Below are positions 1-64,000 of a DNA stretch of 64,000 bases, piece after piece. The notes beneath the pieces are model-generated. The model was not told where the DNA came from. It did not search any database and saw only the letters and a program-made list of their open reading frames with translations. The translations under genes and the position numbers were made by a program. How positions within the stretch are numbered: position 1 is the stretch's first letter; each line of letters begins with the position of its first letter. The DNA is taken from contig NZ_CP159837.1 in assembly GCF_040564635.1 (NCBI RefSeq), positions 7,055,001-7,119,000 of the forward strand. Reading direction: 5' to 3'. The stretch is from Planktothricoides raciborskii GIHE-MW2 (GTDB lineage Bacteria > Cyanobacteriota > Cyanobacteriia > Cyanobacteriales > Laspinemataceae).

Positions 1-1724
1 AATTCCCGCAAGTAGGGCACCCAGTCGGCCAGCCCGGTAGAAATTTCGTCTAGAGTTTGTTCCATGCGGGCGGTGAATTTGGTATCGACTAATTCGGGAA
101 AATATTTTTCCAGCAAATTTGTCACCGCAAAGGCGGTGAAGGTGGGGACTAGGGCGTTGTTTTTCAGTTGGGCATAGCCTCTGTCGATGATGGTGCCGAT
201 GATGCTGGCGTAGGTACTGGGACGACCAATGCCTTCGCTTTCTAGGGTTTTGACCAGGGCGGCTTCGGTGTAACGGGCGGGGGGCTGGGTTTCATGCCCG
301 ATCGCCTCTAAGTTTTGGCACTCTGGGCGATCGCCCACTTTCAGGCTGGGCAAAATGATTTCCTGATTTTCTAACGCCGCATCCGGGTCATCGGATCCTT
401 CCACATAAGCCCGCAAAAAGCCGGGAAAAGAAATCCGTTTTCCCGTGGCGCGAAATACCGCGTCATCAACTTGTAAATCAACGGTGACAAAGGTTTGGCG
501 AGCATCGGCCATTTGAGAGGCTACGGTACGCTTCCAAATTAAGTCATAGAGTTTCAGTTCGCGATCGCTCAACCCTGTCTCCTGGGGAGTGCGGAAATAG
601 CTGCCCGCAGGACGGATGGCTTCGTGGGCTTCTTGGGCGCCTTTGGTATTAGTAGCGTATTGCCGAGGTTTAGGACTGAGATATTCTTTACCGTATTTTT
701 GTTGGACACAATCGCGGGCAGCCGCGATCGCTTGTTCCGATAGATGCACGGAATCTGTCCGCATATAAGTAATATAACCCTGCTCATATAAATTCTGGGC
801 TGTCCGCATGGTTTCCCTGGCGGAAAGCCTGAGTTTGCGGTTGGCCTCTTGTTGCAAGGTAGAAGTAGTAAACGGCGGCGACGGCTTGCGGATCGTCGGT
901 CGTTCTTCCACATTAATCACCGTCCAAGGCTTTTGGCTCAGTCGGGCTTGCAAATCTAAAGCTTCCTGTTCATTCAGCAGCACCACCTGACGGCCTGCGG
1001 CAATTTGGCCGGTCGCTTCATCAAAATCGCTACCCGTGGCAAGTTTCGTCCCTTTCAGGCTGATTAACTTGGCCTCAAACGGACTATTTGCTTGCACCAT
1101 ATTGGCTTTTAAGTCCCAGTAGGTTCCCTGGCGAAAGGCCAACCGTTGCCGTTCACGCACCACCAGCAACCGGACCGATACCGATTGCACCCGGCCTGCG
1201 GACAAGCCACTGGTAATTTTTTTCCAGAGTAACGGAGAGAGGGTATAACCCACGAGGCGATCGAGAATGCGCCTGGTTTCTTGAGCATGAACCAGTTGAT
1301 CGTCGATGTCTCGACAATTTTTCAGGGCTTCCCGGATAGCCTCTTGGGTGATCTCGTGAAACACCATTCGCTTGACCGGGACTTTCGGCTGGAGTAGCTG
1401 GAGTAAATGCCAGCTAATACTCTCTCCTTCTCGGTCTTCGTCCGTGGCCAGAATCAATTCTGACGCACCTTTGAGGGCTTCTTTGAGTTCTTTGACGATT
1501 TTCTTTTTGTCTTTGGGAACCACATAAATGGGTTCAAAATCACCATCCACATTCACCCCAAGCGCTGCCCAGGGTTGACCTTTCACTGAGGCGGGAATTT
1601 CGCTTGCGGACTGGGGAAGATCCCGGACGTGCCCCATAGAAGCCTCCACCACATAATCCGAGGGGAGGTAATTGCGAATGGTACGAGCTTTGGTGGGAGA
1701 TTCCACAATGACCAGCTTTGACAT
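1..1724 (-). CDS. topA: DNA topoisomerase I, 3' end beyond window
   Basis: Type IA topoisomerase that relaxes negatively supercoiled DNA through a transient 5'-phosphotyrosine link. The reverse strand is open from ATG at 1724 to the window edge, about 574 codons. The N-terminus [14 protein letters not shown] is the Toprim start. The acidic DEDREGE-type metal site follows near residue 100. The active-site tyrosine lies in YITYMRTDS, encoded around 750-780. The next segment reads like the [11 protein letters not shown] motif of bacterial TopA. The C-terminal part, probably with zinc or basic repeats, is outside the window. Translation past the edge cannot be judged, so it is annotated as partial. 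Certain as a family call. Confidence 0.96.
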
Positions 1725-2111
1725 GGCTCTTTTTTTTCGCGAACAATAGCTATATTAGTAAAACCGACAATCGACAAGCCCGATCAGGCATCTAGGTTAA
1801 ATTCATAGTGAATGAGTGCTTTGACGATGGCGGGTTTGCCTCTTCCTATTACTTATATATATCGATTTGTCTTGACCACGAACTACACCCTAACTTAATT
1901 TATCCACGCTTGACCGTTGAAGATTAACCGAAATCCAGGGAAAAATTCAATGATTTCACCGCCAAAATCCAATGTAAAGTATTTTTAACAGTCTGATTGG
2001 ATGCCGTTGGGCGCATGAAGCGAAGCTATCGCTTCAGCGAATCGCAGTTCATATGCTCGAACTGACAACGCTCAAGGCTACCTAAAGACAGTTCCACCTA
2101 ATTTACAGACT
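1725..2111. other. Divergent intergenic region topA/ndhB
   Basis: This 387-bp stretch lies between divergently transcribed topA and ndhB and must carry both promoters. I see a GCGAAGC/GCTTCGC-type inverted repeat near 2020-2046 and AT-rich blocks, but no RNA gene and no credible ORF. Confidence 0.5.
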
Positions 2112-3710
2112 ATGGACTTTGCTAATCTTGCTGCCGAATTGAATACCGGGGCGATCTTGCCAGAGGGAATTGTCATTGTCACCCTCGTTGTGGTAGCGAT
2201 CGCGGATCTCATTGTCGGGCGGTCTTCTCCTTTTAATGAGACTAGCAACGCCTCGCGCTCCTGGATTCCTTATATCGCGATCGCCGGTTTATTGGCCACG
2301 GAGGTCGCCCTGTACTATCAATGGGATAGTACCACTCCCACAGCCTTTTTAGGGGCTTTTAATGGCGATGCCCTCAGTGTCGTCTTTAGAGGCATCATTG
2401 CTTTATCCACGGCGGTGACAATTCTGATGTCCATTCGCTATGTGAATGAATCAGGCACCGCTTTGGCGGAGTTTATTATGATTTTACTCACCGCCACCAT
2501 TGGGGCAATGTTCCTCTGTGCTGCCAATGAACTGGTGATGATCTTTATCTCCTTGGAAACCCTGAGTATCTCCTCTTATCTGTTAACGGGATACATGAAA
2601 CGGGATCCTCGTTCCAACGAAGCGGCTTTAAAATATTTGCTGATTGGCGCTTCGGCATCGGCGGTTTTCCTCTATGGCACCTCCTTGCTTTATGGCTTGT
2701 CCGGTGGCGAAACCAACCTGGAAGCGATCGCCGCTGGTTTAGCCAAAGGCAACACGGGAGAGTCGATTACGTTGCTCATTGCTTTGGTATTTGCGATCGC
2801 CGGGATTTCCTTTAAAATTTCGGCGGTGCCTTTCCACCAATGGACTCCAGACGTTTATGAAGGTTCGCCCACACCCGTGGTCGCATTTTTGTCCGTCGGT
2901 TCCAAAGCTGCTGGATTTGCCCTCGCCATTCGTCTGCTGGTAATTGCATTCCCCTTGGTCAGCGAACAATGGCATTTTGTCTTCACTGCTTTAGCCATTC
3001 TCAGTATGATTTTGGGCAATGCGGTGGCGATCGCTCAAACCAGCCTCAAACGGATGCTGGCCTATTCTTCCATCGGTCAAGCCGGATTTGTGATGATTGG
3101 TTTAGTCGCCAATACCGACGCCGGTTATGCCAGCATGGTCTTCTACTTGCTGGTTTACCTGTTTATGAACCTAGGGGCATTCACTTGCTTAATCCTGTTC
3201 ACTCTACAAACGGGTACTGACCAAATTAGTGAGTACGCTGGACTCTATCAAAAAGACCCTTTGCTCACCCTGGCATTAAGTATTTGCTTACTGTCTTTAG
3301 GCGGGATTCCTCCCTTAGCTGGATTCTTTGGTAAACTCTACATTTTCTGGGCAGGTTGGCAAGCCGGACTTTATGGCTTAGTCTTAGTCGGTTTAATCAC
3401 CAGTGTCATCTCGATTTACTACTACATTCGAGTAGTGAAAATGATGGTGGTTAAAGAACCCCAGGAAATGTCAGAATCCGTGAAAAAATATCCCGAAATC
3501 CGCTGGACTTTACCCGGAATGCGGCCTTTACAAGTGGGAATTATTCTGACTTTAGTGGCCACATCTTTAGCCGGAATTCTGTCTAATCCCTTGTTCACCT
3601 TTGTCAATGACTCGGTGACTCGGACAGAAATGTTGCAATCTTCGATTCAAACTGAATCCGTAGCGACTTTGCTGCCCCAGTCTCCTCTCTCTTTATCTGC
3701 CAAAAATTAG
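2112..3710 (+). CDS. ndhB: NAD(P)H-quinone oxidoreductase subunit 2 (NdhB)
   Basis: Proton-pumping antiporter-like subunit of the cyanobacterial NDH-1 complex in the thylakoid membrane. It takes part in respiration and cyclic electron flow around photosystem I. The 532-residue product is polytopic. It carries the Proton_antipo_M core, with [17 protein letters not shown]-like sequence (here [19 protein letters not shown]) and the [15 protein letters not shown] segment typical of NuoN/NdhB. Length matches cyanobacterial NdhB. The gene stands alone and is followed by a bidirectional hairpin terminator shared with groES. Confidence 0.97.
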
Positions 3711-3775
3711 AGCAGATTACTGGTAATAAATTACCAAAAATAAATTAAATTACCAGAAATCAATTCACAAAAACA

Positions 3776-3812
3776 AAAATGCCTGACTCAAAGCGTCAGG
3801 CATTTTGATTTT
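3776..3812. terminator. Bidirectional hairpin terminator ndhB/groES
   Basis: Perfect 12-bp stem AAAATGCCTGAC / GTCAGGCATTTT (3776-3787 with 3795-3806) and a 7-nt loop. A-rich and T-rich flanks make it work in either direction. It sits between convergent ndhB and groES. Confidence 0.8.
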
Positions 3813-3839
3813 TGGTAATTTGTTGTTTTGGGGGTGAGA

Positions 3840-3855
3840 GTGGGCATTGCCCACC
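3840..3855. repeat. GTGGGCATTGCCCAC palindrome
   Basis: Short palindrome of the GTGGGCA-N-TGCCCAC type, also present twice at 13818-13885. It lies in the ndhB-groES intergenic space. Confidence 0.6.
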
Positions 3856-3900
3856 GATTCACCAATTCATCATAAGCGGGATGTGAATCCTTAATTGGGC

Positions 3901-3966
3901 TAATTGATGCCTAATTGATGCCTAATTGATGCCTAATTGACGCCTAATTGATGCCTAATTGATGCC
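3901..3966. repeat. 11-bp tandem array at the 3' end of groES
   Basis: Six head-to-tail copies of TAATTGATGCC, one with a T-to-C change. The last copy abuts the groES stop codon (reverse strand). The 11-bp unit is not a multiple of three and lies wholly in non-coding DNA. Confidence 0.9.
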
Positions 3967-4274
3967 TAAGCAACCGTTGCTAAAATATCTCTTTCAGTCA
4001 ACAAAATATATTCTTCATTGCCCATTTTTATGTCAGTACCCGCGTACTTAGAATAGAGAACTTTATCCCCAATTTTGACATCAAGGGGAATGCGCTTACC
4101 ATTTTTATCAACTTTTCCAGAACCCACCGCGACGACTTCTCCGAGTTGTGGTTTCTCTTTGGCGGTATCAGGCAACAGAATTCCTCCGGCGGTTTTTTCT
4201 TCAGAAGCGCTGATTTTCACAAATACGCGATCGCCGAGCGGTTGAACCGTGGAAATATTGATGCTAACGGCCAT
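3966..4274 (-). CDS. groES: Co-chaperonin GroES
   Basis: The 10-kDa heptameric lid of the GroEL folding chamber, cytoplasmic. The 102-residue product contains [11 protein letters not shown], the mobile-loop segment [19 protein letters not shown], and [10 protein letters not shown], all standard for cyanobacterial GroES. ATG at 4274 is chosen because AAAGGTG lies 6-12 bases upstream. A longer start three codons earlier is a GTG inside that ribosome site. Unusually, no groEL follows: the next feature downstream is a tandem repeat, a terminator and convergent ndhB. I find no CIRCE operator (TTAGCACTC-N9-GAGTGCTAA) upstream. Confidence 0.95.
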
Positions 4275-4379
4275 AAAATTCACCTTTCAACTTAATCGTA
4301 AAGAGCAATAGTTTTTCTAATTTATCTTACTAAATTAAGGCGCGATCGCCACTTTTTTAACTGTACGGTTTACCGAACC

Positions 4380-4780
4380 GGAAATCTGGGGGGAGGTGCG
4401 GAGGGGCGGGGGTGCGGAGGGGCGGGGGTGCGGGGTGTGGGGGGGGAAAGTGAAAAGTGATGCATTGAAAAGTGAAAAGTCGTAGGGGCGTCCTTGGGAA
4501 GCATAATCCGTCAGGCTATATGGCCAGGCCATTCGCCCTTACAAAAGAAATATCACTATTCACTATTCACTATTCACTATTCACTCTTCGCGGAGGAGCG
4601 GGGGTGCAGGGGTGCAGGGGTGCAGAACCAAAGAATCCCTACCCAAAGAATCCCTACCCAAAGAATCCCTACCCAAAGAATCCCTACCCAACAAACAACA
4701 AACAACAAACAACAAACAACAACCAAAGAATCCCTACCCAAAGAATCCCTACCCAAAGAATCCCTACCCAACAACCAACA
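4380..4780. repeat. Cluster of short tandem repeats
   Basis: There is no gene here. From left to right there is a G-rich block made of GCGGAGGGGCGGGG units (about 4395-4445) and a CACTATT array (about 4553-4585). A 15-bp array of AAAGAATCCCTACCC follows (about 4628-4690), then CAACAAA units, and then a second AAAGAATCCCTACCC block (about 4727-4770). The stretch 4541-4583 recurs base for base at 24591-24633. Several small frames read through it but are composed only of the repeat. Confidence 0.85.
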
Positions 4781-4782
4781 AA

Positions 4783-7055
4783 TTATTGATTAATTGGCAG
4801 AGTAATCTTAAACTCAGTTCCGGCAACCAATCTGGAACATTCAAGCTTACCCCGATTTTTTTCGACAATAATCTGATAGCTAACCGAAAGACCTAACCCG
4901 GTGCCCTTGCCTAGCCTTTTAGTCGTAAAAAACGGATCGAAAATTTGCGGTAGGACGGATTCAGCAATGCCACAACCATTATCACGAATCCGAATCAACG
5001 CTTGATTATTTATCAATTTTGTGGTAGTATAAAGCGTGGAATTATCTACATTTTATACTGCATCAATTGCGTTACTAATAATATTCATAAAAACCTGATT
5101 TAATTGCGCCCCATGACATTCTAACTTGGGTAAATATCCGTAGTTTTTCTCCACGATAATTTCCCGCCATTCCTCAGACTTTAGGCGATGCTGCAAAATT
5201 AACAGGGTGCTATCAATGCCTTGATGAATATCTACAGCTTTCATTTCTGCTTCATCATGGCGAGCAAAGGTTCGCAATGAGAGCACAATTTGCCAAATCC
5301 GTTCCGTTCCCGTTTTCATCGAAGCGAGGGCTTCTGGTAAATCGTGACTAATAAAATTCAGATCCACCTCTTCTATTTTTTATAATATTTCGGCGGCTGG
5401 TTCGGGATAATGTGATTGATAAAGTTGTACCAATTCTAATAAATATTGATCATAATCACCAATATAACCTAGATTGCCATGAAATTAATCGGGTGATTAA
5501 TTTCATGGGCAAACCCCGCGACCAACTGCCCCAAAGAAGCCATTTTTTCACTTTGAATCATTTGGGTTTGAGTTTTTTGCAAGTTCTGGAGAGTCTCGGT
5601 CAGTTCGATCGCTTGCCGACGGGTTTGTTCCAACAATTCCGCTTGTTGAATAGCAATTCCCAATTGTACCACCAATTGATCTAATAAGTTAATTTATTGA
5701 TGGTGCAAATAACTCGCTTGCGAGGTTTTATAAGCGACTAAAAAACATTTTTTTATTTTAAAATTGGCAAAAATGTTTTATTTATTTATAGAATATTGAC
5801 ATTTTCCTGATTGATTAATTTTTACCCAGTCTTGTTCAAACGCAAATGTTTTGACAGGTTGTGTAGTGAAACCATCAACAATAGAATCGGCGACAAATTC
5901 CCCACTCCAATCAGGATAAAAGCGATAGATGGCCACTCGTTCGACTTCTAATAATCGCCGGACTTCTTGGGTGGTAGTTTGAAAAATTGTATTAATATCT
6001 AAAAAAGATTGGCGAATTTTGTCAATGGTGGTGGCAAGCGATCGCAGCCTTTCAGCCGCCTTTGCCAATTGTGCCGCTTGATTCTGCACTTGATTTCGTA
6101 GTCTGTTTGTTGCAATGCCACCCCAAGCTGACTGGCAATTTGGGACAGCACTTCCACCTCTTCTTCTTGCCATTCACGGCAACCAGAGTTTTGATAAGCC
6201 GCTAATAATCCCCAGATTTTTGTCCCCTGGTAAATGCCTACAATCACATAAGCTTTCGCCTGCATACTTTCGATCACTTGCAAATAGCAAGTAGTAAAAC
6301 CTGCTTGGTAGATATTATTACAAGTGCGGAATGCTTGTCCTTGGACAAAAAGTCCCCCTTGGGTTTTTTGTAAATAAGTATCCGTTGAGGTTAATTTCGC
6401 CAAAGATTTCAGGGTGGAGTCACTAATATTTCTAATCTTATCCGTTAACCGGGGCGGTTCGACTTGTTGATGTAATAATGAAATCCATTCTGGGGCGACG
6501 GACTCGGAAACACAAGCCCCACTTCAATCAGGATTAAACCGATAGATGATTACTCGGTCAGCTTGCAGCAATTTTTGCACTTCTTCGGTGGTGGTGCAAA
6601 AAATCGTTTCAATGTCCAATGACCCCCGAATTTTATCCACTATGGCCGCTAAAATTTTCTGGCGTTCGATCATTCTTTCCCGTTCAGCGGCTTTGGCTAA
6701 TTGTGCCGATTGGGCTTGCACTTGTTTGAGGTACTCTAATTGTTGCAGGGCTAGGGTCAATTGTGAGCCAATTTGAGGGAGTAAATCGATTTCATCTTCT
6801 TGCCAATGTCGGGGGGCAGAGTTTTGATAAGCGGCTAACAATCCCCAGAGGTTTTCTCCCTGAAATAAGGGGACAATTACATAAGCTTTGGCTTGAAATT
6901 GTTCTAAGAGTTGAATCTGGCAATCCGCATGACCCACTTGGTAGATGTCATCAACGGCTTCTCATTGTTGGCATATCTGCCCCCTTTGGTTTCTTGTAAG
7001 TGGGTGTCTTCAATGATGGGCAATGTTCCCACTAAGGGTTATTCAACAGTGTAAG
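4783..7055 (-). pseudogene. Multi-GAF histidine kinase remnant, 3' part
   Basis: Read on the reverse strand, this is the C-terminal two-thirds of a cyanobacterial GAF-repeat sensor kinase in at least six pieces. Two or more GAF domains can be followed, with LLAAYQNS and AKAYVIV motifs around 6840-6900 and 6190-6260, and linkers such as DKIRGSLDIETIF. Next comes the kinase H-box ([12 protein letters not shown], about 5500), then an N-box-like SNAIDAV (about 5055). The G-box GKGTGLGLS (about 4900) ends the protein. Stops and frameshifts occur at about 5030, 5370, 5470, 5700, 6120, 6530 and 6940, and a GAF-to-H-box segment is missing near 5700-5780. It cannot make a full protein. The N-terminal part continues beyond the inserted IS at 8757-9282. 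Confidence 0.85.
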
Positions 7056-7090
7056 TTTTGTTAACAGATGCTCATGTATGCTTTCAGGAG

Positions 7091-7660
7091 ATGGCATACA
7101 TACCACTCAGGAAAGCGGTCGAATTTCTGGGTGTACATCCCAAAACCGGAGCGAAAAAACGCTGATGAAAAGAAGATCAAAAACATCAAAAACACCGCCT
7201 ACCAAAAACTCTATGATGTCGAATCATCGGTGCGGGATACAGTTGGAGCTACCACGGCTTGCTACTGCCGAGTTAGTTCAACAAAACAACGATCTCACCT
7301 CGACAGACAAGTTGCCTATATGTAATCAATCTACCCAGACGCAGAAATTATCCGAGATATCGGCTTTAGATCGGGGCTTAATTTCAAACGCAAAGGGTTG
7401 CTTTGGTTACTGGTCAGACTTATGCGAGGCGATTAGCTCACAGTTATTTTTGCCTGTCGTGACAGATTGTGTCGAAAAGGATTTGAATTATTCGAGTTTA
7501 TGGCACAACAAAACGGTAGAGGCATCGTGGTTTAAGAAAACTCTGTAAAATGTCCAGAAGCCCAACTCACAGCCGATATTCTCTCCATCCCTCACGTCTT
7601 TTATTGTCGGATACACGGATTCAGAAGCTACAGTAAGAAAATCAAGGAAGCTCCGAATCT
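7091..7660 (+). pseudogene. tnpA: IS607 serine recombinase TnpA, degraded
   Basis: Resolvase-family recombinase with a MerR-like DNA-binding head. Pieces in different frames read MAYIPLRKAVEFLGVHPKT (7091 on), LYDVESS, then the catalytic-serine segment CYCRVSSTKQR (about 7264). After a TAA near 7323 come SIYPDAEIIRDI and FKRKGLL, then FELFEFMAQQN and finally VFYCRIHGF. At least three frameshifts and two stops interrupt it. The order and spacing match intact cyanobacterial IS607 TnpA. Not functional. Confidence 0.85.
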
Positions 7661-7683
7661 ATCTAAACCCAGAACAAAAAAAA

Positions 7684-8751
7684 TTGCTTAAACAATGGTT
7701 CGGAGTTAGTAGATTTGTCTACAACGAAACCATTAAATATTTGCAGCAGCCCGATACAAAAGCTAACTGGATGGCGATTAAAACAGGAATCTTGAATGGA
7801 TTACCTGAATGGGCTAAACCTGTTCCTTATCAAATTAAATCAATCGCCATCAAAGATGCTTGTTTAGCCGTTAAAGCCGCTAAACAAGGGTTTAAGGCAG
7901 ATGGCAAGATTCGTCAATGCAAATTTCGGAGTCGTAAAGACGTAAAGCAATCAATCTATATACCTAAATCAGCGATTAAAGATTGTGGGATTTACCACAG
8001 TATATTGGGAAAGGGTAAATTCAAAGAGTCACTACCCGAGAATTTTAGCGATGGTCGATTAACACTAACTTACGGTGAGTATTACTTGACTATCTCGACA
8101 GAAGTGCAACAACTAAATTCCGAGAATCAAGGGAGAGTTGTTGCCTTAGCTCCTGGTGTCCGCACGTTTATGACATTTTTTTCGGAAACATCTTTTGGTT
8201 GGCTAGGCAAAGATTCTAACTTACACATTCAGAAATTGTGTTTCAAATTAGACAAATTAGTGTCTCGACTATCAAAAGCCAAGTGTAAACAGAAAAGAAA
8301 TCTCAAAAAAGCCGCGAGTAGACTTGGTTGTAAAATCAAGAACTTAGTCAAGGAATTGCATTATAAGACAGCTAGATTTTTAGTAGAAAACTTTGATGTG
8401 ATTTTCCACCCAACATTTGAAACATCACAGATGGTTTCTAAGTCAAGACGTAAAAGAAACAAATCTGTCAGGCTTATGCTAACTCTAAGTCATTATGAGT
8501 TTAAGCAATTTCTGAAATGGAAGGCTTGGGAAAACCACAAAATTGTGATTGATTGCAACGAAGCCTACACTTCTAAAACGGTGTCATGGACCGGTGAAAT
8601 TATCAATAATTTGGGTGGGGCAAAAACGATTAAATCGAATTCCACCCAATTAAAGATGGACAGGGATTTAAATGGTGCGCGAGGGATCTTTCTTCGTGCA
8701 TTGGTTGATACGCCTTGGTTGAGAGAGTATCTCAACTTATGTGTTTGTTAG
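7684..8751 (+). CDS. tnpB: IS607-type TnpB, RuvC-I aspartate replaced
   Basis: RNA-guided nuclease of transposon origin, ancestor family of Cas12. The frame of 355 codons contains the OrfB helix-turn-helix part (FGVSRFVYNETIKYL) and a RuvC fold. The first catalytic motif, normally DPGVRTF, reads ALAPGVRTF (GCT at 8149-8151), so the metal-binding Asp is Ala. The second-motif glutamate (PTFETSQM, GAA at 8419) and the last aspartates (MDRDLNGARG, 8659-8667) remain. The true N-terminus (KLRIYLNP) lies upstream in another frame, shifted by a missing A in the A-tract 7677-7683. The TTG at 7684 is only a frame boundary. No CxxC zinc ribbon is seen. Nuclease-dead by sequence. Confidence 0.82.
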   Translation: MLKQWFGVSRFVYNETIKYLQQPDTKANWMAIKTGILNGLPEWAKPVPYQIKSIAIKDACLAVKAAKQGFKADGKIRQCKFRSRKDVKQSIYIPKSAIKDCGIYHSILGKGKFKESLPENFSDGRLTLTYGEYYLTISTEVQQLNSENQGRVVALAPGVRTFMTFFSETSFGWLGKDSNLHIQKLCFKLDKLVSRLSKAKCKQKRNLKKAASRLGCKIKNLVKELHYKTARFLVENFDVIFHPTFETSQMVSKSRRKRNKSVRLMLTLSHYEFKQFLKWKAWENHKIVIDCNEAYTSKTVSWTGEIINNLGGAKTIKSNSTQLKMDRDLNGARGIFLRALVDTPWLREYLNLCVC

Positions 8752-8756
8752 CAAAT

Positions 8757-9282
8757 GTTAGCAAAAAAGTATCGGTACACAGCCTTCCGCCATTGATTCA
8801 GCGACAAAGGTGACCGTCCAGTCCGGTAAAAATTGATAAATGGCCACCCGGTCGGCGTTGAGGAGTTGGAGGAGTTGTCGGACTTCGGCGGTGGCGATCG
8901 CAAAAATTTCTCGATATCTAATAGCTGGCGAATTTTATCGATAATTCGGGCAACAATTTTCTGGGGATAAGCCGGCTTTTCTCTTTCCCCCCAAAGCGGA
9001 TGGCCAATTTTCCCCCACATCTTCCGAAACAAATTCTCCCTCCCAGTTTCTTTGCGGATCCAAGCAAAAGACGGCGACGCGATCGCACTTGAGTAGTTGC
9101 CGCACTTCCTTAGCGGTGGTGGTGAAGATGACGCCTAAATCCAGGGATTGACGAATGCGGGCGATCGCTCTGGCTAACGCTTTTTGCTGGTTTAATTCTT
9201 GTTGAATCCCTGGGACTTTCCGGTCATCGGTGTTAACTGAATTTGCTTTCTCTTGCGCTTCAGGGCTTAAATTGGCTGACAT
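8757..9282 (-). pseudogene. Multi-GAF histidine kinase remnant, 5' part
   Basis: The gene start is MSANLSPEAQEKANS at 9282, followed by a helical linker (ARIRQSLDLGVIF) and the opening of a first GAF domain (DRVAVFCLDPQRNWEGEFVS). Most of that GAF is deleted near 8960-9020. The frame then changes into the linker of a second GAF (IIDKIRQLLDIE) and its opening, which runs up to the IS607 insertion at about 8757. It joins 4783-7055 to make one ancestral sensor kinase. Confidence 0.8.
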
Positions 9283-9808
9283 GGCGGTGTTTGATTAAGT
9301 TTGATTAACTAAAATCTTATGATAGAAATTCTTAAGCATGAATCAATTTCCTTTAAAATCTCTACATGGGTCTATTGTTTCTGGTATTTTGCTATAATAC
9401 CCTTTCCCTAAAGATGTTTCCGCCAATGTTTCCGCCAATGTTTTCGCCAATGTTTTCGCCAATGTTTTCGCCAAGGAACTTTCCCAAATATCTGGCATGA
9501 GATAAAAACTAAAATCCCTTCGACTTCTGATTGACCTGTTGGCGGGTCTAAGCAAAGTCGAAGAGACAAATACAATTTACTAAGTAATTTTTAATAAAAA
9601 ATTAGCAATAACTTACCAATTAACTTAGCAATAATTTATTCATCAATCCCGTTGAATTGCCCTGAGAGGATATCGCCCGGCGATCGCCCGGCGATCATTA
9701 TCATTATTTAAAATGCAGCTTTGATACTCCCATGTTGAATCAGGTGTCAGATAACTTTAATGTTTTTCGGTTTTTTCCGTTTTTTCCGGTTTTGACTAAA
9801 ATTAAGCT
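9283..9808. other. Intergenic region with a 12-bp tandem array
   Basis: There is no supported gene. At 9415-9475 there are five copies of a 12-bp unit (TTTTCGCCAATG, first two with TTTCCGCC). A small reverse frame reads these as LAKT repeats, but it has no homology I recognise. An AAGTCGAAG inverted repeat (about 9518-9564) and CGATCGCCCGG duplications (about 9675-9695) follow. Confidence 0.6.
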
Positions 9809-11053
9809 TCATAAAGTTTCCGGGGGAGAAATACTTAAATTAGCGGTGATGTTTTTTTCTGGGGCGATTAATTCAGGACTAGATTTTTGCTGACATTTTT
9901 CTGGGTTAGGGTTGATAGGTAAATATTCCATGTTTTTTTGTTTGTCTTCTGGTAAATTTGTGGAAGCATCGCTTTGATTGTCAATAAAATGAAGCATTCC
10001 AAATGCACTAGCAATTAATGATATATAGACCCATATAAGGTGCATATAATTTAAGTAAATTTTTGGCTGAGTCTGCTCTCTATATGAGTGGGAATTGCCC
10101 GGTATTTTTATATTGATATTTCCACCGGGATGGGGAGGGGTATTGAGAAAATAATTGGCGAGGCGATCGCCATCTAAACCCACTGCCTGACCCAGACGAC
10201 GGATATACCCTTGCAGGTAAATGGGTTCCGGTAGTTTCTCTAAACAGCCATTTTCTATCGCTTCAATTTTACTACTGAGAATCGCAGTTTTTACATTTAG
10301 CTGGGCAATACTGATGGATTTTGCTAAACGCGCTGCCCTAATTTGACGGCCAATGTCTTGTAAACGTTGTTGCTGTGCTTGTTGCAAATCAATTTTAAGA
10401 CTTTTTGCATCTATTTTTTGATGATTTACTGAATTGCCTTCACTAATATTCTCTAAATAATGAGTTATTTTTGTCCCCAATTCCTTGGCTTCTTCTAGAA
10501 AATCATGCAACTTAGTTTTCCGCTTTAATTCCGGTGATTCAGCGATCGCATCAGCAACTTGAGGCGATGCTGGATCCAGTAGTGCTTGAGTTTCTTCAAC
10601 CGGGGATTCAACCGGGGATTCAATAGTGGATTCAACCGGGGATTCAATAGTGGATTCAACCGGGGATTCAATAGTGGATTCAACCGGGGATTCAATAGTG
10701 GATTCAACCGGGGATTCAACCTTGACAGAATTGAGATTATCTGAAGTCATTTGTGCGGTTTCAGGGTTGTTTAGCGATGGGTTTGAGAGTTCACCGGGTT
10801 GTGTAGTTAAGGATTGTCTATGAAATTCTGGGATAGTTAGAAATCGTTGAAAGGCAACTCTAATCACGGAACGAGTAACTTTTTTCAGCAGAGAATCTGT
10901 ATTTCTTTTTTGGGATTTTTTCTCTAATGTGGCTAAAGCATGACAGTAAATTGGACTGGCATAAACTTCCGCTTCAATTTCCGTGACCAAGGATATCATA
11001 AGATTTAGACTAATCGTTGATGAAAAAATATAAGTTGATTGGGTTGAATGCAT
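9809..11053 (-). CDS. RodZ-like HTH and membrane-anchor protein with ESPVESTI repeats
   Basis: A 414-residue protein. Its centre (about residues 230-320) is a RodZ/HTH_25 domain: QQRLQDIGRQIRAARLAKS, then LPEPIYLQGYIRRLGQAVG. One membrane helix follows (HLIWVYISLIASAFGMLHF) with a short polar C-terminus, the layout of RodZ-like cytoskeletal adaptors, although the long N-terminal region is extra. Residues about 110-150 consist of ESPVESTI repeats encoded by a 24-bp tandem array. ATG at 11053 is chosen over an upstream TTG because GGAGG lies eight bases before it. A role in cell shape is inferred from the family only. Confidence 0.7.
   Translation of the reverse strand: MHSTQSTYIFSSTISLNLMISLVTEIEAEVYASPIYCHALATLEKKSQKRNTDSLLKKVTRSVIRVAFQRFLTIPEFHRQSLTTQPGELSNPSLNNPETAQMTSDNLNSVKVESPVESTIESPVESTIESPVESTIESPVESTIESPVESPVEETQALLDPASPQVADAIAESPELKRKTKLHDFLEEAKELGTKITHYLENISEGNSVNHQKIDAKSLKIDLQQAQQQRLQDIGRQIRAARLAKSISIAQLNVKTAILSSKIEAIENGCLEKLPEPIYLQGYIRRLGQAVGLDGDRLANYFLNTPPHPGGNINIKIPGNSHSYREQTQPKIYLNYMHLIWVYISLIASAFGMLHFIDNQSDASTNLPEDKQKNMEYLPINPNPEKCQQKSSPELIAPEKNITANLSISPPETL
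10598..10722. repeat. 24-bp in-frame tandem array
   Basis: About four to five copies of TTCAACCGGGGATTCAATAGTGGA inside the RodZ-like gene. Each unit encodes eight residues (ESPVESTI), so length changes keep the frame. Confidence 0.9.
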
Positions 11054-11083
11054 GGTTGCTGCCTCCAGAGGGGTTTTCCTCAA

Positions 11084-11463
11084 AATATGATGAGTGTTCT
11101 GATGATGAGTGTTCTGATGATGGTAGATAACTGATGAAGAATATAATTAACGCATTAATCGGATGCAGACCCATTCATCAGTTTAACGCTGGTGAAAATT
11201 CAAGTCATTTTTTCTGGATCTTGAGATTCTGTATTTTCAAATAAGTTTTAATGGTTTATTCGGTTTCTTTCAGGGGTCTACGTCCTCATTCCGGAACAAA
11301 AGGGCAATTTGCTTGGTCTGTTCGGTAAAATTATCGGGTCTTGGGATTTGCAGTTCTAGGTTTACAGTTCTAGGTTTACAGTTCCAGGTTTGCCGTGATT
11401 TGCCGTGATGGATTTGGCTATGTCAATATTTAATTTGTTCCCTTCACTCTGGATGTACTGGTC
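11084..11463. other. Divergent intergenic region with small duplications
   Basis: This is the promoter space for the RodZ-like gene and the kinase-WD40 gene. It holds two copies of GATGAGTGTTCTGAT (11087-11116) and stepwise duplications of TTACAGTTCTAGGT and TTTGCCGTGA (11345-11410). No gene or RNA is recognised. Confidence 0.5.
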
Positions 11464-13818
11464 GTGAGTTACTGCCTAAATCCTAAATGTCCCAATCCTA
11501 CGGATCCACTGCATGAGCATCACCGCATTTGCCGACATTGTGGATCGGTTTTGCAGTTGCAAGGGCGTTATCGTGTCCAAGGTCTTTTGGGAGAGGGGGG
11601 TTTTGGCACAACCTATAAGGTACTCGATGAGCAAGCGGGGACGCCCCAGGTTAAGGTGCTCAAGGTACTCAGTTCCAAGAATCGCAAGGCGATCGAACTG
11701 TTTCAGCGGGAAGCGGCGGTGCTCCAGCGGTTACATCATCCGGGAATTCCCCTGGTGGAACCGGACGGTTATTTTATTTTTACCGGGAGAAACCAAGACT
11801 TTGAGTTGCATTGTTTGGTGATGGAGTTTATTGCCGGAGAAAATCTGGAACAGTGGATGAGCGATCGCGACCATTGTCCGATTACCGAAACCCAAACCGT
11901 TGAGTGGTTAATCCAACTGGTAGAAATTCTCCAACAAGTCCATCAACAGAATTATTTTCACCGGGATATTAAGCCGTCGAATATTATGCGGCGTTTTGAT
12001 TCCTCAGATAATGATGCGGAAAATAGCTGGCCGAGTCCGGTGGGTCAGTTGGCGTTAATTGATTTTGGCAGTGCCCGACAAGTTTCTGGGACTTATTTGG
12101 CTAAGGTGGCCGGGGGTGGTTCTCAGGTGACGGGAATTATTTCTCCCGGTTATACCCCCCCAGAACAAGCGAATGGTAAGGCGGTGCCCCAGTCTGATTT
12201 TTATGCTTTAGCCCGGACTTTTGTCTATTTGTTGACGGGCAAAGAACCGAATGTTTTTCCCGAAGATTCGCGGACTGGGGAGTTACAGTGGCGATCGCCG
12301 GTGGAGCATATTTTCCCCCCGTTGGTGGATTTGCTGGATTATATGATGGCCCCGTTTCCCGGCAACCGACCCCAAAATACTTATCTGATTTTGCAGCGGT
12401 TGCAAGAAATTCGTTCCACTTTGCACTCTGGGGGATATTCTCGACAATCTTGGCGCCACCGTCAAAGGCGATCGCCTACATCAGCATCAGGGACACAAGC
12501 GACACCAGGGGCGATCGGGTCATTACAATACCCCTCCCAGACCCCTTCCCCATTCCCACAGCTATCCCAGAATTTGATGCCATCTTGGGTCATTCCTTAT
12601 GCCACGACCCATAAACACCACCACCGCAGAAGTCATCGGCGCAGTCGTCACCGCACTTTTCGCCAATATGCGCCCAAATTATTGATGGGCGTGATCGCTT
12701 TAACAGTGCCAGTCACCGCTTTACAACTACTGAATGAGTTGGATTTACAGTATCTACTTTCTGCCTCTCCCTCATCTTCGGCAAGTCCTGCGGTGGAAAA
12801 TACGATCGCATCTAGTCCCGTAGAAGCTTTACCCTTGGAGACGGTGCTTTCTAAGCCATTGGAGAAAAATCCCACAGTCCCCGGAAAAGATTTTGTCCTG
12901 ACTAATACTCTCACCGGCCATGTTTGGGCAGTCAATACCGTGGATCTCAGCCCAGACGCTAAAGTTTTGGTCAGTGGCAGCGTGGATAAAACCGTGAAAC
13001 TTTGGGAAGTCGCTACAGGAACTCTGCTGCATACTTTACTAGCCCATTCCCAGCAGGTTTGGGTTGTCACCACCAGTCCTGATGGCAAAATGCTGGGGAG
13101 TGCCGGGGGTGACGGCAAGATTAATCTTTGGGAAGTCAGTACGGGTTATTGGTTACACACCATTGAGAGTCTTTCTTCTTGGGTGATTTCTTTGGCGTTT
13201 AGTCCCGATAGTAAAACTCTGGCTAGTGGGTCGCAAGATGGGACGATTACCTTGTGGGATGTGGAAAATGATGTGACTGGTTTTCCCAAAGGGGTGAAGC
13301 GGCAGCAGTTGTATGGTCATAGTCAGCCGGTGTTGGCGATCGCCTATTCTAAGTCGCAGCCGATTTTGGTCAGTGGCAGCAGTGACGGCACAATTCATAT
13401 CTGGAATTTGGCCAACGGCACGATCTTACGCACTTTACAGCGTCCTAGGGAACAACTCCGCGCTTTGGCTATTAGTCCGGATGGGCAAAAAATTGCCAGT
13501 GGCACTGACGATGGTACGTTTAATCTCTGGGATCTGAATACGGGTGAACTGCTGTTAGCGGTAAAAGCACATTCTGATGCGGTGCGGGCGATCGCCTTTG
13601 GTCGAGATGGACGAACGGTGATTACTGGGGGCGGCGCCCTGGATAGCCTGATTAAAGTGTGGGATGCCACGACCGGAGAACGGTTGCAAGTATTAACGGG
13701 TCATACGGATACGGTGCATTCCCTGAAACTTAGTGCCGATGGCCAAATGCTCACCAGTGGCAGCGAAGACAATACAATAAAAGTTTGGCGAGTTCTCTCG
13801 ATTGATCGGCTTCCATAG
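11464..13818 (+). CDS. Ser/Thr protein kinase with zinc ribbon and WD40 propeller
   Basis: A 784-residue membrane kinase. A small Cys4 ribbon (C4, C9, C23, C26) opens the protein. A Hanks-type kinase domain follows (about 35-310): GEGGFGTTYKV, HRDIKPSN and DFGSARQ. A His/Arg-rich linker leads to one membrane helix (about 400-415). Residues about 480-784 form seven WD40 repeats with the usual GH...SGS.D.TIKLW pattern. The start is GTG at 11464, because the ribbon begins right there. Such proteins sense or scaffold through the propeller, but substrates are unknown. Transcribed away from the RodZ-like gene. Confidence 0.93.
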   Translation: MSYCLNPKCPNPTDPLHEHHRICRHCGSVLQLQGRYRVQGLLGEGGFGTTYKVLDEQAGTPQVKVLKVLSSKNRKAIELFQREAAVLQRLHHPGIPLVEPDGYFIFTGRNQDFELHCLVMEFIAGENLEQWMSDRDHCPITETQTVEWLIQLVEILQQVHQQNYFHRDIKPSNIMRRFDSSDNDAENSWPSPVGQLALIDFGSARQVSGTYLAKVAGGGSQVTGIISPGYTPPEQANGKAVPQSDFYALARTFVYLLTGKEPNVFPEDSRTGELQWRSPVEHIFPPLVDLLDYMMAPFPGNRPQNTYLILQRLQEIRSTLHSGGYSRQSWRHRQRRSPTSASGTQATPGAIGSLQYPSQTPSPFPQLSQNLMPSWVIPYATTHKHHHRRSHRRSRHRTFRQYAPKLLMGVIALTVPVTALQLLNELDLQYLLSASPSSSASPAVENTIASSPVEALPLETVLSKPLEKNPTVPGKDFVLTNTLTGHVWAVNTVDLSPDAKVLVSGSVDKTVKLWEVATGTLLHTLLAHSQQVWVVTTSPDGKMLGSAGGDGKINLWEVSTGYWLHTIESLSSWVISLAFSPDSKTLASGSQDGTITLWDVENDVTGFPKGVKRQQLYGHSQPVLAIAYSKSQPILVSGSSDGTIHIWNLANGTILRTLQRPREQLRALAISPDGQKIASGTDDGTFNLWDLNTGELLLAVKAHSDAVRAIAFGRDGRTVITGGGALDSLIKVWDATTGERLQVLTGHTDTVHSLKLSADGQMLTSGSEDNTIKVWRVLSIDRLP

Positions 13819-13886
13819 TAGGGTGGGCAATGCCCACCCTACGAATACAATCTTCCATAGTAGGGTGGGCAATGCCCACCCTAGGA
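13815..13886. repeat. Two palindromes TAGGGTGGGCAATGCCCACCC
   Basis: Two copies of a nearly perfect palindrome about 41 bp apart (centres near 13831 and 13872), directly after the kinase-WD40 stop. Either could act as a terminator stem. The core GTGGGCA...TGCCCAC also occurs near 3840. Confidence 0.85.
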
Positions 13887-13944
13887 ATATGATCGTGGGC
13901 TTCGCCCAATCAAGAAAATGCTCAGTAAAGATCACATCAAATTG

Positions 13945-15786
13945 ATGAAACCACAGAAAAAATTTAACTTTTTTACTATTTTTGCGGCGATTGTTTTGGT
14001 ATTAGAACTGGCAAGCTGTGGGGTTTCCGGAGGTAGCCCTAGCGATCTTCATACCCTATTTGGCCATACCCTATTTGGTGATGAGGGAAAAGTTAGCCCA
14101 GAAGCCAGTATTTTTGTGCCGAAACAAGCCCCGTTTATGGCCTCTTTGTTGGTAAATCCTGACCAATTAGAAGAGTTTGTCCAGCAGACTGCCGCCAGCA
14201 AGAATACCCCGCAAATTAGTCGCCAATTACAACAAGTCAAAGAAAGTTTATTGGCGCCAACTCAGGTTAATTATAGCACCGATATTCAACCTTGGTTGGG
14301 TAATGAAATTACTTTGGCCATGACGACTTCAGATATCGATCGCGACCCGATTAATGGCTCACAACCGGGTTATTTGGTGGCGATCGCTACGAAAGATCCG
14401 CAAGCAAGTCGGGAGTTTCTTACTCATTTTTGGGAAAATAAGCCCCTGGTTGGCCATGAGTTAGTTTTAGAAGATTATGCCGGGGTACAATTAATTTATA
14501 GTAATGGTTTTAATGCCTCAGAATTGATTCCTTTAGCCGGGGGAATTAAGCCTTTATCTGGGGATTGGGCTTCAGCGGTGGTGGGCGATCGCTTTGTCTT
14601 ATTTGGCAATCACCCGAAAGTGCTGCGAGAAGCGATTAATAATGTGCAAGCAGGAGGGCTAAATTTAGAGGGTTATCCCCCCTATCAAGCAGCGATCGCG
14701 CCCCTAATTAAAAATAGCCAACAAAATAACCAAAAAAATCCCCAAATTGGCTTAACCTTTATTAATATGCCGCAATTTTTAGCCTGGTTAAGCGATCGAC
14801 CTTCAGGTTCAAACCCCGATTTAACCCCAGAAAACTTTGACCAGGAACTGGACTTAGAAAGCCCGGAAATTTACGAACATTTGGCTATTTCTTTGGAACT
14901 GAAAAAACAAGGATTAGTGGCACAAGTGGCGGGAAATTTAATCGAGCTTACGGCAACAAATGAAACATCGGAAACATCGCCTTTGCGTGCTCCCGTTGGG
15001 GCATTAAAATATATTCCCGCATCAGTGGATATTTTAGCTTCTGGCTCAAATTTGCCGGATTTTTGGGCAAAATTTGCACCTACTTTGGCCAAAGAGGGGG
15101 TGATTTCCGCTTTGGTTAATCCGCCCTTAACCAAGTTAGAAAGTAGTTGGAAAGTTAATCTACCGGAAGATATTTTTTCCTGGGTGACTGGAGAATATGC
15201 CCTAGGTTTAATTGGCACAAATACTCCGGTTCAAAATCCTAATTGGGCTGATTGGATTTTTGTGGCGGAAAAGGGAGAAAATACCGAAGCGGGAATTGCT
15301 CATTTAGATGCGATCGCCCGTCAAGAAGGTTACACTACTGGGTCGGTGACATTCGAGGATCTGCCCCTTTCTGCTTGGACAAAATTAACCGCTGCCAAGG
15401 TCGAAGCAGGGGGAAATTTAAGCCTCAAAGCCAAAGTCCAAGGATTGCATACTACCGTAGGCAATTATGAGATTTTTGCCTCGTCGATTAATACCTTGCA
15501 ATCGGCTTTAAATGCGGCGAATAATGCGGCAAATTCTGAGTCTATATTGCAACAAGAAAGCTTTAGTGATGCGATCGCGGCTTTAAGGTCGCCCAACTAC
15601 GGTTATATATATCTGAATTGGCAAAACGCCGAAAAGTTGTTAAAGCGAGAGTTTCCCATTTTGCAACTCTTAGAAATTGCCGGAAACCCCATTTTTGATA
15701 ATTTGGGTTCTCTAACTTTTAGTGCTTATGAACCAGAATCAGGTTATCAACGGGGCAATATTTTATTAAAGACTAAGGGGGAATAG
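13945..15786 (+). CDS. DUF3352-type lipoprotein
   Basis: A 613-residue exported protein. A signal peptide (MKPQKKFNFFTIF...VLVLELASC) ends in a lipobox (LASC), so it is probably a lipoprotein. The body matches cyanobacterial DUF3352 proteins: an opening FVPKQAPFMASLLVNP, then alternating VGDRFVLFG and YGYIYLNW segments. Function is unknown. ATG at 13945 gives the best signal peptide; an in-frame ATG at 13918 would add nine residues. Near the start, LFGHTLFGDE reflects a small DNA duplication (TACCCTATTTGG twice). Confidence 0.75.
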   Translation: MKPQKKFNFFTIFAAIVLVLELASCGVSGGSPSDLHTLFGHTLFGDEGKVSPEASIFVPKQAPFMASLLVNPDQLEEFVQQTAASKNTPQISRQLQQVKESLLAPTQVNYSTDIQPWLGNEITLAMTTSDIDRDPINGSQPGYLVAIATKDPQASREFLTHFWENKPLVGHELVLEDYAGVQLIYSNGFNASELIPLAGGIKPLSGDWASAVVGDRFVLFGNHPKVLREAINNVQAGGLNLEGYPPYQAAIAPLIKNSQQNNQKNPQIGLTFINMPQFLAWLSDRPSGSNPDLTPENFDQELDLESPEIYEHLAISLELKKQGLVAQVAGNLIELTATNETSETSPLRAPVGALKYIPASVDILASGSNLPDFWAKFAPTLAKEGVISALVNPPLTKLESSWKVNLPEDIFSWVTGEYALGLIGTNTPVQNPNWADWIFVAEKGENTEAGIAHLDAIARQEGYTTGSVTFEDLPLSAWTKLTAAKVEAGGNLSLKAKVQGLHTTVGNYEIFASSINTLQSALNAANNAANSESILQQESFSDAIAALRSPNYGYIYLNWQNAEKLLKREFPILQLLEIAGNPIFDNLGSLTFSAYEPESGYQRGNILLKTKGE

Positions 15787-15834
15787 ACCAGGGTCGAAAC
15801 CGGGTTTCTGTCTTAACTTCTGTCTAAGTATCAA

Positions 15835-15906
15835 AACTTAAATTAAGAAACCCGGTTTCTGGGCTGGGTTTCTGAACCCGGTTTCTGGGTTTCTGAACCC
15901 GGTTTC
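15835..15906. repeat. GAAACCCGGTTTCT direct repeats
   Basis: Several copies of (A)CCCGGTTTCTGGGTTTCTGA between the converging DUF3352 and helicase genes. The CCGGTTT/AAACCGG core is palindromic. Confidence 0.7.
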
Positions 15907-18900
15907 TCAACCCCCAGGTTTAATCCATTCATAACAAATTAACTGAATATCTTTTTCCGTGACATTGTTAGCCATTGTTTCTTGAGTGGGTTCTTTTGGT
16001 TCTAATTTGGCTTCTAAGTTGACATAATATTCATTTTCGACAAATAAGTCATCTAAGCTAATGATTAACTGCTGAATATTTTTCGTCACCGTGTATTCTA
16101 GCCAGAAATTTTTCAGTTCTTTGTTGTAGCTTTTCAAGTTTAAGGTTTTAATCACTTGCAAAATGCGATCGCTTGCTGCTACATCTTCTATAGAGTCATT
16201 GGGCTGAGTAAGCAGATGGTAAATTAGTTGAGGATATTTGGTCAGCTTGGGGGTAATTTTGGCGGTGGCTTGATCTTTTTTTAATGCGTTGAGGATATTG
16301 TTGACCGCGCCCTGAAAAATCGCAAAAACCGCCGCATCAAATTTGACCGGGGGCAATGTTTCTGGTGGGGGAAAGTCGGTTTCTTCACATTGAATCCAAC
16401 CATAGATTTTGCGAAGACTATGAACCATGTTTTGAGGGTCGGTACTAATGGCGCCGTTGATGCGGGGATAACATTGCCAAAAGTGGCGATCGCCTACCCG
16501 AAAAGCCAAGAAAATTCCCCCATCTTTAAAATTAGGTTCGGGAATATTAAAATGATAGGTGCTATGAATTCCTAGGGGAATATCTTCTAGTTCTTCTTTA
16601 GCAAATTTCTGGAGATATTGTAGCAGAGGAAAGCGCATTTCGTCAAGAGAAATTAGTTCTGCTGCTTGTTCTAATTCTTCCAGAATAGCGCGTTTTTCCG
16701 CCACCGTATCCGCTTGTTTAAGGCGCACTAATTCATCCAAAGAACGTTCGGAAATGCTTTCCCCCAAAACGGAGGCATCTAAACCGACTTCTCGGTCAAT
16801 AGTGGCAATTCTTTGTTGTAAACGTTTGACCAAATTGAGTAGTTTTTCTAGTCCGGCTTCGGGAAAGCAATTATAAATATATAGAGTAGCAAAATCCGTG
16901 CCTAAACGGTCAATTCGTCCCGCCCTTTGAATCATTCTGACTGGATTCCAGTGTAAATCATAGTTAACTAAAATCCCGGCATCTTGTAAATTTTGCCCTT
17001 CACTGAGAACATCAGTACAGATTAAAATATCAATAGGGTTTGCTTGGCAATATGCTAATTCTTCTTCATCTTGGGCGTTAGCTTTGGGGGCAAAGTGTCG
17101 CACTTTCGCTGCCCGTTGTTGACCGGAAGAGTCACCAGTAATTAGGTCAATTTTTGGGGTTTTGCCATGATGAGACATTTGGGTTAACCATGTTTTGTCT
17201 TTGGTTAGTTGTTCATGGAGATAGTTGGCAGTGTCTTTAAAGTAACTAAAGACTAAGATTTTTTGACCTTTGAGGTTTATTAATAGTCGTTTGAAGGCTT
17301 GTAGTTTCCGATCGCCCTCTTGGGCAGTTTGGGATGTTTCCACCGATGTTTTGATTTTGTCAATGATTGTTAAAATGCTATTTAGGGCTGCGAGGTCTGT
17401 TTCTATTTGCGATCGCAGTTCTTTAATGTCATAGTCTTTAATGGCGATCGCTTCTAAGTTTTCCAGAATAGTGGTGACAGACTCTTCATCATCTTCGCTT
17501 TCTAAGGCAAGAATCAGCTTTCTAAAGTTAACACTATCCAGCAATTTTCCTTCTTGAGTGAGAGTTTCATAGAACTTTGTTTGAAAATTATGTTGATTTT
17601 GCAGGGTGTTGGCAAAGGCAACTAGGGAACTTTCAAACCGCTTCAAATAGAGGGCTTTTTGTAGATAGACTAGGGCTTTATTTCGTTTCACCTCATCTTC
17701 ATCATCTTTTACCCGTTTTTTCTTGAAAGATTTGATGTTGTAAGGGGCAAGGTTGAGGCGATCAATTTTATCAGCGATCGCCTCATAGAGTCCGGCAAAA
17801 TTTTCCTCAAAGTTATAAGTAAATTTTTCTAATTGCCGTTTGGGGAATTTAATCACTTGTCCGGCAATGACAATTTCTTCCCCCGCTTGTTGACGTTTAA
17901 TTACATCTTGTCGGGTACGACGTACCATTGTTTCCATGAGTAAATCGGTAATTTCCGCTTTGCCTTCTTTCAGGTCTTTAAAATAGCTGGTCAAATTTCC
18001 CATGCCCCGATTTTGATATTTTAAATCGTTATTTTTGGTCAGCAGAGAGATTTGGTGATATAGGTCATAAATACTATTATTAATCGGCGTAGCGGTGAGC
18101 AATAATATCTTGCTGTCTTGGTTGCCGCTGGTTAAAAGTTTTTGCAGATTTTGATAGCGTTGGGTGGCACTATTTCTAAAGCTGTGGGATTCATCGACTA
18201 CGATTAAATCATGGTTACGGAAACGTCGCAGGTTAAAGTTTTGTCTACTCAGTTCTTCATGGGAAATAATATCCGCTTTGATGTTAAAATCATCCATTTT
18301 TTTACGCCAAACTAAATCCCGCAATTGGGCTGGACAAATCACTAGGGCGCGGGGTATTTTACCCGGTCTCCGCAATTTGATTAAGTAATGTTCTATGACT
18401 CGCAAACCAATAAAAGTTTTGCCTAAACCCACAGCATCCGCAACCATACATCCCCCATGTTTTTCTAGGAGTTTGATTGCCCTTTCAAAGCCTTCTTGTT
18501 GAAAATTGGCTAGATTTAAGCCGGTTTGCTGACTACCTTCGAGGAGGGTGTCATCTTTGAATTGTTCATATAAAGCTTTGATAAAAATTTGATAGGGAGT
18601 GTAAGGTTTACTGCCAAATTTGGAAGCGTTGAGGATATCAATTAGTTTGGTTTTATACTCCGTGTCTACGCTGGGGTGATCCCAGAATTTTTCAAACCAG
18701 TTTTCTCTCAGGTCACGGGCGATCGCTTCTATTTTATTCACAATATTCAGTTCCGTATTTCCCAGCAGACCGGAGGGGGTGAAGTTACTGGAACCGACGA
18801 TACTATAGTGGTCAAAAATATAGGCTTTGGCATGGAGGAATAGAGATTTGTTGCCCAATGCGCCAAAAAGTCGCACTTCTACGGATTCTTTTTCTAAGTA

Positions 18901-19218
18901 TTCGATTAACCGGGTAATTTGGTTTTTATACTCAACGTTAAATGCTTGGTGTTCTACTTGATTTTGGATTTCTCGCTGAAAATATTCAAGTAAATTAATA
19001 TGGTCTTTTTCTGCGGGGCGGATGCTAGGGTCACGACCAATAAGTAACCGCAATGATTCAAGTTGCTGCATGGATTTTTCCAGGCGAAACCAGGCTTCAA
19101 TGCGGAAAAATCCCGTAGCAATATCCAGCACTTTTTGGTTTTCCTGTTCAATAATTTGCATCAGGGTTGCTTGCAGGGTTCGGTTTTCTGAGTTATCGAT
19201 ATAGTCATGGATTTTCAT
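15907..19218 (-). CDS. PLD-nuclease/SNF2 helicase fusion protein
   Basis: A 1103-residue DNA-defence-type enzyme. The N-terminal PLD domain has one HxKx4D motif (H129, K131, D136) followed by GSSNFT (142-147). It could be a phosphodiesterase acting as a dimer. The SNF2-type motor follows: Walker A GLGKT (264-268), DESH (342-345), LLLTATP, then the helicase C part with ICTDVLSEGQNLQ and QRAGRIDRLG. The gene is intact. It lies downstream of, and in the same direction as, the methyltransferase gene, 1.4 kb of tandem repeat away. Helicase-methylase pairs occur in DISARM-like and restriction systems, so a role in phage exclusion is inferred. Confidence 0.88.
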   Translation of the reverse strand: MKIHDYIDNSENRTLQATLMQIIEQENQKVLDIATGFFRIEAWFRLEKSMQQLESLRLLIGRDPSIRPAEKDHINLLEYFQREIQNQVEHQAFNVEYKNQITRLIEYLEKESVEVRLFGALGNKSLFLHAKAYIFDHYSIVGSSNFTPSGLLGNTELNIVNKIEAIARDLRENWFEKFWDHPSVDTEYKTKLIDILNASKFGSKPYTPYQIFIKALYEQFKDDTLLEGSQQTGLNLANFQQEGFERAIKLLEKHGGCMVADAVGLGKTFIGLRVIEHYLIKLRRPGKIPRALVICPAQLRDLVWRKKMDDFNIKADIISHEELSRQNFNLRRFRNHDLIVVDESHSFRNSATQRYQNLQKLLTSGNQDSKILLLTATPINNSIYDLYHQISLLTKNNDLKYQNRGMGNLTSYFKDLKEGKAEITDLLMETMVRRTRQDVIKRQQAGEEIVIAGQVIKFPKRQLEKFTYNFEENFAGLYEAIADKIDRLNLAPYNIKSFKKKRVKDDEDEVKRNKALVYLQKALYLKRFESSLVAFANTLQNQHNFQTKFYETLTQEGKLLDSVNFRKLILALESEDDEESVTTILENLEAIAIKDYDIKELRSQIETDLAALNSILTIIDKIKTSVETSQTAQEGDRKLQAFKRLLINLKGQKILVFSYFKDTANYLHEQLTKDKTWLTQMSHHGKTPKIDLITGDSSGQQRAAKVRHFAPKANAQDEEELAYCQANPIDILICTDVLSEGQNLQDAGILVNYDLHWNPVRMIQRAGRIDRLGTDFATLYIYNCFPEAGLEKLLNLVKRLQQRIATIDREVGLDASVLGESISERSLDELVRLKQADTVAEKRAILEELEQAAELISLDEMRFPLLQYLQKFAKEELEDIPLGIHSTYHFNIPEPNFKDGGIFLAFRVGDRHFWQCYPRINGAISTDPQNMVHSLRKIYGWIQCEETDFPPPETLPPVKFDAAVFAIFQGAVNNILNALKKDQATAKITPKLTKYPQLIYHLLTQPNDSIEDVAASDRILQVIKTLNLKSYNKELKNFWLEYTVTKNIQQLIISLDDLFVENEYYVNLEAKLEPKEPTQETMANNVTEKDIQLICYEWIKPGG

Positions 19219-19237
19219 GGGATATTTGGCTCATTAT

Positions 19238-20625
19238 AACAGTTAACATTTTGCCCTGTGGAATAAGGGGAAAGCATTCGGATATTAAATTTGACGTTTT
19301 TTTCCAGAAATTGTTGCCCGAATGCTTTGCCCCTACAAACCTAATTTAATTTTGATTTTTGTAGGGGCAAAGGATTCGGTGATTAATTCCTGATTATCAC
19401 AGTTAACATTTCGGCCGAATGCTTTGCCCTGTGGATTAGGGCAAAGCATTCGGATATTAAATTTGGCGTTTTTTTCCAGAAATTGTTGCCCGAATGCTTT
19501 GCCCCTACAACGCCCTAAATTTTGATTTTTGTAGGGGCAAAGCATTCGGCGATTAATTCCTGATTATCACAGTTAACATTTCGCCCGAATGCTTTGCCCT
19601 GTAGATTAGGGCAAAGCATTCGGATATTAAATTTGGCGTTTTTTTCCAGAAATTGTTGCCCGAATGCTTTGCCCCTACAACGCCCTAAATTTTGATTTTT
19701 GTAGGGGCAAAGCATTCGGTGATTAATTCCTGATTATCACAGTTAACATTTCGGCCGAATGCTTTGCCCTGTGGATTAGGGCAAAGCATTCGGATATTAA
19801 ATTTGGCGTTTTTTTCCAGAAATTGTTGCCCGAATGCTTTGCCCCTACAACGCCCTAAATTTTGATTTTTGTAGGGGCAAAGCATTCGGCGATTAATTCC
19901 TGATTATCACAGTTAACATTTCGGCCGAATGCTTTGCCCTGTGGATTAGGGCAAAGCATTCGGATATTAAATTTGGCGTTTTTTTCCAGAAATTGTTGCC
20001 CGAATGCTTTGCCCCTACAACGCCCTAAATTTTGATTTTTGTAGGGGCAAAGCATTCGGTGATTAATTCCTGATTATCACAGTTAACATTTCGGCCGAAT
20101 GCTTTGCCCTGTGGATTAGGGCAAAGCATTCGGATATTAAATTTGGCGTTTTTTTCCAGAAATTGTTGCCCGAATGCTTTGCCCCTACAACGCCCTAAAT
20201 TTTGATTTTTGTAGGGGCAAAGCATTCGGTGATTAACTCCTGATTATCACAGTTAACATTTCGGCCGAATGCTTTGCCCTGTGGATTAGGGCAAAGCATT
20301 CGGATATTAAATTTGGCGTTTTTTTCCAGAAATTGTTGCCCGAATGCTTTGCCCCTACAACGCCCTAAATTTTGATTTTTGTAGGGGCAAAGCATTCGGT
20401 GATTAATTCCTGATTATCACAGTTAACATTTCGGCCGAATGCTTTGCCCTGTGGATTAGGGCAAAGCATTCGGATATTAAATTTGGCGTTTTTTTCCAGA
20501 AATTGTTGCCCGAATGCTTTGCCCCTACAAGGCCCTAAATTTTGATTTTTGTAGGGGCAAAGCATTCGGATATTAAATTTGGCGTTTTTTTCCAGAAATT
20601 GTTGCCCGAATGCTTTGCCCCTACA
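19238..20625. repeat. 170-bp tandem repeat array, about eight copies
   Basis: The marker GTAGGGGCAA recurs at 19361, 19531, 19701, 19871, 20041, 20211, 20381 and 20551, exactly 170 bp apart, with partial units at both ends. Copies differ at only a few bases (for example CGGCGATT/CGGTGATT and one CGGCCGAA/CGCCCGAA change). Each unit holds two inverted pairs of GGGCAAAGCATTCGG / CCGAATGCTTTGCCC, so an RNA copy would fold into repeated hairpins. Short overlapping reverse frames of 66 codons arise in every unit but step through all frames because 170 is not divisible by three. It fills the space between the two defence-like genes. Confidence 0.97.
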
Positions 20626-20657
20626 TTCTGTCTCAAAATTTATAATTTTTTCTCATG

Positions 20658-23600
20658 TTATCCGTCTCCTTTAATAATCGTCATGTCATCAGCAGTCAGC
20701 TTATACAGGTGGGCTACTCTGTCGTCTATTTCTGCCTCCCAGCGATCGACTCCGACTCCTTTCGCGGCTAGGCATTTTTCTACTAATTCTTCTATGGCTT
20801 GTTTGTCGGCTTCACTGGGTTTCGGGATGGGAATTTGTGAGACATATGTGGTTTGCATTGCATAAGCATCACCTTGTAACTTAGATGTTATATAACTTAG
20901 GAAAAACCAAACTACTTTTGAATTTAGTAAAGCGACTAGATATTTACTTGCATTGGGAATCAGAAAAGTTTTGTTATTAGAATAAAAGTGATAATCATCC
21001 CAAGCAAATGCTTGATAAGTTGCAATTTCTTGATAGAATATTTTCGGTTTTTCAAATTCATCCCAATACTGACAAGACCTTAACTCCCAGAAATATTTTC
21101 CCTGGTCACAACGTTTAATGAGTTGTTCTCGATACTGATTAAATCTTTGAGAAATTGCCGGATAAGTTTTAGCGAAAATATTTTCAGCTTCTTTTTCTGA
21201 TTTGCCACTCCAAGGATGTTCTTTATTTTCTGAGGATTCGATCTTAATTAAATATTGTTCAGCAAAGTCCACAGACCATCTTTTTACATCTCGACCTCGG
21301 AGAAATGGCTTGAGAACTTCAGCGGATGAAGGATGTTCGGCAATTAATCTATCCCGCGTTTCGCGATCGACGACAAAGGCTTCATTGAAACCTGTTTTAA
21401 TTCCATAGTAAAAACGACCATTGACATATTCACCGAGAGGAGTTCCGGCATTTCTTAACTTATCCAATAAGCGTAAAACTTTTGAGGATTCTAACCGCCA
21501 ACCATCGGGTTTTAATTCGGTTTGATCGAGAGAAAAAGCATTTTTTTGATAAACGGAAACAAAGTCTTCTAACTCCTGCCCTTCTTGCCAGGTCAATACA
21601 GAAACTTGATGAGATCCCCCCAAACCCCCCTTAATAAGGGGGGCTGAAGAGTCTGGATTTGATCCCCCCAAACCCCGCTTAATAAGGGGGGCTGAAGAGT
21701 CTGGTTGGGATTTCTCCCCCCTTTTTAAGGGGGGCTGGGGGGGATCTTCTTTTTTGACTACAATAATACTAGGATAAGCGATCGCCTCAAAGACATTAGC
21801 ATCGCCAAAATCAATCATTACTTCAATGGTGGATTTTGTCCCTAGATATTTGCGGAGTTTTTCCCCATACCCTGCCCGAAAATATTTATTAGAGGTGATA
21901 AAACTGAGATAACCTTTTTCCTTGAGTAAGCGAAATCCTTGTTCATAAAAATAAACATATAAATCCGCCACTCCCGTATAACAGTCATATTCCTCTTTTA
22001 AAGCGGGCTTAATTTCCTTAATTTGCTCTTGTCGCACATAGGGGGGATTGCCAATGACAATATCAAACCCTCCTTTCTGTTCAAAAACATCGCGAAAATG
22101 CAGATAATATTGAAAGAAATTTAAAGAGCGATCGCCCCTTTTTACCTGGGCTTCAAAGTCATCTAATCCTGCTAACCGGGCGGCTAACTGTTCCCGTTCT
22201 TGTAACTGCTGTTTGCTAGGTTTATCGAATTCCTTAATTTCTAGTTCTAACTGCTTTTGTTGTGCTAAAATAAAATGGCGTTGGTCGGCGATCGCCCCGA
22301 CAAAAACTCGTTTTTCCGCCTCCATAATTTGTAAGCGTAAATCTTGCCGTTCCTGAGAAGACACATGAAAATATTGTTTTTCTAATTTCAACAAATCCGC
22401 GATCGCCTTATCCAATTCCGTCATCTCAAAAGCGAAAGCTAACTGTTCCGATTGCCCCGGTATAGGAATAATCGTTTGCCCATTAATCTTAGAAATCAGC
22501 GAATCTCCACACATCAACTTATAATCTAAATTCGGCAAAGCTTCCACATTTTCTATAGTGGGAATATCCACCACCAAAGATAACCACATCCGCAGTTTAG
22601 CAATCTCGATCGCCTCTGGTTTAATATCCACCCCATAAAGATTATTAGCAATAATTTCTCGCTTCCATTCTGATATTGCCAAACTGCCTCGCTGGACGGT
22701 CATCCCTTCTCGACGGGCTACAGCTTGCCGCACATTTAAGATTAACTGCATCATCCCCAAAGGAAACGCCCCAGAACCCACCGCAGGGTCAAGAACTTTT
22801 AAATTCATCAGGGCTTTTTTGAGACTTTTCGCATCTTGGGGCGAAATTAATTCATTCAAATCTTTGTCGGAAATATCTGGGTCATAATGCACCAATTTTT
22901 GCGCCGTTTCTAAACTAATTCCCGTGGTATCTGCCAAATATCGCCCTAACACTTCCGCACAGATAAACTGAACAATTCCACGAGGAGTATAGAAGGTTCC
23001 CGACTTACCCCGTTCCTCTGCGGCTAACATATTTTCAAATACTTTCCCCAACATTTCTGGGTCAACCGCTACATCTTCATCCCCAGTAACATTTTCTGCC
23101 ACCGTGAAGTTATAGCTATTGAAAAATCCTAAAATGCTGTCAGAATTACCGGGGTCAAAAATCCGATTGGGCAATGTAATTAATTCCGGGGTTTCACGAC
23201 CAGCCCCATCTTGAATATTTTCCCCATAATCCCGGTCAAATAGTCCCCCATTTAAATAGGGAATTTGCCCCCAGGGGGATTGATGATTTTCTCGTTGCTG
23301 GTTTAAGGTGTCAAAAAATAATGGCTCTAAAATTTCGGTATAATAATCGGTATTTTCCGCTTGATAAGCACTTTTGCCTTTGCCATACATCGTTTTCAGG
23401 AATTGGCGATCGCCTGCCAAAAAGCCCTTTTTCTGGAGAAAATACAAGAACATAATCCGCCCCAATAACCTTTGGGTAAACTGAGAAAGCCGGTCTCTAT
23501 CGGCAAAATAGGGGTGAGGATTATGAGAGGAAATCGCCTCTAATACTCGGTGAAATAATTTCTGATATTCTTGATAAAATCCTTTGGTGAGTTTCTCAAC

Positions 23601-24113
23601 ATCAAAAGCTTCACATTGTGCTTGGTACAGTTCTCGGGCAGAACGACCCCGAACCGCGATCGCTTCTAAGCGGTCTAAATCATAAGCGGTGGGATTTTGG
23701 CGGTCGATTAATAACTTGCGAATACTTGCCTGTAAATTACTTTTTTCATCAAAAAACTTGCGAGGGTTGACTAACATCAACTGGTTATAGTCTTTTGTGG
23801 CTAATAACAAAAATTCCGAGGGTCTTTTGCCCAACTGAGAGGCGATCGCTTTCATCCGACCACTGGCGATCGATGGGGAAATCCAAGCCTCTGGTTTTAA
23901 CTCAAATAATATTACTTGCAAACCACCTCGGTCTTGGTCAGCAATCAAATAACCACCCGCGATCGCTTCTTCACTGCGAGGGGATAATTCTAAACTTTTT
24001 ATATCAATTGGTTCCGCTGAAGCGGTGTAACCTAATTGCTGAAAAATCTTAGCAATTTTATCCGGACTGGTTAAATCACGGAGGTCATCAATTTTTAGAA
24101 TACGTTGGTTCAT
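20658..24113 (-). CDS. Eco57I-type adenine-specific DNA methyltransferase (possible type IIG enzyme)
   Basis: A 1151-residue protein. The N-terminal third contains VILFELKPE, which could be part of a PD-(D/E)xK nuclease but is not proof. The gamma-class N6-adenine methylase core has motif I DPAVGSGAF (D442 on) and motif IV NPPY (689-692). The C-terminal part resembles a TaqI/Eco57I target-recognition domain (LKPFLRGRDVKRW, then YLVALLNSKVVWFF). About 46 residues (789-834) come from an inserted GC-rich repeat (21612-21747). The helicase gene follows. Similar to drmMI of DISARM, PglX of BREX and stand-alone type IIG enzymes; which one cannot be settled by eye. Confidence 0.88.
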   Translation of the reverse strand: MNQRILKIDDLRDLTSPDKIAKIFQQLGYTASAEPIDIKSLELSPRSEEAIAGGYLIADQDRGGLQVILFELKPEAWISPSIASGRMKAIASQLGKRPSEFLLLATKDYNQLMLVNPRKFFDEKSNLQASIRKLLIDRQNPTAYDLDRLEAIAVRGRSARELYQAQCEAFDVEKLTKGFYQEYQKLFHRVLEAISSHNPHPYFADRDRLSQFTQRLLGRIMFLYFLQKKGFLAGDRQFLKTMYGKGKSAYQAENTDYYTEILEPLFFDTLNQQRENHQSPWGQIPYLNGGLFDRDYGENIQDGAGRETPELITLPNRIFDPGNSDSILGFFNSYNFTVAENVTGDEDVAVDPEMLGKVFENMLAAEERGKSGTFYTPRGIVQFICAEVLGRYLADTTGISLETAQKLVHYDPDISDKDLNELISPQDAKSLKKALMNLKVLDPAVGSGAFPLGMMQLILNVRQAVARREGMTVQRGSLAISEWKREIIANNLYGVDIKPEAIEIAKLRMWLSLVVDIPTIENVEALPNLDYKLMCGDSLISKINGQTIIPIPGQSEQLAFAFEMTELDKAIADLLKLEKQYFHVSSQERQDLRLQIMEAEKRVFVGAIADQRHFILAQQKQLELEIKEFDKPSKQQLQEREQLAARLAGLDDFEAQVKRGDRSLNFFQYYLHFRDVFEQKGGFDIVIGNPPYVRQEQIKEIKPALKEEYDCYTGVADLYVYFYEQGFRLLKEKGYLSFITSNKYFRAGYGEKLRKYLGTKSTIEVMIDFGDANVFEAIAYPSIIVVKKEDPPQPPLKRGEKSQPDSSAPLIKRGLGGSNPDSSAPLIKGGLGGSHQVSVLTWQEGQELEDFVSVYQKNAFSLDQTELKPDGWRLESSKVLRLLDKLRNAGTPLGEYVNGRFYYGIKTGFNEAFVVDRETRDRLIAEHPSSAEVLKPFLRGRDVKRWSVDFAEQYLIKIESSENKEHPWSGKSEKEAENIFAKTYPAISQRFNQYREQLIKRCDQGKYFWELRSCQYWDEFEKPKIFYQEIATYQAFAWDDYHFYSNNKTFLIPNASKYLVALLNSKVVWFFLSYITSKLQGDAYAMQTTYVSQIPIPKPSEADKQAIEELVEKCLAAKGVGVDRWEAEIDDRVAHLYKLTADDMTIIKGDG
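21612..21747. repeat. GGGG/CCCC palindromic repeat inside the methyltransferase gene
   Basis: Two and a half copies of a unit containing GATCCCCCCAAACCCC, AATAAGGGG and GGGCTGAAGAGTCTGG. In the protein they read PLIKGGLGGS-like and PPQPPLKRG. The insert keeps the frame and falls between the methylase core and the recognition domain. Confidence 0.88.
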
Positions 24114-24667
24114 AAGTAATTATTGATATTTTAGATAAAAAAAGTTAGCGTTAGTCTGATAAAAAAGTGCTATTTAATAATAGTAAACTATTTTGATCCC
24201 CATTGCCATTAATTTAATTAAATCTTAATAATTTTGTTCCAAAAAAACCGCCAGGGATTAAAATCCCTGGCTAATAGCTAAAGTCGGTTTTAACCGACTA
24301 GAATTCTGTACGGGTCAACGGCCGTTGACCCCTACCAAACATAATTAGTCGGTTTTAACCGACTTGCGCTATGAGGCGGGGATTTTAATCCCCGACGGAT
24401 CGCAGGGTTACACAAAGGCTGGTTGAAAATGATGCAAGAAAAACCGCCAGCGCCAGGGATTAAATAAAATCCCTGGCTAATAGCTAAAGTCGGTTTTAAC
24501 CGACTGAAATGCTTTTACAGCGGTTTTCAGATTACTAAACCACGAGCGGGCCAGTGCAATATTGTAGAGGCGAATGGCCATATAGCCCCTACAAAAGAAA
24601 TATCACTATTCACTATTCACTATTCACTATTCACTTTCTCCTCTGCCGATGGCGGGTTCCTCTGCTA
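24114..24667. repeat. Dispersed-repeat cluster between methyltransferase and BMP gene
   Basis: There is no gene. Two copies of a composite repeat (24243-24300 and 24439-24505) each join a CCAGGGATTAAAATCCCTGG hairpin, a TAATAGCTAAA spacer and a GTCGGTTTTAACCGAC hairpin. Between them are GTCAACGGCCGTTGAC and GGGGATTTTAATCCCC palindromes. A GTAGAGGCGAATGG element (24564) and a CACTATT array (24605-24635) matching the one at 4541-4583 follow. Confidence 0.85.
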
Positions 24668-25888
24668 CTAATTCGCCCCTTTCATGCCTTCTAATAATTT
24701 TGGTAAATACCAGATTTGTTGGTCGGTGGCTACTTCATTTGCTTTCAAGAAAACGCTGCCATCTTGAAAGTTTAATGGCCCTTTAAATAGCTGGATGCTG
24801 CCATCTCCCAATCCTTGAGTAAATTGATTGAGAAATGAGGCGCGATCGCCCAAAGCTTGACCGGCAATAAAACCAATCGCACTGGTTTCTGGGCTATTAA
24901 TATTTGCCCAATCTGGACCAGCTAAAACAAATTCACTGGTATATTCACCAGACATAGCTTTTTTCACCGCTTCCTGATAAGGAACTGCCCAGTTATAATA
25001 AGGAAGTCCTAAGCAAATATCTGGGGCAATTTCACAGCCTTTGATATAATCATAGTGAACATATTTGACTTTTTTGCCCGCTGCGGCGGCTTTTTTTCCT
25101 TGCACAGCCGCTTCGGGGGTGTCAATGCCAGACATGACCACATCAAAGCCACTATTATAAAAGTCATCGGCAACTTTTGTCGGGTCTAAAGTTTTCCCCG
25201 GAATATTAAACCAAAAACCAATCCAGGTAACTTTAAAAGTTAAATCTTGCGGGTCTTTTTGCCGATAGTTTTGCCAACAATATTTAGCCCCTAAATAAGC
25301 AGACGCGGCATAGCGGCGAGTTTCATCATTAATTAATGGGCCAAGATAGCCAATTTTGCCGGTTTCCGTCCCCAGGGCGGCGGCACATCCGGCCATCATT
25401 TTGCCATATTCCATCCGCCCCATAATATTACCTAAGTTGGGAATTGCTTGATAATTTTTCCCTTCTTTCCAGGCAGCATCCCCAGAGATATGAATCACCG
25501 GAATTTCGGGATATTTTTTCGCGGTTTCCAGGGCATCATCTTTAAAGTCATCGGAGTTGAAAATAATCATTTTTGCCCCAGAATCAATTAAATCATCGGC
25601 GACTTGGGATGCTTTCACGTTGGGCCGATCACCGGGATTAACTTTATCCACATATTGAAATTTCACTTGAGGAACTTTTGCGGCAACGGTCTGCACTCCC
25701 TCATAGTTGGACTGGTTCCACCCCGCGTCATTGTGTGGCCCGACTAAAACCATCCCCACGGTAAATTGATCCGAGGTGGCATTCGGGGCCGGTTGACAAG
25801 CGGTGAACAGGAATAACCCCGCGATCGCACTCAGGGAGACGAGACGAGTTCGGGCGATCGCTTTTCTGGTTGGCAATTTATTTTTCAT
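24668..25888 (-). CDS. BMP-family ABC transporter substrate-binding lipoprotein
   Basis: Periplasmic receptor of the basic membrane protein/Med family, which usually delivers nucleosides or related solutes. The 406-residue product has a signal peptide ending in the lipobox LFTAC, then VGMVLVGPHNDAGWNQSNYEGV, the typical first strand of this fold, and the VADDLIDSGAKMIIFNSDD segment. ATG at 25888 has AGGA seven bases upstream; the frame extends ten codons further without support. No permease or ATPase gene adjoins it. Fitting partners lie at 39155 and 50956. Confidence 0.92.
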   Translation of the reverse strand: MKNKLPTRKAIARTRLVSLSAIAGLFLFTACQPAPNATSDQFTVGMVLVGPHNDAGWNQSNYEGVQTVAAKVPQVKFQYVDKVNPGDRPNVKASQVADDLIDSGAKMIIFNSDDFKDDALETAKKYPEIPVIHISGDAAWKEGKNYQAIPNLGNIMGRMEYGKMMAGCAAALGTETGKIGYLGPLINDETRRYAASAYLGAKYCWQNYRQKDPQDLTFKVTWIGFWFNIPGKTLDPTKVADDFYNSGFDVVMSGIDTPEAAVQGKKAAAAGKKVKYVHYDYIKGCEIAPDICLGLPYYNWAVPYQEAVKKAMSGEYTSEFVLAGPDWANINSPETSAIGFIAGQALGDRASFLNQFTQGLGDGSIQLFKGPLNFQDGSVFLKANEVATDQQIWYLPKLLEGMKGAN

Positions 25889-25989
25889 AGTAAAATCCTG
25901 ACGTTTTATTTTAAACATAAAATAGTCACAGGCTGTTTCATTGGCCAGCGGCTGTTATGATTTATGATTAGTTATTAGCTAGTCATTGT

Positions 25990-26066
25990 TAAGTAGCTAA
26001 TAACCAACAACCAAAGAATCCCTACCCAACAACCAACAACTAACAACTAACAACTAACAACTAACA
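25990..26066. repeat. AACAACTAAC short tandem repeats
   Basis: Low-complexity AACAACTAACAACTAAC run, with one copy of the AAAGAATCCCTACCC element found in the 4.6-kb array. It lies just upstream of the giant kinase gene, leaving little room for a conventional leader. Confidence 0.8.
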
Positions 26067-26076
26067 ACAAATAACT

Positions 26077-29000
26077 ATGCCAGCGATCGCCGGATATAAA
26101 ATTCTTCAAACCATCCATGAAAGTCCCAATTCACGAGTCTATCGAGGGCTGCGTGAATCAGACAATCAACCAGTGATTCTCAAAGTGCTTAAAGAGGACT
26201 ATCCGACCCCGGAAAAAATCCGCAAATATAAGCTGGAGTATCTGATAACCCACAATCTGAATCTTCAGCGGGTGGTCAAGTCCTATAGCCTAGAAACCTA
26301 TCACAATACCCTGATGATTGTTTTCGAGGATTTTGGCGGCAAATCGTTAAAAAGTTTAATGTCCCACCGCCGGTTTACCCTGGAAGAATTCCTAGAAATT
26401 GCGATCGCCTCTGCTGATAGTTTAGCAGAAATTCATGCGGCTAACATCATCCACAAAGATGTTAATCCATCGAACCTAGTTTATAACCCAGAAACTAAGG
26501 TTTTGAAGCTGATTGATTTTGGCATTGCCGTGGATTTTGCCAAAGACAGTCACCTGCTGGAAACCCCACAGATATTAGAGGGAACTCTTAGCTATATGTC
26601 CCCGGAACAAACCGGCAGAATGAATCGGATTTTGGATTATCGCACGGACTTTTATTCTCTGGGTGTAACTTTTTATGAACTCCTGACGCACCAGTTACCA
26701 TTTAAAGGGGCTGATGCAATGGAGTTAGTTCACTGCCACTTGGCTAAACAACCCCAACCTCCTCATTTAATTATACCCAATAATGGAGAAAAACAGCTAG
26801 ATAAATTTGAGCCAATTCCTCGAGCAATTTCCGACCTGGTGATGAAACTTTTAGCGAAAACTGCTGAAGAAAGATATCAAAGTGCTTGGGGGCTGAAAGC
26901 GGACTTAGAATTTTGCTTAAGTCAATTAAGATCCACAAGGGTGATTAGCCAATTCCCCTTGGGCAGCCAAGATATTTCTGACAAATTCCTGATCCCGAAT
27001 AAACTGTATGGGCGGTCTAAAGAAATAGCCCAGTTATTAGCAGCCTTTGAACAGATAGCGGGTCGAGGAAAGACCCCGAAGTCCTCAGCAACTTTAGGAA
27101 ATGTTTCTCCAGTTTCTCCAGTTTCTCCAGGATTTTTTTACCAAAAAGCCAGAATGATTACCGTGACGGGGGTTCCGGGAATCGGGAAATCATCCTTGGT
27201 GGCGGAAATTTATAAACCTATTACCCGGAAAAAAGGATATTTTATTTGCGGAAAGTTTGACCAATATCAGCGGAATATTCCTTATAGTGGGGTGATTCAA
27301 GCCTTTCAGGAATTGATTCGACAACTGCTGACGGAAAGTGAAGAGCAGTTGAATGAGTGGCGGACAAAAACTTTAAAAGTTTTAGGGGCTAATGCCCAAT
27401 TAATTCTGGAGGTAATTCCCGAATTTAAGCGGATTATTGGCTGTGAATCTGTGGGGTCATTTTTACCGGCGATGCAAGCGGAAAATCGCTTAAATTTGTT
27501 ATTTCAAAACTTAATCCAAGTTTTTGCTAATGCTGCACATCCTCTGGTAATTTTCCTGGATAATTTACAGTGGATTGATTCCGCTAGTTTAAAACTGCTG
27601 AAACTCTTGATGAGTGGCTGCTTGGATTTTGTTTTGTTTATCGGGGCTTATCGGGATAATGAGGTCAGTCATAGTCATCCTTTAATGCTGACTTTAAGTG
27701 AATTGGAACACCAGGGGGCAATTATTTCATCTATTTCTTTATCTCCTTTGAAATTAAAAGAAATTAATCAGTTAATTTCTGAGACGGTTAAGCAACCTTT
27801 AGAGGTTACGAAATATTTAGCCCAAGTAGTCCAAAATAAAACCGGGGGTAATCCGTTTTTTGTGAATGAGTTCTTAAAAGCTTTGGCCGCAGACCAGTTA
27901 ATTTACTTTGATTATCAACGAGGGTCTTGGCATTGGGAGATTAATCAGATTTCAGTCAGAGAAATTACTGATAATGTGGTTGAGTTGATGGCCAGTAAAA
28001 TTCAAAAATTGCCCGATTCTAGTCAAGAAAGCCTGAAGTTAGCCGCTTGTATTGGCAATCATTTTGATTTAGGGACTTTGGCAATGTTGAGTGGAAAATC
28101 CCTGAAGCAAACAACGGTAAATTTGCAAGCCGCAGTCCAAGAAGGGCTGATTGTTCCCTTAAGCGATCGCGATGGATTCTTACCAGAAACTTCTCTGGGT
28201 AATTTATCCGCATCCCAGCCATTGCATCTGTCTCAAACAAAGTCAATCGCCTACAAGTTTGTCCACGATCGCATTCAACAAGCGGCTTATTTTTTGATGC
28301 CAATGAAGGAAAAACAAGCGGTTCACTGGCAAGTGGGACAGTTTTTATATCAAAATACTCCAGAAAGCGATCGCGAGGCGAAAATCTTTGAAATTGTCAA
28401 TCAATTGAATGCGGGGAGCGAACAGATTAAATATCAGGGCGATCGCGATCGACTCGCGGAACTAAATTTAACTGCTGGCATCAAAGCCAAAACTGCTGCC
28501 GCTTATGAACTGGCTTTAAATTATCTCACCATCGGCATCACTTTATTAGGAGTTCGCAGTTGGCAAACCCAATATGAACTAACCTTGTTCCTCCATGTGG
28601 AAGCAGCGGAAGCGGCTTATTTAAGTGGGCATTTGCCGCAAATGTATAAATTTTCCTTAGTGGTTTTACAATCGGCCAAAAATATTTTAGATAAGGCAAA
28701 AGTTTATGAAATCAAAATCCAAGCCTACCAAGCCCAAAACCAGTTAAAAGAAGCGGTTCATACCGCTTTACCTGTTTTACAACTATTAGGGATTACCTTC
28801 CCTTCAGTCCCGGCAAATTCAACAACAACCGCTGTACCTCTGCATAAAATTTGGTTCGGAGTTTACCAGATTCAATGGGCAATGTTTTGCAAAAAAATTG
28901 AGGATTTAATTCATCTGCCGACCATGACCGATCCCATTCACCTGGCTGCCATTAGAATTTTATCCACCGTAGCTACCGCGTCTTATATTGCCGTTCCCGA

Positions 29001-32000
29001 ACTGTTTCCCCTGATTATTTTCAAAATGGTGAATCTCTCGCTAGAATATGGAAATTCCCCAGAATCTGCTTTTGCTTATGCTGGTTATGGGCTAATTTTA
29101 TCGGGATTTTTAGGGCAAATTAATGCCGGATATCAGTTTGGTCAGTTAGCCTTAAATCTGTTGTCAAAAGTTGAAGATCGCCAGATTAAAGCCAAAGTTG
29201 TCCAAACCGTGAGTATTTGGATTTTTCCCTGGAAACGGCATATCCGAGAAACCTTACAATCAGTCCGCCAGTTGTATCTAATGGGCAGGGAAACCGGGGA
29301 TTTAGAATGGGCTAAATATGCGGCGCATACTGGCTACTATTCCTATTTTAGCAGTCAGGAAGAACTGACGGTTTTAGAACAAGAAATGGCGGGGTATAGC
29401 CAGATTCTTTACCAGCTAAATCAAATTAACAGTTTTTATGGCAGTGAACTCTTTCGCCAGGGAATTTTAAATTTGATGGGAGAGGCGGCGAATCCCTGTG
29501 TTTTAATTGGCGAAGCTTATAATGAGTTAAAAATGTTGCCGGTGCATCAACAAGCTCAAGACCAAACTATTTTACACTACTTTTATTTAAATAAATTGAT
29601 TCTCTGCTATTTATTTGGCAACTATCATGAAGCGAGACAAAATGCGAAACTTGCTAAAAAATATGTAGCCGGAGTGGTGGGGACTATCGCCCTGCCGGTG
29701 TTTTATTTTTATGATTCTTTAATCTATTTAAGCCAAATTAATCCCGCTAGTCAGTTTCAAAAAAGAAGACAAATGCAAGAGATTTACCGAAATCAAAAGC
29801 AGATGAAGAAATGGGCTAAATTTGCCCCCATGAACTATTTAGCGAAATTTTATTTAGTTGAGGCTGAACGCTACCGGGCGAAGGGACAGGAAGCTAAAGC
29901 GATGGATTTTTATGAAAAAGCGATCGCCGCTGCGAAAAAATATGAATATCTTCACGAAGAAGCCTTAGCTAATGAACTTGCCGCTAAATTTTATGCGGAT
30001 AAACAACAAATTAATATTGCCAGGACTTATTTGCAAAATGCTCGCTATTGCTATGTCAAATGGGGGGCTAAAGCCAAAGCCAAGCAGTTAGAAGAAACTT
30101 ATCCCGAACTGCTTCCTTATCGAGCCGATCTGCGGCGCCTATCCGCCACAAACCATCATGGGATGACCTCCTTAACCTCCACGGAAACTCGCATGGCATC
30201 CGCCTTGGATTTAACCACGGTGGTGAAAGCATCTCAAGCCCTATCTGGGGAAATTGTCCTGGATAAGTTATTGGCCAAATTAATCACCATTGTCCTAGAA
30301 AATGCGGGGGCGCAAAAAGGCTTTTTAATTCTAGAACAAAATGGAGAATTAGTTATTGAAGCGGCTGGAGGTGTGGAAGATTCAGAAGTTTCAGTACGGC
30401 GATCGCATCCGGTGGAAAAAACTAACTTATTGCCGAAATCAATTATTAATTATGTAGCCAGAACTCACGAATATGTGGTGTTCAATGATGCCACCAAAGA
30501 AATTGATTCTCCTTTTTGTAAAATTCAAAATCCCGACGAGTCTTATATTCTTTTGCATCAGCCAAAATCCGTGCTTTGCGTGCCGATTATTGGCCAAGGA
30601 AAATTTATCGGCATTCTCTATTTAGAAAATAATCTCACCCCTGGGGCATTTACTCCTGATCGTCTCTTAGTTTTGCGCTTACTCTGTTCTCAAGCGGCGA
30701 TTTCTTTAGAAAATGCTCGTCTCTATGAAGCGGAGGAAGTCTATTCCCGCACCTTAGAAGCGAAAGTGCAAGAACGTACCGAAGAATTAGAAGAGCAAAT
30801 TCGCGTCAGGGCGCAAACTGAAGCGGCATTACGCTTATCAGAAGAAAAGTTTTCTAAGGCGTTTCGGTCTTCGCCGAATCCCATTGTTATTACTACCTTG
30901 GCTGCGGGAAAATTTATCGAAGTAAATGATAGTTTTTTGACGTTAACCGGCTATAGTAAACAAGAAGTGATTAACCAAATGAGTCATCACCTGAATATTT
31001 GGCAAAATCCTCAAGATGAAATCTCAATTATGCAGATGTTAACCACCGCCGATTCGGTGCATAATCAGGAATTTGCTTGGGGACTAAAGTCGGGAGAAAT
31101 CAGAACCGTTTTATTATCTGCTGAATTGATTAATCTGGGGGGAGAAGAATGTATTCTTTATTTGGTGAATGATATTACGGAACGCAAGCAAGCAGAAGAG
31201 GCGATCGCGGCCAATGAACGTAAATATAGAAATTTAGTAGAAACTTCTCAAGATATGATTTGGTCTGTAGATGCTGCCGGTCAGTTTACGTTTGTGAATC
31301 AAGCGGTGAAACAAATTTATGGCTACGATCCAGAGGAAATGAGCCAACAAAAGTTTACGGACTATGCGGATCCGAAACATCAGTACCAAGATAGGCAAAT
31401 GCTGCAAGAAATTTTAGCCGGTGAATCTGTATTTCACTATGAAACTGTTCACCGATCTAAACAAGGTCAACCCATTTATTTAATGGTGAATGCGATCGGG
31501 GTGCGAAATTGGCAAGGTCGTGTCGTGGGAATTACGGGCACCGCCAGCGATATTACTTATCTTAAACAAGCGGAAGAAGCTTTACGTCAATCAGAGAGTC
31601 AATTGAAAAAAGCCAAAGAAGCGGCAGATGCGGCGAATCAAGCTAAAAGCACTTTTTTGGCGAAAATGAGCCATGAATTGCGAACACCTTTAAATGCGAT
31701 TCTGGGGTTTACTCAACTGATGAGTCGCGATCACAGATTAACCCCGGAACAGCAAGAATATCTGAACATTATTAACTACTCTGGGGAGCATTTACTGGAA
31801 CTGATTAATGATGTGTTGGATATGTCTAAAATCGAAGCGGGTCATCTAGAATTAAACCCCACCAGCTTTGACTTATTTCGGTTACTCAATTCTATCTTTG
31901 AAATGTTGCAACTCAAAGCCACGGGCAAAGGTTTAAAATTCATCTTTCACTGTGACCCCAATGTGCCTCAATATGTGCAAACAGACGAAAGTAAATTACG

Positions 32001-33057
32001 CCAAGTATTAATTAATCTTCTGGGCAATGCGATCAAATTTACCGAACAAGGAATGGTGCAATTATCGGTGACGATGGTACAAAATTATGAGGATAAACTG
32101 CACTTCCAAGTTCAAGATAGTGGGCCGGGGATCGAACCCGATGAAACTGATGATTTGTTTGAGCCTTTTGTCCAAACTAAAACCGGGCGTAAATCCATTG
32201 AAGGCACCGGGTTAGGCTTGTCCATTAGCCGCCAATTTGTTCGCTTAATGGGGGGAGATATTTTGGTCAGCAGTTGTTTAGATGGCGGTACTCTATTTAG
32301 CTTTGAAATTACTATCCGTCTGGCCGTAGCTGGATCGGTGAAAGCGAAAATTCCCCCGGCAAAAATCGTCGGTCTTGCACCAAATCAGCCGGAATATCGT
32401 ATCTTGGTAGTGGAAGATCAAACCGCTAATCGAGTGATGCTAACCGAGTTACTACGATCGATTGGGTTTCAGGTGGGTGAAGCGATGAATGGCATTGAGG
32501 CGATCGCTTTATGGCGCAGTTGGCAGCCGCATTTAATTTGGATGGATATTCGGATGCCGGAAATGGACGGATTAGAAGCCACTCAGCAAATTCGCCAACT
32601 GCAAGACCCCAGTGAGGATCCAGTGGTGATTATTGCCCTCACCGCCAGTATCTTTGAAGAAGAACACCAACAGATATTAGCGATCGGCTGTAATGATTGG
32701 GTTCGCAAACCCTTTCGCCAGGAGGTAATTTTGGCAAAAATTGCTGAATATTTGGGGGTGCGTTATATTTATGAAACCAAAAATACCCATCACGACACCC
32801 TGACCCATCAATTATCCAGTAAAAACCGTTTACTCCATACGGACGAACTGAATGCGGATCATCTCAAAGCCATGTCTCCCCAATGGCGATCGCAACTCCA
32901 AGAAGCGGCCCTTTGTGCCAGAGATCAACGACTGTTTCGCTTGATTGACCAAATCCCACCAGAACATAGCCCCCTCGCGAATGTTTTAGTTGACTTAGTC
33001 AATAATTTTCGCTATGACAAAATCATGGATTTAATTCAACGGTGGCCGCATGAATAA
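26077..33057 (+). CDS. Giant Ser/Thr kinase-ATPase-GAF-PAS-hybrid histidine kinase
   Basis: A 2326-residue signalling protein. Order: Ser/Thr kinase domain (about 1-280; IIHKDVNPSN, with Lys where HRD is usual, and DFGIA); ORC/AAA-like ATPase (about 308-620; Walker A GVPGIGKSS near 363-371); helical TPR-like region (about 650-1350); GAF (about 1375-1545); two PAS domains (about 1585-1705 and 1712-1835); HisKA with His1866 (MSHELRTPLN); HATPase (GTGLGLS); and a C-terminal receiver with DIRMPEMDG (about 2105-2225). This is the architecture of cyanobacterial HstK-type kinases. The next gene overlaps it by eight bases, so the two are translationally coupled and probably form one phosphorelay. Stimulus unknown. 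Confidence 0.94.
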   Translation: MPAIAGYKILQTIHESPNSRVYRGLRESDNQPVILKVLKEDYPTPEKIRKYKLEYLITHNLNLQRVVKSYSLETYHNTLMIVFEDFGGKSLKSLMSHRRFTLEEFLEIAIASADSLAEIHAANIIHKDVNPSNLVYNPETKVLKLIDFGIAVDFAKDSHLLETPQILEGTLSYMSPEQTGRMNRILDYRTDFYSLGVTFYELLTHQLPFKGADAMELVHCHLAKQPQPPHLIIPNNGEKQLDKFEPIPRAISDLVMKLLAKTAEERYQSAWGLKADLEFCLSQLRSTRVISQFPLGSQDISDKFLIPNKLYGRSKEIAQLLAAFEQIAGRGKTPKSSATLGNVSPVSPVSPGFFYQKARMITVTGVPGIGKSSLVAEIYKPITRKKGYFICGKFDQYQRNIPYSGVIQAFQELIRQLLTESEEQLNEWRTKTLKVLGANAQLILEVIPEFKRIIGCESVGSFLPAMQAENRLNLLFQNLIQVFANAAHPLVIFLDNLQWIDSASLKLLKLLMSGCLDFVLFIGAYRDNEVSHSHPLMLTLSELEHQGAIISSISLSPLKLKEINQLISETVKQPLEVTKYLAQVVQNKTGGNPFFVNEFLKALAADQLIYFDYQRGSWHWEINQISVREITDNVVELMASKIQKLPDSSQESLKLAACIGNHFDLGTLAMLSGKSLKQTTVNLQAAVQEGLIVPLSDRDGFLPETSLGNLSASQPLHLSQTKSIAYKFVHDRIQQAAYFLMPMKEKQAVHWQVGQFLYQNTPESDREAKIFEIVNQLNAGSEQIKYQGDRDRLAELNLTAGIKAKTAAAYELALNYLTIGITLLGVRSWQTQYELTLFLHVEAAEAAYLSGHLPQMYKFSLVVLQSAKNILDKAKVYEIKIQAYQAQNQLKEAVHTALPVLQLLGITFPSVPANSTTTAVPLHKIWFGVYQIQWAMFCKKIEDLIHLPTMTDPIHLAAIRILSTVATASYIAVPELFPLIIFKMVNLSLEYGNSPESAFAYAGYGLILSGFLGQINAGYQFGQLALNLLSKVEDRQIKAKVVQTVSIWIFPWKRHIRETLQSVRQLYLMGRETGDLEWAKYAAHTGYYSYFSSQEELTVLEQEMAGYSQILYQLNQINSFYGSELFRQGILNLMGEAANPCVLIGEAYNELKMLPVHQQAQDQTILHYFYLNKLILCYLFGNYHEARQNAKLAKKYVAGVVGTIALPVFYFYDSLIYLSQINPASQFQKRRQMQEIYRNQKQMKKWAKFAPMNYLAKFYLVEAERYRAKGQEAKAMDFYEKAIAAAKKYEYLHEEALANELAAKFYADKQQINIARTYLQNARYCYVKWGAKAKAKQLEETYPELLPYRADLRRLSATNHHGMTSLTSTETRMASALDLTTVVKASQALSGEIVLDKLLAKLITIVLENAGAQKGFLILEQNGELVIEAAGGVEDSEVSVRRSHPVEKTNLLPKSIINYVARTHEYVVFNDATKEIDSPFCKIQNPDESYILLHQPKSVLCVPIIGQGKFIGILYLENNLTPGAFTPDRLLVLRLLCSQAAISLENARLYEAEEVYSRTLEAKVQERTEELEEQIRVRAQTEAALRLSEEKFSKAFRSSPNPIVITTLAAGKFIEVNDSFLTLTGYSKQEVINQMSHHLNIWQNPQDEISIMQMLTTADSVHNQEFAWGLKSGEIRTVLLSAELINLGGEECILYLVNDITERKQAEEAIAANERKYRNLVETSQDMIWSVDAAGQFTFVNQAVKQIYGYDPEEMSQQKFTDYADPKHQYQDRQMLQEILAGESVFHYETVHRSKQGQPIYLMVNAIGVRNWQGRVVGITGTASDITYLKQAEEALRQSESQLKKAKEAADAANQAKSTFLAKMSHELRTPLNAILGFTQLMSRDHRLTPEQQEYLNIINYSGEHLLELINDVLDMSKIEAGHLELNPTSFDLFRLLNSIFEMLQLKATGKGLKFIFHCDPNVPQYVQTDESKLRQVLINLLGNAIKFTEQGMVQLSVTMVQNYEDKLHFQVQDSGPGIEPDETDDLFEPFVQTKTGRKSIEGTGLGLSISRQFVRLMGGDILVSSCLDGGTLFSFEITIRLAVAGSVKAKIPPAKIVGLAPNQPEYRILVVEDQTANRVMLTELLRSIGFQVGEAMNGIEAIALWRSWQPHLIWMDIRMPEMDGLEATQQIRQLQDPSEDPVVIIALTASIFEEEHQQILAIGCNDWVRKPFRQEVILAKIAEYLGVRYIYETKNTHHDTLTHQLSSKNRLLHTDELNADHLKAMSPQWRSQLQEAALCARDQRLFRLIDQIPPEHSPLANVLVDLVNNFRYDKIMDLIQRWPHE

Positions 33058-35467
33058 CCAGCCAACATCCCAGCCAACATCCACGTTAAAAGCCGATATT
33101 TTAATTGTTGACGATACCCCAGAAAACCTGCGGTTTCTATCCACTATGCTGGCCGAACAAGGCTATGAAGTGCGGAAAGCCTTAAATGGGCCAATGGCTT
33201 TGGCTACGGTACAGGCTGACCCTCCCGATCTGATTTTACTGGATATTAAAATGCCCCAAATGAATGGATTTGAGGTGTGTGAACGGCTTAAATCCGTAGA
33301 CATCACTCGTGACATTCCGGTGATTTTCTTAAGTGCATTAGATGATGTCTTGGACAAAGTAAAAGCTTTTAATATTGGCGGCGTAGACTATATTACTAAG
33401 CCGTTTCAGTTTGAAGAAGTCTTAGCCCGGGTGGAAAATCAACTTTCGATTCGTCGCCTCCAAAAACAACTAACTCAGCAAAAAGAAGCGGCGGAAAAAG
33501 CGGCGCAAGCAAAGTCAGATTTCTTGGCGATGATGAGTCACGAAATTAGAACTCCTTTAAATGGGGTTTTAGGGATGACTCAATTGTTAGCCGAAACCGA
33601 ACTGAATCGCGAACAGCAGAAATTCTTAAAAATCATTGAAATGAGTGGAGAAACTCTACTGGCAGTGATTAATGATATTCTGGATTTTTCTAAAATTGAA
33701 TCCGGTCAGTTAGAGTTAGAACACCGCCCAATTAATATCCGTGATTGTATTGAAAATGTTTGTGATTTACTCAGCTTAAAAGCCCAGGAAAAAAAACTGG
33801 AACTTTTCTATCAAGTCGCCCCGGATGTGCCTATTATGATTATGGGAGACGTGACCCGACTGCATCAAATTTTAATGAATTTATTGAGTAATGCGGTTAA
33901 GTTTACGGAACAAGGAGAGGTGTTTGTTGAGGTAAAAGTGCAGTCAGATAGCAGTGAAGCGCAATCCCCAGAATTCCCCAATCTGACTTTTGCGGTGAAA
34001 GATACGGGAATTGGCATTCCCCAGGATAAATTAAATCGGTTATTTAAACCGTTTTCTCAAGTGGATTCCGCTACCAGTCGTAAGTATGGCGGGACGGGTT
34101 TGGGCTTGGTGATTTGCGATCGCTTGGTGAAGTTAATGTATGGAAGTATTGGCGTAGAAAGTCAAGAAAACCAAGGGTCTACTTTCTTTTTTAAGATTAA
34201 AACTCAGGCAGTTCCCGGCCATCCTGAACCCTCTTTAAATCCGGCAGTTCCCGAATTGATAAATCGGCGGGTTTGGTTGGTGAATTCTCATCCCACCACG
34301 GCGGCAATTTTAGGGCAACAATGTCAGTATTGGGGATTGCAGGTGGAAATGATTGCTACTGGGGCGGATTTGTTGTTCAAATGGCAGAACAGCGATCGCC
34401 CAGATGTGATGATTTTGGATATGCAGCTTACGGATATGGATGGCTTGACTTTAGCCAGTCAAATTTATGCATATGATGGCGGGAAAAGAGTTCCCCTAAT
34501 TTTATTAACTACTCTGTTACATCACGAAGAAAATAGTGAGGCGATCGCGGCGATTTTTAATAGCTACTTATTGAAGCCGGTTAAACCCGCGCAACTCTTT
34601 GACTCGCTGCTGAGTATTCTTTCAAATATTCAAGCCTCAACTCCCGCGAATCAACGCCATAAAGCTAAACTAAATCCCCGTTTAGCGGAACATATACCCT
34701 TGCAAATTTTAATCGTCGAAGATAGCGTTATTAATCAAGAATTATTGCTGACCATTTTACAAAAAATGGGCTATATTGCTGATGTTGTTGACAATGGATT
34801 AGCCGCCATTGAAGCCCTGGAAAAGCATTTTTATCAAATCATCTTCATGGATGTACAAATGCCAGGAATGGATGGGTTAACCGCAACTCGCTATATTGTC
34901 AGCCATTGGCCAGAAAAGCAAAGACCGAAAATTATTGCCATGACCGCCAGCGCATTTCAAGAAGATAAACAAAACTGTTTAGATGCGGGAATGGACGACT
35001 ATATTAGTAAACCCATTCGCATCGAACAAGTCCAGCAAATGTTGCAAAAATGGGCAAAAAATATTCCGGCAATTCCCTCAGCGGTTACGGAACCTTCCTT
35101 GGTTCCAGAAGTAACATCGTTGATCGATAGATCGGTGATTGCTGAGTTAGAAGAACTCAACCCTTCTCTGCCTCAAAAAATGGCCAAAAGATTTCTCGAA
35201 GATGATGCCCCGAATGCGATCGCCCAACTCAAACAAGCGGTTGCCGAACAAAACGCCTCGGCCATGAGAAAATGCGCCCATAGCCTCAAAGGATCTTCGG
35301 CCTTAATGGGTGCGAAAGCACTCTCTGAACTGTGCCTACAAATTGAAATCAAAGGCAAAGCCGATGACTTTCAAAATATTGAGGAATTGCTCGCAGAATT
35401 AGATAACCAATATCAGCAATTGGAGCAAGAATTAATTCAAATGTTTGCGATGGAAAGTGAAAATTGA
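33050..35467 (+). CDS. Hybrid histidine kinase: REC-HisKA-HATPase-REC-REC-HPt
   Basis: An 805-residue cytosolic phosphorelay protein without membrane segments. An N-terminal receiver (DLILLDIKMPQMNG) leads to the dimerisation helix with His164 (MSHEIRTPLN) and an ATPase domain (GTGLGLV). A second receiver (about 405-525) has lost the acidic pair (reads VNSHP) but keeps VMILDMQ, so it may be a pseudo-receiver. A third, complete receiver has IVEDS and FMDVQMPGMDG. A C-terminal HPt has His744 (CAHSLKGSSALMG). It starts eight bases inside the upstream kinase gene. Such a protein can carry a whole His-Asp-His relay; the output partner is not in view. Confidence 0.94.
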   Translation: MNNQPTSQPTSTLKADILIVDDTPENLRFLSTMLAEQGYEVRKALNGPMALATVQADPPDLILLDIKMPQMNGFEVCERLKSVDITRDIPVIFLSALDDVLDKVKAFNIGGVDYITKPFQFEEVLARVENQLSIRRLQKQLTQQKEAAEKAAQAKSDFLAMMSHEIRTPLNGVLGMTQLLAETELNREQQKFLKIIEMSGETLLAVINDILDFSKIESGQLELEHRPINIRDCIENVCDLLSLKAQEKKLELFYQVAPDVPIMIMGDVTRLHQILMNLLSNAVKFTEQGEVFVEVKVQSDSSEAQSPEFPNLTFAVKDTGIGIPQDKLNRLFKPFSQVDSATSRKYGGTGLGLVICDRLVKLMYGSIGVESQENQGSTFFFKIKTQAVPGHPEPSLNPAVPELINRRVWLVNSHPTTAAILGQQCQYWGLQVEMIATGADLLFKWQNSDRPDVMILDMQLTDMDGLTLASQIYAYDGGKRVPLILLTTLLHHEENSEAIAAIFNSYLLKPVKPAQLFDSLLSILSNIQASTPANQRHKAKLNPRLAEHIPLQILIVEDSVINQELLLTILQKMGYIADVVDNGLAAIEALEKHFYQIIFMDVQMPGMDGLTATRYIVSHWPEKQRPKIIAMTASAFQEDKQNCLDAGMDDYISKPIRIEQVQQMLQKWAKNIPAIPSAVTEPSLVPEVTSLIDRSVIAELEELNPSLPQKMAKRFLEDDAPNAIAQLKQAVAEQNASAMRKCAHSLKGSSALMGAKALSELCLQIEIKGKADDFQNIEELLAELDNQYQQLEQELIQMFAMESEN

Positions 35468-35538
35468 AAAATTGAAAATTGAAAAATTGAAAATTGAAAA
35501 GTCTCACTATCAACCATCAACCATAGAATCCCTACCCA
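35465..35538. repeat. GAAAATTGAAAAATT tandem repeat and spacer
   Basis: AT-rich tandem units start at the stop codon of the hybrid kinase, followed by one TAGAATCCCTACCC element. The spacer separates two convergent signalling genes; no hairpin terminator is evident. Confidence 0.75.
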
Positions 35539-36660
35539 TCAAGATTCCCAAGGCAAAGAAATTGTTACCATTGTTTGTTGACCGGGAATACTGCTAATGA
35601 TTAACTCCCCACCGTATAATTCGGTCAATCGTTTGGCAATAATTAAGCCTAATCCTGACCCTTGTTGTTCATATAGTTTTCTCTGAAATTGGACATAGGC
35701 ACCGATCCGCTCAATTTCAGAGGGACTCATGCCTTTGCCATAATCGATCACGTCAATTTTCCAAAAGACATCATCGGTATGAGTTTTAATCTCAATGGGT
35801 GTACCGGGTTGAGAAAACTTAAAAGCATTATCCAGAATTTCCTCTAAAATTTTTTCAAACTTTGGCGCTGATATTTTAATAAATTTATCCTGAGTAATAC
35901 TCAGGTAAATGTCAGCTTTTCTTTGATATTTTTCACCTTTTTTTTTGGCTAAATTGGTAATAATTTCTTCAGTAAAAGTTGATTCTTGAAAAATGTTCAC
36001 TTTTTGAAATTTTTCTGGATCATTACTGAGAATTTCTAATTCAGCATAAAGTAAAAAATTTTGGGTTAATCGATAGAGGACTTGAGCAGAATTGTGAATC
36101 ATGTTAATCATCTCAACGACTCTGGGATCTTCAATATGGTAGACATCCAAGATAACTCTAGAAAGACCCAAAATTCCCGTGAGAGGGGTATGGAGTTCAT
36201 GGGGGAGTGAATGGGTTAGGTGATCTCGCAATTCATCTAGTTCTTTCTGGGATTGGCGATAAAATAGTTCATATTTTTTTAACCGGGCAGCGATCGCGCC
36301 CAATAACTCTTCCTTAGTAAAAGGTTTTGTCAGATAATCATCAGCCCCCAATTCCATCCCATGACGTTGATCTGCTTTATCTACTCTAGAGGATAAAAAA
36401 ATAAACGGAATACTTTGAGTGGTGGGGTGTTCGCGCAAAGCCTGAAGTACGCCATACCCATCTAGTTCAGGCATCATAATGTCACAAATGACTAAATCTG
36501 GTAAATGTTTTAAGGCAAGTTGCACTCCAACTTTCCCATTTTCTGCTTCAAAAATTTGAATATTTTCCTGAGATTTCTTTAAAATAAATTTAATAAGTTT
36601 TCTAAAATATTTACTGTCATCAATAATTAAATATTTATGAAATTTGATTTGCTCTTTCAT
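35539..36660 (-). CDS. Receiver-histidine kinase (REC-HisKA-HATPase)
   Basis: A 373-residue soluble two-component protein. Receiver (about 10-125): IIDDSKYFRK, phospho-acceptor in VICDIMMPELDG, and LTKPF. A short coiled linker leads to the phosphorylatable His in LPHELHTPLTGILG, then an ATPase domain with VIDYGKGM and GSGLGLIIAKRL. Signals arrive through the receiver rather than a sensor domain, so it probably sits within a relay, perhaps that of the convergent kinases. ATG at 36660 is preferred to a TTG six codons upstream; neither has a clear ribosome site. Confidence 0.9.
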   Translation of the reverse strand: MKEQIKFHKYLIIDDSKYFRKLIKFILKKSQENIQIFEAENGKVGVQLALKHLPDLVICDIMMPELDGYGVLQALREHPTTQSIPFIFLSSRVDKADQRHGMELGADDYLTKPFTKEELLGAIAARLKKYELFYRQSQKELDELRDHLTHSLPHELHTPLTGILGLSRVILDVYHIEDPRVVEMINMIHNSAQVLYRLTQNFLLYAELEILSNDPEKFQKVNIFQESTFTEEIITNLAKKKGEKYQRKADIYLSITQDKFIKISAPKFEKILEEILDNAFKFSQPGTPIEIKTHTDDVFWKIDVIDYGKGMSPSEIERIGAYVQFQRKLYEQQGSGLGLIIAKRLTELYGGELIISSIPGQQTMVTISLPWES

Positions 36661-36678
36661 TGTATGGTAAGTTTTCAA

Positions 36679-37052
36679 GTATAATAATTAACCAAGCATA
36701 ATAGTCTTAGGTTAAAACAAAAATAATCACAATTTTAACGATGAATTACTGATCAATGATGTTGCCTTGGTACAGGGAAAAAACACTAGATTGAATCAAA
36801 TCAATCAAGATGTACGGCGACGCTCGGATGTTTCATCCAGTATTTGTAGACAGTGACTATCCCATTATCCCATATTCTATAAACTGTTGGGCTGGTGTCC
36901 ACCCCAGCTAAAATTCGGATACAATGTAACATTGTTTCACCACAATTTATGGTATTTTAAACATGATCCAGATGCTAGGGAGAATTAATTTAGAGTAAAT
37001 TGGGTAAACATATAAGTATTGAAAACATATCAAATCTGTAACTAAAAATTCC
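36679..37052. other. Intergenic region, divergent promoters
   Basis: This 374-bp stretch lies between the receiver-kinase and acetamidase genes. I see no RNA gene, no strong palindrome and no GTA-N8-TAC NtcA site. It must hold promoters for both genes. Confidence 0.4.
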
Positions 37053-38039
37053 ATGAGCCATTATATCCTCAAAGCTACTCCGAACACGGTTCATTTAGGG
37101 GGTTTTTCCCCGGATCTGGAACCGGCTTTAATCATTGATTCTGGGGATACGATTGATGTAGAAACCTATACAGGATTCTATGTTTACGATCAAGCCCCAC
37201 CAGAGTTTCTCACCCCAGAATTTGTGGAAATTTGTCAGTCTTTACCCACTGAAAGAAAGGTGGGGCCAGGCCCACATTTGCTGACCGGGCCAATTTATCT
37301 GCGAGATGCGAAACCCGGAGATGTCCTGGAAGTGAAATTAGAACAAATTTCCCCTCGACTGCCAATGGGGTTTAACGCGATTCGTCCCGGTTGGGGCGCT
37401 TTACCCGACCAATTTACCGAGTCTAAGCTGCGGTTTATTCCTTTGGATTTGGCAAAATCCGAGGCAGAATTTCCGTTCGCGCAGCGTTGCGGATGCAATA
37501 TCGCCTCTGGGATCCGGATTCCTTTGCAACCTTTTTTTGGCATTTTGGGAGTTGCCACTTCAGAAATTAATCGGTCTTCGGTTCCTCCTGGTAATTATGG
37601 TGGCAACCTGGATAATCGCTATTTGCAGGCAGGTTCACGAATTTTTTTGCCGATTTATCTCCCAGGGGGCTTATTTTCTATTGGGGATGGACATTCAGCC
37701 CAAGGAGATGGGGAGGTGAATGTGACGGCAATTGAAACTTCGATGAATGGCAGGATTCAGCTTAATTTACGTCGGGATTTGAAGTTGACTGCCCCTTTGG
37801 GGGAAACTCCAACCCATTGGATGACGATGGGGTTTGGGGAAACCTTGGATCAGGCGTTTGCACAAGCCCTGGAACAGGCGATCGCCCTTTTGGTGGACTG
37901 GTTTGGCTTCAAAGCCGAAGATGCCTATATATTATGTTCCTTGGCGGTGAATTTTCATATTACTCAGGTGGTGAATCGTCCTCATAAAGGAGTCCATAGT
38001 ATGTTACCTAAGTCAATTTTGCCCAAGCCATTAATCTAA
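37053..38039 (+). CDS. Acetamidase/formamidase family protein
   Basis: FmdA/AmdA-family amidohydrolase, which splits short amides such as formamide or acetamide to ammonia and a carboxylate. The 328-residue product shows the family order: GPGPHLLTGPIYLRDAKPGD, then the central SVPPGNYGGNLDNRYLQAG and LFSIGDGHSAQGDGEV, which carries the zinc and catalytic residues, and a C-terminal KPHKGVHSMLP-like end (here RPHKGVHSMLP). It stands upstream of the TauE-like gene in the same direction. A role in nitrogen salvage is likely but not proven. Confidence 0.9.
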   Translation: MSHYILKATPNTVHLGGFSPDLEPALIIDSGDTIDVETYTGFYVYDQAPPEFLTPEFVEICQSLPTERKVGPGPHLLTGPIYLRDAKPGDVLEVKLEQISPRLPMGFNAIRPGWGALPDQFTESKLRFIPLDLAKSEAEFPFAQRCGCNIASGIRIPLQPFFGILGVATSEINRSSVPPGNYGGNLDNRYLQAGSRIFLPIYLPGGLFSIGDGHSAQGDGEVNVTAIETSMNGRIQLNLRRDLKLTAPLGETPTHWMTMGFGETLDQAFAQALEQAIALLVDWFGFKAEDAYILCSLAVNFHITQVVNRPHKGVHSMLPKSILPKPLI

Positions 38040-38099
38040 GCCCATATTAATCTAAAACCATATTAATCTAAGCCCATATTAATCTAAACCCATATTATT
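38028..38099. repeat. 18-bp tandem array between two genes
   Basis: About four copies of CCATATTAATCTAAGC (18-bp period). It starts within the last codons of the acetamidase gene and ends at the ATG of the TauE-like gene, so the next gene has almost no other leader. Confidence 0.88.
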
Positions 38100-38966
38100 A
38101 TGAGTGAAATCGCCTTGTTGACGTTTACTGCCGCCGGATTATTGGCCGGAATTCTCGCGGGATTTCTGGGGATTGGTGGGGGCACCGTATTAGTACCAAT
38201 TTTAGTCTCCTTGGGACATTCCCCGCGTGAAGCGGTTGCCACCAGTAGCTTATCTATTGTCATCACTGCCATCTCTGGTACAGTGCAAAATTGGCGCATG
38301 GGCTATCTGAATTTTCGTCAAGTAATCGGCATTGGAATGCCGGCGATCGTCACGGCTCAAATTGGGGCAAAATTGGCGACTATCTTTTCTCCTCCTGTCT
38401 TATTAACTGCTTTTGGTGGTTTACTTTTGCTAAATATATATTTAGTGCAATTTCGCCAACGAATCACCCGCAAACAAGCAGCGATTGAAGCTTTAAATAA
38501 CCAAGAAGCTGACTCCATAATTGAGCCAACAATTGAGCCAACAATTGAAGCCAGCCAAAATAGGGATCTACTTACCCACAAAAGCCCAATTTATTTCTTT
38601 TTATCGCGGATTTTAACTGGCAGCCTTGCCGGGTTATTAGCGGGGTTGTTTGGTGTCGGGGGCGGCGTGATTATGGTGCCCCTGCAAATCCTGCTATTAA
38701 ATACTAAAATTAAAACCGCGATTCAAACCAGTTTAGGGGTAATTGTGATTACGGCAATTTCTGCTACCACTGGCCATGCCCTCCAAGGAAATGTGTTATG
38801 GATTCCTGGTTTAATTTTAGGCATGGGTGGGTTATTGGGCGCTCAAATTAGCACCAGATTTTTACCCAAATTGAGCGATCGCACGGTCAGTTTAGCCTTT
38901 AATATATTGCTGCTGATTCTTTCATTTTATATCTTTTGGCAAGCATGGCAAAAATATCATGTTTAG
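38100..38966 (+). CDS. TauE/SafE-family membrane permease
   Basis: A 288-residue polytopic protein of the sulfite exporter/anion permease family. Two repeats each hold a glycine-rich signature: GILAGFLGIGGGTVLVP near the start and GLLAGLFGVGGGVIMVP near residue 180. The central loop contains IEPTIEPTIEA from a 12-bp duplication. The substrate (sulfite, sulfoacetate or another small anion) cannot be read from sequence. It follows the acetamidase gene with only a repeat between, perhaps one transcript. Confidence 0.88.
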   Translation: MSEIALLTFTAAGLLAGILAGFLGIGGGTVLVPILVSLGHSPREAVATSSLSIVITAISGTVQNWRMGYLNFRQVIGIGMPAIVTAQIGAKLATIFSPPVLLTAFGGLLLLNIYLVQFRQRITRKQAAIEALNNQEADSIIEPTIEPTIEASQNRDLLTHKSPIYFFLSRILTGSLAGLLAGLFGVGGGVIMVPLQILLLNTKIKTAIQTSLGVIVITAISATTGHALQGNVLWIPGLILGMGGLLGAQISTRFLPKLSDRTVSLAFNILLLILSFYIFWQAWQKYHV

Positions 38967-39154
38967 GGCGATCGGCAGTAGGGGCGATTCGCTTTACCGC
39001 CCCTACATTGTATTGATGTGTCACCGTCTCAAAACGGTCCCCTACTGATAGTCACTTATACGGATAAAATTGGTGCGTTACGCTGTGGCTAACGCACCCT
39101 ACTAAGAACTAATAACTAATAGCTAACAACCAATTACCCATAACCAATCAAAAA
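38967..39154. repeat. Palindromic repeats upstream of the ABC permease
   Basis: A GTAGGGGCGATTCG...CGCCCCTAC element (about 38982-39006) and a GGTGCGTTACGCTGTGGCTAACGCACC hairpin (about 39070-39097), followed by AACTAATA runs. These are dispersed repeats of types seen elsewhere in the window. Confidence 0.7.
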
Positions 39155-40204
39155 ATGAGCAATAAATGGTTAAATCAAGTAATTTTTGTGGCGATTGCCC
39201 TGGGATTAATTAGCCTATTCATTATATTGGCGGGTTCTGACCCGATCGCCGTCACCGCGAGGATTTTTAATGGGGCATTTGGCAATATTAATCGGTTTGC
39301 TAGAGTGGTGGCAACTTTAGCTCCTTTGCTATTATGTGCTAGTGGTTTAATTTTTACTTTTACCGCTGGTTTATACAATTTAGGGGTTGAAGGTCAGATT
39401 ACTTTTGGCGCGATCGCCACCACATTTACTTTACGTTTATTGTACCCCATATTCCCGGCACCGTTAGTGATTGTTTTGGGATTAATTGCGGGATGTTTGG
39501 GCGGTTTATGCTGGGGATTATTAGCGGGAACCTTAAACATCTATGGTCGAGTCAACGAAATTTTTGCGGGCTTAGGGTTAAATTTTGTGGCCGATGGCAT
39601 TGCCTTATATTTGATATTAAATCCCTGGAAACGGGCCGGGGTTGCTTCCATGAGTGGGACGGAATTATTTGACCAATCTTTATGGTTAAACACCTTTGGC
39701 CAAACTGATGCCAGTCCCGTTGCCTTGGCGATCGCATTTTTGGCTTTAGCCATCACTTTTATCGTCATAGAAGGCACTTATTTTGGCCTAGAATTACAAG
39801 CGGTGGGCAAAAATTTACGCGCCGCTTATGTGTTAGGAATTCCCGCAGTTCGCCAAATTTTAGGGGCTTTTGCCATTTGTGGTGCCTTAGCGGGGATTGC
39901 CGGTGCTCTGCAAGTTTTAGCCGTATTTCATCGCCTAATTCCGGCGATTTCTAGTAACTTAGGATTTCTGGCTTTATTAGTGGCGATGATTGCTGGATTT
40001 CGGCCTATTTGGATTTTGCCCGTGGCTTTTTTTTTCAGTGCCTTAAATATCGGCAGTTTACAGCTACCGCTATCCCTACAATTAGAATCGTCTTTAGCCG
40101 GAGTAATTCAAGGAATTTTAGTTTTATTGGTACTTTTAGGTCGGGGATTTAGCGGCTATTTTAAATCAACACAGAGACACAGAGAACACAGAGAATATCG
40201 GTGA
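39155..40204 (+). CDS. Nucleoside-type ABC transporter permease
   Basis: A 349-residue inner-membrane permease of the BPD_transp_2 family that works with BMP receptors. Eight or more hydrophobic helices are visible. The family signature LYNLGVEGQITFGAIA and the coupling segment GLELQAVGKNLRAAYVLGI are present. It fits the receptor at 24668 and the ATPase at 50956. A second permease usual for such importers is not in the window. The last dozen residues (STQRHREHREYR) are translated from an ACACAGAGA-type repeat, so the original stop was probably lost. Confidence 0.9.
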   Translation: MSNKWLNQVIFVAIALGLISLFIILAGSDPIAVTARIFNGAFGNINRFARVVATLAPLLLCASGLIFTFTAGLYNLGVEGQITFGAIATTFTLRLLYPIFPAPLVIVLGLIAGCLGGLCWGLLAGTLNIYGRVNEIFAGLGLNFVADGIALYLILNPWKRAGVASMSGTELFDQSLWLNTFGQTDASPVALAIAFLALAITFIVIEGTYFGLELQAVGKNLRAAYVLGIPAVRQILGAFAICGALAGIAGALQVLAVFHRLIPAISSNLGFLALLVAMIAGFRPIWILPVAFFFSALNIGSLQLPLSLQLESSLAGVIQGILVLLVLLGRGFSGYFKSTQRHREHREYR

Positions 40205-40281
40205 AAAAGTATCGCCAAAGTAAATGTTAAATTAAATAAAAAAAATATATTACATATAAGGTTAATAGCATAGAATAACAG

Positions 40282-41466
40282 CTAGATAAAATAAGTTTCT
40301 CCTAATAACATCGGTTGACTGGCGCCGGTGCAGTGGGGCAGATTTCCCGGAATGCCAATGGTTCGCCAATAAGCAAATACGGCAAAGGCGATCGCCTCTT
40401 TAAAATCCGCATTCAAACCCAAGTCGTCGGTAGGGAATACAGGTAATTTTAATTCTTGGGCTAATCGTTGCCGTAAATATTGGTTACGACTGCCACCTCC
40501 ACATAAAAAAACTTCATCCGGTTGTACGGGCAAAAACCGCCGATATCCTCGGACAATTGACATTACGGTTAATTCGGTAATTGTGGCTAATAAATCCGCT
40601 GGGGCTAAGGTACTGGCATCGGCTAAACATTGCTGAAAATAGTCAAGCCCAAATAATTCTCTTCCCGTAGATTTTGGCGGTTTTTGGTGAAAAAAAGGGT
40701 GTGCTAACCAGGTTTCCACTAAGTCTAAGCGAGGCGTTCCTTGGGCAGCCCATGCCCCATTGCGATCGTAAGTTTGTTCACCTTCCGTCAGATATTCTAC
40801 GGCTAAATTAATTAAACTATTTCCCGGCCCTGTATCCCATCCTTGAATTTGTGCTAACCAATTAACTTGATTTATGGTTGCTGAATTTTTTGGCGGCAAA
40901 TAAGTCACGTTGCCAATGCCCCCTATATTTTGAATACAACGATATTTTTGCTCGTGACTAATTAAGCAAGCATCGACTTTTGTCACCAAGGGCGCCCCTT
41001 GTCCCCCAGCGGCAATATCCGCAGCCCTAAAATTACTCACCGTGGGAATTCCGGTTAGCTGGGCAATCAATGCACCTCTGCCAAGTTGTAAACTGTAACC
41101 TAATGGGACATGAGGATTAATTCCCGGAATTCTGCCCGGGTCGATCGCGGTTCCGGGAGGACGATGGTAAATTGTTTGTCCGTGAGATCCGATTAATTCC
41201 GCTTGGGGTTGATTGGTTTGAATGGCGATCGCTGCTTGGGCAAAAACTTGGGCGATCGCATCATCCAGGGCGGCAAATTCTGCCATCGATCGGCGATCGC
41301 CGGCACAAACTGCTAAAATTTCTGTTTGCAGGGGATTAGGATAGGGATAAGTTTTAGCCTGAAGTAGTTCTATTTTTAGGTCAAATTCCTTACCTGTAAT
41401 CTCAACCAAAGCTGCATCAATGCCATCGACTGATGTCCCACTCATTAAACCAATTACTAGGGTCAT
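40282..41466 (-). CDS. anmK: Anhydro-N-acetylmuramic acid kinase
   Basis: Opens the 1,6-anhydro bond of anhydro-MurNAc and phosphorylates it to MurNAc-6-phosphate in peptidoglycan recycling. The 394-residue product begins [19 protein letters not shown], the ATP-binding start of the family. It contains [31 protein letters not shown] and [10 protein letters not shown]. Length is normal. It stands alone, convergent with the ABC permease gene. Confidence 0.96.
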
Positions 41467-41570
41467 ATCTTTCTGGGAAAAACGCTAACATTCACCATCA
41501 TACAACAGTCAGGAGTCATCCAGGAATCATTTCCTATCAGCGGTCAGCAGTCAGCCTTTATCACTTTTCA

Positions 41571-42193
41571 ATGATTATGCCAGAGAATACGAACGACTTG
41601 TTAAAAAATGCCTTGAATAATCTGAAAAATCGCGAACAATAATTTCAGCAGCAACAGGCGGAAATTAAACTGCTGCCCGCAGAATTCATCCCTAAAGCTT
41701 CAGAAATTCAAAAGCTCCAATTTCCTGTCCAGCAGCCAAGTGCAGAAATCCAACATTTAACCGAGGATTTAATTAATAAAAATGCTAAAATTGAACAACG
41801 CGCACTTATCTGCCCTTAACGATGAAACCAATAAATACCTAATTTTAAAAAGTCCTATGGGCATTGATTATACTCGTTTCCAACAATTATTATCCCAGCA
41901 ACAATGGCAAGCCGCCAATGAAGAAACCGCGAAAAAAATGCTATAGGTAATGGGGCGATCGCCATCGTCCAATGGATAGCTTCGGGAACAAGAAATCCAC
42001 CAATTTCTCCGGGAATATTTTTTGACTTTGGATACTGGGTGAAATATAGCCAAAATCGTTTTGGTTTTTCCATAAGCGGATCTTTGAAACCATGCAGACT
42101 GAAAAGCCAATCCTCGATTATGATTCCTTTAAATATTTGATTTTTCGCTTAGGTTGGACTGCATCTCCCCTCCCACGGATAAAGAATAGTTAG
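41571..42193 (+). pseudogene. GUN4-domain protein remnant
   Basis: A broken gene. It begins MIMPENTNDLLKNALNNLKN (41571), stops at 41640 and continues in frame as a coiled-coil (FQQQQAEIKLL...ASEIQKLQ). After a frame change it runs into a GUN4 domain: GIDYTRFQQLLSQQQWQAAN, EETAKKML, then REQEIHQFL, WVKYSQNRFGFS and LDYDSFKYLIFRLGW. These are the landmark segments of the GUN4 porphyrin-binding fold. There are at least three stops or frameshifts. Stand-alone GUN4 stimulates magnesium chelatase, but the many GUN4-fusion paralogues of cyanobacteria have other or unknown roles. Confidence 0.78.
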
Positions 42194-42439
42194 GGGGCCA
42201 TATTTTTGATTTAACCACTCCTCCGGGACATCTCCCAGGATTGAGCAGTCATTTAAATGGGAAAGATGCAAAATTTCCCTTAACTAAAATTCTTAACTAA
42301 AATTATTATGCGCTTGCGCGGACAGCGAGCTTTATTTGCCTTAGTCAAATCCCTGGAAAACAAATTATAATTTTTATGCTAATTTTTTCTTAAACTATGA
42401 TAAAATAATTTTCTAATTGTTTAGTCGTAAAATCAAAAA

Positions 42440-43675
42440 ATGGCAACGGTTAACGAAAACTACCTGAAGCTAAAAGCTGGCTACTTATTTCCCGAAATCG
42501 CTCGTCGGGTGAATGCTTTTGCTCAAGAAAATCCCCAAGCCCCGATTATTAAATTAGGCATTGGTGATGTGACTGAACCATTACCAGAAGCCTGCCGCAC
42601 CGCAATGATTCAAGCGGTAGAAGATATGGGCGATCGCGCCTCTTTTAAAGGCTACGGCCCAGAACAAGGCTATCCTTGGTTGCGGGAAAAAATTGCCGCA
42701 TTAGATTTCCAATCGCGGGGATGTGATATCGATGCATCAGAAATTTTTATCTCTGATGGTTCCAAATGCGACACGGGAAATATCCTGGATATTTTTGGTG
42801 ACAATAACACCATTGCCGTCACGGATCCGGTCTATCCTGTCTATGTGGATACCAACGTGATGGCCGGTCATACGGGGCAGGCTACCGAGTCGGGAAAATA
42901 TGAAGGATTACTATATTTACCCATCACAGCAGAGAATAATTTTACCGCCGAAATTCCCTCGGAAAAAGTAGATTTAATCTATCTATGTTTTCCCAACAAT
43001 CCCACCGGCGCCACCGCCACCAAAGACCACTTAAAAGCTTGGGTAGATTATGCTAAAGCCCATGAAGCAATTATTTTCTTTGATGCGGCCTATGAAGCAT
43101 TTATTACCGACCCCACTTTACCTCACTCAATTTATGAAATTGAAGGGGCACGAGATTGCGCGATCGAGTTTCGTTCTTTCTCGAAAAATGCCGGATTTAC
43201 CGGGACTCGTTGCGCGTTAACCGTGGTGCCGAAAACCCTCACCGCGAAAACCAGTGATGGGACAAAAGTAGAACTACATAAACTGTGGAATCGGCGCCAA
43301 TCTACTAAATTTAATGGTGTTTCTTATATTGTGCAACGGGGGGCAGAAGCGGTTTACTCTGAAGCCGGGCAAGCCCAAGTGAAAAGTTTGGTCAGTTTCT
43401 ATATGGAAAATGCCAAAATTATTTGTGAAAAATTAACCGCTGCGGGCTTAACGGTTTATGGGGGTGTGAATGCCCCTTATGTTTGGGTGAAAACTCCCAA
43501 TAATTTATCTAGTTGGGAGTTCTTCGATCAGTTACTTTCCCAAGTCAATGTCGTGGGAACTCCTGGGTCTGGTTTTGGCGCTGCCGGAGAAGGTTATTTC
43601 CGCATTTCCGCATTTAATAGCCGGGAAAATGTAGAAGAAGCTATGCGGCGAATTACGGAAAAATTTAAGGTTTAA
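42440..43675 (+). CDS. dapL: LL-diaminopimelate aminotransferase
   Basis: PLP enzyme converting tetrahydrodipicolinate directly to LL-diaminopimelate in the lysine pathway used by cyanobacteria and plants. The 411-residue product has [23 protein letters not shown] and the PLP-lysine motif [14 protein letters not shown]. It also has [21 protein letters not shown], which separates DapL from ordinary class I aminotransferases. Full length, monocistronic, with a GC-rich hairpin after the stop. Confidence 0.97.
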
Positions 43676-43680
43676 TCTGG

Positions 43681-43708
43681 AAATCCCCCCTTTTCAGGGG
43701 GGTTGGAT
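43681..43708 (+). terminator. GC-rich hairpin after dapL
   Basis: CCCCCCTTTTCAGGGGGG forms a six-pair GC stem six bases past the dapL stop. It resembles the CCCCCC/GGGGGG repeats found elsewhere in the window, so it may be a repeat acting as terminator. Confidence 0.55.
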
Positions 43709-43834
43709 AACCCTAGGGACTGGCAATTTGTCAGCAAAATTGGTTAATTTGGGGTCACAACCCACAATCGAGCAGAAATGTTTGATAAAATAGCAATAAT
43801 TTCATCCTCAACTCACTAAAAACCATCAGGAATC

Positions 43835-44266
43835 ATGTTTGAATCTATCCAACCTCAAAGTAATCCCGCAGACAATGAATGGCGAGAACATCTGGCAGAT
43901 TTTGTCAAGGCGAATCAAAAAGAGTTAGCTGCCCTGGCTTGGGGTTTGTGGCAAGAATGGGGCAAAAGTGACGATACTTTGGGCATTGACCTGGAACCCC
44001 GGCCTCATTTTGTTTCTTGTCCCAAAGAGGCGATCGCGACTCTGAATCAAAATGTGAATAATAAGTTGCAGGAAGTTTTGGGTATTGTCGATCATCATAA
44101 TCCCGAAACTGAAGTGCTGCTGCTTGGCATTGCTAAAGGTCAAATTAAGTTAATTCAGTTTAAAATTGAACCTCCGCCTCCGATTTGTTTTCAAGAAGTG
44201 GGAGAAGACCTCGAAACGCTATTGCATCGTTTAGAAGAATGTCTATGTCAGCAGATGAAACTTTAA
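43835..44266 (+). CDS. Conserved cyanobacterial protein of unknown function
   Basis: A 143-residue soluble, acidic protein with no signal peptide or membrane helix. It has a tryptophan-rich segment (LAALAWGLWQEWG) and ends in a short coiled-coil. I do not recognise a domain. The following adaptor gene starts inside its last codons, so the two are probably translated together. Confidence 0.7.
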   Translation: MFESIQPQSNPADNEWREHLADFVKANQKELAALAWGLWQEWGKSDDTLGIDLEPRPHFVSCPKEAIATLNQNVNNKLQEVLGIVDHHNPETEVLLLGIAKGQIKLIQFKIEPPPPICFQEVGEDLETLLHRLEECLCQQMKL

Positions 44267-46107
44267 CTAAAGATACAGCCACCAAGAAACTGAAACTGGG
44301 GATGCGGTGGCTGACTTTTTCGGCAGTGTTAGCGATCGCCTCATTGGGGGGATGGTGGCTTTATAGTCGTACCTTAAAGCAATCCAGTAAAGTGGTTGAA
44401 GTGCGATTAATTACTGTCAAAACCGATACTCTCGAAGAACCGATTAATGAATCGGGTATCCTAGAACTCGGCGATCAAAGAATCCTCAAATCTCCCAGCG
44501 ATGGCATAGTAGAAAAAGTCTTAGTCAAGATGGGTGATCGCATTGCAATTGGGGATGAATTAATCCTGCTGCGATCGCCAGATCGAGAAACCAAATTACT
44601 CGATCATCAATATAATACCCAGCAAAAAGAATTAGCCTTGGTGCAACAACAGGAAAAAATCCAAGATGCCGAAGCAGACCTGGCGATCGCACAACAAAAA
44701 TTCCAAGACCTTTTCAGCCAATATCGCAGCAACAGCGAAACGAAACGGCAACAAAAACAACTAGAAATTCAATCTCAACAACTGGAAATTCAAAATCAAC
44801 GTCAAACGGTGGCGATCGCTGAAGAAAACTTAAAAGTAGCCACTCAAAAAATCCAGCAATTTCTCCAGGAAGAATCTAGCGAAATCCAAACCCAGATTAG
44901 ACAGAAAAAGGTAGACATTCAAAAACAACAACTCAACCTAGAAAACCTGCGAGAAGAAGTTACCGAAGCGGAAATTAATTTAAAAGAAGCCCAAGAACAA
45001 CTGCAAGAAGGTGAAAGTCTTTATTCCAGAGGATTTATTGCCGAAAATGAACTGCAAGGAAACCGTCAAGAAGTCCGCAGCAGTCTGGCCATGCTGCGGG
45101 ATACACAATTGGCCTTAAATAACGCCCAACTAGAGTTAAATAATAGTCAGGTAGATTTACAAAAATTAGAAAAAAACATCTCAGAAGAATTGCTGGCATT
45201 AGAATTAGATGTAAAAGAAAAAACCATCACCCTAGAAAAAGAAAAAAATCAGGTAAAAAATCTGGAATATCAATTAAATAATTTATTAATTGCTTTGCAA
45301 GAAATCGAGGAAGACTTAGAAAAAAATCTGGTCGCGGCTCGTCAGGAATTACAACAAGCAGAACGAAATCTGCGGGATGCCAAATCAGAACTCAGAAACC
45401 TCAGTATTGACCTAGATAAAAATCAACTAGGACGGCAAACAATTGAACAAGAAATTCTCGATAGTATCGTCACGGCGCCGATTAATGGTAAAGTCTTAAA
45501 TATTGCCGTTGAACCTGGAGATGTGGTCGATCGCAGTAAAGACTTACTCATCATTGGCGATCCGAATAGAGAAGTCGTAAAATTGAAAATTTCTACCCTG
45601 AATGCGGCGAAAGTAAAACTCAACCAATTAGCCCGAATTAGTCTCCCTGGACCCGATGAAGAAATTTTTACGGGATATGTGGAAACAGTCTCTTTGGTGG
45701 CGAACAGTGAGGGGTCGGAAAGCTCAAGTAGAAGCAGTGATTCTGGGGGCGGATCCGTGGAAGCTACAGTACGCTTAGACAGTCCTTCTGGCACTTTTAT
45801 TCCCGGCAGTCGGGTTATTGTGGATATTATTTTAGAACAACGAAAAAATGTAATTGCTGTCGAAACAACTGCTGTGCAAAACTTAGGTGCAGAGTCATTT
45901 GTTTGGGTGCGTGATGCTGAAGGAAAAGCCCAAAAAAAATCGGTGACATTAGGACTAGAAGATTTAACCAATGGTTTAATTGAAGTCACCGAGGGTTTAA
46001 AGCCTGGAGACGAAGTGATTTTGCCTCCAGTAGATCAGGAATTAACCGAAGGAATGATCGTCAAAGAATTTAAGCCAGAAAATACTAATGAGGAAAGCGA
46101 AAATTAG
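44239..46107 (+). CDS. HlyD/DevB-like periplasmic adaptor
   Basis: Membrane-fusion subunit linking an inner-membrane transporter to an outer-membrane channel. The 622-residue product has a short cytoplasmic head, one membrane helix (WLTFSAVLAIASLGGWWLYS) and a split lipoyl domain (SPSDGIVEKVLVKMGDRI and APINGKVLNIAVEPGD). A very long coiled-coil hairpin (about residues 110-415) is richer in Q/E than usual. ATG at 44239 gives the membrane-anchor layout and overlaps the preceding gene by 28 bases; a second ATG lies two codons on. It is followed by a permease and a TolC-like gene. Confidence 0.9.
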   Translation: MSMSADETLTKDTATKKLKLGMRWLTFSAVLAIASLGGWWLYSRTLKQSSKVVEVRLITVKTDTLEEPINESGILELGDQRILKSPSDGIVEKVLVKMGDRIAIGDELILLRSPDRETKLLDHQYNTQQKELALVQQQEKIQDAEADLAIAQQKFQDLFSQYRSNSETKRQQKQLEIQSQQLEIQNQRQTVAIAEENLKVATQKIQQFLQEESSEIQTQIRQKKVDIQKQQLNLENLREEVTEAEINLKEAQEQLQEGESLYSRGFIAENELQGNRQEVRSSLAMLRDTQLALNNAQLELNNSQVDLQKLEKNISEELLALELDVKEKTITLEKEKNQVKNLEYQLNNLLIALQEIEEDLEKNLVAARQELQQAERNLRDAKSELRNLSIDLDKNQLGRQTIEQEILDSIVTAPINGKVLNIAVEPGDVVDRSKDLLIIGDPNREVVKLKISTLNAAKVKLNQLARISLPGPDEEIFTGYVETVSLVANSEGSESSSRSSDSGGGSVEATVRLDSPSGTFIPGSRVIVDIILEQRKNVIAVETTAVQNLGAESFVWVRDAEGKAQKKSVTLGLEDLTNGLIEVTEGLKPGDEVILPPVDQELTEGMIVKEFKPENTNEESEN

Positions 46108-46283
46108 CGCAATTAGACCAGAGAAGCAGAAGACGTAATTAATGAGAATAAAAGCATTTTTTAAACTAAAATTTATTCAATTTTTTTGATTCCAATATTT
46201 TTTAGCAAAAAAAAACAGTGACCTGAATTACGATAAAAATGCTGAATATGATAGTATTTATAAGATAAATTAGGGTGATTATT

Positions 46284-46328
46284 TTTAATAACCACCAACC
46301 AATAACCACCAACCAATAACCGATAATT
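46284..46328. repeat. AACCACCAACCAAT repeat before the permease gene
   Basis: Three imperfect copies of AATAACCACCAACC directly in front of the permease start at 46337, the same kind of low-complexity leader as at 26000 and 52920. Confidence 0.75.
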
Positions 46329-46336
46329 ATAGAAAA

Positions 46337-47530
46337 ATGAGTTTAACACCCATTGACTTACTAAAATTAACTTATCTATCTTTAAGCGGCAATCTATTGC
46401 GATCGGCCTTAACTTCTGTGGGGGTTTTTATGGGAGTTGCCGCCGTCAGTGCCACCTTGCAAGTAGGAACAATTAGTCGGGCTGTTGTCGCCAAAAAATT
46501 GGCGGAAAGAGAAGCACCACAAATTATCGTATTTCCTTATGATGCTTCTAACGACTGGGAACCCGTTGACGTTAAACTCGAAGATATCGAATTTTTAAGA
46601 AAAAGATTGGTAGGTTCGCAGGCGATCGCGGTGATCAACAGGGTATATTCGTGGGAAACCCGTTTTCGCGATCGCCAAGCCAATCCGCAGCCTAAAATCA
46701 CAGCAGTTTCTCAAGGTTTCTTAGAAACTTCTGGACGCAGAATAATCTCAGGCAGCTTTTTTACCCAAGCTGATTTTGACAAGTATCGCCCAGTAGTGGT
46801 GATTGATGAAGCGCTGGTTGAGGCTTTATTTTTAGACAGTAATCCCATTGGAGAACGTATTGATATTGATGGCCGCCCTTATTTTGTCCGTGGGGTGATG
46901 GAAACTAAACTCAGAGGTTCTTGGGATGAGGGGAATGGCGAGGCGATTATACCACTTTCTGTCTACAGTGCGCTCACCGGCGATCAAACTCTTAGTCTGA
47001 TATTAATTCGGCCTGAAAGCCTGGAAGAAATCGACCCGATGAGTGAACAGGTGAGTAAATTGTTAAAACGAAGATTTTCTGGCAAAGAACTATCTACCTG
47101 GAATAATATTCGCGATATCAAAGAACAACAAGACACCTTACTAATGGTGTCTCGATCGCTTTTAGCGGTGGGAGCGATCGCCCTATTAGTGGGTGGGGTG
47201 GGCATTGCTAATATTACCATTGCCACGGTGATGGAACGCACCGCAGAAATTGGTTTACGTCGGGCAATTGGTGCCACTCAAGCCGATATTATGCTTCAAT
47301 TTATTTTAGAAGCTGCTTTACTGAGTTTAATTGGTGGAATCTTGGCGATCGGCACCGTACATGGTATCACAATTGTGGTAGCTGATACCTTTAAATTACC
47401 CTATAAATTCGAGCCGCCCACTGCCGGTTTAGCATTAGGATCCGCTTTATTAGTGGGGGTTGGTGCCGGATTTTTTCCGGCCTTACAAGCCAGTCAACTC
47501 GATCCAGTCAAAGCTTTAAGTTCTGGTTGA
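46337..47530 (+). CDS. MacB/DevC-like ABC permease
   Basis: A 397-residue inner-membrane protein with the MacB periplasmic core domain. One helix near residue 25 (LRSALTSVGVFMGVAAV) and three at the C-terminus form the FtsX fold, with VGGVGIANITIATVMERTAEIGLRRAIGA as its diagnostic segment. It should form a tripartite efflux pump with the HlyD-like and TolC-like proteins on either side. No cognate ATPase is encoded in this cluster, so it must be supplied from elsewhere. Confidence 0.92.
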   Translation: MSLTPIDLLKLTYLSLSGNLLRSALTSVGVFMGVAAVSATLQVGTISRAVVAKKLAEREAPQIIVFPYDASNDWEPVDVKLEDIEFLRKRLVGSQAIAVINRVYSWETRFRDRQANPQPKITAVSQGFLETSGRRIISGSFFTQADFDKYRPVVVIDEALVEALFLDSNPIGERIDIDGRPYFVRGVMETKLRGSWDEGNGEAIIPLSVYSALTGDQTLSLILIRPESLEEIDPMSEQVSKLLKRRFSGKELSTWNNIRDIKEQQDTLLMVSRSLLAVGAIALLVGGVGIANITIATVMERTAEIGLRRAIGATQADIMLQFILEAALLSLIGGILAIGTVHGITIVVADTFKLPYKFEPPTAGLALGSALLVGVGAGFFPALQASQLDPVKALSSG

Positions 47531-47539
47531 TGGTTGATG

Positions 47540-47622
47540 GTTGATGCTTGGGGATTCTATTGTTGATGGGTAGGGATTCTATTGTTGATGGGTAGGGATT
47601 CTATTGTTGATGGTTGATTGTT
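47540..47622. repeat. 22-bp tandem array TTGATGGGTAGGGATTCTATTG
   Basis: Three copies between the permease and the TolC-like gene. The GGGTAGGGATTCT core is the reverse complement of the AGAATCCCTACCC element at 4.6, 26.0 and 35.5 kb. Confidence 0.88.
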
Positions 47623-47705
47623 ATTGATACGATAAGCTTAATTTTTTTAGAGTTTCACAATACCGATTGTTTCCATAATTATTGATTTTTTGCTTAACAA
47701 ATACT

Positions 47706-49820
47706 ATGATAGAACCCAAGCCAGAAATGAATTCAAAATATCATAAAAAATTAGGAAAATCGCTGTTTTCACCGGATGAGGTAAATTTCGCGATCGCGGC
47801 AATTTGTTCAACCACTTTGGGCTTATTCCTCAGCCTAGCCCTGGTAATTAAATCTGCTCCCAAAGAACCGGCAAGCGCCAACAAATTACCCAGCCAAACC
47901 GCCCCTCTCACCTTGGATGATATTGACAACATCATCCACCATAATCTCAACGCAAATTCCTCGAAATCACACCGCCTATCAACTAATAATTTATCCAGCC
48001 AAACAGGTATCAAAAAACAAGAGGCGATCGTTGATGAGATCCCCTCAACCGATAGCGGATCCAACGAGGGTTTAGAAGAGATTCCCCCAACCCCTCGTAA
48101 AAAGGGGGGCATTGAGTTATCATCCGCTGCCCCATCCGAAGGGATCCCCCCAACCCCCCGATCCAAGGGGGGCATTGAGTTATCATCCGCTGCCCCATCC
48201 GAAGAGATCCCCCCAACCCCCCGATCCAAGGGGGGCATTGAGTTATCATCCGCTGCCCCATCCGTTACCCCCATAAACGGAAATCAACCACTATTTCCTA
48301 TCTTAAAAACCGCTGTAAGATTCACCGGCAAACATTGGCTAGAAGAAATCACAACTGTTCGCCAAATTAAACAAGAAAATAAACCCCATGAATCAGCAAA
48401 AACCGCTGAACAAATTGCCCCATCTACGAGAAACGATCGCATTTTAGAATTAACCAGCCAAGATGCGATTATCTTATCATTACAAAATAATAGGGATATT
48501 AAAAATGCCTATTTACAAAGAATCATAGAACGCCAAGATTTAGCGATCGCCGAAGCTAAATTTACCCCGAATTTTACTCCGAGCGTTGAAGTGGTTTATA
48601 ATCGAAATCAAATAGGAGCGATCGCCACCAACCAGGGTGAATTTAACCTGGGAGCAAACTTAGTAGTAAAAATTCCCACGGGGGCAGAAATTTCGGCTAC
48701 TTGGGCGGGAGTAAGGCAAGCCCAAAATACTCTCGATTCTAGTACAATTGTAGATCAAAATAGCCTGGGACAAAATATTTCCCTGAATTTCACTCAGCCT
48801 CTATTAAGAAACTTTGGCACGGATATCAATCGAGCCTCGATTGAAATTGCGCGGCTGAATGAACAAGCGAATATTTTAAATTTGAAAAATACCTTAATTA
48901 ACAATATTACCATAACTTTGCGAGCTTATCGAAGTTTATTGCAAGCCCAAGAAGCGTTAAAAATTCAACAAATTGCCTTAGCCAGTACCCAAAGGCAATT
49001 AGAATCTATTGACGCTTTAATTGAAGCGGGAAGAAGAGCGAGAATAGATCGCACTCAAGCGGAAACAAATTTAGCTAATCGCCAACTCGACTTATTAGCT
49101 GCATCAAATCAGCTAGAAGCGGCAAAACTCGATCTAATCTCTATTTTAGATATTGACAAAACTATCCAAGTAGTTGCAATTGAACAACCGGCGATCAATC
49201 ACCGGGAATTAACTTCCTGGGATCGGGAATCCGCTCTAAGTATTTCCTTGGCAAACAATATCGATTATTTACAATCTCTGATTGATATTGAGATAGCCAA
49301 GATTGACTTATTGCTGGCGGAAAATAATCAAAAATGGGATTTAAGTCTCCAGGCTAATTATCTGAACAATTTAAGCAATAATACTGAGAATAACAATGAT
49401 TTGAGAGCAGGGATTTCCCTGAGTCGGACTTTTGGCGATCGCAGCTTAGACAGCGAAGTAGACCGCAGTAAAATTAAACTATAAATTGTGCAAAATACTT
49501 TAGAAGAACAACGGGAAGAATTAGAAATTAGCGTGATTAACGTTCTCCGGGATGTTGAGTTTAACTTACAGCAATTAGAGCAAGCTAAAAAAACCAGAGA
49601 ATTATCAGAACAGCAGCTAAAAAACGAACAAGATAAATTAAAATTAGGAGTAGGAAATACTCGGTTAATTGATGTGTTAGATTTTGAACAAGATTTAGTG
49701 AATGCTAAAAACCAAGAACTTAATGCGACCATAGCTTATCTAAATGCGTTAACTGATTTATATGCCACCCTGGGGATTACTTTAGACCAATGGGATATCA
49801 CCATTGAACCAGAAAATTAA
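47706..49820 (+). pseudogene. TolC-family outer-membrane protein with in-frame stop
   Basis: An outer-membrane channel for the efflux pump. The N-terminal anchor (FAIAAICSTTLGLFLSLALVI) is followed by a repeat-derived segment (about residues 125-188). Two outer-membrane efflux domains follow, with NLGANLVVKIPTGAEISATW and LNFTQPLLRNFGT. The frame meets TAA at 49482-49484 (after DRSKIKL) and continues in the same frame for 111 more codons with matching sequence, ending ITLDQWDITIEPEN. So there is one nonsense change, not a frameshift. ATG at 47706 is preferred to the ATT that opens the frame at 47682. Function is lost unless the stop is read through. Confidence 0.85.
48078..48266. repeat. 63-bp in-frame repeat, three copies, in the TolC-like gene
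   Basis: Units start at 48078, 48141 and 48204. Each holds a palindromic core (CCCCCGATCCAAGGGGGG) and encodes 21 residues such as IPPTPRSKGGIELSSAAPS. The core is of the same family as the insert in the methyltransferase gene. Confidence 0.93.
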
Positions 49821-50124
49821 CTAATTCGGCTATTGCTTGGGGAAACAGGAAACTAGCACAAAAAACCGATTTCTTTATCCCGGCAAAAGCTAACGCAAAA
49901 ACCGGGTACATAAACCGGTTTTTTTAAATTAAATTTAAGTAAATTTAAATTTTTATTTGAGGCAAAAATTAACGCAAAAAACCGTTTTTTTTTGTATCGC
50001 AGGTATGAATGATCCTAAAATATGAACCACTTCAGACACATAGGACACAAAGAGGAGAAACCTCGGTGTTCTCTGTGTCTGAAGTGGTTCATATTCCTTA
50101 CATGGAATCAGGATCGATCTCTAA
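49821..50124. repeat. Intergenic region with a 75-nt long-stem hairpin
   Basis: AAACCGGTTT-type repeats (about 49862-49925, 49975-49990) precede a hairpin at 50020-50094. Its two perfect 21-base arms (starting ATATGAACCACTTCAG) enclose a 33-nt loop that itself contains GAGG/CCTC. No gene is present. Confidence 0.9.
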
Positions 50125-50792
50125 TTACCAGAGTTTTTCTGCAAGGCGATTTGCCTGTTGGCGTTCGGTTTCTGCCCGTTCTTCTGCCTGTTGGCGTTCC
50201 GTATCTAATTCAATATAAGTGGAGAACTTGCGGCCATCAGGACGATAAAGTTCTAACCCTTCATCCCCCATGTGAAAACCTACACCTAAGCGCGGAGAAA
50301 CCCAACCCTTGTGGTTTCAATCGGTTCTAATTGATTTTCCTTTCTCATCCAGCCACAGAAGTCTATTTTATCCGGGTCATAAATATAGTATTCCTCCACC
50401 CCATAGCGCTGATAAAATTCCAGTTTTTTCGCCATTTCCGTTAAGGTATTCTCCGGAGGTAACACATCAAAAACTACTTGATGGGGAATATTATCCTCTT
50501 GCCATTGTAAATAAAAACCGCGTTTTCCCTTGGGTCGCCCAAAAGCTACCATTGTATCTGGGGCTACCCGAATTTTATTTTTGCCTTCTACAGGATACCA
50601 AAGTAAATATCCCGCAACAAATACATTTAGATCGTCTTTAAATAGGGCATCGATTACCCATTGAATCGTCACAATCCAGCGAAATTGTTTCGTGTTATCT
50701 GCCATTGGTTGACCGTCGCTTTCTGGATAGATGATTTTCGTCTGTAGGGGAGATTCGCGAATCTCCCCTACATTCAGAATTTCCGTAACCAT
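50125..50792 (-). pseudogene. Uma2-family endonuclease, frameshifted
   Basis: PD-(D/E)xK-fold protein of the Uma2/DUF820 family, abundant in cyanobacteria. ATG at 50792 has AGGAGG five bases upstream. The first 160 codons contain FVAGYLLWYPVEG, RVAPDTMVAFGRPKG, QVVFDVLPPEN (the usual catalytic Glu is Asp) and FYQRYGVEEYYIYDP. After IETT near 50310 the frame stops. The sequence resumes in another frame as GWVSPRLGVGFHMGDEGLEL and ends in a glutamine-rich tail at TAA 50125-50127. A 30-bp palindrome (50743-50772) forms codons 7-17 of the gene. Confidence 0.83.
50743..50772. repeat. Perfect 30-bp palindrome inside the Uma2 gene start
   Basis: TGTAGGGGAGATTCG followed by its exact reverse complement. 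It reads VGEIRESPLQT in the Uma2 frame. It belongs to the GTAGGGG...CCCCTAC family seen at 19.2-20.6, 24.6, 39.0, 52.4 and 63.6 kb. Confidence 0.95.
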
Positions 50793-50955
50793 TGCTGCCT
50801 CCTAAGTTTTTTGTTATATATTTTTTCCTAAAAAAATATAATTTTAGTGGTTAAATTCACAATAAATTTGATAAAATTTAAACCACATAATTTCTACAGT
50901 AAGAGGCTAAAAATCGGTTTGTTTCTGAAATAGATTAATTTATTCTGATGTTTTT

Positions 50956-52428
50956 ATGAAAATTGAAATCAAAAATATCTCCAAAACTTTTGGCAATTTG
51001 CGGGCAAATAATGATATTTCCCTGACCGTGGCAGCGGGAACAATTCACGGTATTTTAGGGGAAAATGGCGCGGGCAAAAGTACCCTGGTGAAAATATTAA
51101 CCGGCTATCTTCGCCGCGACCAAGGAGAAATTTTGCTGGGCGATCGCCCAGTGAATATTCAAACTCCCATAGATGCCATGAAAGCGGGAATTGGAATGTT
51201 ACACCAAGACCCCCTAGATTTTCCCTCGTTGTCGGTCTGGGAAAATTTTATTATCGGCAAATCCGGGAAATTTTTGATCAACCTGCGTCAAATTATCCGG
51301 GAATTTCACCAATTATCTTATCAATTTCAGTTTGAGTTAGATGTGAATGAACAATTAGGCAATTTGACCGTGGGAGAACGGCAGCAAGTGGAAATTTTGC
51401 GGTTATTATCTTTGGGGGTGAAAACCCTGATTTTGGATGAACCAACCACGGGAATTTCTCCTGCCCAAAAAACCGCTTTGTTTGCGGCGATGAAGCAATT
51501 AGCCGCCCAAGGTAAGTCAGTAATTTTTGTTTCCCATAAATTAGAAGATGTGGAAATATTGTGCGATCGCCTTACCGTGATGCGCCAAGGTCAAATCGTT
51601 GGTCATCGAGAACTTCCTTGCCCCGAAGACCAATTAATCTCGATGATATTTGGGCGGCAACTGGCTAAACCCATTAAACCGAAAACCGCAGGAAATACCA
51701 TCAGATTACAACTAAACAATATTACCTTAAAAAGTGATTATTTGCAAATAAAAATTGAAGAACTACAGGTAAAAGCGGGAGAAGTTATCGGCCTCGCCGG
51801 ATTAGCCGGAAGTGGGCAACAATTACTGCTTCAGCTATGTGCCGGACTGAGGCGATCGCCCACCGGAACCCTTTATATTAATAGTCAACCAATGACCCAG
51901 GAACCCTACGAAAATTACCGGCAAGCGGGGGTCGCATATTGTCCCGCCGATCGCCTCAAAGATGGCCTAATTCCCGGATTATCCATTCAAGAACATATCG
52001 CCTTAAAAAATCAACGGCATCACGGGTTAATTCCTTGGGCAAAAATCGGCCAAAAAACCGCAGAAGCGATCGCTCAATTTTCCATTCGCGGTCAACCCCA
52101 AACCCCGGTAGAAAAATTATCGGGCGGCAACCAACAACGCACCCAATTAGCTTTATTGCCTAGTCCCTTAAATTTACTCTTAATGGAATATCCCACCAGA
52201 GGCTTAGACATGGAATCGGTTTTATGGGTTTGGCAACAACTAATTGCCCGCTGCCAAACGGGCACGGCAATTTTATTTACCTCGGCTGACTTAGATGAAA
52301 TCATGCAATATAGCGATCGGGTGATCGTGTTCAGTAATGGCCAAATTTCCCCAGCCATTCCCGTCGAAAAACTCACCCTAGATCGACTCGGTAAAATGAT
52401 CGGCGCTAAATTTTCTAGCCTGGGATAA
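50956..52428 (+). CDS. Nucleoside-type ABC transporter ATPase, two NBDs
   Basis: A 490-residue cytoplasmic motor of the family that powers BMP-type importers. The first nucleotide-binding domain is complete: GENGAGKSTLVK, a LTVGERQQVEI signature and LILDEPTTG. The second has the usual altered P-loop (GLAGSGQQLLLQL) with signature LSGGNQQR and LLMEYPTRGLD. The double domain matches RbsA/YufO-like ATPases. No permease gene is adjacent; the permease at 39155 and receptor at 24668 match in family. The isochorismatase-like and cupin genes follow. Confidence 0.92.
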   Translation: MKIEIKNISKTFGNLRANNDISLTVAAGTIHGILGENGAGKSTLVKILTGYLRRDQGEILLGDRPVNIQTPIDAMKAGIGMLHQDPLDFPSLSVWENFIIGKSGKFLINLRQIIREFHQLSYQFQFELDVNEQLGNLTVGERQQVEILRLLSLGVKTLILDEPTTGISPAQKTALFAAMKQLAAQGKSVIFVSHKLEDVEILCDRLTVMRQGQIVGHRELPCPEDQLISMIFGRQLAKPIKPKTAGNTIRLQLNNITLKSDYLQIKIEELQVKAGEVIGLAGLAGSGQQLLLQLCAGLRRSPTGTLYINSQPMTQEPYENYRQAGVAYCPADRLKDGLIPGLSIQEHIALKNQRHHGLIPWAKIGQKTAEAIAQFSIRGQPQTPVEKLSGGNQQRTQLALLPSPLNLLLMEYPTRGLDMESVLWVWQQLIARCQTGTAILFTSADLDEIMQYSDRVIVFSNGQISPAIPVEKLTLDRLGKMIGAKFSSLG

Positions 52429-52432
52429 AAAT

Positions 52433-52535
52433 GTAGGGGCGCTTCGGCTGGCGCCCCCAGGGCGACTGACACAATTTAGGGTCGCCCTGGGGGCGCCCCT
52501 ACGGACAAAATTAGGGGCGCTTCGGCTGGCGCCCT
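52433..52535. repeat. GC-rich palindromes after the ABC ATPase
   Basis: GTAGGGGCGC...GGCGCC and an exact 17-bp inverted pair (52450-52466 with 52481-52497, GGCGCCCCCAGGGCGAC) flank a 14-nt loop. A further TAGGGGCGCTTCGGCTGGCG copy follows. Probably a repeat that doubles as terminator. Confidence 0.88.
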
Positions 52536-52655
52536 TACAAGCAAAAGCAATCAGGCGATCGCACTCAGCCCAATTATGGCAATTATTGTTAGCAAAACTT
52601 AATAATATTTGCTGTTCATTCCTCCCTATAAACGCTACAATTTCCAGAAACCCCA

Positions 52656-52782
52656 GAAATATACTTGGTGAATATACTTGGTGAATATACTTGGTGAATA
52701 TACTTGGTGAATATACTTGGTGAATATATTTGGCGAATATATTTGGCGAATATATTTGGTGAATATATTTGGTGAATATATC
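52656..52782. repeat. 13-bp tandem array AATATACTTGGTG
   Basis: About nine copies. The unit drifts from ATACTTGGTG to ATATTTGGCG and back to ATATTTGGTG along the array, so sub-variants cluster. 13 bp is not a codon multiple. The reverse-strand frames through it (YIHQVYSPSIF) are by-products. Confidence 0.92.
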
Positions 52783-52830
52783 TTGTTGTCTTTTGACCGT
52801 CCTTCGCTTCTGCAACCACCCCATTCTTAA

Positions 52831-53040
52831 GCCCCCTTTGATAAAGGGGGGTTGGGGCGATCGATGCTGATTTATCTGTAGCAATGTTTTATGAATTTAG
52901 CAGTCATGGGTCTTTCCCAACCAACCACCAACCACCAACCACCAACCACCAACCACCCCAACCCCCCCCTTCGATCACCATCGGGCTAGGGGGGCGACCG
53001 CCATCGGCCACCAACCACCAACCACCAATCCATCAAATTA
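52831..53040. repeat. CCCCCTTT/AAAGGGGGG hairpin and ACCAACC array
   Basis: CCCCCTTTGATAAAGGGGGG hairpin (about 52833-52852), then ACCAACC units, a CCCCCCCTTCGATCACC...GGGGGG element and more ACCAACC units up to the next gene. No coding content. Confidence 0.8.
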
Positions 53041-53057
53041 TCTAAAAAATAAAACCC

Positions 53058-53825
53058 ATGAAGCAACCACTAAAAACATTAGGAACGCCCCCAAATGCTT
53101 GGGCGGTTAATGAGGAAATTGCCGATATTACTCGGCCTCCCTTAGAGCCCAAACTGGTGACATTGCCAACGGAAACAAAAACCCTAAAAATAGACTTAGC
53201 CAAAGCAGCCATTATCGTCATTGATATGCAGAATGACTTCTGTCATCCTGATGGTTGGTTAGCCCATATTGGCGTCGATATCACCCCAGCCAGAACCCCA
53301 ATTCAACCGTTACAAAATCTACTGCCAGAACTAAGAAAAGCCAATATTCCAGTTATTTGGTTAAACTGGGGAAACCGTCCAGATTTACTAAATATTAGTG
53401 CCGGACTTTTGCACGTTTATAACCCCACAGGAGAGGGGGTGGGTTTAGCCGATCCTTTACCGAAAAATGGGGCTCCGGTACTCACATTAGGCAGTTGGGC
53501 AGCAGCGGTTGTCGATGAATTAGAACCAAAACCAGAAGATATTAGGGTCGATAAATACCGAATGAGTGGATTTTGGGATACTCCCCTCGATAGCATATTA
53601 AGAAACCTAGGCAAAACCACATTATTTTTTGCGGGAGTGAATGCGGATCAATGTGTAATGACGACTTTGCAAGATGCCAACTTTTTAGGCTATGACTGTA
53701 TTTTAGTCACCGATTGTACGGCCACCACTTCCCCAGAATATTGCTGGCAAGCCACCCTTTATAATGTGAAACAATGCTTTGGCTTTGTAGCAAATTCTCA
53801 AGCTATTTTAAATGCGATTAATTAA
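53058..53825 (+). CDS. Isochorismatase-family cysteine hydrolase
   Basis: A 255-residue hydrolase of the nicotinamidase/RutB/biuretase superfamily, which splits amide or ureido bonds. The triad is visible: Asp in VIDMQNDFCHPDG, Lys in VDKYRMSGFWDTPLD, Cys in AGVNADQCVMTT. The C-terminus has CTATTSPEYC. The substrate cannot be named. The cupin gene follows in the same direction, and a nucleoside-type ABC ATPase precedes it, which suggests use of a pyrimidine- or amide-derived nitrogen compound. Confidence 0.9.
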   Translation: MKQPLKTLGTPPNAWAVNEEIADITRPPLEPKLVTLPTETKTLKIDLAKAAIIVIDMQNDFCHPDGWLAHIGVDITPARTPIQPLQNLLPELRKANIPVIWLNWGNRPDLLNISAGLLHVYNPTGEGVGLADPLPKNGAPVLTLGSWAAAVVDELEPKPEDIRVDKYRMSGFWDTPLDSILRNLGKTTLFFAGVNADQCVMTTLQDANFLGYDCILVTDCTATTSPEYCWQATLYNVKQCFGFVANSQAILNAIN

Positions 53826-53956
53826 TTTAAATAATTGGTTGTTAATTATTATTTATTCTTTATTGTTTATTAAATATATGATTAGTAAATGACCAATAAA
53901 CAATAATTAATAATCTGATATTTTCAGATAAAAAGCATAAATAATATCAAGAAAAT

Positions 53957-54388
53957 ATGAATAAAATTTGTATGATTCCCGTGGTTAAAAGCCCAAAAGA
54001 ATATCAAGTTTATAAAATTAGTCCAAAGGATACGAATCGATTAGCCATTGTCTTCGATCCAAATAATGCAAATATGTCCTTAGCGGTTTGTGTGGAAATT
54101 TTTGATATCGGAGGAAAAACCCCACCAAATCGACATACGATGGCCGTAGAAATGTTTTATATTCTCCAAGGAGAGGGCATGGCGATTTGTGATGGCAAAC
54201 AAGTGCAAATTCAAGCCGGGGATAGCTTGTTAGTTCCCCCCACAGGAATCCATGAAATTATTAATACGGGTTCGACTCGCTTGTATGCGTTATGTGTGAT
54301 GGTGCCTAATGAAGATTTTATAGAATTAATTAGAAGTGGGATTCCTATGGAATTAGATGAGGAAGATTTGCAAGTGTTGCGACGTTAA
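53957..54388 (+). CDS. Cupin-domain protein
   Basis: A 143-residue protein with one small beta-barrel. Metal-site residues show in GKTPPNRHTMAVEMFYILQGEGMA (one His plus Glu), and the second motif is AGDSLLVPPTGIHEIINTG. No signal peptide. Proteins of this type accompany amide and ureide pathway enzymes but also many others. It probably shares a transcript with the isochorismatase-like gene 130 bp upstream. Confidence 0.85.
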   Translation: MNKICMIPVVKSPKEYQVYKISPKDTNRLAIVFDPNNANMSLAVCVEIFDIGGKTPPNRHTMAVEMFYILQGEGMAICDGKQVQIQAGDSLLVPPTGIHEIINTGSTRLYALCVMVPNEDFIELIRSGIPMELDEEDLQVLRR

Positions 54389-54750
54389 AATTCCGGGGTT
54401 ATGTAGTTATATTAGTTGTTTTAATAAAGTCATATAAACTATCCCGTAAATATAGCGAATAACAATTTTTTTTGATATAAAAATTAGCCAGGGGATGATT
54501 GTTATTGGATTATTTCCAGAACAATTATGCCTTAGCCCAGACGGTTGAATGACCAGATAACGACCAGATAACGACCAGATAATGACCAGTAAAACTTTTG
54601 GGCAGACTAACACCCCCGCCCTAAAAGTTGATGGAAGAGAGGGGATTAGATGCGGAAATCATGCGTTATGTCTTCGCTTTCAGAAAAATTTTGGTGAAAT
54701 TCACAAAAAATGTGCGAATATATAGATAAAAAATTTTGCCAAACGGGTTC
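54389..54750. other. Intergenic region with an 11-bp tandem array
   Basis: About four GACCAGATAAC units at 54551-54589. No gene, RNA or strong hairpin is seen in the 362 bp. The promoter for the glycosyltransferase must lie here. Confidence 0.6.
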
Positions 54751-55938
54751 ATGAAAATTCTGGTATTAAGTTGGGAGTTTCCACCAAGAATTGTCGGGGG
54801 GATTGCTCGCCATGTGGCGGAGTTATATCCAGAGTTGGTCAAACTAGGACATGAAATCTATTTGATTACGGTGGAGTTTGGCCAAGCACCCTTGTATGAG
54901 GTGGTGGAAGGGATCCATGTACATCGCGTACCTGTGCGATCCGGTCACGACTTTTTCCAGTGGGTGGCAAATATGAACGATAGCATGGGAGAGTTGGGGG
55001 GCAAGCTGCTAGGAGAATCCGGTTCCTTTGATCTGATTCATGGCCATGATTGGTTGGTCTCCGATGCCGCGATCGCCCTCAAATATCACTTTAAACTGCC
55101 GTTAGTAGCCACCATTCATGCCACAGAATACGGGCGATACAATGGTTTACATAACCAGACTCACTATTATATCCACGGAAAAGAGTCTCACTTAGCCCAT
55201 GAAGCATGGCGCATTATTGTCTGTAGTCACTATATGCGACAGGAGATGCAACGGGCGTTTCACAGTCCTTGGGATAAAATTGATGTGATCTATAATGGGA
55301 TTCGCCCTGAGAAAAAACCCTTATTGCATGAGTTTGATGCTGGGAATTTCCGCCGCCGCTTTGCCAATGATGACCAACAAATTGTCTATTATGTAGGACG
55401 CATGACCCATGAAAAAGGCATCTCCGTGCTACTCAGTGCCGCACCCAAAGTCCTTTGGGAAATGGGCGGTCACGTCAAATTTGTGATTGTCGGTGGTGGC
55501 AATACTGATAGCTTAAAATTTCTTGCCTGGAATTTGGGAATTTGGGATCACTGCTATTTCACCGGATTTATGTCCGATGATGACTTACACAAATTCCAAA
55601 CGATCGCCAATTGTGCTGTTTTTCCCAGTCTGTACGAACCTTTTGGGATTGTCGCCCTGGAAAGCTTCGCGGCTAGGGTGCCAGTGGTCGTTTCCAATAC
55701 TGGGGGCTTACCAGAGGTCGTCCAACATACGCAAACGGGGATTGTCACTGAGGCAAATAACTCTGATTCTTTAGCCTGGGGCATTTTGGAAGTGCTAAAA
55801 AATCCCGGATACCGACAGTGGTTGGTTGATAATGCTTATGCGGATTTACAGTGGCGCTTTAACTGGGCAAAACTCGCGAAACAAACTGAGAGAGTTTATC
55901 AACAAGTGGTGACAGAGCGATCGCAGGTCGAATGGTAA
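54751..55938 (+). CDS. GT4-family glycosyltransferase
   Basis: A 395-residue GT-B enzyme transferring sugar from a nucleotide donor. The N-terminal domain has KILVLSWEFPPRIVGGIARHV and HGHDWLVSDAAIALK, as in glycogen-synthase-like GT4 proteins. The C-terminal domain has VYYVGRMTHEKGI and the EX7E motif EPFGIVALE followed by VSNTGGLPEVV. Soluble. ATG at 54751 is preferred to the TTG five codons upstream because family members start MKILVLSWE. The acceptor is unknown; polysaccharide or glycogen metabolism are both plausible. Confidence 0.92.
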   Translation: MKILVLSWEFPPRIVGGIARHVAELYPELVKLGHEIYLITVEFGQAPLYEVVEGIHVHRVPVRSGHDFFQWVANMNDSMGELGGKLLGESGSFDLIHGHDWLVSDAAIALKYHFKLPLVATIHATEYGRYNGLHNQTHYYIHGKESHLAHEAWRIIVCSHYMRQEMQRAFHSPWDKIDVIYNGIRPEKKPLLHEFDAGNFRRRFANDDQQIVYYVGRMTHEKGISVLLSAAPKVLWEMGGHVKFVIVGGGNTDSLKFLAWNLGIWDHCYFTGFMSDDDLHKFQTIANCAVFPSLYEPFGIVALESFAARVPVVVSNTGGLPEVVQHTQTGIVTEANNSDSLAWGILEVLKNPGYRQWLVDNAYADLQWRFNWAKLAKQTERVYQQVVTERSQVEW

Positions 55939-56040
55939 TACTGGTGGTCATGCTGGTAATATTTTCTGGCCAAATTGCTTAGTGATCCTGTTGGTCAAAT
56001 GTGGCTTTTTTCTGTCTTGTCGCCGATAAAAACAGCAGTC

Positions 56041-56124
56041 ATCTGCCTGATTATTCTGCCTGATTATTCTGCCTGATTATTCTGCCTGATTATTCTGCCT
56101 GATTATTCTGCCTGATTATTCTGT
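56041..56124. repeat. 13-bp tandem array CTGCCTGATTATT
   Basis: Six copies ending just before the damaged small gene at 56150. The unit length equals that of the array at 52.7 kb but the sequence is unrelated. Confidence 0.92.
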
Positions 56125-56149
56125 ATGAAAATACCAGCAATTCTATTTC

Positions 56150-56491
56150 TCGAAACGCTTATTACCAACCGCCGCGATCGGGCTGACCCTAATTTCCAGT
56201 TATGCTCGAAACCTCGATCGCCAAACCAGGGATATTCAGGATTCAGTCCCCAGAGAAGTCAGCCAAGGTAGTGACTCAAACTGGAGACAAATGAATCGGG
56301 ACGAAGAAGCCCAAGGGTGGGATTATATTTTAAATAGTCCTTTGGGAATTGCTGCCCTGAATCAATTGACGATTGACGGTTTTATCAGTCCAGTCTGTAA
56401 AAAAAATTCTATCTTAATGAAGAATTTGGGGTATTTCAAAGCTTACTCCAGGTCAAATGTCGAGACCCCCTTGGGGTTTCAATTGCCTTAG
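56150..56491 (+). pseudogene. Small secreted protein that has lost its start codon
   Basis: One frame of 113 codons runs from TCG at 56150 to TAG/TAA-type stop at 56491. It reads KRLLPTAAIGLTLISSYA, a clear signal peptide, then a mature part with NRDEEAQGWDYILNSPLGIAAL. No ATG, GTG or TTG lies in frame between the preceding TGA and the signal peptide; the codon expected to be ATG is TCG. The first internal ATG (56291) falls behind the signal. The protein family is not recognised. Probably dead, or initiated from a non-canonical codon. Confidence 0.55.
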
Positions 56492-56784
56492 CTTATGATG
56501 AAATACGAGTCATATTTAACCGCTTTGAAAGCAATATAAAAATGAATTTAAGCGTTTTTTTAGGCCATAAATGCCGCCATAAATTCGTTTAAAATATTGA
56601 AATAACCTATATCGAATTATCCGAACAAATCTTAGATATAACAATTGTTTTGATTAATTAGGAGGAGTAATAATCGGTTAGTAGTATTCGGATGATTCCA
56701 GCCCCAAATAACCTCGAAAAAAATCAAGCAACAATTAAAATCTCTATCAAGACAGCCAAAATAATAATTTAAAATTAACCGGCC
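56492..56784. other. AT-rich intergenic region
   Basis: This 293-bp stretch upstream of a kinase gene contains TTAGGAGGAGTAATAATCGG near 56660, which looks like a ribosome site but has no frame after it. Nothing else is recognised. Confidence 0.4.
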
Positions 56785-59043
56785 ATGCAATCAGAAATTT
56801 CTCCTGGAACTGTTCTGCAAAATCGATATCACATTATTCGTGTGTTAGGTCAAGGTGGGTTTGGTCGTACTTATCTGGCGGAAAATCAGCGCAGATTTAA
56901 TGAAATTTGTGCTTTAAAAGAATTTATTCCCCCTCTTGGGGATCATTATGCTTTACAAAAAGCCCACGAACTTTTTCTCCGGGAAGCGGCAACTTTATAT
57001 CAAATTGAACATCGGCAAATTCCTAAGTTTAGAGAAACTTTTGAAGAAGATAGCCGCTTGTTTTTAGTACAAGATTATGTAGAGGGCAAGACTTATGCTA
57101 CCTTGCTAGAGGAAAAAATTAAAGACAGAGAAACTTTCTCAGAGGCGGAAGTTTTTCATCTAATGGATTCTCTGTTGCCGGTGTTAGATTATCTGCACCA
57201 AAAGGGGATTATTCACCGAGATATTTCTCCAGAAAATATTATTTGTCGAGAGAGCGATCGCCTGCCAGTTTTAATTGACTTTGGCGTGGTCAAGGAATTG
57301 GTGACACAGATGGAATTGACCGCTCGCGATAGCTTTGCGGAGCAATATCGCTATCTTCCCAGTACCACCGTGGGAAAAATTGGCTACGCACCAGGCGAAC
57401 AAATCCAATCCGGTCGCTCATATCCTAGTAGTGATTTATATAGTTTAGCCGTCACGGCGATCGTCTTGTTGTCGGGGCGGGAACCCCAGGAGTTATTTGA
57501 TGATGTCACCTTATCTTGGCAGTGGGAAAAGTTTGTCCAACCGCCAGTCAACAAAGATTTTGCACATATTTTAAATCGGATGTTAAGTTATCGACCCGGA
57601 CAGCGCTATCAATCTGTCCATGAAGTCGGTTATACTTTCGATCAGCTTAAACGTTATAATTTGGCGGCCAAAGTCACGGAGCCACCTGTGAATCAACCAG
57701 AGGCACCCCCCAAAAGCCAGCCAAATTTCTCAAAACTAGATTCAGAAATGCGGACGGTGGCGATCGGCCAACATTACACCGACGAAAGCCATCAAACCAG
57801 CCATCAAACCAGCCATCAAACCAGCCGTCACACAGAAGGCAACCGTGAAACAGCCGATGGGATGATTTACACCGACAATGAGGATCGGAATCCCCTATTA
57901 GAAAGTCCGATCGCGATCGGTGTACTTTTAATTGTCGTGTCCCTGTTCACCGGGCTCACCGCGTGGGTAGTAGTGATGGCTTTCAACAAACCTCCAACCC
58001 CCGTAGAACCAGAAGAAACCCCCATATTCATCAACCCGGAAATTCCCAGCCCTAACATTCCCACATTGCCCAACACCCCCACCCCCACCCCCACACCCAA
58101 ACCCACGCCCAAACCCACAACCACCGAACAACCCAGCCCCACTCCAGGGCAGACCAGCACAAATGCAGCAGAGGGGATGGAGGTCACAGGAGATGAGGAG
58201 CTTTCGCTCCCCCGCTCCCCTGCACCCCCACCCCCCACACCCTCTACTCCGGCACCCACCCCCCAGACCTATAATCAACCCGTAGAAATTAGCCTAGGGG
58301 TTCCTCAGGTTTTGGAAGGAAACTTAAAAGCCAAAGAAACGATTAACTATAAAATTCAAGGACAAACCGGAGAAGAGTTACTCACCTTTGTCAGTGGTCA
58401 CGGAGTTTTAATGGATTTAATCGGGCCGAATGGCGAAATAATAGAAAATGTCTCCATGTGGGAAGGCTCATTACCCAGCACCGGAGAATACACCATCGCC
58501 TTGAGTCCCTTACCCGATATCCCCGGCAGTAATTATGAGTTACAAATTCAATTAAATCCGGGTCGGGCGGCGGCGCCACCCACCGTCACATCTCCACAGA
58601 GACCTACGCCTACAAGCCCGCAAATGGACAGCCCTACTCCCACAAGCACTCAAGCGGACAGACCCACCCCCAGTCCCACCCCCATTGAAGTGACACCAAG
58701 TCCCCAACCCACGGAAACTGAAGGGGAAAATTGGCCATCTTCCGAATTGGTTGAGGTAGTCAGCTTTCCCAGTGGGGGTGGTGTCCAGCAACTTAATGGT
58801 ACGACCAGTCCTGACCAGATCAAGAGTTATTTGGTCAACGTTGACCCTGGCAAAATCTTGAATGTAGAAATTTTGCGAGGCGCCGTATCTTTGGATATTC
58901 GCGATCCTAACGGCAATTTACTCAAAAACGCCGAGGGTGTGGTTTTCTGGAAAGGACAGGCGACCATGACGGGTCAATATCAAATTGACGTGATTGCTCC
59001 TGAACCTTTAGACTTCGGTATGGAAATTCAAGTTAGAGATTAA
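56785..59043 (+). CDS. Ser/Thr protein kinase with two PPC-like exported domains
   Basis: A 752-residue single-pass membrane kinase. The kinase domain (about 15-285) has GQGGFGRTYLA, the ATP lysine in CALKEF, IIHRDISPENII and LIDFGVVKE. The linker contains SHQTSHQTSHQT from a 12-bp repeat. A membrane helix (IAIGVLLIVVSLFTGLTAWVVVMAF, about 373-397) leads to a Pro/Thr-rich stalk and two pre-peptidase-C-like beta domains (about 500-590 and 650-750). This is a receptor-like layout; ligand and targets are unknown. A 24-bp segment at its 3' end is repeated at 59746. Confidence 0.92.
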   Translation: MQSEISPGTVLQNRYHIIRVLGQGGFGRTYLAENQRRFNEICALKEFIPPLGDHYALQKAHELFLREAATLYQIEHRQIPKFRETFEEDSRLFLVQDYVEGKTYATLLEEKIKDRETFSEAEVFHLMDSLLPVLDYLHQKGIIHRDISPENIICRESDRLPVLIDFGVVKELVTQMELTARDSFAEQYRYLPSTTVGKIGYAPGEQIQSGRSYPSSDLYSLAVTAIVLLSGREPQELFDDVTLSWQWEKFVQPPVNKDFAHILNRMLSYRPGQRYQSVHEVGYTFDQLKRYNLAAKVTEPPVNQPEAPPKSQPNFSKLDSEMRTVAIGQHYTDESHQTSHQTSHQTSRHTEGNRETADGMIYTDNEDRNPLLESPIAIGVLLIVVSLFTGLTAWVVVMAFNKPPTPVEPEETPIFINPEIPSPNIPTLPNTPTPTPTPKPTPKPTTTEQPSPTPGQTSTNAAEGMEVTGDEELSLPRSPAPPPPTPSTPAPTPQTYNQPVEISLGVPQVLEGNLKAKETINYKIQGQTGEELLTFVSGHGVLMDLIGPNGEIIENVSMWEGSLPSTGEYTIALSPLPDIPGSNYELQIQLNPGRAAAPPTVTSPQRPTPTSPQMDSPTPTSTQADRPTPSPTPIEVTPSPQPTETEGENWPSSELVEVVSFPSGGGVQQLNGTTSPDQIKSYLVNVDPGKILNVEILRGAVSLDIRDPNGNLLKNAEGVVFWKGQATMTGQYQIDVIAPEPLDFGMEIQVRD

Positions 59044-59769
59044 GTTTCTCTGTGACTGACTCTGGGTATGGGTTCCCCGCTGCTTTTCCCAGTTTATAGG
59101 TGGCATCTAGTGACGCTATAGTTACTAGATGCCACCTATAGAAACTACAGCCATGTCAAGAATCAAGTCAGGCAACTCCGATGAATTGCCAAAAATCAAA
59201 GCTGAAATAGACAATCACAACTCAGGAATAAAAAGAGAATACGGCGGTAGAGGGAAAAACAAGCCTTAATTCAAGAACTCACTCACTTGAAAGCAGAGTT
59301 TGTCGGTTGTGGGTTCCCAGAGAGAGAATTTCAGGACAGCATAGAATTCTTGTATAAGAAAAAATCTCTTAGCGACATGACAACCGAACAACTAGACGGT
59401 TTCCGTGGCAACATTTGCCGCCGTGTAGAACAAGCCAAACGTCGATTAAGTCAAACAGGGTATAACAAGTTAATGAGGCGACATTAAATACAGGTATCTC
59501 TAATGACGCCTTGTTAACTTGCTAGGTGATATCGCTAATCACCCATAACAGCTATCAAGGTTAGTAGAGACGTTTTAGTTACAAACATTACTGCAACAAT
59601 GCTATTTAGGGACACCAAAATCAGCTTAAAATCAGCTTAAAATCATTCTTATAGTGACCTATTAGTAACGATGGAAGTAACTAATAAGCACGTTGACACT
59701 ATAAAACAGACAGCATAAAGGTTTTAGTTAACTTGGCTGAGTTTCTATGCAAATTCAAGTTAGAGATTA
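59019..59769. mobile_element. Putative small insertion flanked by a 24-bp direct repeat
   Basis: The last 24 bases of the kinase gene (59019-59042, TATGGAAATTCAAGTTAGAG...) recur at 59746-59769 with one mismatch, 727 bp apart. The enclosed DNA has a 17-bp perfect inverted repeat (59095-59111 with 59124-59140) and a small split ORF, and lacks the GC-rich repeats common elsewhere. This looks like an att-type duplication at the end of a gene. An alternative is a leftover of a duplicated kinase gene. No recombinase is encoded. Confidence 0.45.
59153..59487 (+). other. Small split ORF within the 727-bp segment
   Basis: Frame one starts ATG 59153 (MSRIKSGNSDELPKIKAEID...) and ends TAA 59267. The overlapping frame continues as EKQALIQELTHLKAEFVGCG to the stop at 59487 (ending TGYNKLMRRH). 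A -1 slip at GGGAAAAAC (about 59250) would join them into a basic, coiled protein of about 108 residues. A simple frameshift mutation explains it equally well. No family is recognised. Confidence 0.4.
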
Positions 59770-59798
59770 GCAATCGCCTACCATACTTATTCTTAACC

Positions 59799-60515
59799 AT
59801 GAAAAATCACCGATCGCTATTAATTACGGGAACGGATACCGACGCAGGCAAAACCGTATTGACCACTGCCTTAGCAGCTTATTGGCAGAAAGTTTATCCC
59901 CAAAGTTCTTTGGGCATTATCAAGCCGATCCAATCTGGTATCGGCGATCGCGAACTGATTGCCCGACTTTTTGACCTAGATAAATTAGATCAATCCTTTG
60001 AAGAACTCAACCCGATTTATTTCTCCGCTCCCCTGGCGCCCCCCCTGGCGGCGGAACAAGAAAACGCCTCAATCAACTTGAGTGCCGCGTGGCAAGCATT
60101 CTCCGCCCTCCGAGAACGAAAATCCTTCGTCTTAGTGGAAGCCCTGGGGGGACTGGGTTCGCCCATTACCCGCGAACTCGCCGTCGCTGATTTAGCGCGG
60201 GATTGGCGCTTGCCCACCGTCTTAGTCGTCCCGGTGAAATTAGGTGCCATTGGACAGGCGATCGCCAATGTTGCCCTTGCCCGTCAAGCCGCCGTCAACC
60301 TAAAAGGCATCATCCTCAACTGCGTTGAGCCTTGTTCAGACCGAGAAATTGCCCAATGGGCGCCCCAAGACCTGATCGAATCTTTAACCAAGGTCCCGGT
60401 TTGTGGAGTGATTCCCCATTTAAATGCCCTAAATGCCCGTGGCCTAAATGCCCGTGAAGATATGGAGCAACTCGTCGCTGTTGCCGCCAACTTAGACTTA
60501 GAATATTTGCTTTAG
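59799..60515 (+). CDS. bioD: Dethiobiotin synthetase
   Basis: ATP-dependent carboxylation of 7,8-diaminopelargonate to form the ureido ring of dethiobiotin, the penultimate step of biotin synthesis. The 238-residue product begins with the P-loop LLITGTDTDAGKTVLTTALA, then IIKPIQSG and VEALGGLGSPI, which bind phosphate and substrate. ATG at 59799 is chosen because family members start just before the P-loop; the frame runs 22 codons further upstream, through the direct repeat. No other bio gene is near. A LNARGLNARE duplication sits close to the C-terminus. Confidence 0.94.
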   Translation: MKNHRSLLITGTDTDAGKTVLTTALAAYWQKVYPQSSLGIIKPIQSGIGDRELIARLFDLDKLDQSFEELNPIYFSAPLAPPLAAEQENASINLSAAWQAFSALRERKSFVLVEALGGLGSPITRELAVADLARDWRLPTVLVVPVKLGAIGQAIANVALARQAAVNLKGIILNCVEPCSDREIAQWAPQDLIESLTKVPVCGVIPHLNALNARGLNAREDMEQLVAVAANLDLEYLL

Positions 60516-60640
60516 AATATTTGCTTTAGTCACAACATTTTTGAAATAATCGATTGAAACTGTTCAATTCAGTCAGAGACGATTAACAATCGATCCCAAT
60601 AAAAATTGCCCAATCTTAAGAGCCGATAGAGCCGATTATT

Positions 60641-61855
60641 ATGGTGACAACGTTTCCGATTTCAGCCGCACAAGATATTTCCTCTGTGCGCCCAACAATT
60701 CAAGCCTTACACACGGATTTAGTGGAGTGGCGACGTAACTTTCATAAATATCCCGAATTAGGCTTTAAAGAATATCTCACCAGTGAATTTGTCGCCCGGA
60801 AATTGCAAGAATGGGGCATTAACCATAAAACCGACATTGCCAAAACTGGAATTGTGGCCACCATTCCAGGAAAGCAACCAGGGCCTGTCCTGGCAATTCG
60901 GGCTGATATGGACGCCTTACCTATTCAAGAAGAAAATGACGTGGAATATCGATCGCACCATCATGGAATCATGCACGCTTGCGGACACGATGGCCATACC
61001 GCGATCGCCCTGGGCACCGCCAAATACCTCGCGGCACATCGCCAAGACTTTTGCGGCACCGTAAAAATCATTTTTCAGCCCGCAGAAGAAGGCCCAGGGG
61101 GTGCCAAACCGATGATTGCTGAGGGGGTGCTGGAAAATCCCACCGTAGACGCCATCATCGGTCTGCACCTGTGGAATAATCTACCCGCCGGCACTGTTGG
61201 CGTCCGCAGTGGCCCATTAATGGCCGCCGTCGAACAATTTCGCTGCACCATTCAAGGCAAAGGGGGACATGGCGCTATGCCCCATCAAACCACCGACTCT
61301 ATATTAGTGGCTTCCCAAGTGGTGCAAGCATTACAAACCATCGTCGCCCGGAATGTAGACCCCCTGGATGCGGCGGTTGTCACCGTGGGCAAATTTCACG
61401 CCGGAAATGCTCATAATGTCATTGCCGAACGAGCAGAACTCGCGGGAACCGTGCGCTATTTTAATCCGAAACTAGAACCCATCATCCGTCAGCGCTTTGA
61501 GCAAATTGTGGCTGGAGTTTGCCAAAGTCACGGGGCTAGTTATCACCTCGACTACTGGCAACTTTATCCCTCGGTGGTCAACGATCCGGCGATCGCTGAC
61601 CTGGTGCGTTCCTGTGCGATCAAAGTCGTAGAAACCCCTGCGGGCATCGTTCCTGAATGTCAAACAATGGGCGGCGAAGACATGAGTTTCTTTCTCCAAG
61701 CTGTCCCCGGTTGTTACTTCTTCCTCGGATCAGCCAACCCCGCCAAAAATCTGGCCTATCCCCATCACCATCCCCGCTTTAACTTTGATGAAAGCGTTTT
61801 AAGCAAAGGTGTAGAAATCTTTGTGCGGTGCGTCGAAAAATTCTGTCAGCCATAA
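60641..61855 (+). CDS. M20-family amidohydrolase (N-acyl amino acid or hippurate hydrolase type)
   Basis: A 404-residue metal-dependent amidohydrolase related to HipO and IAA-amino acid hydrolases. Metal and catalytic motifs: ADMDALPIQEE, MHACGHDGHTA, FQPAEEGPGG (catalytic Glu) and MGGEDMSFFLQ. A dimerisation domain occupies about residues 190-310 (CTIQGKGGHGAMPHQTTDS). No signal peptide. The exact acyl substrate cannot be told. It is alone downstream of bioD, 125 bp apart. Confidence 0.93.
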   Translation: MVTTFPISAAQDISSVRPTIQALHTDLVEWRRNFHKYPELGFKEYLTSEFVARKLQEWGINHKTDIAKTGIVATIPGKQPGPVLAIRADMDALPIQEENDVEYRSHHHGIMHACGHDGHTAIALGTAKYLAAHRQDFCGTVKIIFQPAEEGPGGAKPMIAEGVLENPTVDAIIGLHLWNNLPAGTVGVRSGPLMAAVEQFRCTIQGKGGHGAMPHQTTDSILVASQVVQALQTIVARNVDPLDAAVVTVGKFHAGNAHNVIAERAELAGTVRYFNPKLEPIIRQRFEQIVAGVCQSHGASYHLDYWQLYPSVVNDPAIADLVRSCAIKVVETPAGIVPECQTMGGEDMSFFLQAVPGCYFFLGSANPAKNLAYPHHHPRFNFDESVLSKGVEIFVRCVEKFCQP

Positions 61856-61920
61856 TTAATTATTGGTAATTGATTGTTGGTTATTCGTTATTCGGGGTTT
61901 GAAACTGTAACGTAATTGTT

Positions 61921-63449
61921 GGACAGAGTTACCCATTGCTACTCAAAAATGGGTAGCTTTTGTCTTGCCGTCAGATTTGGAGACATCACTTAAGTAGTCG
62001 GACATTTTGGCAGGGGGACTAATTTTCGTAAACATACTAGAAGCCCTTGTGGCACAATAATTACTGGATAGCTGTTCGGGGCGCTCGCCCTCGCCCTTAT
62101 CTACGTTTTGGCTGATTAGAGATTTTTGGCCAGCCGGATTGACAAGTTTAATTATACTCATATATCATTGTCAAAGTGAAACATTTACTCTTGTCGAGTC
62201 AAATGCAGTTAGTTGAGAAGCATATAATTAACCGACAGCATAAATTTTGGCAGGAATGCGACTATTTAGCATGGCAATCCAAAAATCTTTATAACTCGGC
62301 TAATTATGTCCAGCGTCAATACTTCTTTGAAACTAGAAAGTATTACAACTCGATTGATATTTACCACCAGACGAATAACAAAGATAGCTTATCGATACCT
62401 ACCAACGAAGGTTAGTAAACAGATTGTCCGTCGAGTTGCTGAAACTTAGAAAGCTTGGTGCAGAGCGTTAAAAGATTGGTCTGGGCATCCTGAAAAATAT
62501 TTAGGTAAGCCGAAAATCCCAGGATACAAGCATAAAGAACGTGGTAGAAATGTGGTGATTTATCCCAAGGATGCGATCTCCTCTCCACTGCTATCTCGAG
62601 GCATTGTCAAGCTATCTCAGACTAATATTGAGTTGACCACTGAGGCTAATAATATAAACCAAGTACGAATTGTTCCTAAACTTGACCACTATGTAATTGA
62701 GATTGTTTACACGGTTAGCGAGCCAGATAAATTTGATGGTAAATATCTAGCTGGTGTAGACCTGGGTTTAAACAATTTGGTGGCTATAACATCCAATCAT
62801 CCCGGTATTAGACCGCTGTTGATTAATGGTAGACCATTGAAAATTATTAACCAATTCTTCAATAAAAGAGTAGCAAAAGCACAATCAATCAAGGCTTGTC
62901 GGCTGGTAAAACAGCTAAACAGCAAGCGAGATAGAAGGATTGACAACTACCTTCATACTGTGAGTCGGCGTGTTATTGATTGGTGTCAGTTAAATGAGAT
63001 TGGTCAATTAATCATCGGGAAAAATCAACGATGGAAACAAGCTCTCAATATTGGGAAAAAGAATAATCAAGAATTTACCAATATTCCTCATGCCAAACTG
63101 ATTAAATTATTGACCTCACAATTAGCAGGGATTTCTGTAGTTTTAACTGAAGAAAGCTACACTTCTAAAGCGAGCGCTTTAAATGGCGATTATTTGCCGA
63201 ATATCCAGGTTAAAACAGAAGCAAAAGTTGTGTTTAATGGTAAGCGTGTTAAACGTGGTTTATACTTGACTTCCACTGGTAGAATCATCAACGCTGATAT
63301 CAATGGAAGCATGAATATAGCTAGAAAAGTAATTCCCGATGCTTTTGAGGGAATAGAGGGATTGCCGTTTATTCCTGTAGTTTTAGACCTTTGGACTAAA
63401 ATTACAAACGTAGCTGTCTAACATTGTCTACCTTTGGGTAACTTTGTCC
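61921..63449 (+). mobile_element. TnpB-only element with 15-bp inverted ends
   Basis: GGACAGAGTTACCCA (61921-61935) and the reverse complement of 63435-63449 match at 14 of 15 positions and enclose a single tnpB. The left end can also fold (ACCCATTGCTACTCAAAAATGGGT). No tnpA is present, as in IS1341-type elements. Ends of this inverted kind are not usual for IS200/IS605, so the boundary is inferred from the repeat alone. Confidence 0.6.
62176..63421 (+). pseudogene. tnpB: TnpB/OrfB nuclease gene, frameshifted
   Basis: RNA-guided nuclease of transposon origin. The first 79 codons (GTG 62176: MKHLLLSSQMQL..., LYNSANYVQRQYFF) end at 62415 after a frame change. YLPTKVSKQIVRRVAET continues in another frame to a TAG at 62452. 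The body (62552-63421) then reads to the end with AGVDLGLNNLVAI (RuvC-I Asp at residue 70 of that frame), IIGKNQRWKQ in the place where the second acidic motif is expected, EESYTSKAS and NADINGSMNIARK. The missing Glu with a Glu in EESYTSK is typical of a subgroup with a rearranged RuvC site. Two lesions make it a pseudogene. Confidence 0.85.
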
Positions 63450-63809
63450 AGATTTTTACGAGCGGTAAAGTTAAAACAACAAATAACCAATAATATTTCC
63501 GATCCAGGGAGGGACAATTGATGAATTGTCCCTCCCTTTATTTATGGGTTTATTTATGGGTTTATTTATGGGTTTATTCATGGGTGAAATCTATTCACCA
63601 TTCCGTAGGGGCGAACGCCCGTTCTCCCCTACACAAAGAAACAACAATTAACAAGTAAGCAATAAGCAATAATAAATAGCAAACAGACAATCAAAAACCA
63701 CCAATCAAACCTGTGGACAGTTGATAAACTGACCGAAAAAAATAATTTTATCCTGAAACTGCGCTGAGTTTCCGAATTCTGAAATATAGTTTAAAAGGAA
63801 ATATTAACT
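63450..63809. other. Intergenic region with repeats
   Basis: Four TTTATTTATGGG 12-bp units (about 63536-63583) and a GTAGGGGCGAACGCCCGTTCTCCCC palindromic element (63606-63633). The promoter of the right-edge gene must lie here. No RNA gene is seen. Confidence 0.6.
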
Positions 63810-64000
63810 ATGCGCAGCATCTACGGTTTTATTCTATTGTCTGGTTTATTATTGACTGGCGTTGGTAACGCGGCATTTCGTACTTTTGACTCTGGGTCTT
63901 TTGACCAAGTTGGCTCTGATATTCCATTGAATATTCTCTCGGAAAATGATGGAAATTTTTGCAAAAGAGGTGCAGATCAAAGGGACGGTTGCTTAGAGAT
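63810..64000 (+). CDS. Secreted protein, 5' end only
   Basis: An open frame from ATG 63810 to the window edge (63 codons). AAGGA lies 10-14 bases upstream. A signal peptide (MRSIYGFILLSGLLLTGVGNA) is followed by a polar segment with two cysteines (NDGNFCKRG and RDGCLE). The family cannot be named from this length. Confidence 0.65.
   Translation, partial: MRSIYGFILLSGLLLTGVGNAAFRTFDSGSFDQVGSDIPLNILSENDGNFCKRGADQRDGCLE

Follow-up and report, generated by a model that had tools for sequence, protein, structure and literature searches.

A PLD-SNF2 helicase-nuclease and an Eco57I-type methyltransferase in a discrete cyanobacterial cassette, with a sigma factor in the partner position of related loci

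The window, which is the whole 64,000-nucleotide stretch of Planktothricoides raciborskii GIHE-MW2 analysed here, contains two large genes on the same strand. One encodes a SNF2 helicase with a phospholipase D (PLD) nuclease domain of the HKD type, and the other encodes an N6-adenine methyltransferase (MTase) with a target recognition domain (TRD), which confirms the gene content read in the initial annotation. The features of the locus, in window coordinates, are as follows.

15816–24665, reverse strand: discrete cassette, by comparison with same-genus genome G183, holding only the helicase gene, the MTase gene and a repeat array
15907–19218, reverse strand: PLD(HKD)-SNF2 helicase-nuclease gene, 1103 aa
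18415–18429, reverse strand: Walker A motif GLGKT, helicase residues 264–268
18811–18834, reverse strand: HKD motif HAKAYIFD, helicase residues 129–136
19250–20576, no strand assigned: tandem array in the inter-gene bay, 170-bp × 7.8, palindromic repeats
20658–24113, reverse strand: Eco57I-type N6-adenine MTase gene with TRD, 1151 aa
20847–21281, reverse strand: swapped part of the TRD, MTase residues 945–1089, by comparison with genome G037
21613–21704, reverse strand: in-frame 48-bp repeat of the PLIKGGLGGS type, in the linker that joins the catalytic domain to the TRD; G037 lacks it
22038–22049, reverse strand: catalytic motif NPPY, MTase residues 689–692
23601–24113, reverse strand: MTN, the N-terminal domain of the MTase (residues 1–171), common to sigma factors of related loci

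The helicase and MTase genes form a discrete cassette. In G183 the flanks are homologous at 86–87%, and this homology ends at window positions 15815 and 24666; the two flanks lie on different contigs of G183, and a joined empty site is not seen. The repeats of the bay belong to a family with 109 matches across the genome, and one unit is predicted to fold with −71.7 kcal/mol (z −9.7). The sole ORF of at least 100 aa between the two genes overlaps the 3′ end of the MTase gene. Because the bay consists here of repeats, it is uncertain whether the helicase is expressed from the MTase promoter. A six-frame check of the window gives neither a second MTN nor any sigma match.

By profile, motif and fold, the helicase is a translocase with a nuclease domain. 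When both proteins are searched against defence profiles, as had been suggested, the best helicase match is PADLOC C3a139 ‘HKD+Snf2’ (PDLC01075), with 228.7 bits over residues 11–876; this is a single-protein model, and a partner is absent from its scan description. H129 and K131 of the HKD motif are invariant in 33/33 chosen aligned sequences, and pairwise dN/dS is 0.08–0.11 (5 pairs). Full-length relatives are found on eight plasmids, seven cyanobacterial (59–65%) and one from Deinococcus (41%). The MTase core has a dN/dS of 0.07 (1 pair). The same MTase in G037, a genome of the same species, shares 783 of residues 1–788, while in the TRD 43 of 128 aligned residues are identical, with 23 gap columns. 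The blocks flanking the swapped part are again nearly the same (105/108 and 55/62 identical), and the helicase gene differs by 6 nt in 3312. Target recognition of this MTase is exchangeable between the two genomes, and a TRD swap in a near-identical MTase with the helicase almost unchanged is as expected of a change of restriction-modification (R-M) specificity. The window copy pairs the helicase with an MTase and has a counterpart with a swapped TRD in the same species, which makes its specificity directly testable by long-read methylomes.

In PADLOC the MTase matches Type IIG models best (398 bits), which would fit a self-sufficient Type IIG enzyme lying next to an unrelated PLD-SNF2 gene. 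We regard this as very improbable: the conserved D/ExK signature is not found in the MTN domain, and the two genes occur together on one strand in 35 of 41 loci. Five of the 41 have neither an MTase nor a sigma partner. By record title, the pair is spread over cyanobacteria, Chloroflexota, Planctomycetota, archaea and others. The initial annotation had suggested that the system could be minimal. This holds for its core of two genes, but not for many whole loci, as 29 of 42 with both genes have at least one extra ORF of at least 200 aa between them. The helicase and MTase genes of relatives often flank a bay of varied genes, some of them defence-like (OLD/AriA-like, PDC-S39, PDC-S06, RmrA-like, DUF559, KilA-N, Mrr_cat, nucleotidyltransferase with SLATT, and DUF262). 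The bay may often hold a back-up effector, although in this genome it holds no gene. Type I R-M operons may likewise embed a back-up gene such as PrrC, so that MTase and translocase genes flank a variable anti-phage gene. The present MTase, however, is a single MTase-TRD chain in Type IIG style, and the PLD nuclease of the helicase replaces the PD-(D/E)XK domain of HsdR.

The pair does not belong to DISARM or BREX. It resembles class 1 DISARM (drmD, drmMI) in that a SNF2 helicase adjoins an Eco57I-like MTase, and this kinship had been suggested before; membership is not supported. No drmA-, drmB- or drmC-like gene adjoins the pair, judged by ORF length and reading, in agreement with the initial annotation. 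The helicase has its own PLD head and is no DrmD equivalog, scoring 154.7 bits against a cut-off of 610 for model NF038317. The MTase is likewise no PglX equivalog (121 bits to BREX_1_MTaseX; cut-off 500), and PglZ is not found in this genome. There is also a close likeness to Type-2 BREX-Related (BR) systems, which are DUF499-centred and Hma-like and combine an N-terminal HKD nuclease on a Swi2/Snf2 helicase with an N6-adenine MTase and back-up effectors, according to the consulted part of PMC12839542; a sigma partner is not described in that part. The same two enzyme classes are present here. The pair differs in having no DUF499 ATPase in the locus, in the MTN of its MTase and in the distance of its helicase from HmaA: it scores 66 bits, against 1642 for a DUF499-linked helicase from this genome (one helicase of the genome's two DUF499-helicase clusters was scored).

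These shared classes, with weak matches of the helicase to DrmD, HmaA and BrxH models, could mean that the pair is a fragment, degenerate or scattered, of a DISARM, BREX or DUF499-centred (Hma/BR) system. The HmaA scores speak against it, and so do the gene neighborhoods. A DISARM-like cluster and two DUF499-helicase clusters exist elsewhere in this genome, all at least 0.5 Mb from the pair, and within 0.5 Mb there is no match to MZB (DrmB-type), DUF499 or PglZ. The only MZB match lies at a distance of 0.56 Mb and belongs to a cluster that has SNF2 and MTase genes of its own, and the nearest DUF499 is at 0.70 Mb. Among 13 orthologue genomes only G139 has any of the three within 20 kb on the helicase's contig, where an MZB gene lies on the other strand at about 14 kb; for draft genomes, distances were counted within that contig only. 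PglZ occurs in two of the 13, on contigs other than the helicase's, and in the 12 other orthologue genomes a DUF499 match is never on the helicase's contig. DUF499, MZB and PglZ are each matched by at most two of 124 proteins from the gene neighborhoods of relatives. The degenerate-piece explanation is thereby largely refuted and has very little probability left, and the earlier proposal of a stand-alone pair is supported.

In orthologous loci the MTN domain of about 170 residues also heads a SigA-like sigma factor, whose gene lies just upstream of the helicase gene. In 37 hand-collected cyanobacterial loci of the helicase family, the partner is an MTase in 15, a sigma factor with no MTase catalytic domain in 15 and both in one, while six have neither. 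The MTN of eight sigma proteins is 31–48% identical to that of the window, and measurements at eight loci show the sigma gene either overlapping the helicase start or ending 12–111 bp ahead of it. Region 2 and the RERxRQ of region 4 are conserved in a 17-row alignment, except in truncated L073, and the best solved-structure matches are SigA (E 4e-75). All sigma-paired helicases in a 13-row alignment keep the HKD residues except L069, which has no PLD domain. The helicase tree requires at least five changes of partner type, while on the MTN tree a single change accounts for the MTase/sigma split (88% of 200 bootstrap trees), so the sigma fusion looks to be of single origin. The sigma pairing makes RapA, the RNA-polymerase-associated SNF2 ATPase, of interest, but it has no PLD domain and its match is weak (residues 729–774, E 1.9e-8); CHD1-like remodellers match slightly better (E 1.6e-9). 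To our knowledge, RapA does not pair with a sigma factor.

We consider it probable, with some reserve, that the two genes are an ATP-dependent R-M pair in which the MTase is the targeting subunit and the helicase is an effector aimed by its partner. The MTase is predicted to find its sequence through the exchangeable TRD and to mark host adenines. It would double as targeting subunit, its MTN docking the PLD-SNF2 protein, which would translocate on unmarked DNA and cut with the PLD active site; methylation would protect the host and the pair would serve in defence. As each chain has a single HKD, the active site is probably built by two subunits, as in known PLD nucleases. Cutting of unmethylated DNA by the PLD domain, as first proposed, is plausible. 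It cannot explain everything, since 15 of the 37 loci have a sigma factor and no MTase core, and protection by the MTase is not obligatory there. With an MTN-headed SigA-like sigma in the partner position, the helicase is most aptly viewed as an effector, with a target that may be set by the partner.

For the sigma-form loci, two explanations compatible with such an R-M pair appear possible, neither of them likely. The helicase-nuclease may act on whatever complex holds its MTN partner: with the MTase it would restrict unmarked sites, and with the sigma it would be retained at promoters or on the host RNA polymerase, to be loosed or aimed upon phage takeover of transcription. The shared MTN, the tight gene spacing, the conserved sigma regions with their SigA matches, the retained HKD residues and the partner turnover are consistent with this. 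MTN-sigma also exists without the helicase, however, so docking it cannot be all that MTN does: none of 14 genomes with MTN matches has a helicase orthologue (best match E 7e-29, residues 690–891), and an MTN-sigma locus is seen in eight of them (L082–L084, L207–L210, L212), the other six being taken in for similar MTN matches. All three genes, for MTase, sigma and helicase, are present in Planktothrix p4, so the sigma may be an added regulator and not a replacement. The sigma may instead do no more than regulate transcription of the bay operon locally, the loci without MTase being decaying R-M systems. Planktothrix p4 fits this. So do MTase remnants directly upstream of the sigma gene: L065 and L195 keep MTN and TRD pieces without the catalytic part, L067 keeps a TRD piece alone, and L071 has remnants of both. 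On Nodularia plasmid L315 both an MTase and an MTN-sigma are truncated and a helicase match is absent, and sigma dN/dS (0.20–0.38, three pairs) exceeds that of the helicase. Yet helicases adjoining a sigma are mostly full-length and HKD-bearing, with dN/dS of 0.09–0.11 in two sigma-form pairs (L064–L067 and L064–L195) although the MTase core is gone from those operons, and a plain regulator would not need the N-terminal domain of the MTase.

More tentatively still, the family may be a PLD-SNF2 nuclease motor with interchangeable targeting partners sharing the MTN dock, an R-M MTase in some bacteria and a housekeeping-like sigma-70 in others. The sigma form would then be a defence free of methylation that couples the nuclease to RNA polymerase; it would act on phage promoters, or fire once a phage takes over host transcription. 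Should the partner determine the target, evolution would have redirected a single nuclease motor from methylation marks on DNA to the transcription machinery, and restriction would be linked to RNA polymerase in a way that can be tested. The sister pair of G105, with the MTase, and G213, with the sigma factor, would then be a natural experiment: only the helicase gene is common to both, with 91% DNA identity from start to stop, and the partners differ.

Both genes of the initial annotation are present and match its description, and a repeat array lies between them:

15907-19218, minus strand, helicase gene, 1103 aa
19250-20576, between the two genes, tandem array of palindromic repeats, 170 bp x 7.8
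20658-24113, minus strand, methyltransferase (MTase) gene, 1151 aa

The helicase matches the PLDc_2, SNF2 and Helicase_C profiles. It has one HKD motif (residues 129-136), in agreement with the proposed single-HKD phospholipase-D domain joined to a SNF2 motor. All 33 helicase sequences chosen for alignment keep H129, K131 and the lysine K267 of Walker A, and the AlphaFold model contains the SNF2 core (pLDDT 82.8). The MTase matches Eco57I/N6_Mtase/TaqI_C and has the motifs DPAVGSGAF and NPPY, in agreement with the proposed N6-adenine MTase. Its linker carries an in-frame palindromic GGGGGATC-rich repeat at 21613-21704, giving peptides of the PLIKGGLGGS / PPTPRSKGGIELSS type, which is missing from the MTase of the same-species genome G037. 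A second in-frame repeat of this kind lies within an ORF at 48075-48264.

Flank homology to the same-genus genome G183 (86-87%) ends at 15815 and 24666, so the insert consists of the two genes and the 170-bp array; in G183 the two flanks are two different contigs and the joined empty site was not seen. Across the genome the array repeat family is matched 109 times, and a single unit of the array has a strong predicted fold (z -9.7). The flanking genes, judged by eye, encode a kinase with WD40-like repeats (11464-13818) and a 2,326-aa kinase/ATPase/PAS/hybrid-histidine-kinase-like protein (26077-33057). The helicase differs from that of G037 at 6 of 3312 bases. The MTases share 783 of 788 residues over 1-788, 105 of 108 over 837-944 and 55 of 62 over 1090-1151, and only 43 of 128 over 945-1089, with 23 gap columns. 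Judged from this alignment, the difference is a clean swap of the target recognition domain (TRD); in G037 the helicase and MTase are on separate contigs, both ending near the stretch between the two genes (the bay). In two relatives, an ORF of 63-64 aa that resembles a TRD C-terminus lies directly downstream of an MTase whose own TRD is different (L215, 5310-5501; L216, 4860-5054), possibly a scar of TRD replacement.

Membership of the pair in DISARM, BREX or the DUF499-centred BREX-Related (BR) systems was rejected; the MZB and DUF499 genes are elsewhere in the genome. The pair is at 7.07 Mb. The gene with the DrmB-type MZB domain is at 6.51 Mb, in a cluster that has SNF2 and MTase genes of its own, and the three DUF499 matches are at 6.37, 5.69 and 1.45 Mb, the first two adjoining other SNF2 genes. 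One DUF499-linked SNF2 helicase of this genome was scored, with an HmaA score of 1642 bits. Of the 13 genomes that have a helicase orthologue, 6 contain DUF499, 8 MZB and 2 PglZ. Judged by contig and position, just one of these genes is less than 20 kb from the helicase, the MZB gene of G139 (~14 kb, opposite strand); distances in drafts are those within a contig. Neighbouring genes were surveyed in a choice of 42 loci with MTase and helicase, where 124 of 166 candidate proteins were compared with profiles. DUF499, MZB and PglZ each account for at most 2 of the 124 (25 of 148 Pfam families listed, including all with at least 3 members), and no Drm or Brx model has 5 or more matches (25 of 414 PADLOC families listed, down to 4 members). 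The commonest neighbour families are OLD/AAA and IrrE-HTH.

Loci of relatives occur in cyanobacteria, Chloroflexota, Planctomycetota, archaea, Nitrospiraceae and others (contig scan, best 80 of 562 relatives). Where at least 9 kb upstream is available (41 loci), an MTase-core gene is upstream on the same strand in 31 and downstream in 4; sigma/MTN remnants (MTN, the MTase N-terminal domain, residues 1-171) are found in 1 and neither partner in 5. At least one extra ORF of at least 200 aa separates MTase and helicase in 29 of 42 loci chosen for having both genes in hand (28 counting the operon strand only). Bay genes include OLD/AriA-like ATPases, PDC-S39, PDC-S06, RmrA-like, DUF559, KilA-N, LRR, Mrr, SLATT with nucleotidyltransferase, and DUF262 genes. 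Three of the first ten scanned have no Pfam match (L088, L095, L066), nor do three of the second ten (two of L203, plus L085, whose MTase side is beyond the contig end); two L204 genes of the second ten have matches below cut-off only. According to PMC12839542, BREX/BR loci also carry comparable back-up effectors.

In the gene order of the window, the upstream neighbour of close helicase orthologues is often an MTN-sigma protein instead of an MTase. Its likeness to the window MTase is confined to the first ~170 residues (31-48% identity), followed by sigma-70 regions in the order r1.2-r2-r3-r4. The best solved-structure matches of the L064 protein are SigA (E 4e-75), the top entries presumably being cyanobacterial. 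Region 2 and RERxRQ of region 4 are kept in the alignment. Partners were counted by six-frame scan in 37 hand-collected cyanobacterial loci (sigma, at least 250 of 318 model columns); several loci are near relatives, so the figures are counts, not independent events. MTase core without sigma is found in 15, including L201 and L221, where an insert interrupts the MTase. Sigma without MTase core is found in another 15, including L073 (sigma truncated and maybe broken), L069 (helicase without PLD) and L199 (helicase and sigma broken). Both occur together in 1 (L216, Planktothrix p4) and neither in 6: L071 (remnants of both), L097 (TRD remnant), L085 and L120 (1,008 and 220 bases upstream), and L091 and L139 (~10 kb). 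The L069 MTN-sigma (7619-12784) has pentapeptide repeats, and the adjoining helicase starts near family residue 160. Giant forms of ~2,290-2,440 aa occur at L070:2196-9392, L198:7631-14794, L205:8048-15367 and L218:23-6892; L070, the one scanned, has ~1,900 extra residues with a sub-cut-off AAA stretch near 1700-1850, and the others are grouped by similar length. Solitary forms of ~480-500 aa (L082, L083, L084, L207-L210), with no helicase within the fetched stretch, are possibly domesticated.

On a quick helicase tree without bootstrap (35 rows: 15 MTase, 14 sigma, 6 unknown partner; one long branch, L089), the fewest partner changes are 6, and starred branches force 5. Shuffled labels give a mean of 10.0 and are as low as observed in 3 of 500; partner type is therefore clustered, yet not a single split. 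On the MTN tree (39 rows, solitary sigma forms included), one change separates MTase from sigma forms (91/98; 88% of 200 bootstrap trees), which favours a single origin of the fusion. DNA similarity between G105 (MTase) and G213 (sigma) is limited to the helicase ORF from start codon to stop (3,303 bp, 91.3%), the G213 contig having only 263 bases past the stop. G299, with MTase and helicase, has 2.8 kb of upstream flank in common with G199 (91.6%), apart from ~5.7 kb extra in G199. The order in G199 is MTase shrunk to MTN and TRD pieces, MTN-sigma, helicase; the two helicases are ~72% identical in DNA. Helicase dN/dS is 0.08-0.11 (five pairs, either partner type) and that of sigma 0.20-0.38 (three pairs); where dS is near 2, in the MTase pair and in two of the helicase pairs, the ratios are rough.

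The window pair is somewhat probably an ATP-dependent restriction-modification (R-M) system. In loci that have lost the MTase the helicase-nuclease still persists, in most cases intact and at low dN/dS, which suggests that it requires a partner for targeting. In this it would resemble HsdR of Type I R-M, which depends on HsdM/HsdS. MTN may be the dock, since it is the sole part common to MTase and sigma; its AlphaFold model is a compact domain of high confidence (pLDDT 92.3). Against a dock, no orthologous helicase was found in 14 genomes with MTN-sigma-like genes (eight loci inspected, six included by similar MTN match only). The sigma partner may aim the helicase, restrain it or merely regulate it.

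Cyanobacteria have two more clades in which an HKD-SNF2 protein and an Eco57I-type MTase form a stand-alone pair, pairB (L225-L228 and L230) and pairC (L074, L080, L159); the design is thus a recurring one. Their MTases, unlike that of the window, have no MTN match. The window's family differs from them in having the MTN domain and in the exchange between MTase and sigma partners. In L225-L230, loci of this second two-gene type with HKD-SNF2 and Eco57I-type MTase and without MTN match, the helicase comes first in 6 of 6, and the L230 MTase extends past the contig end.
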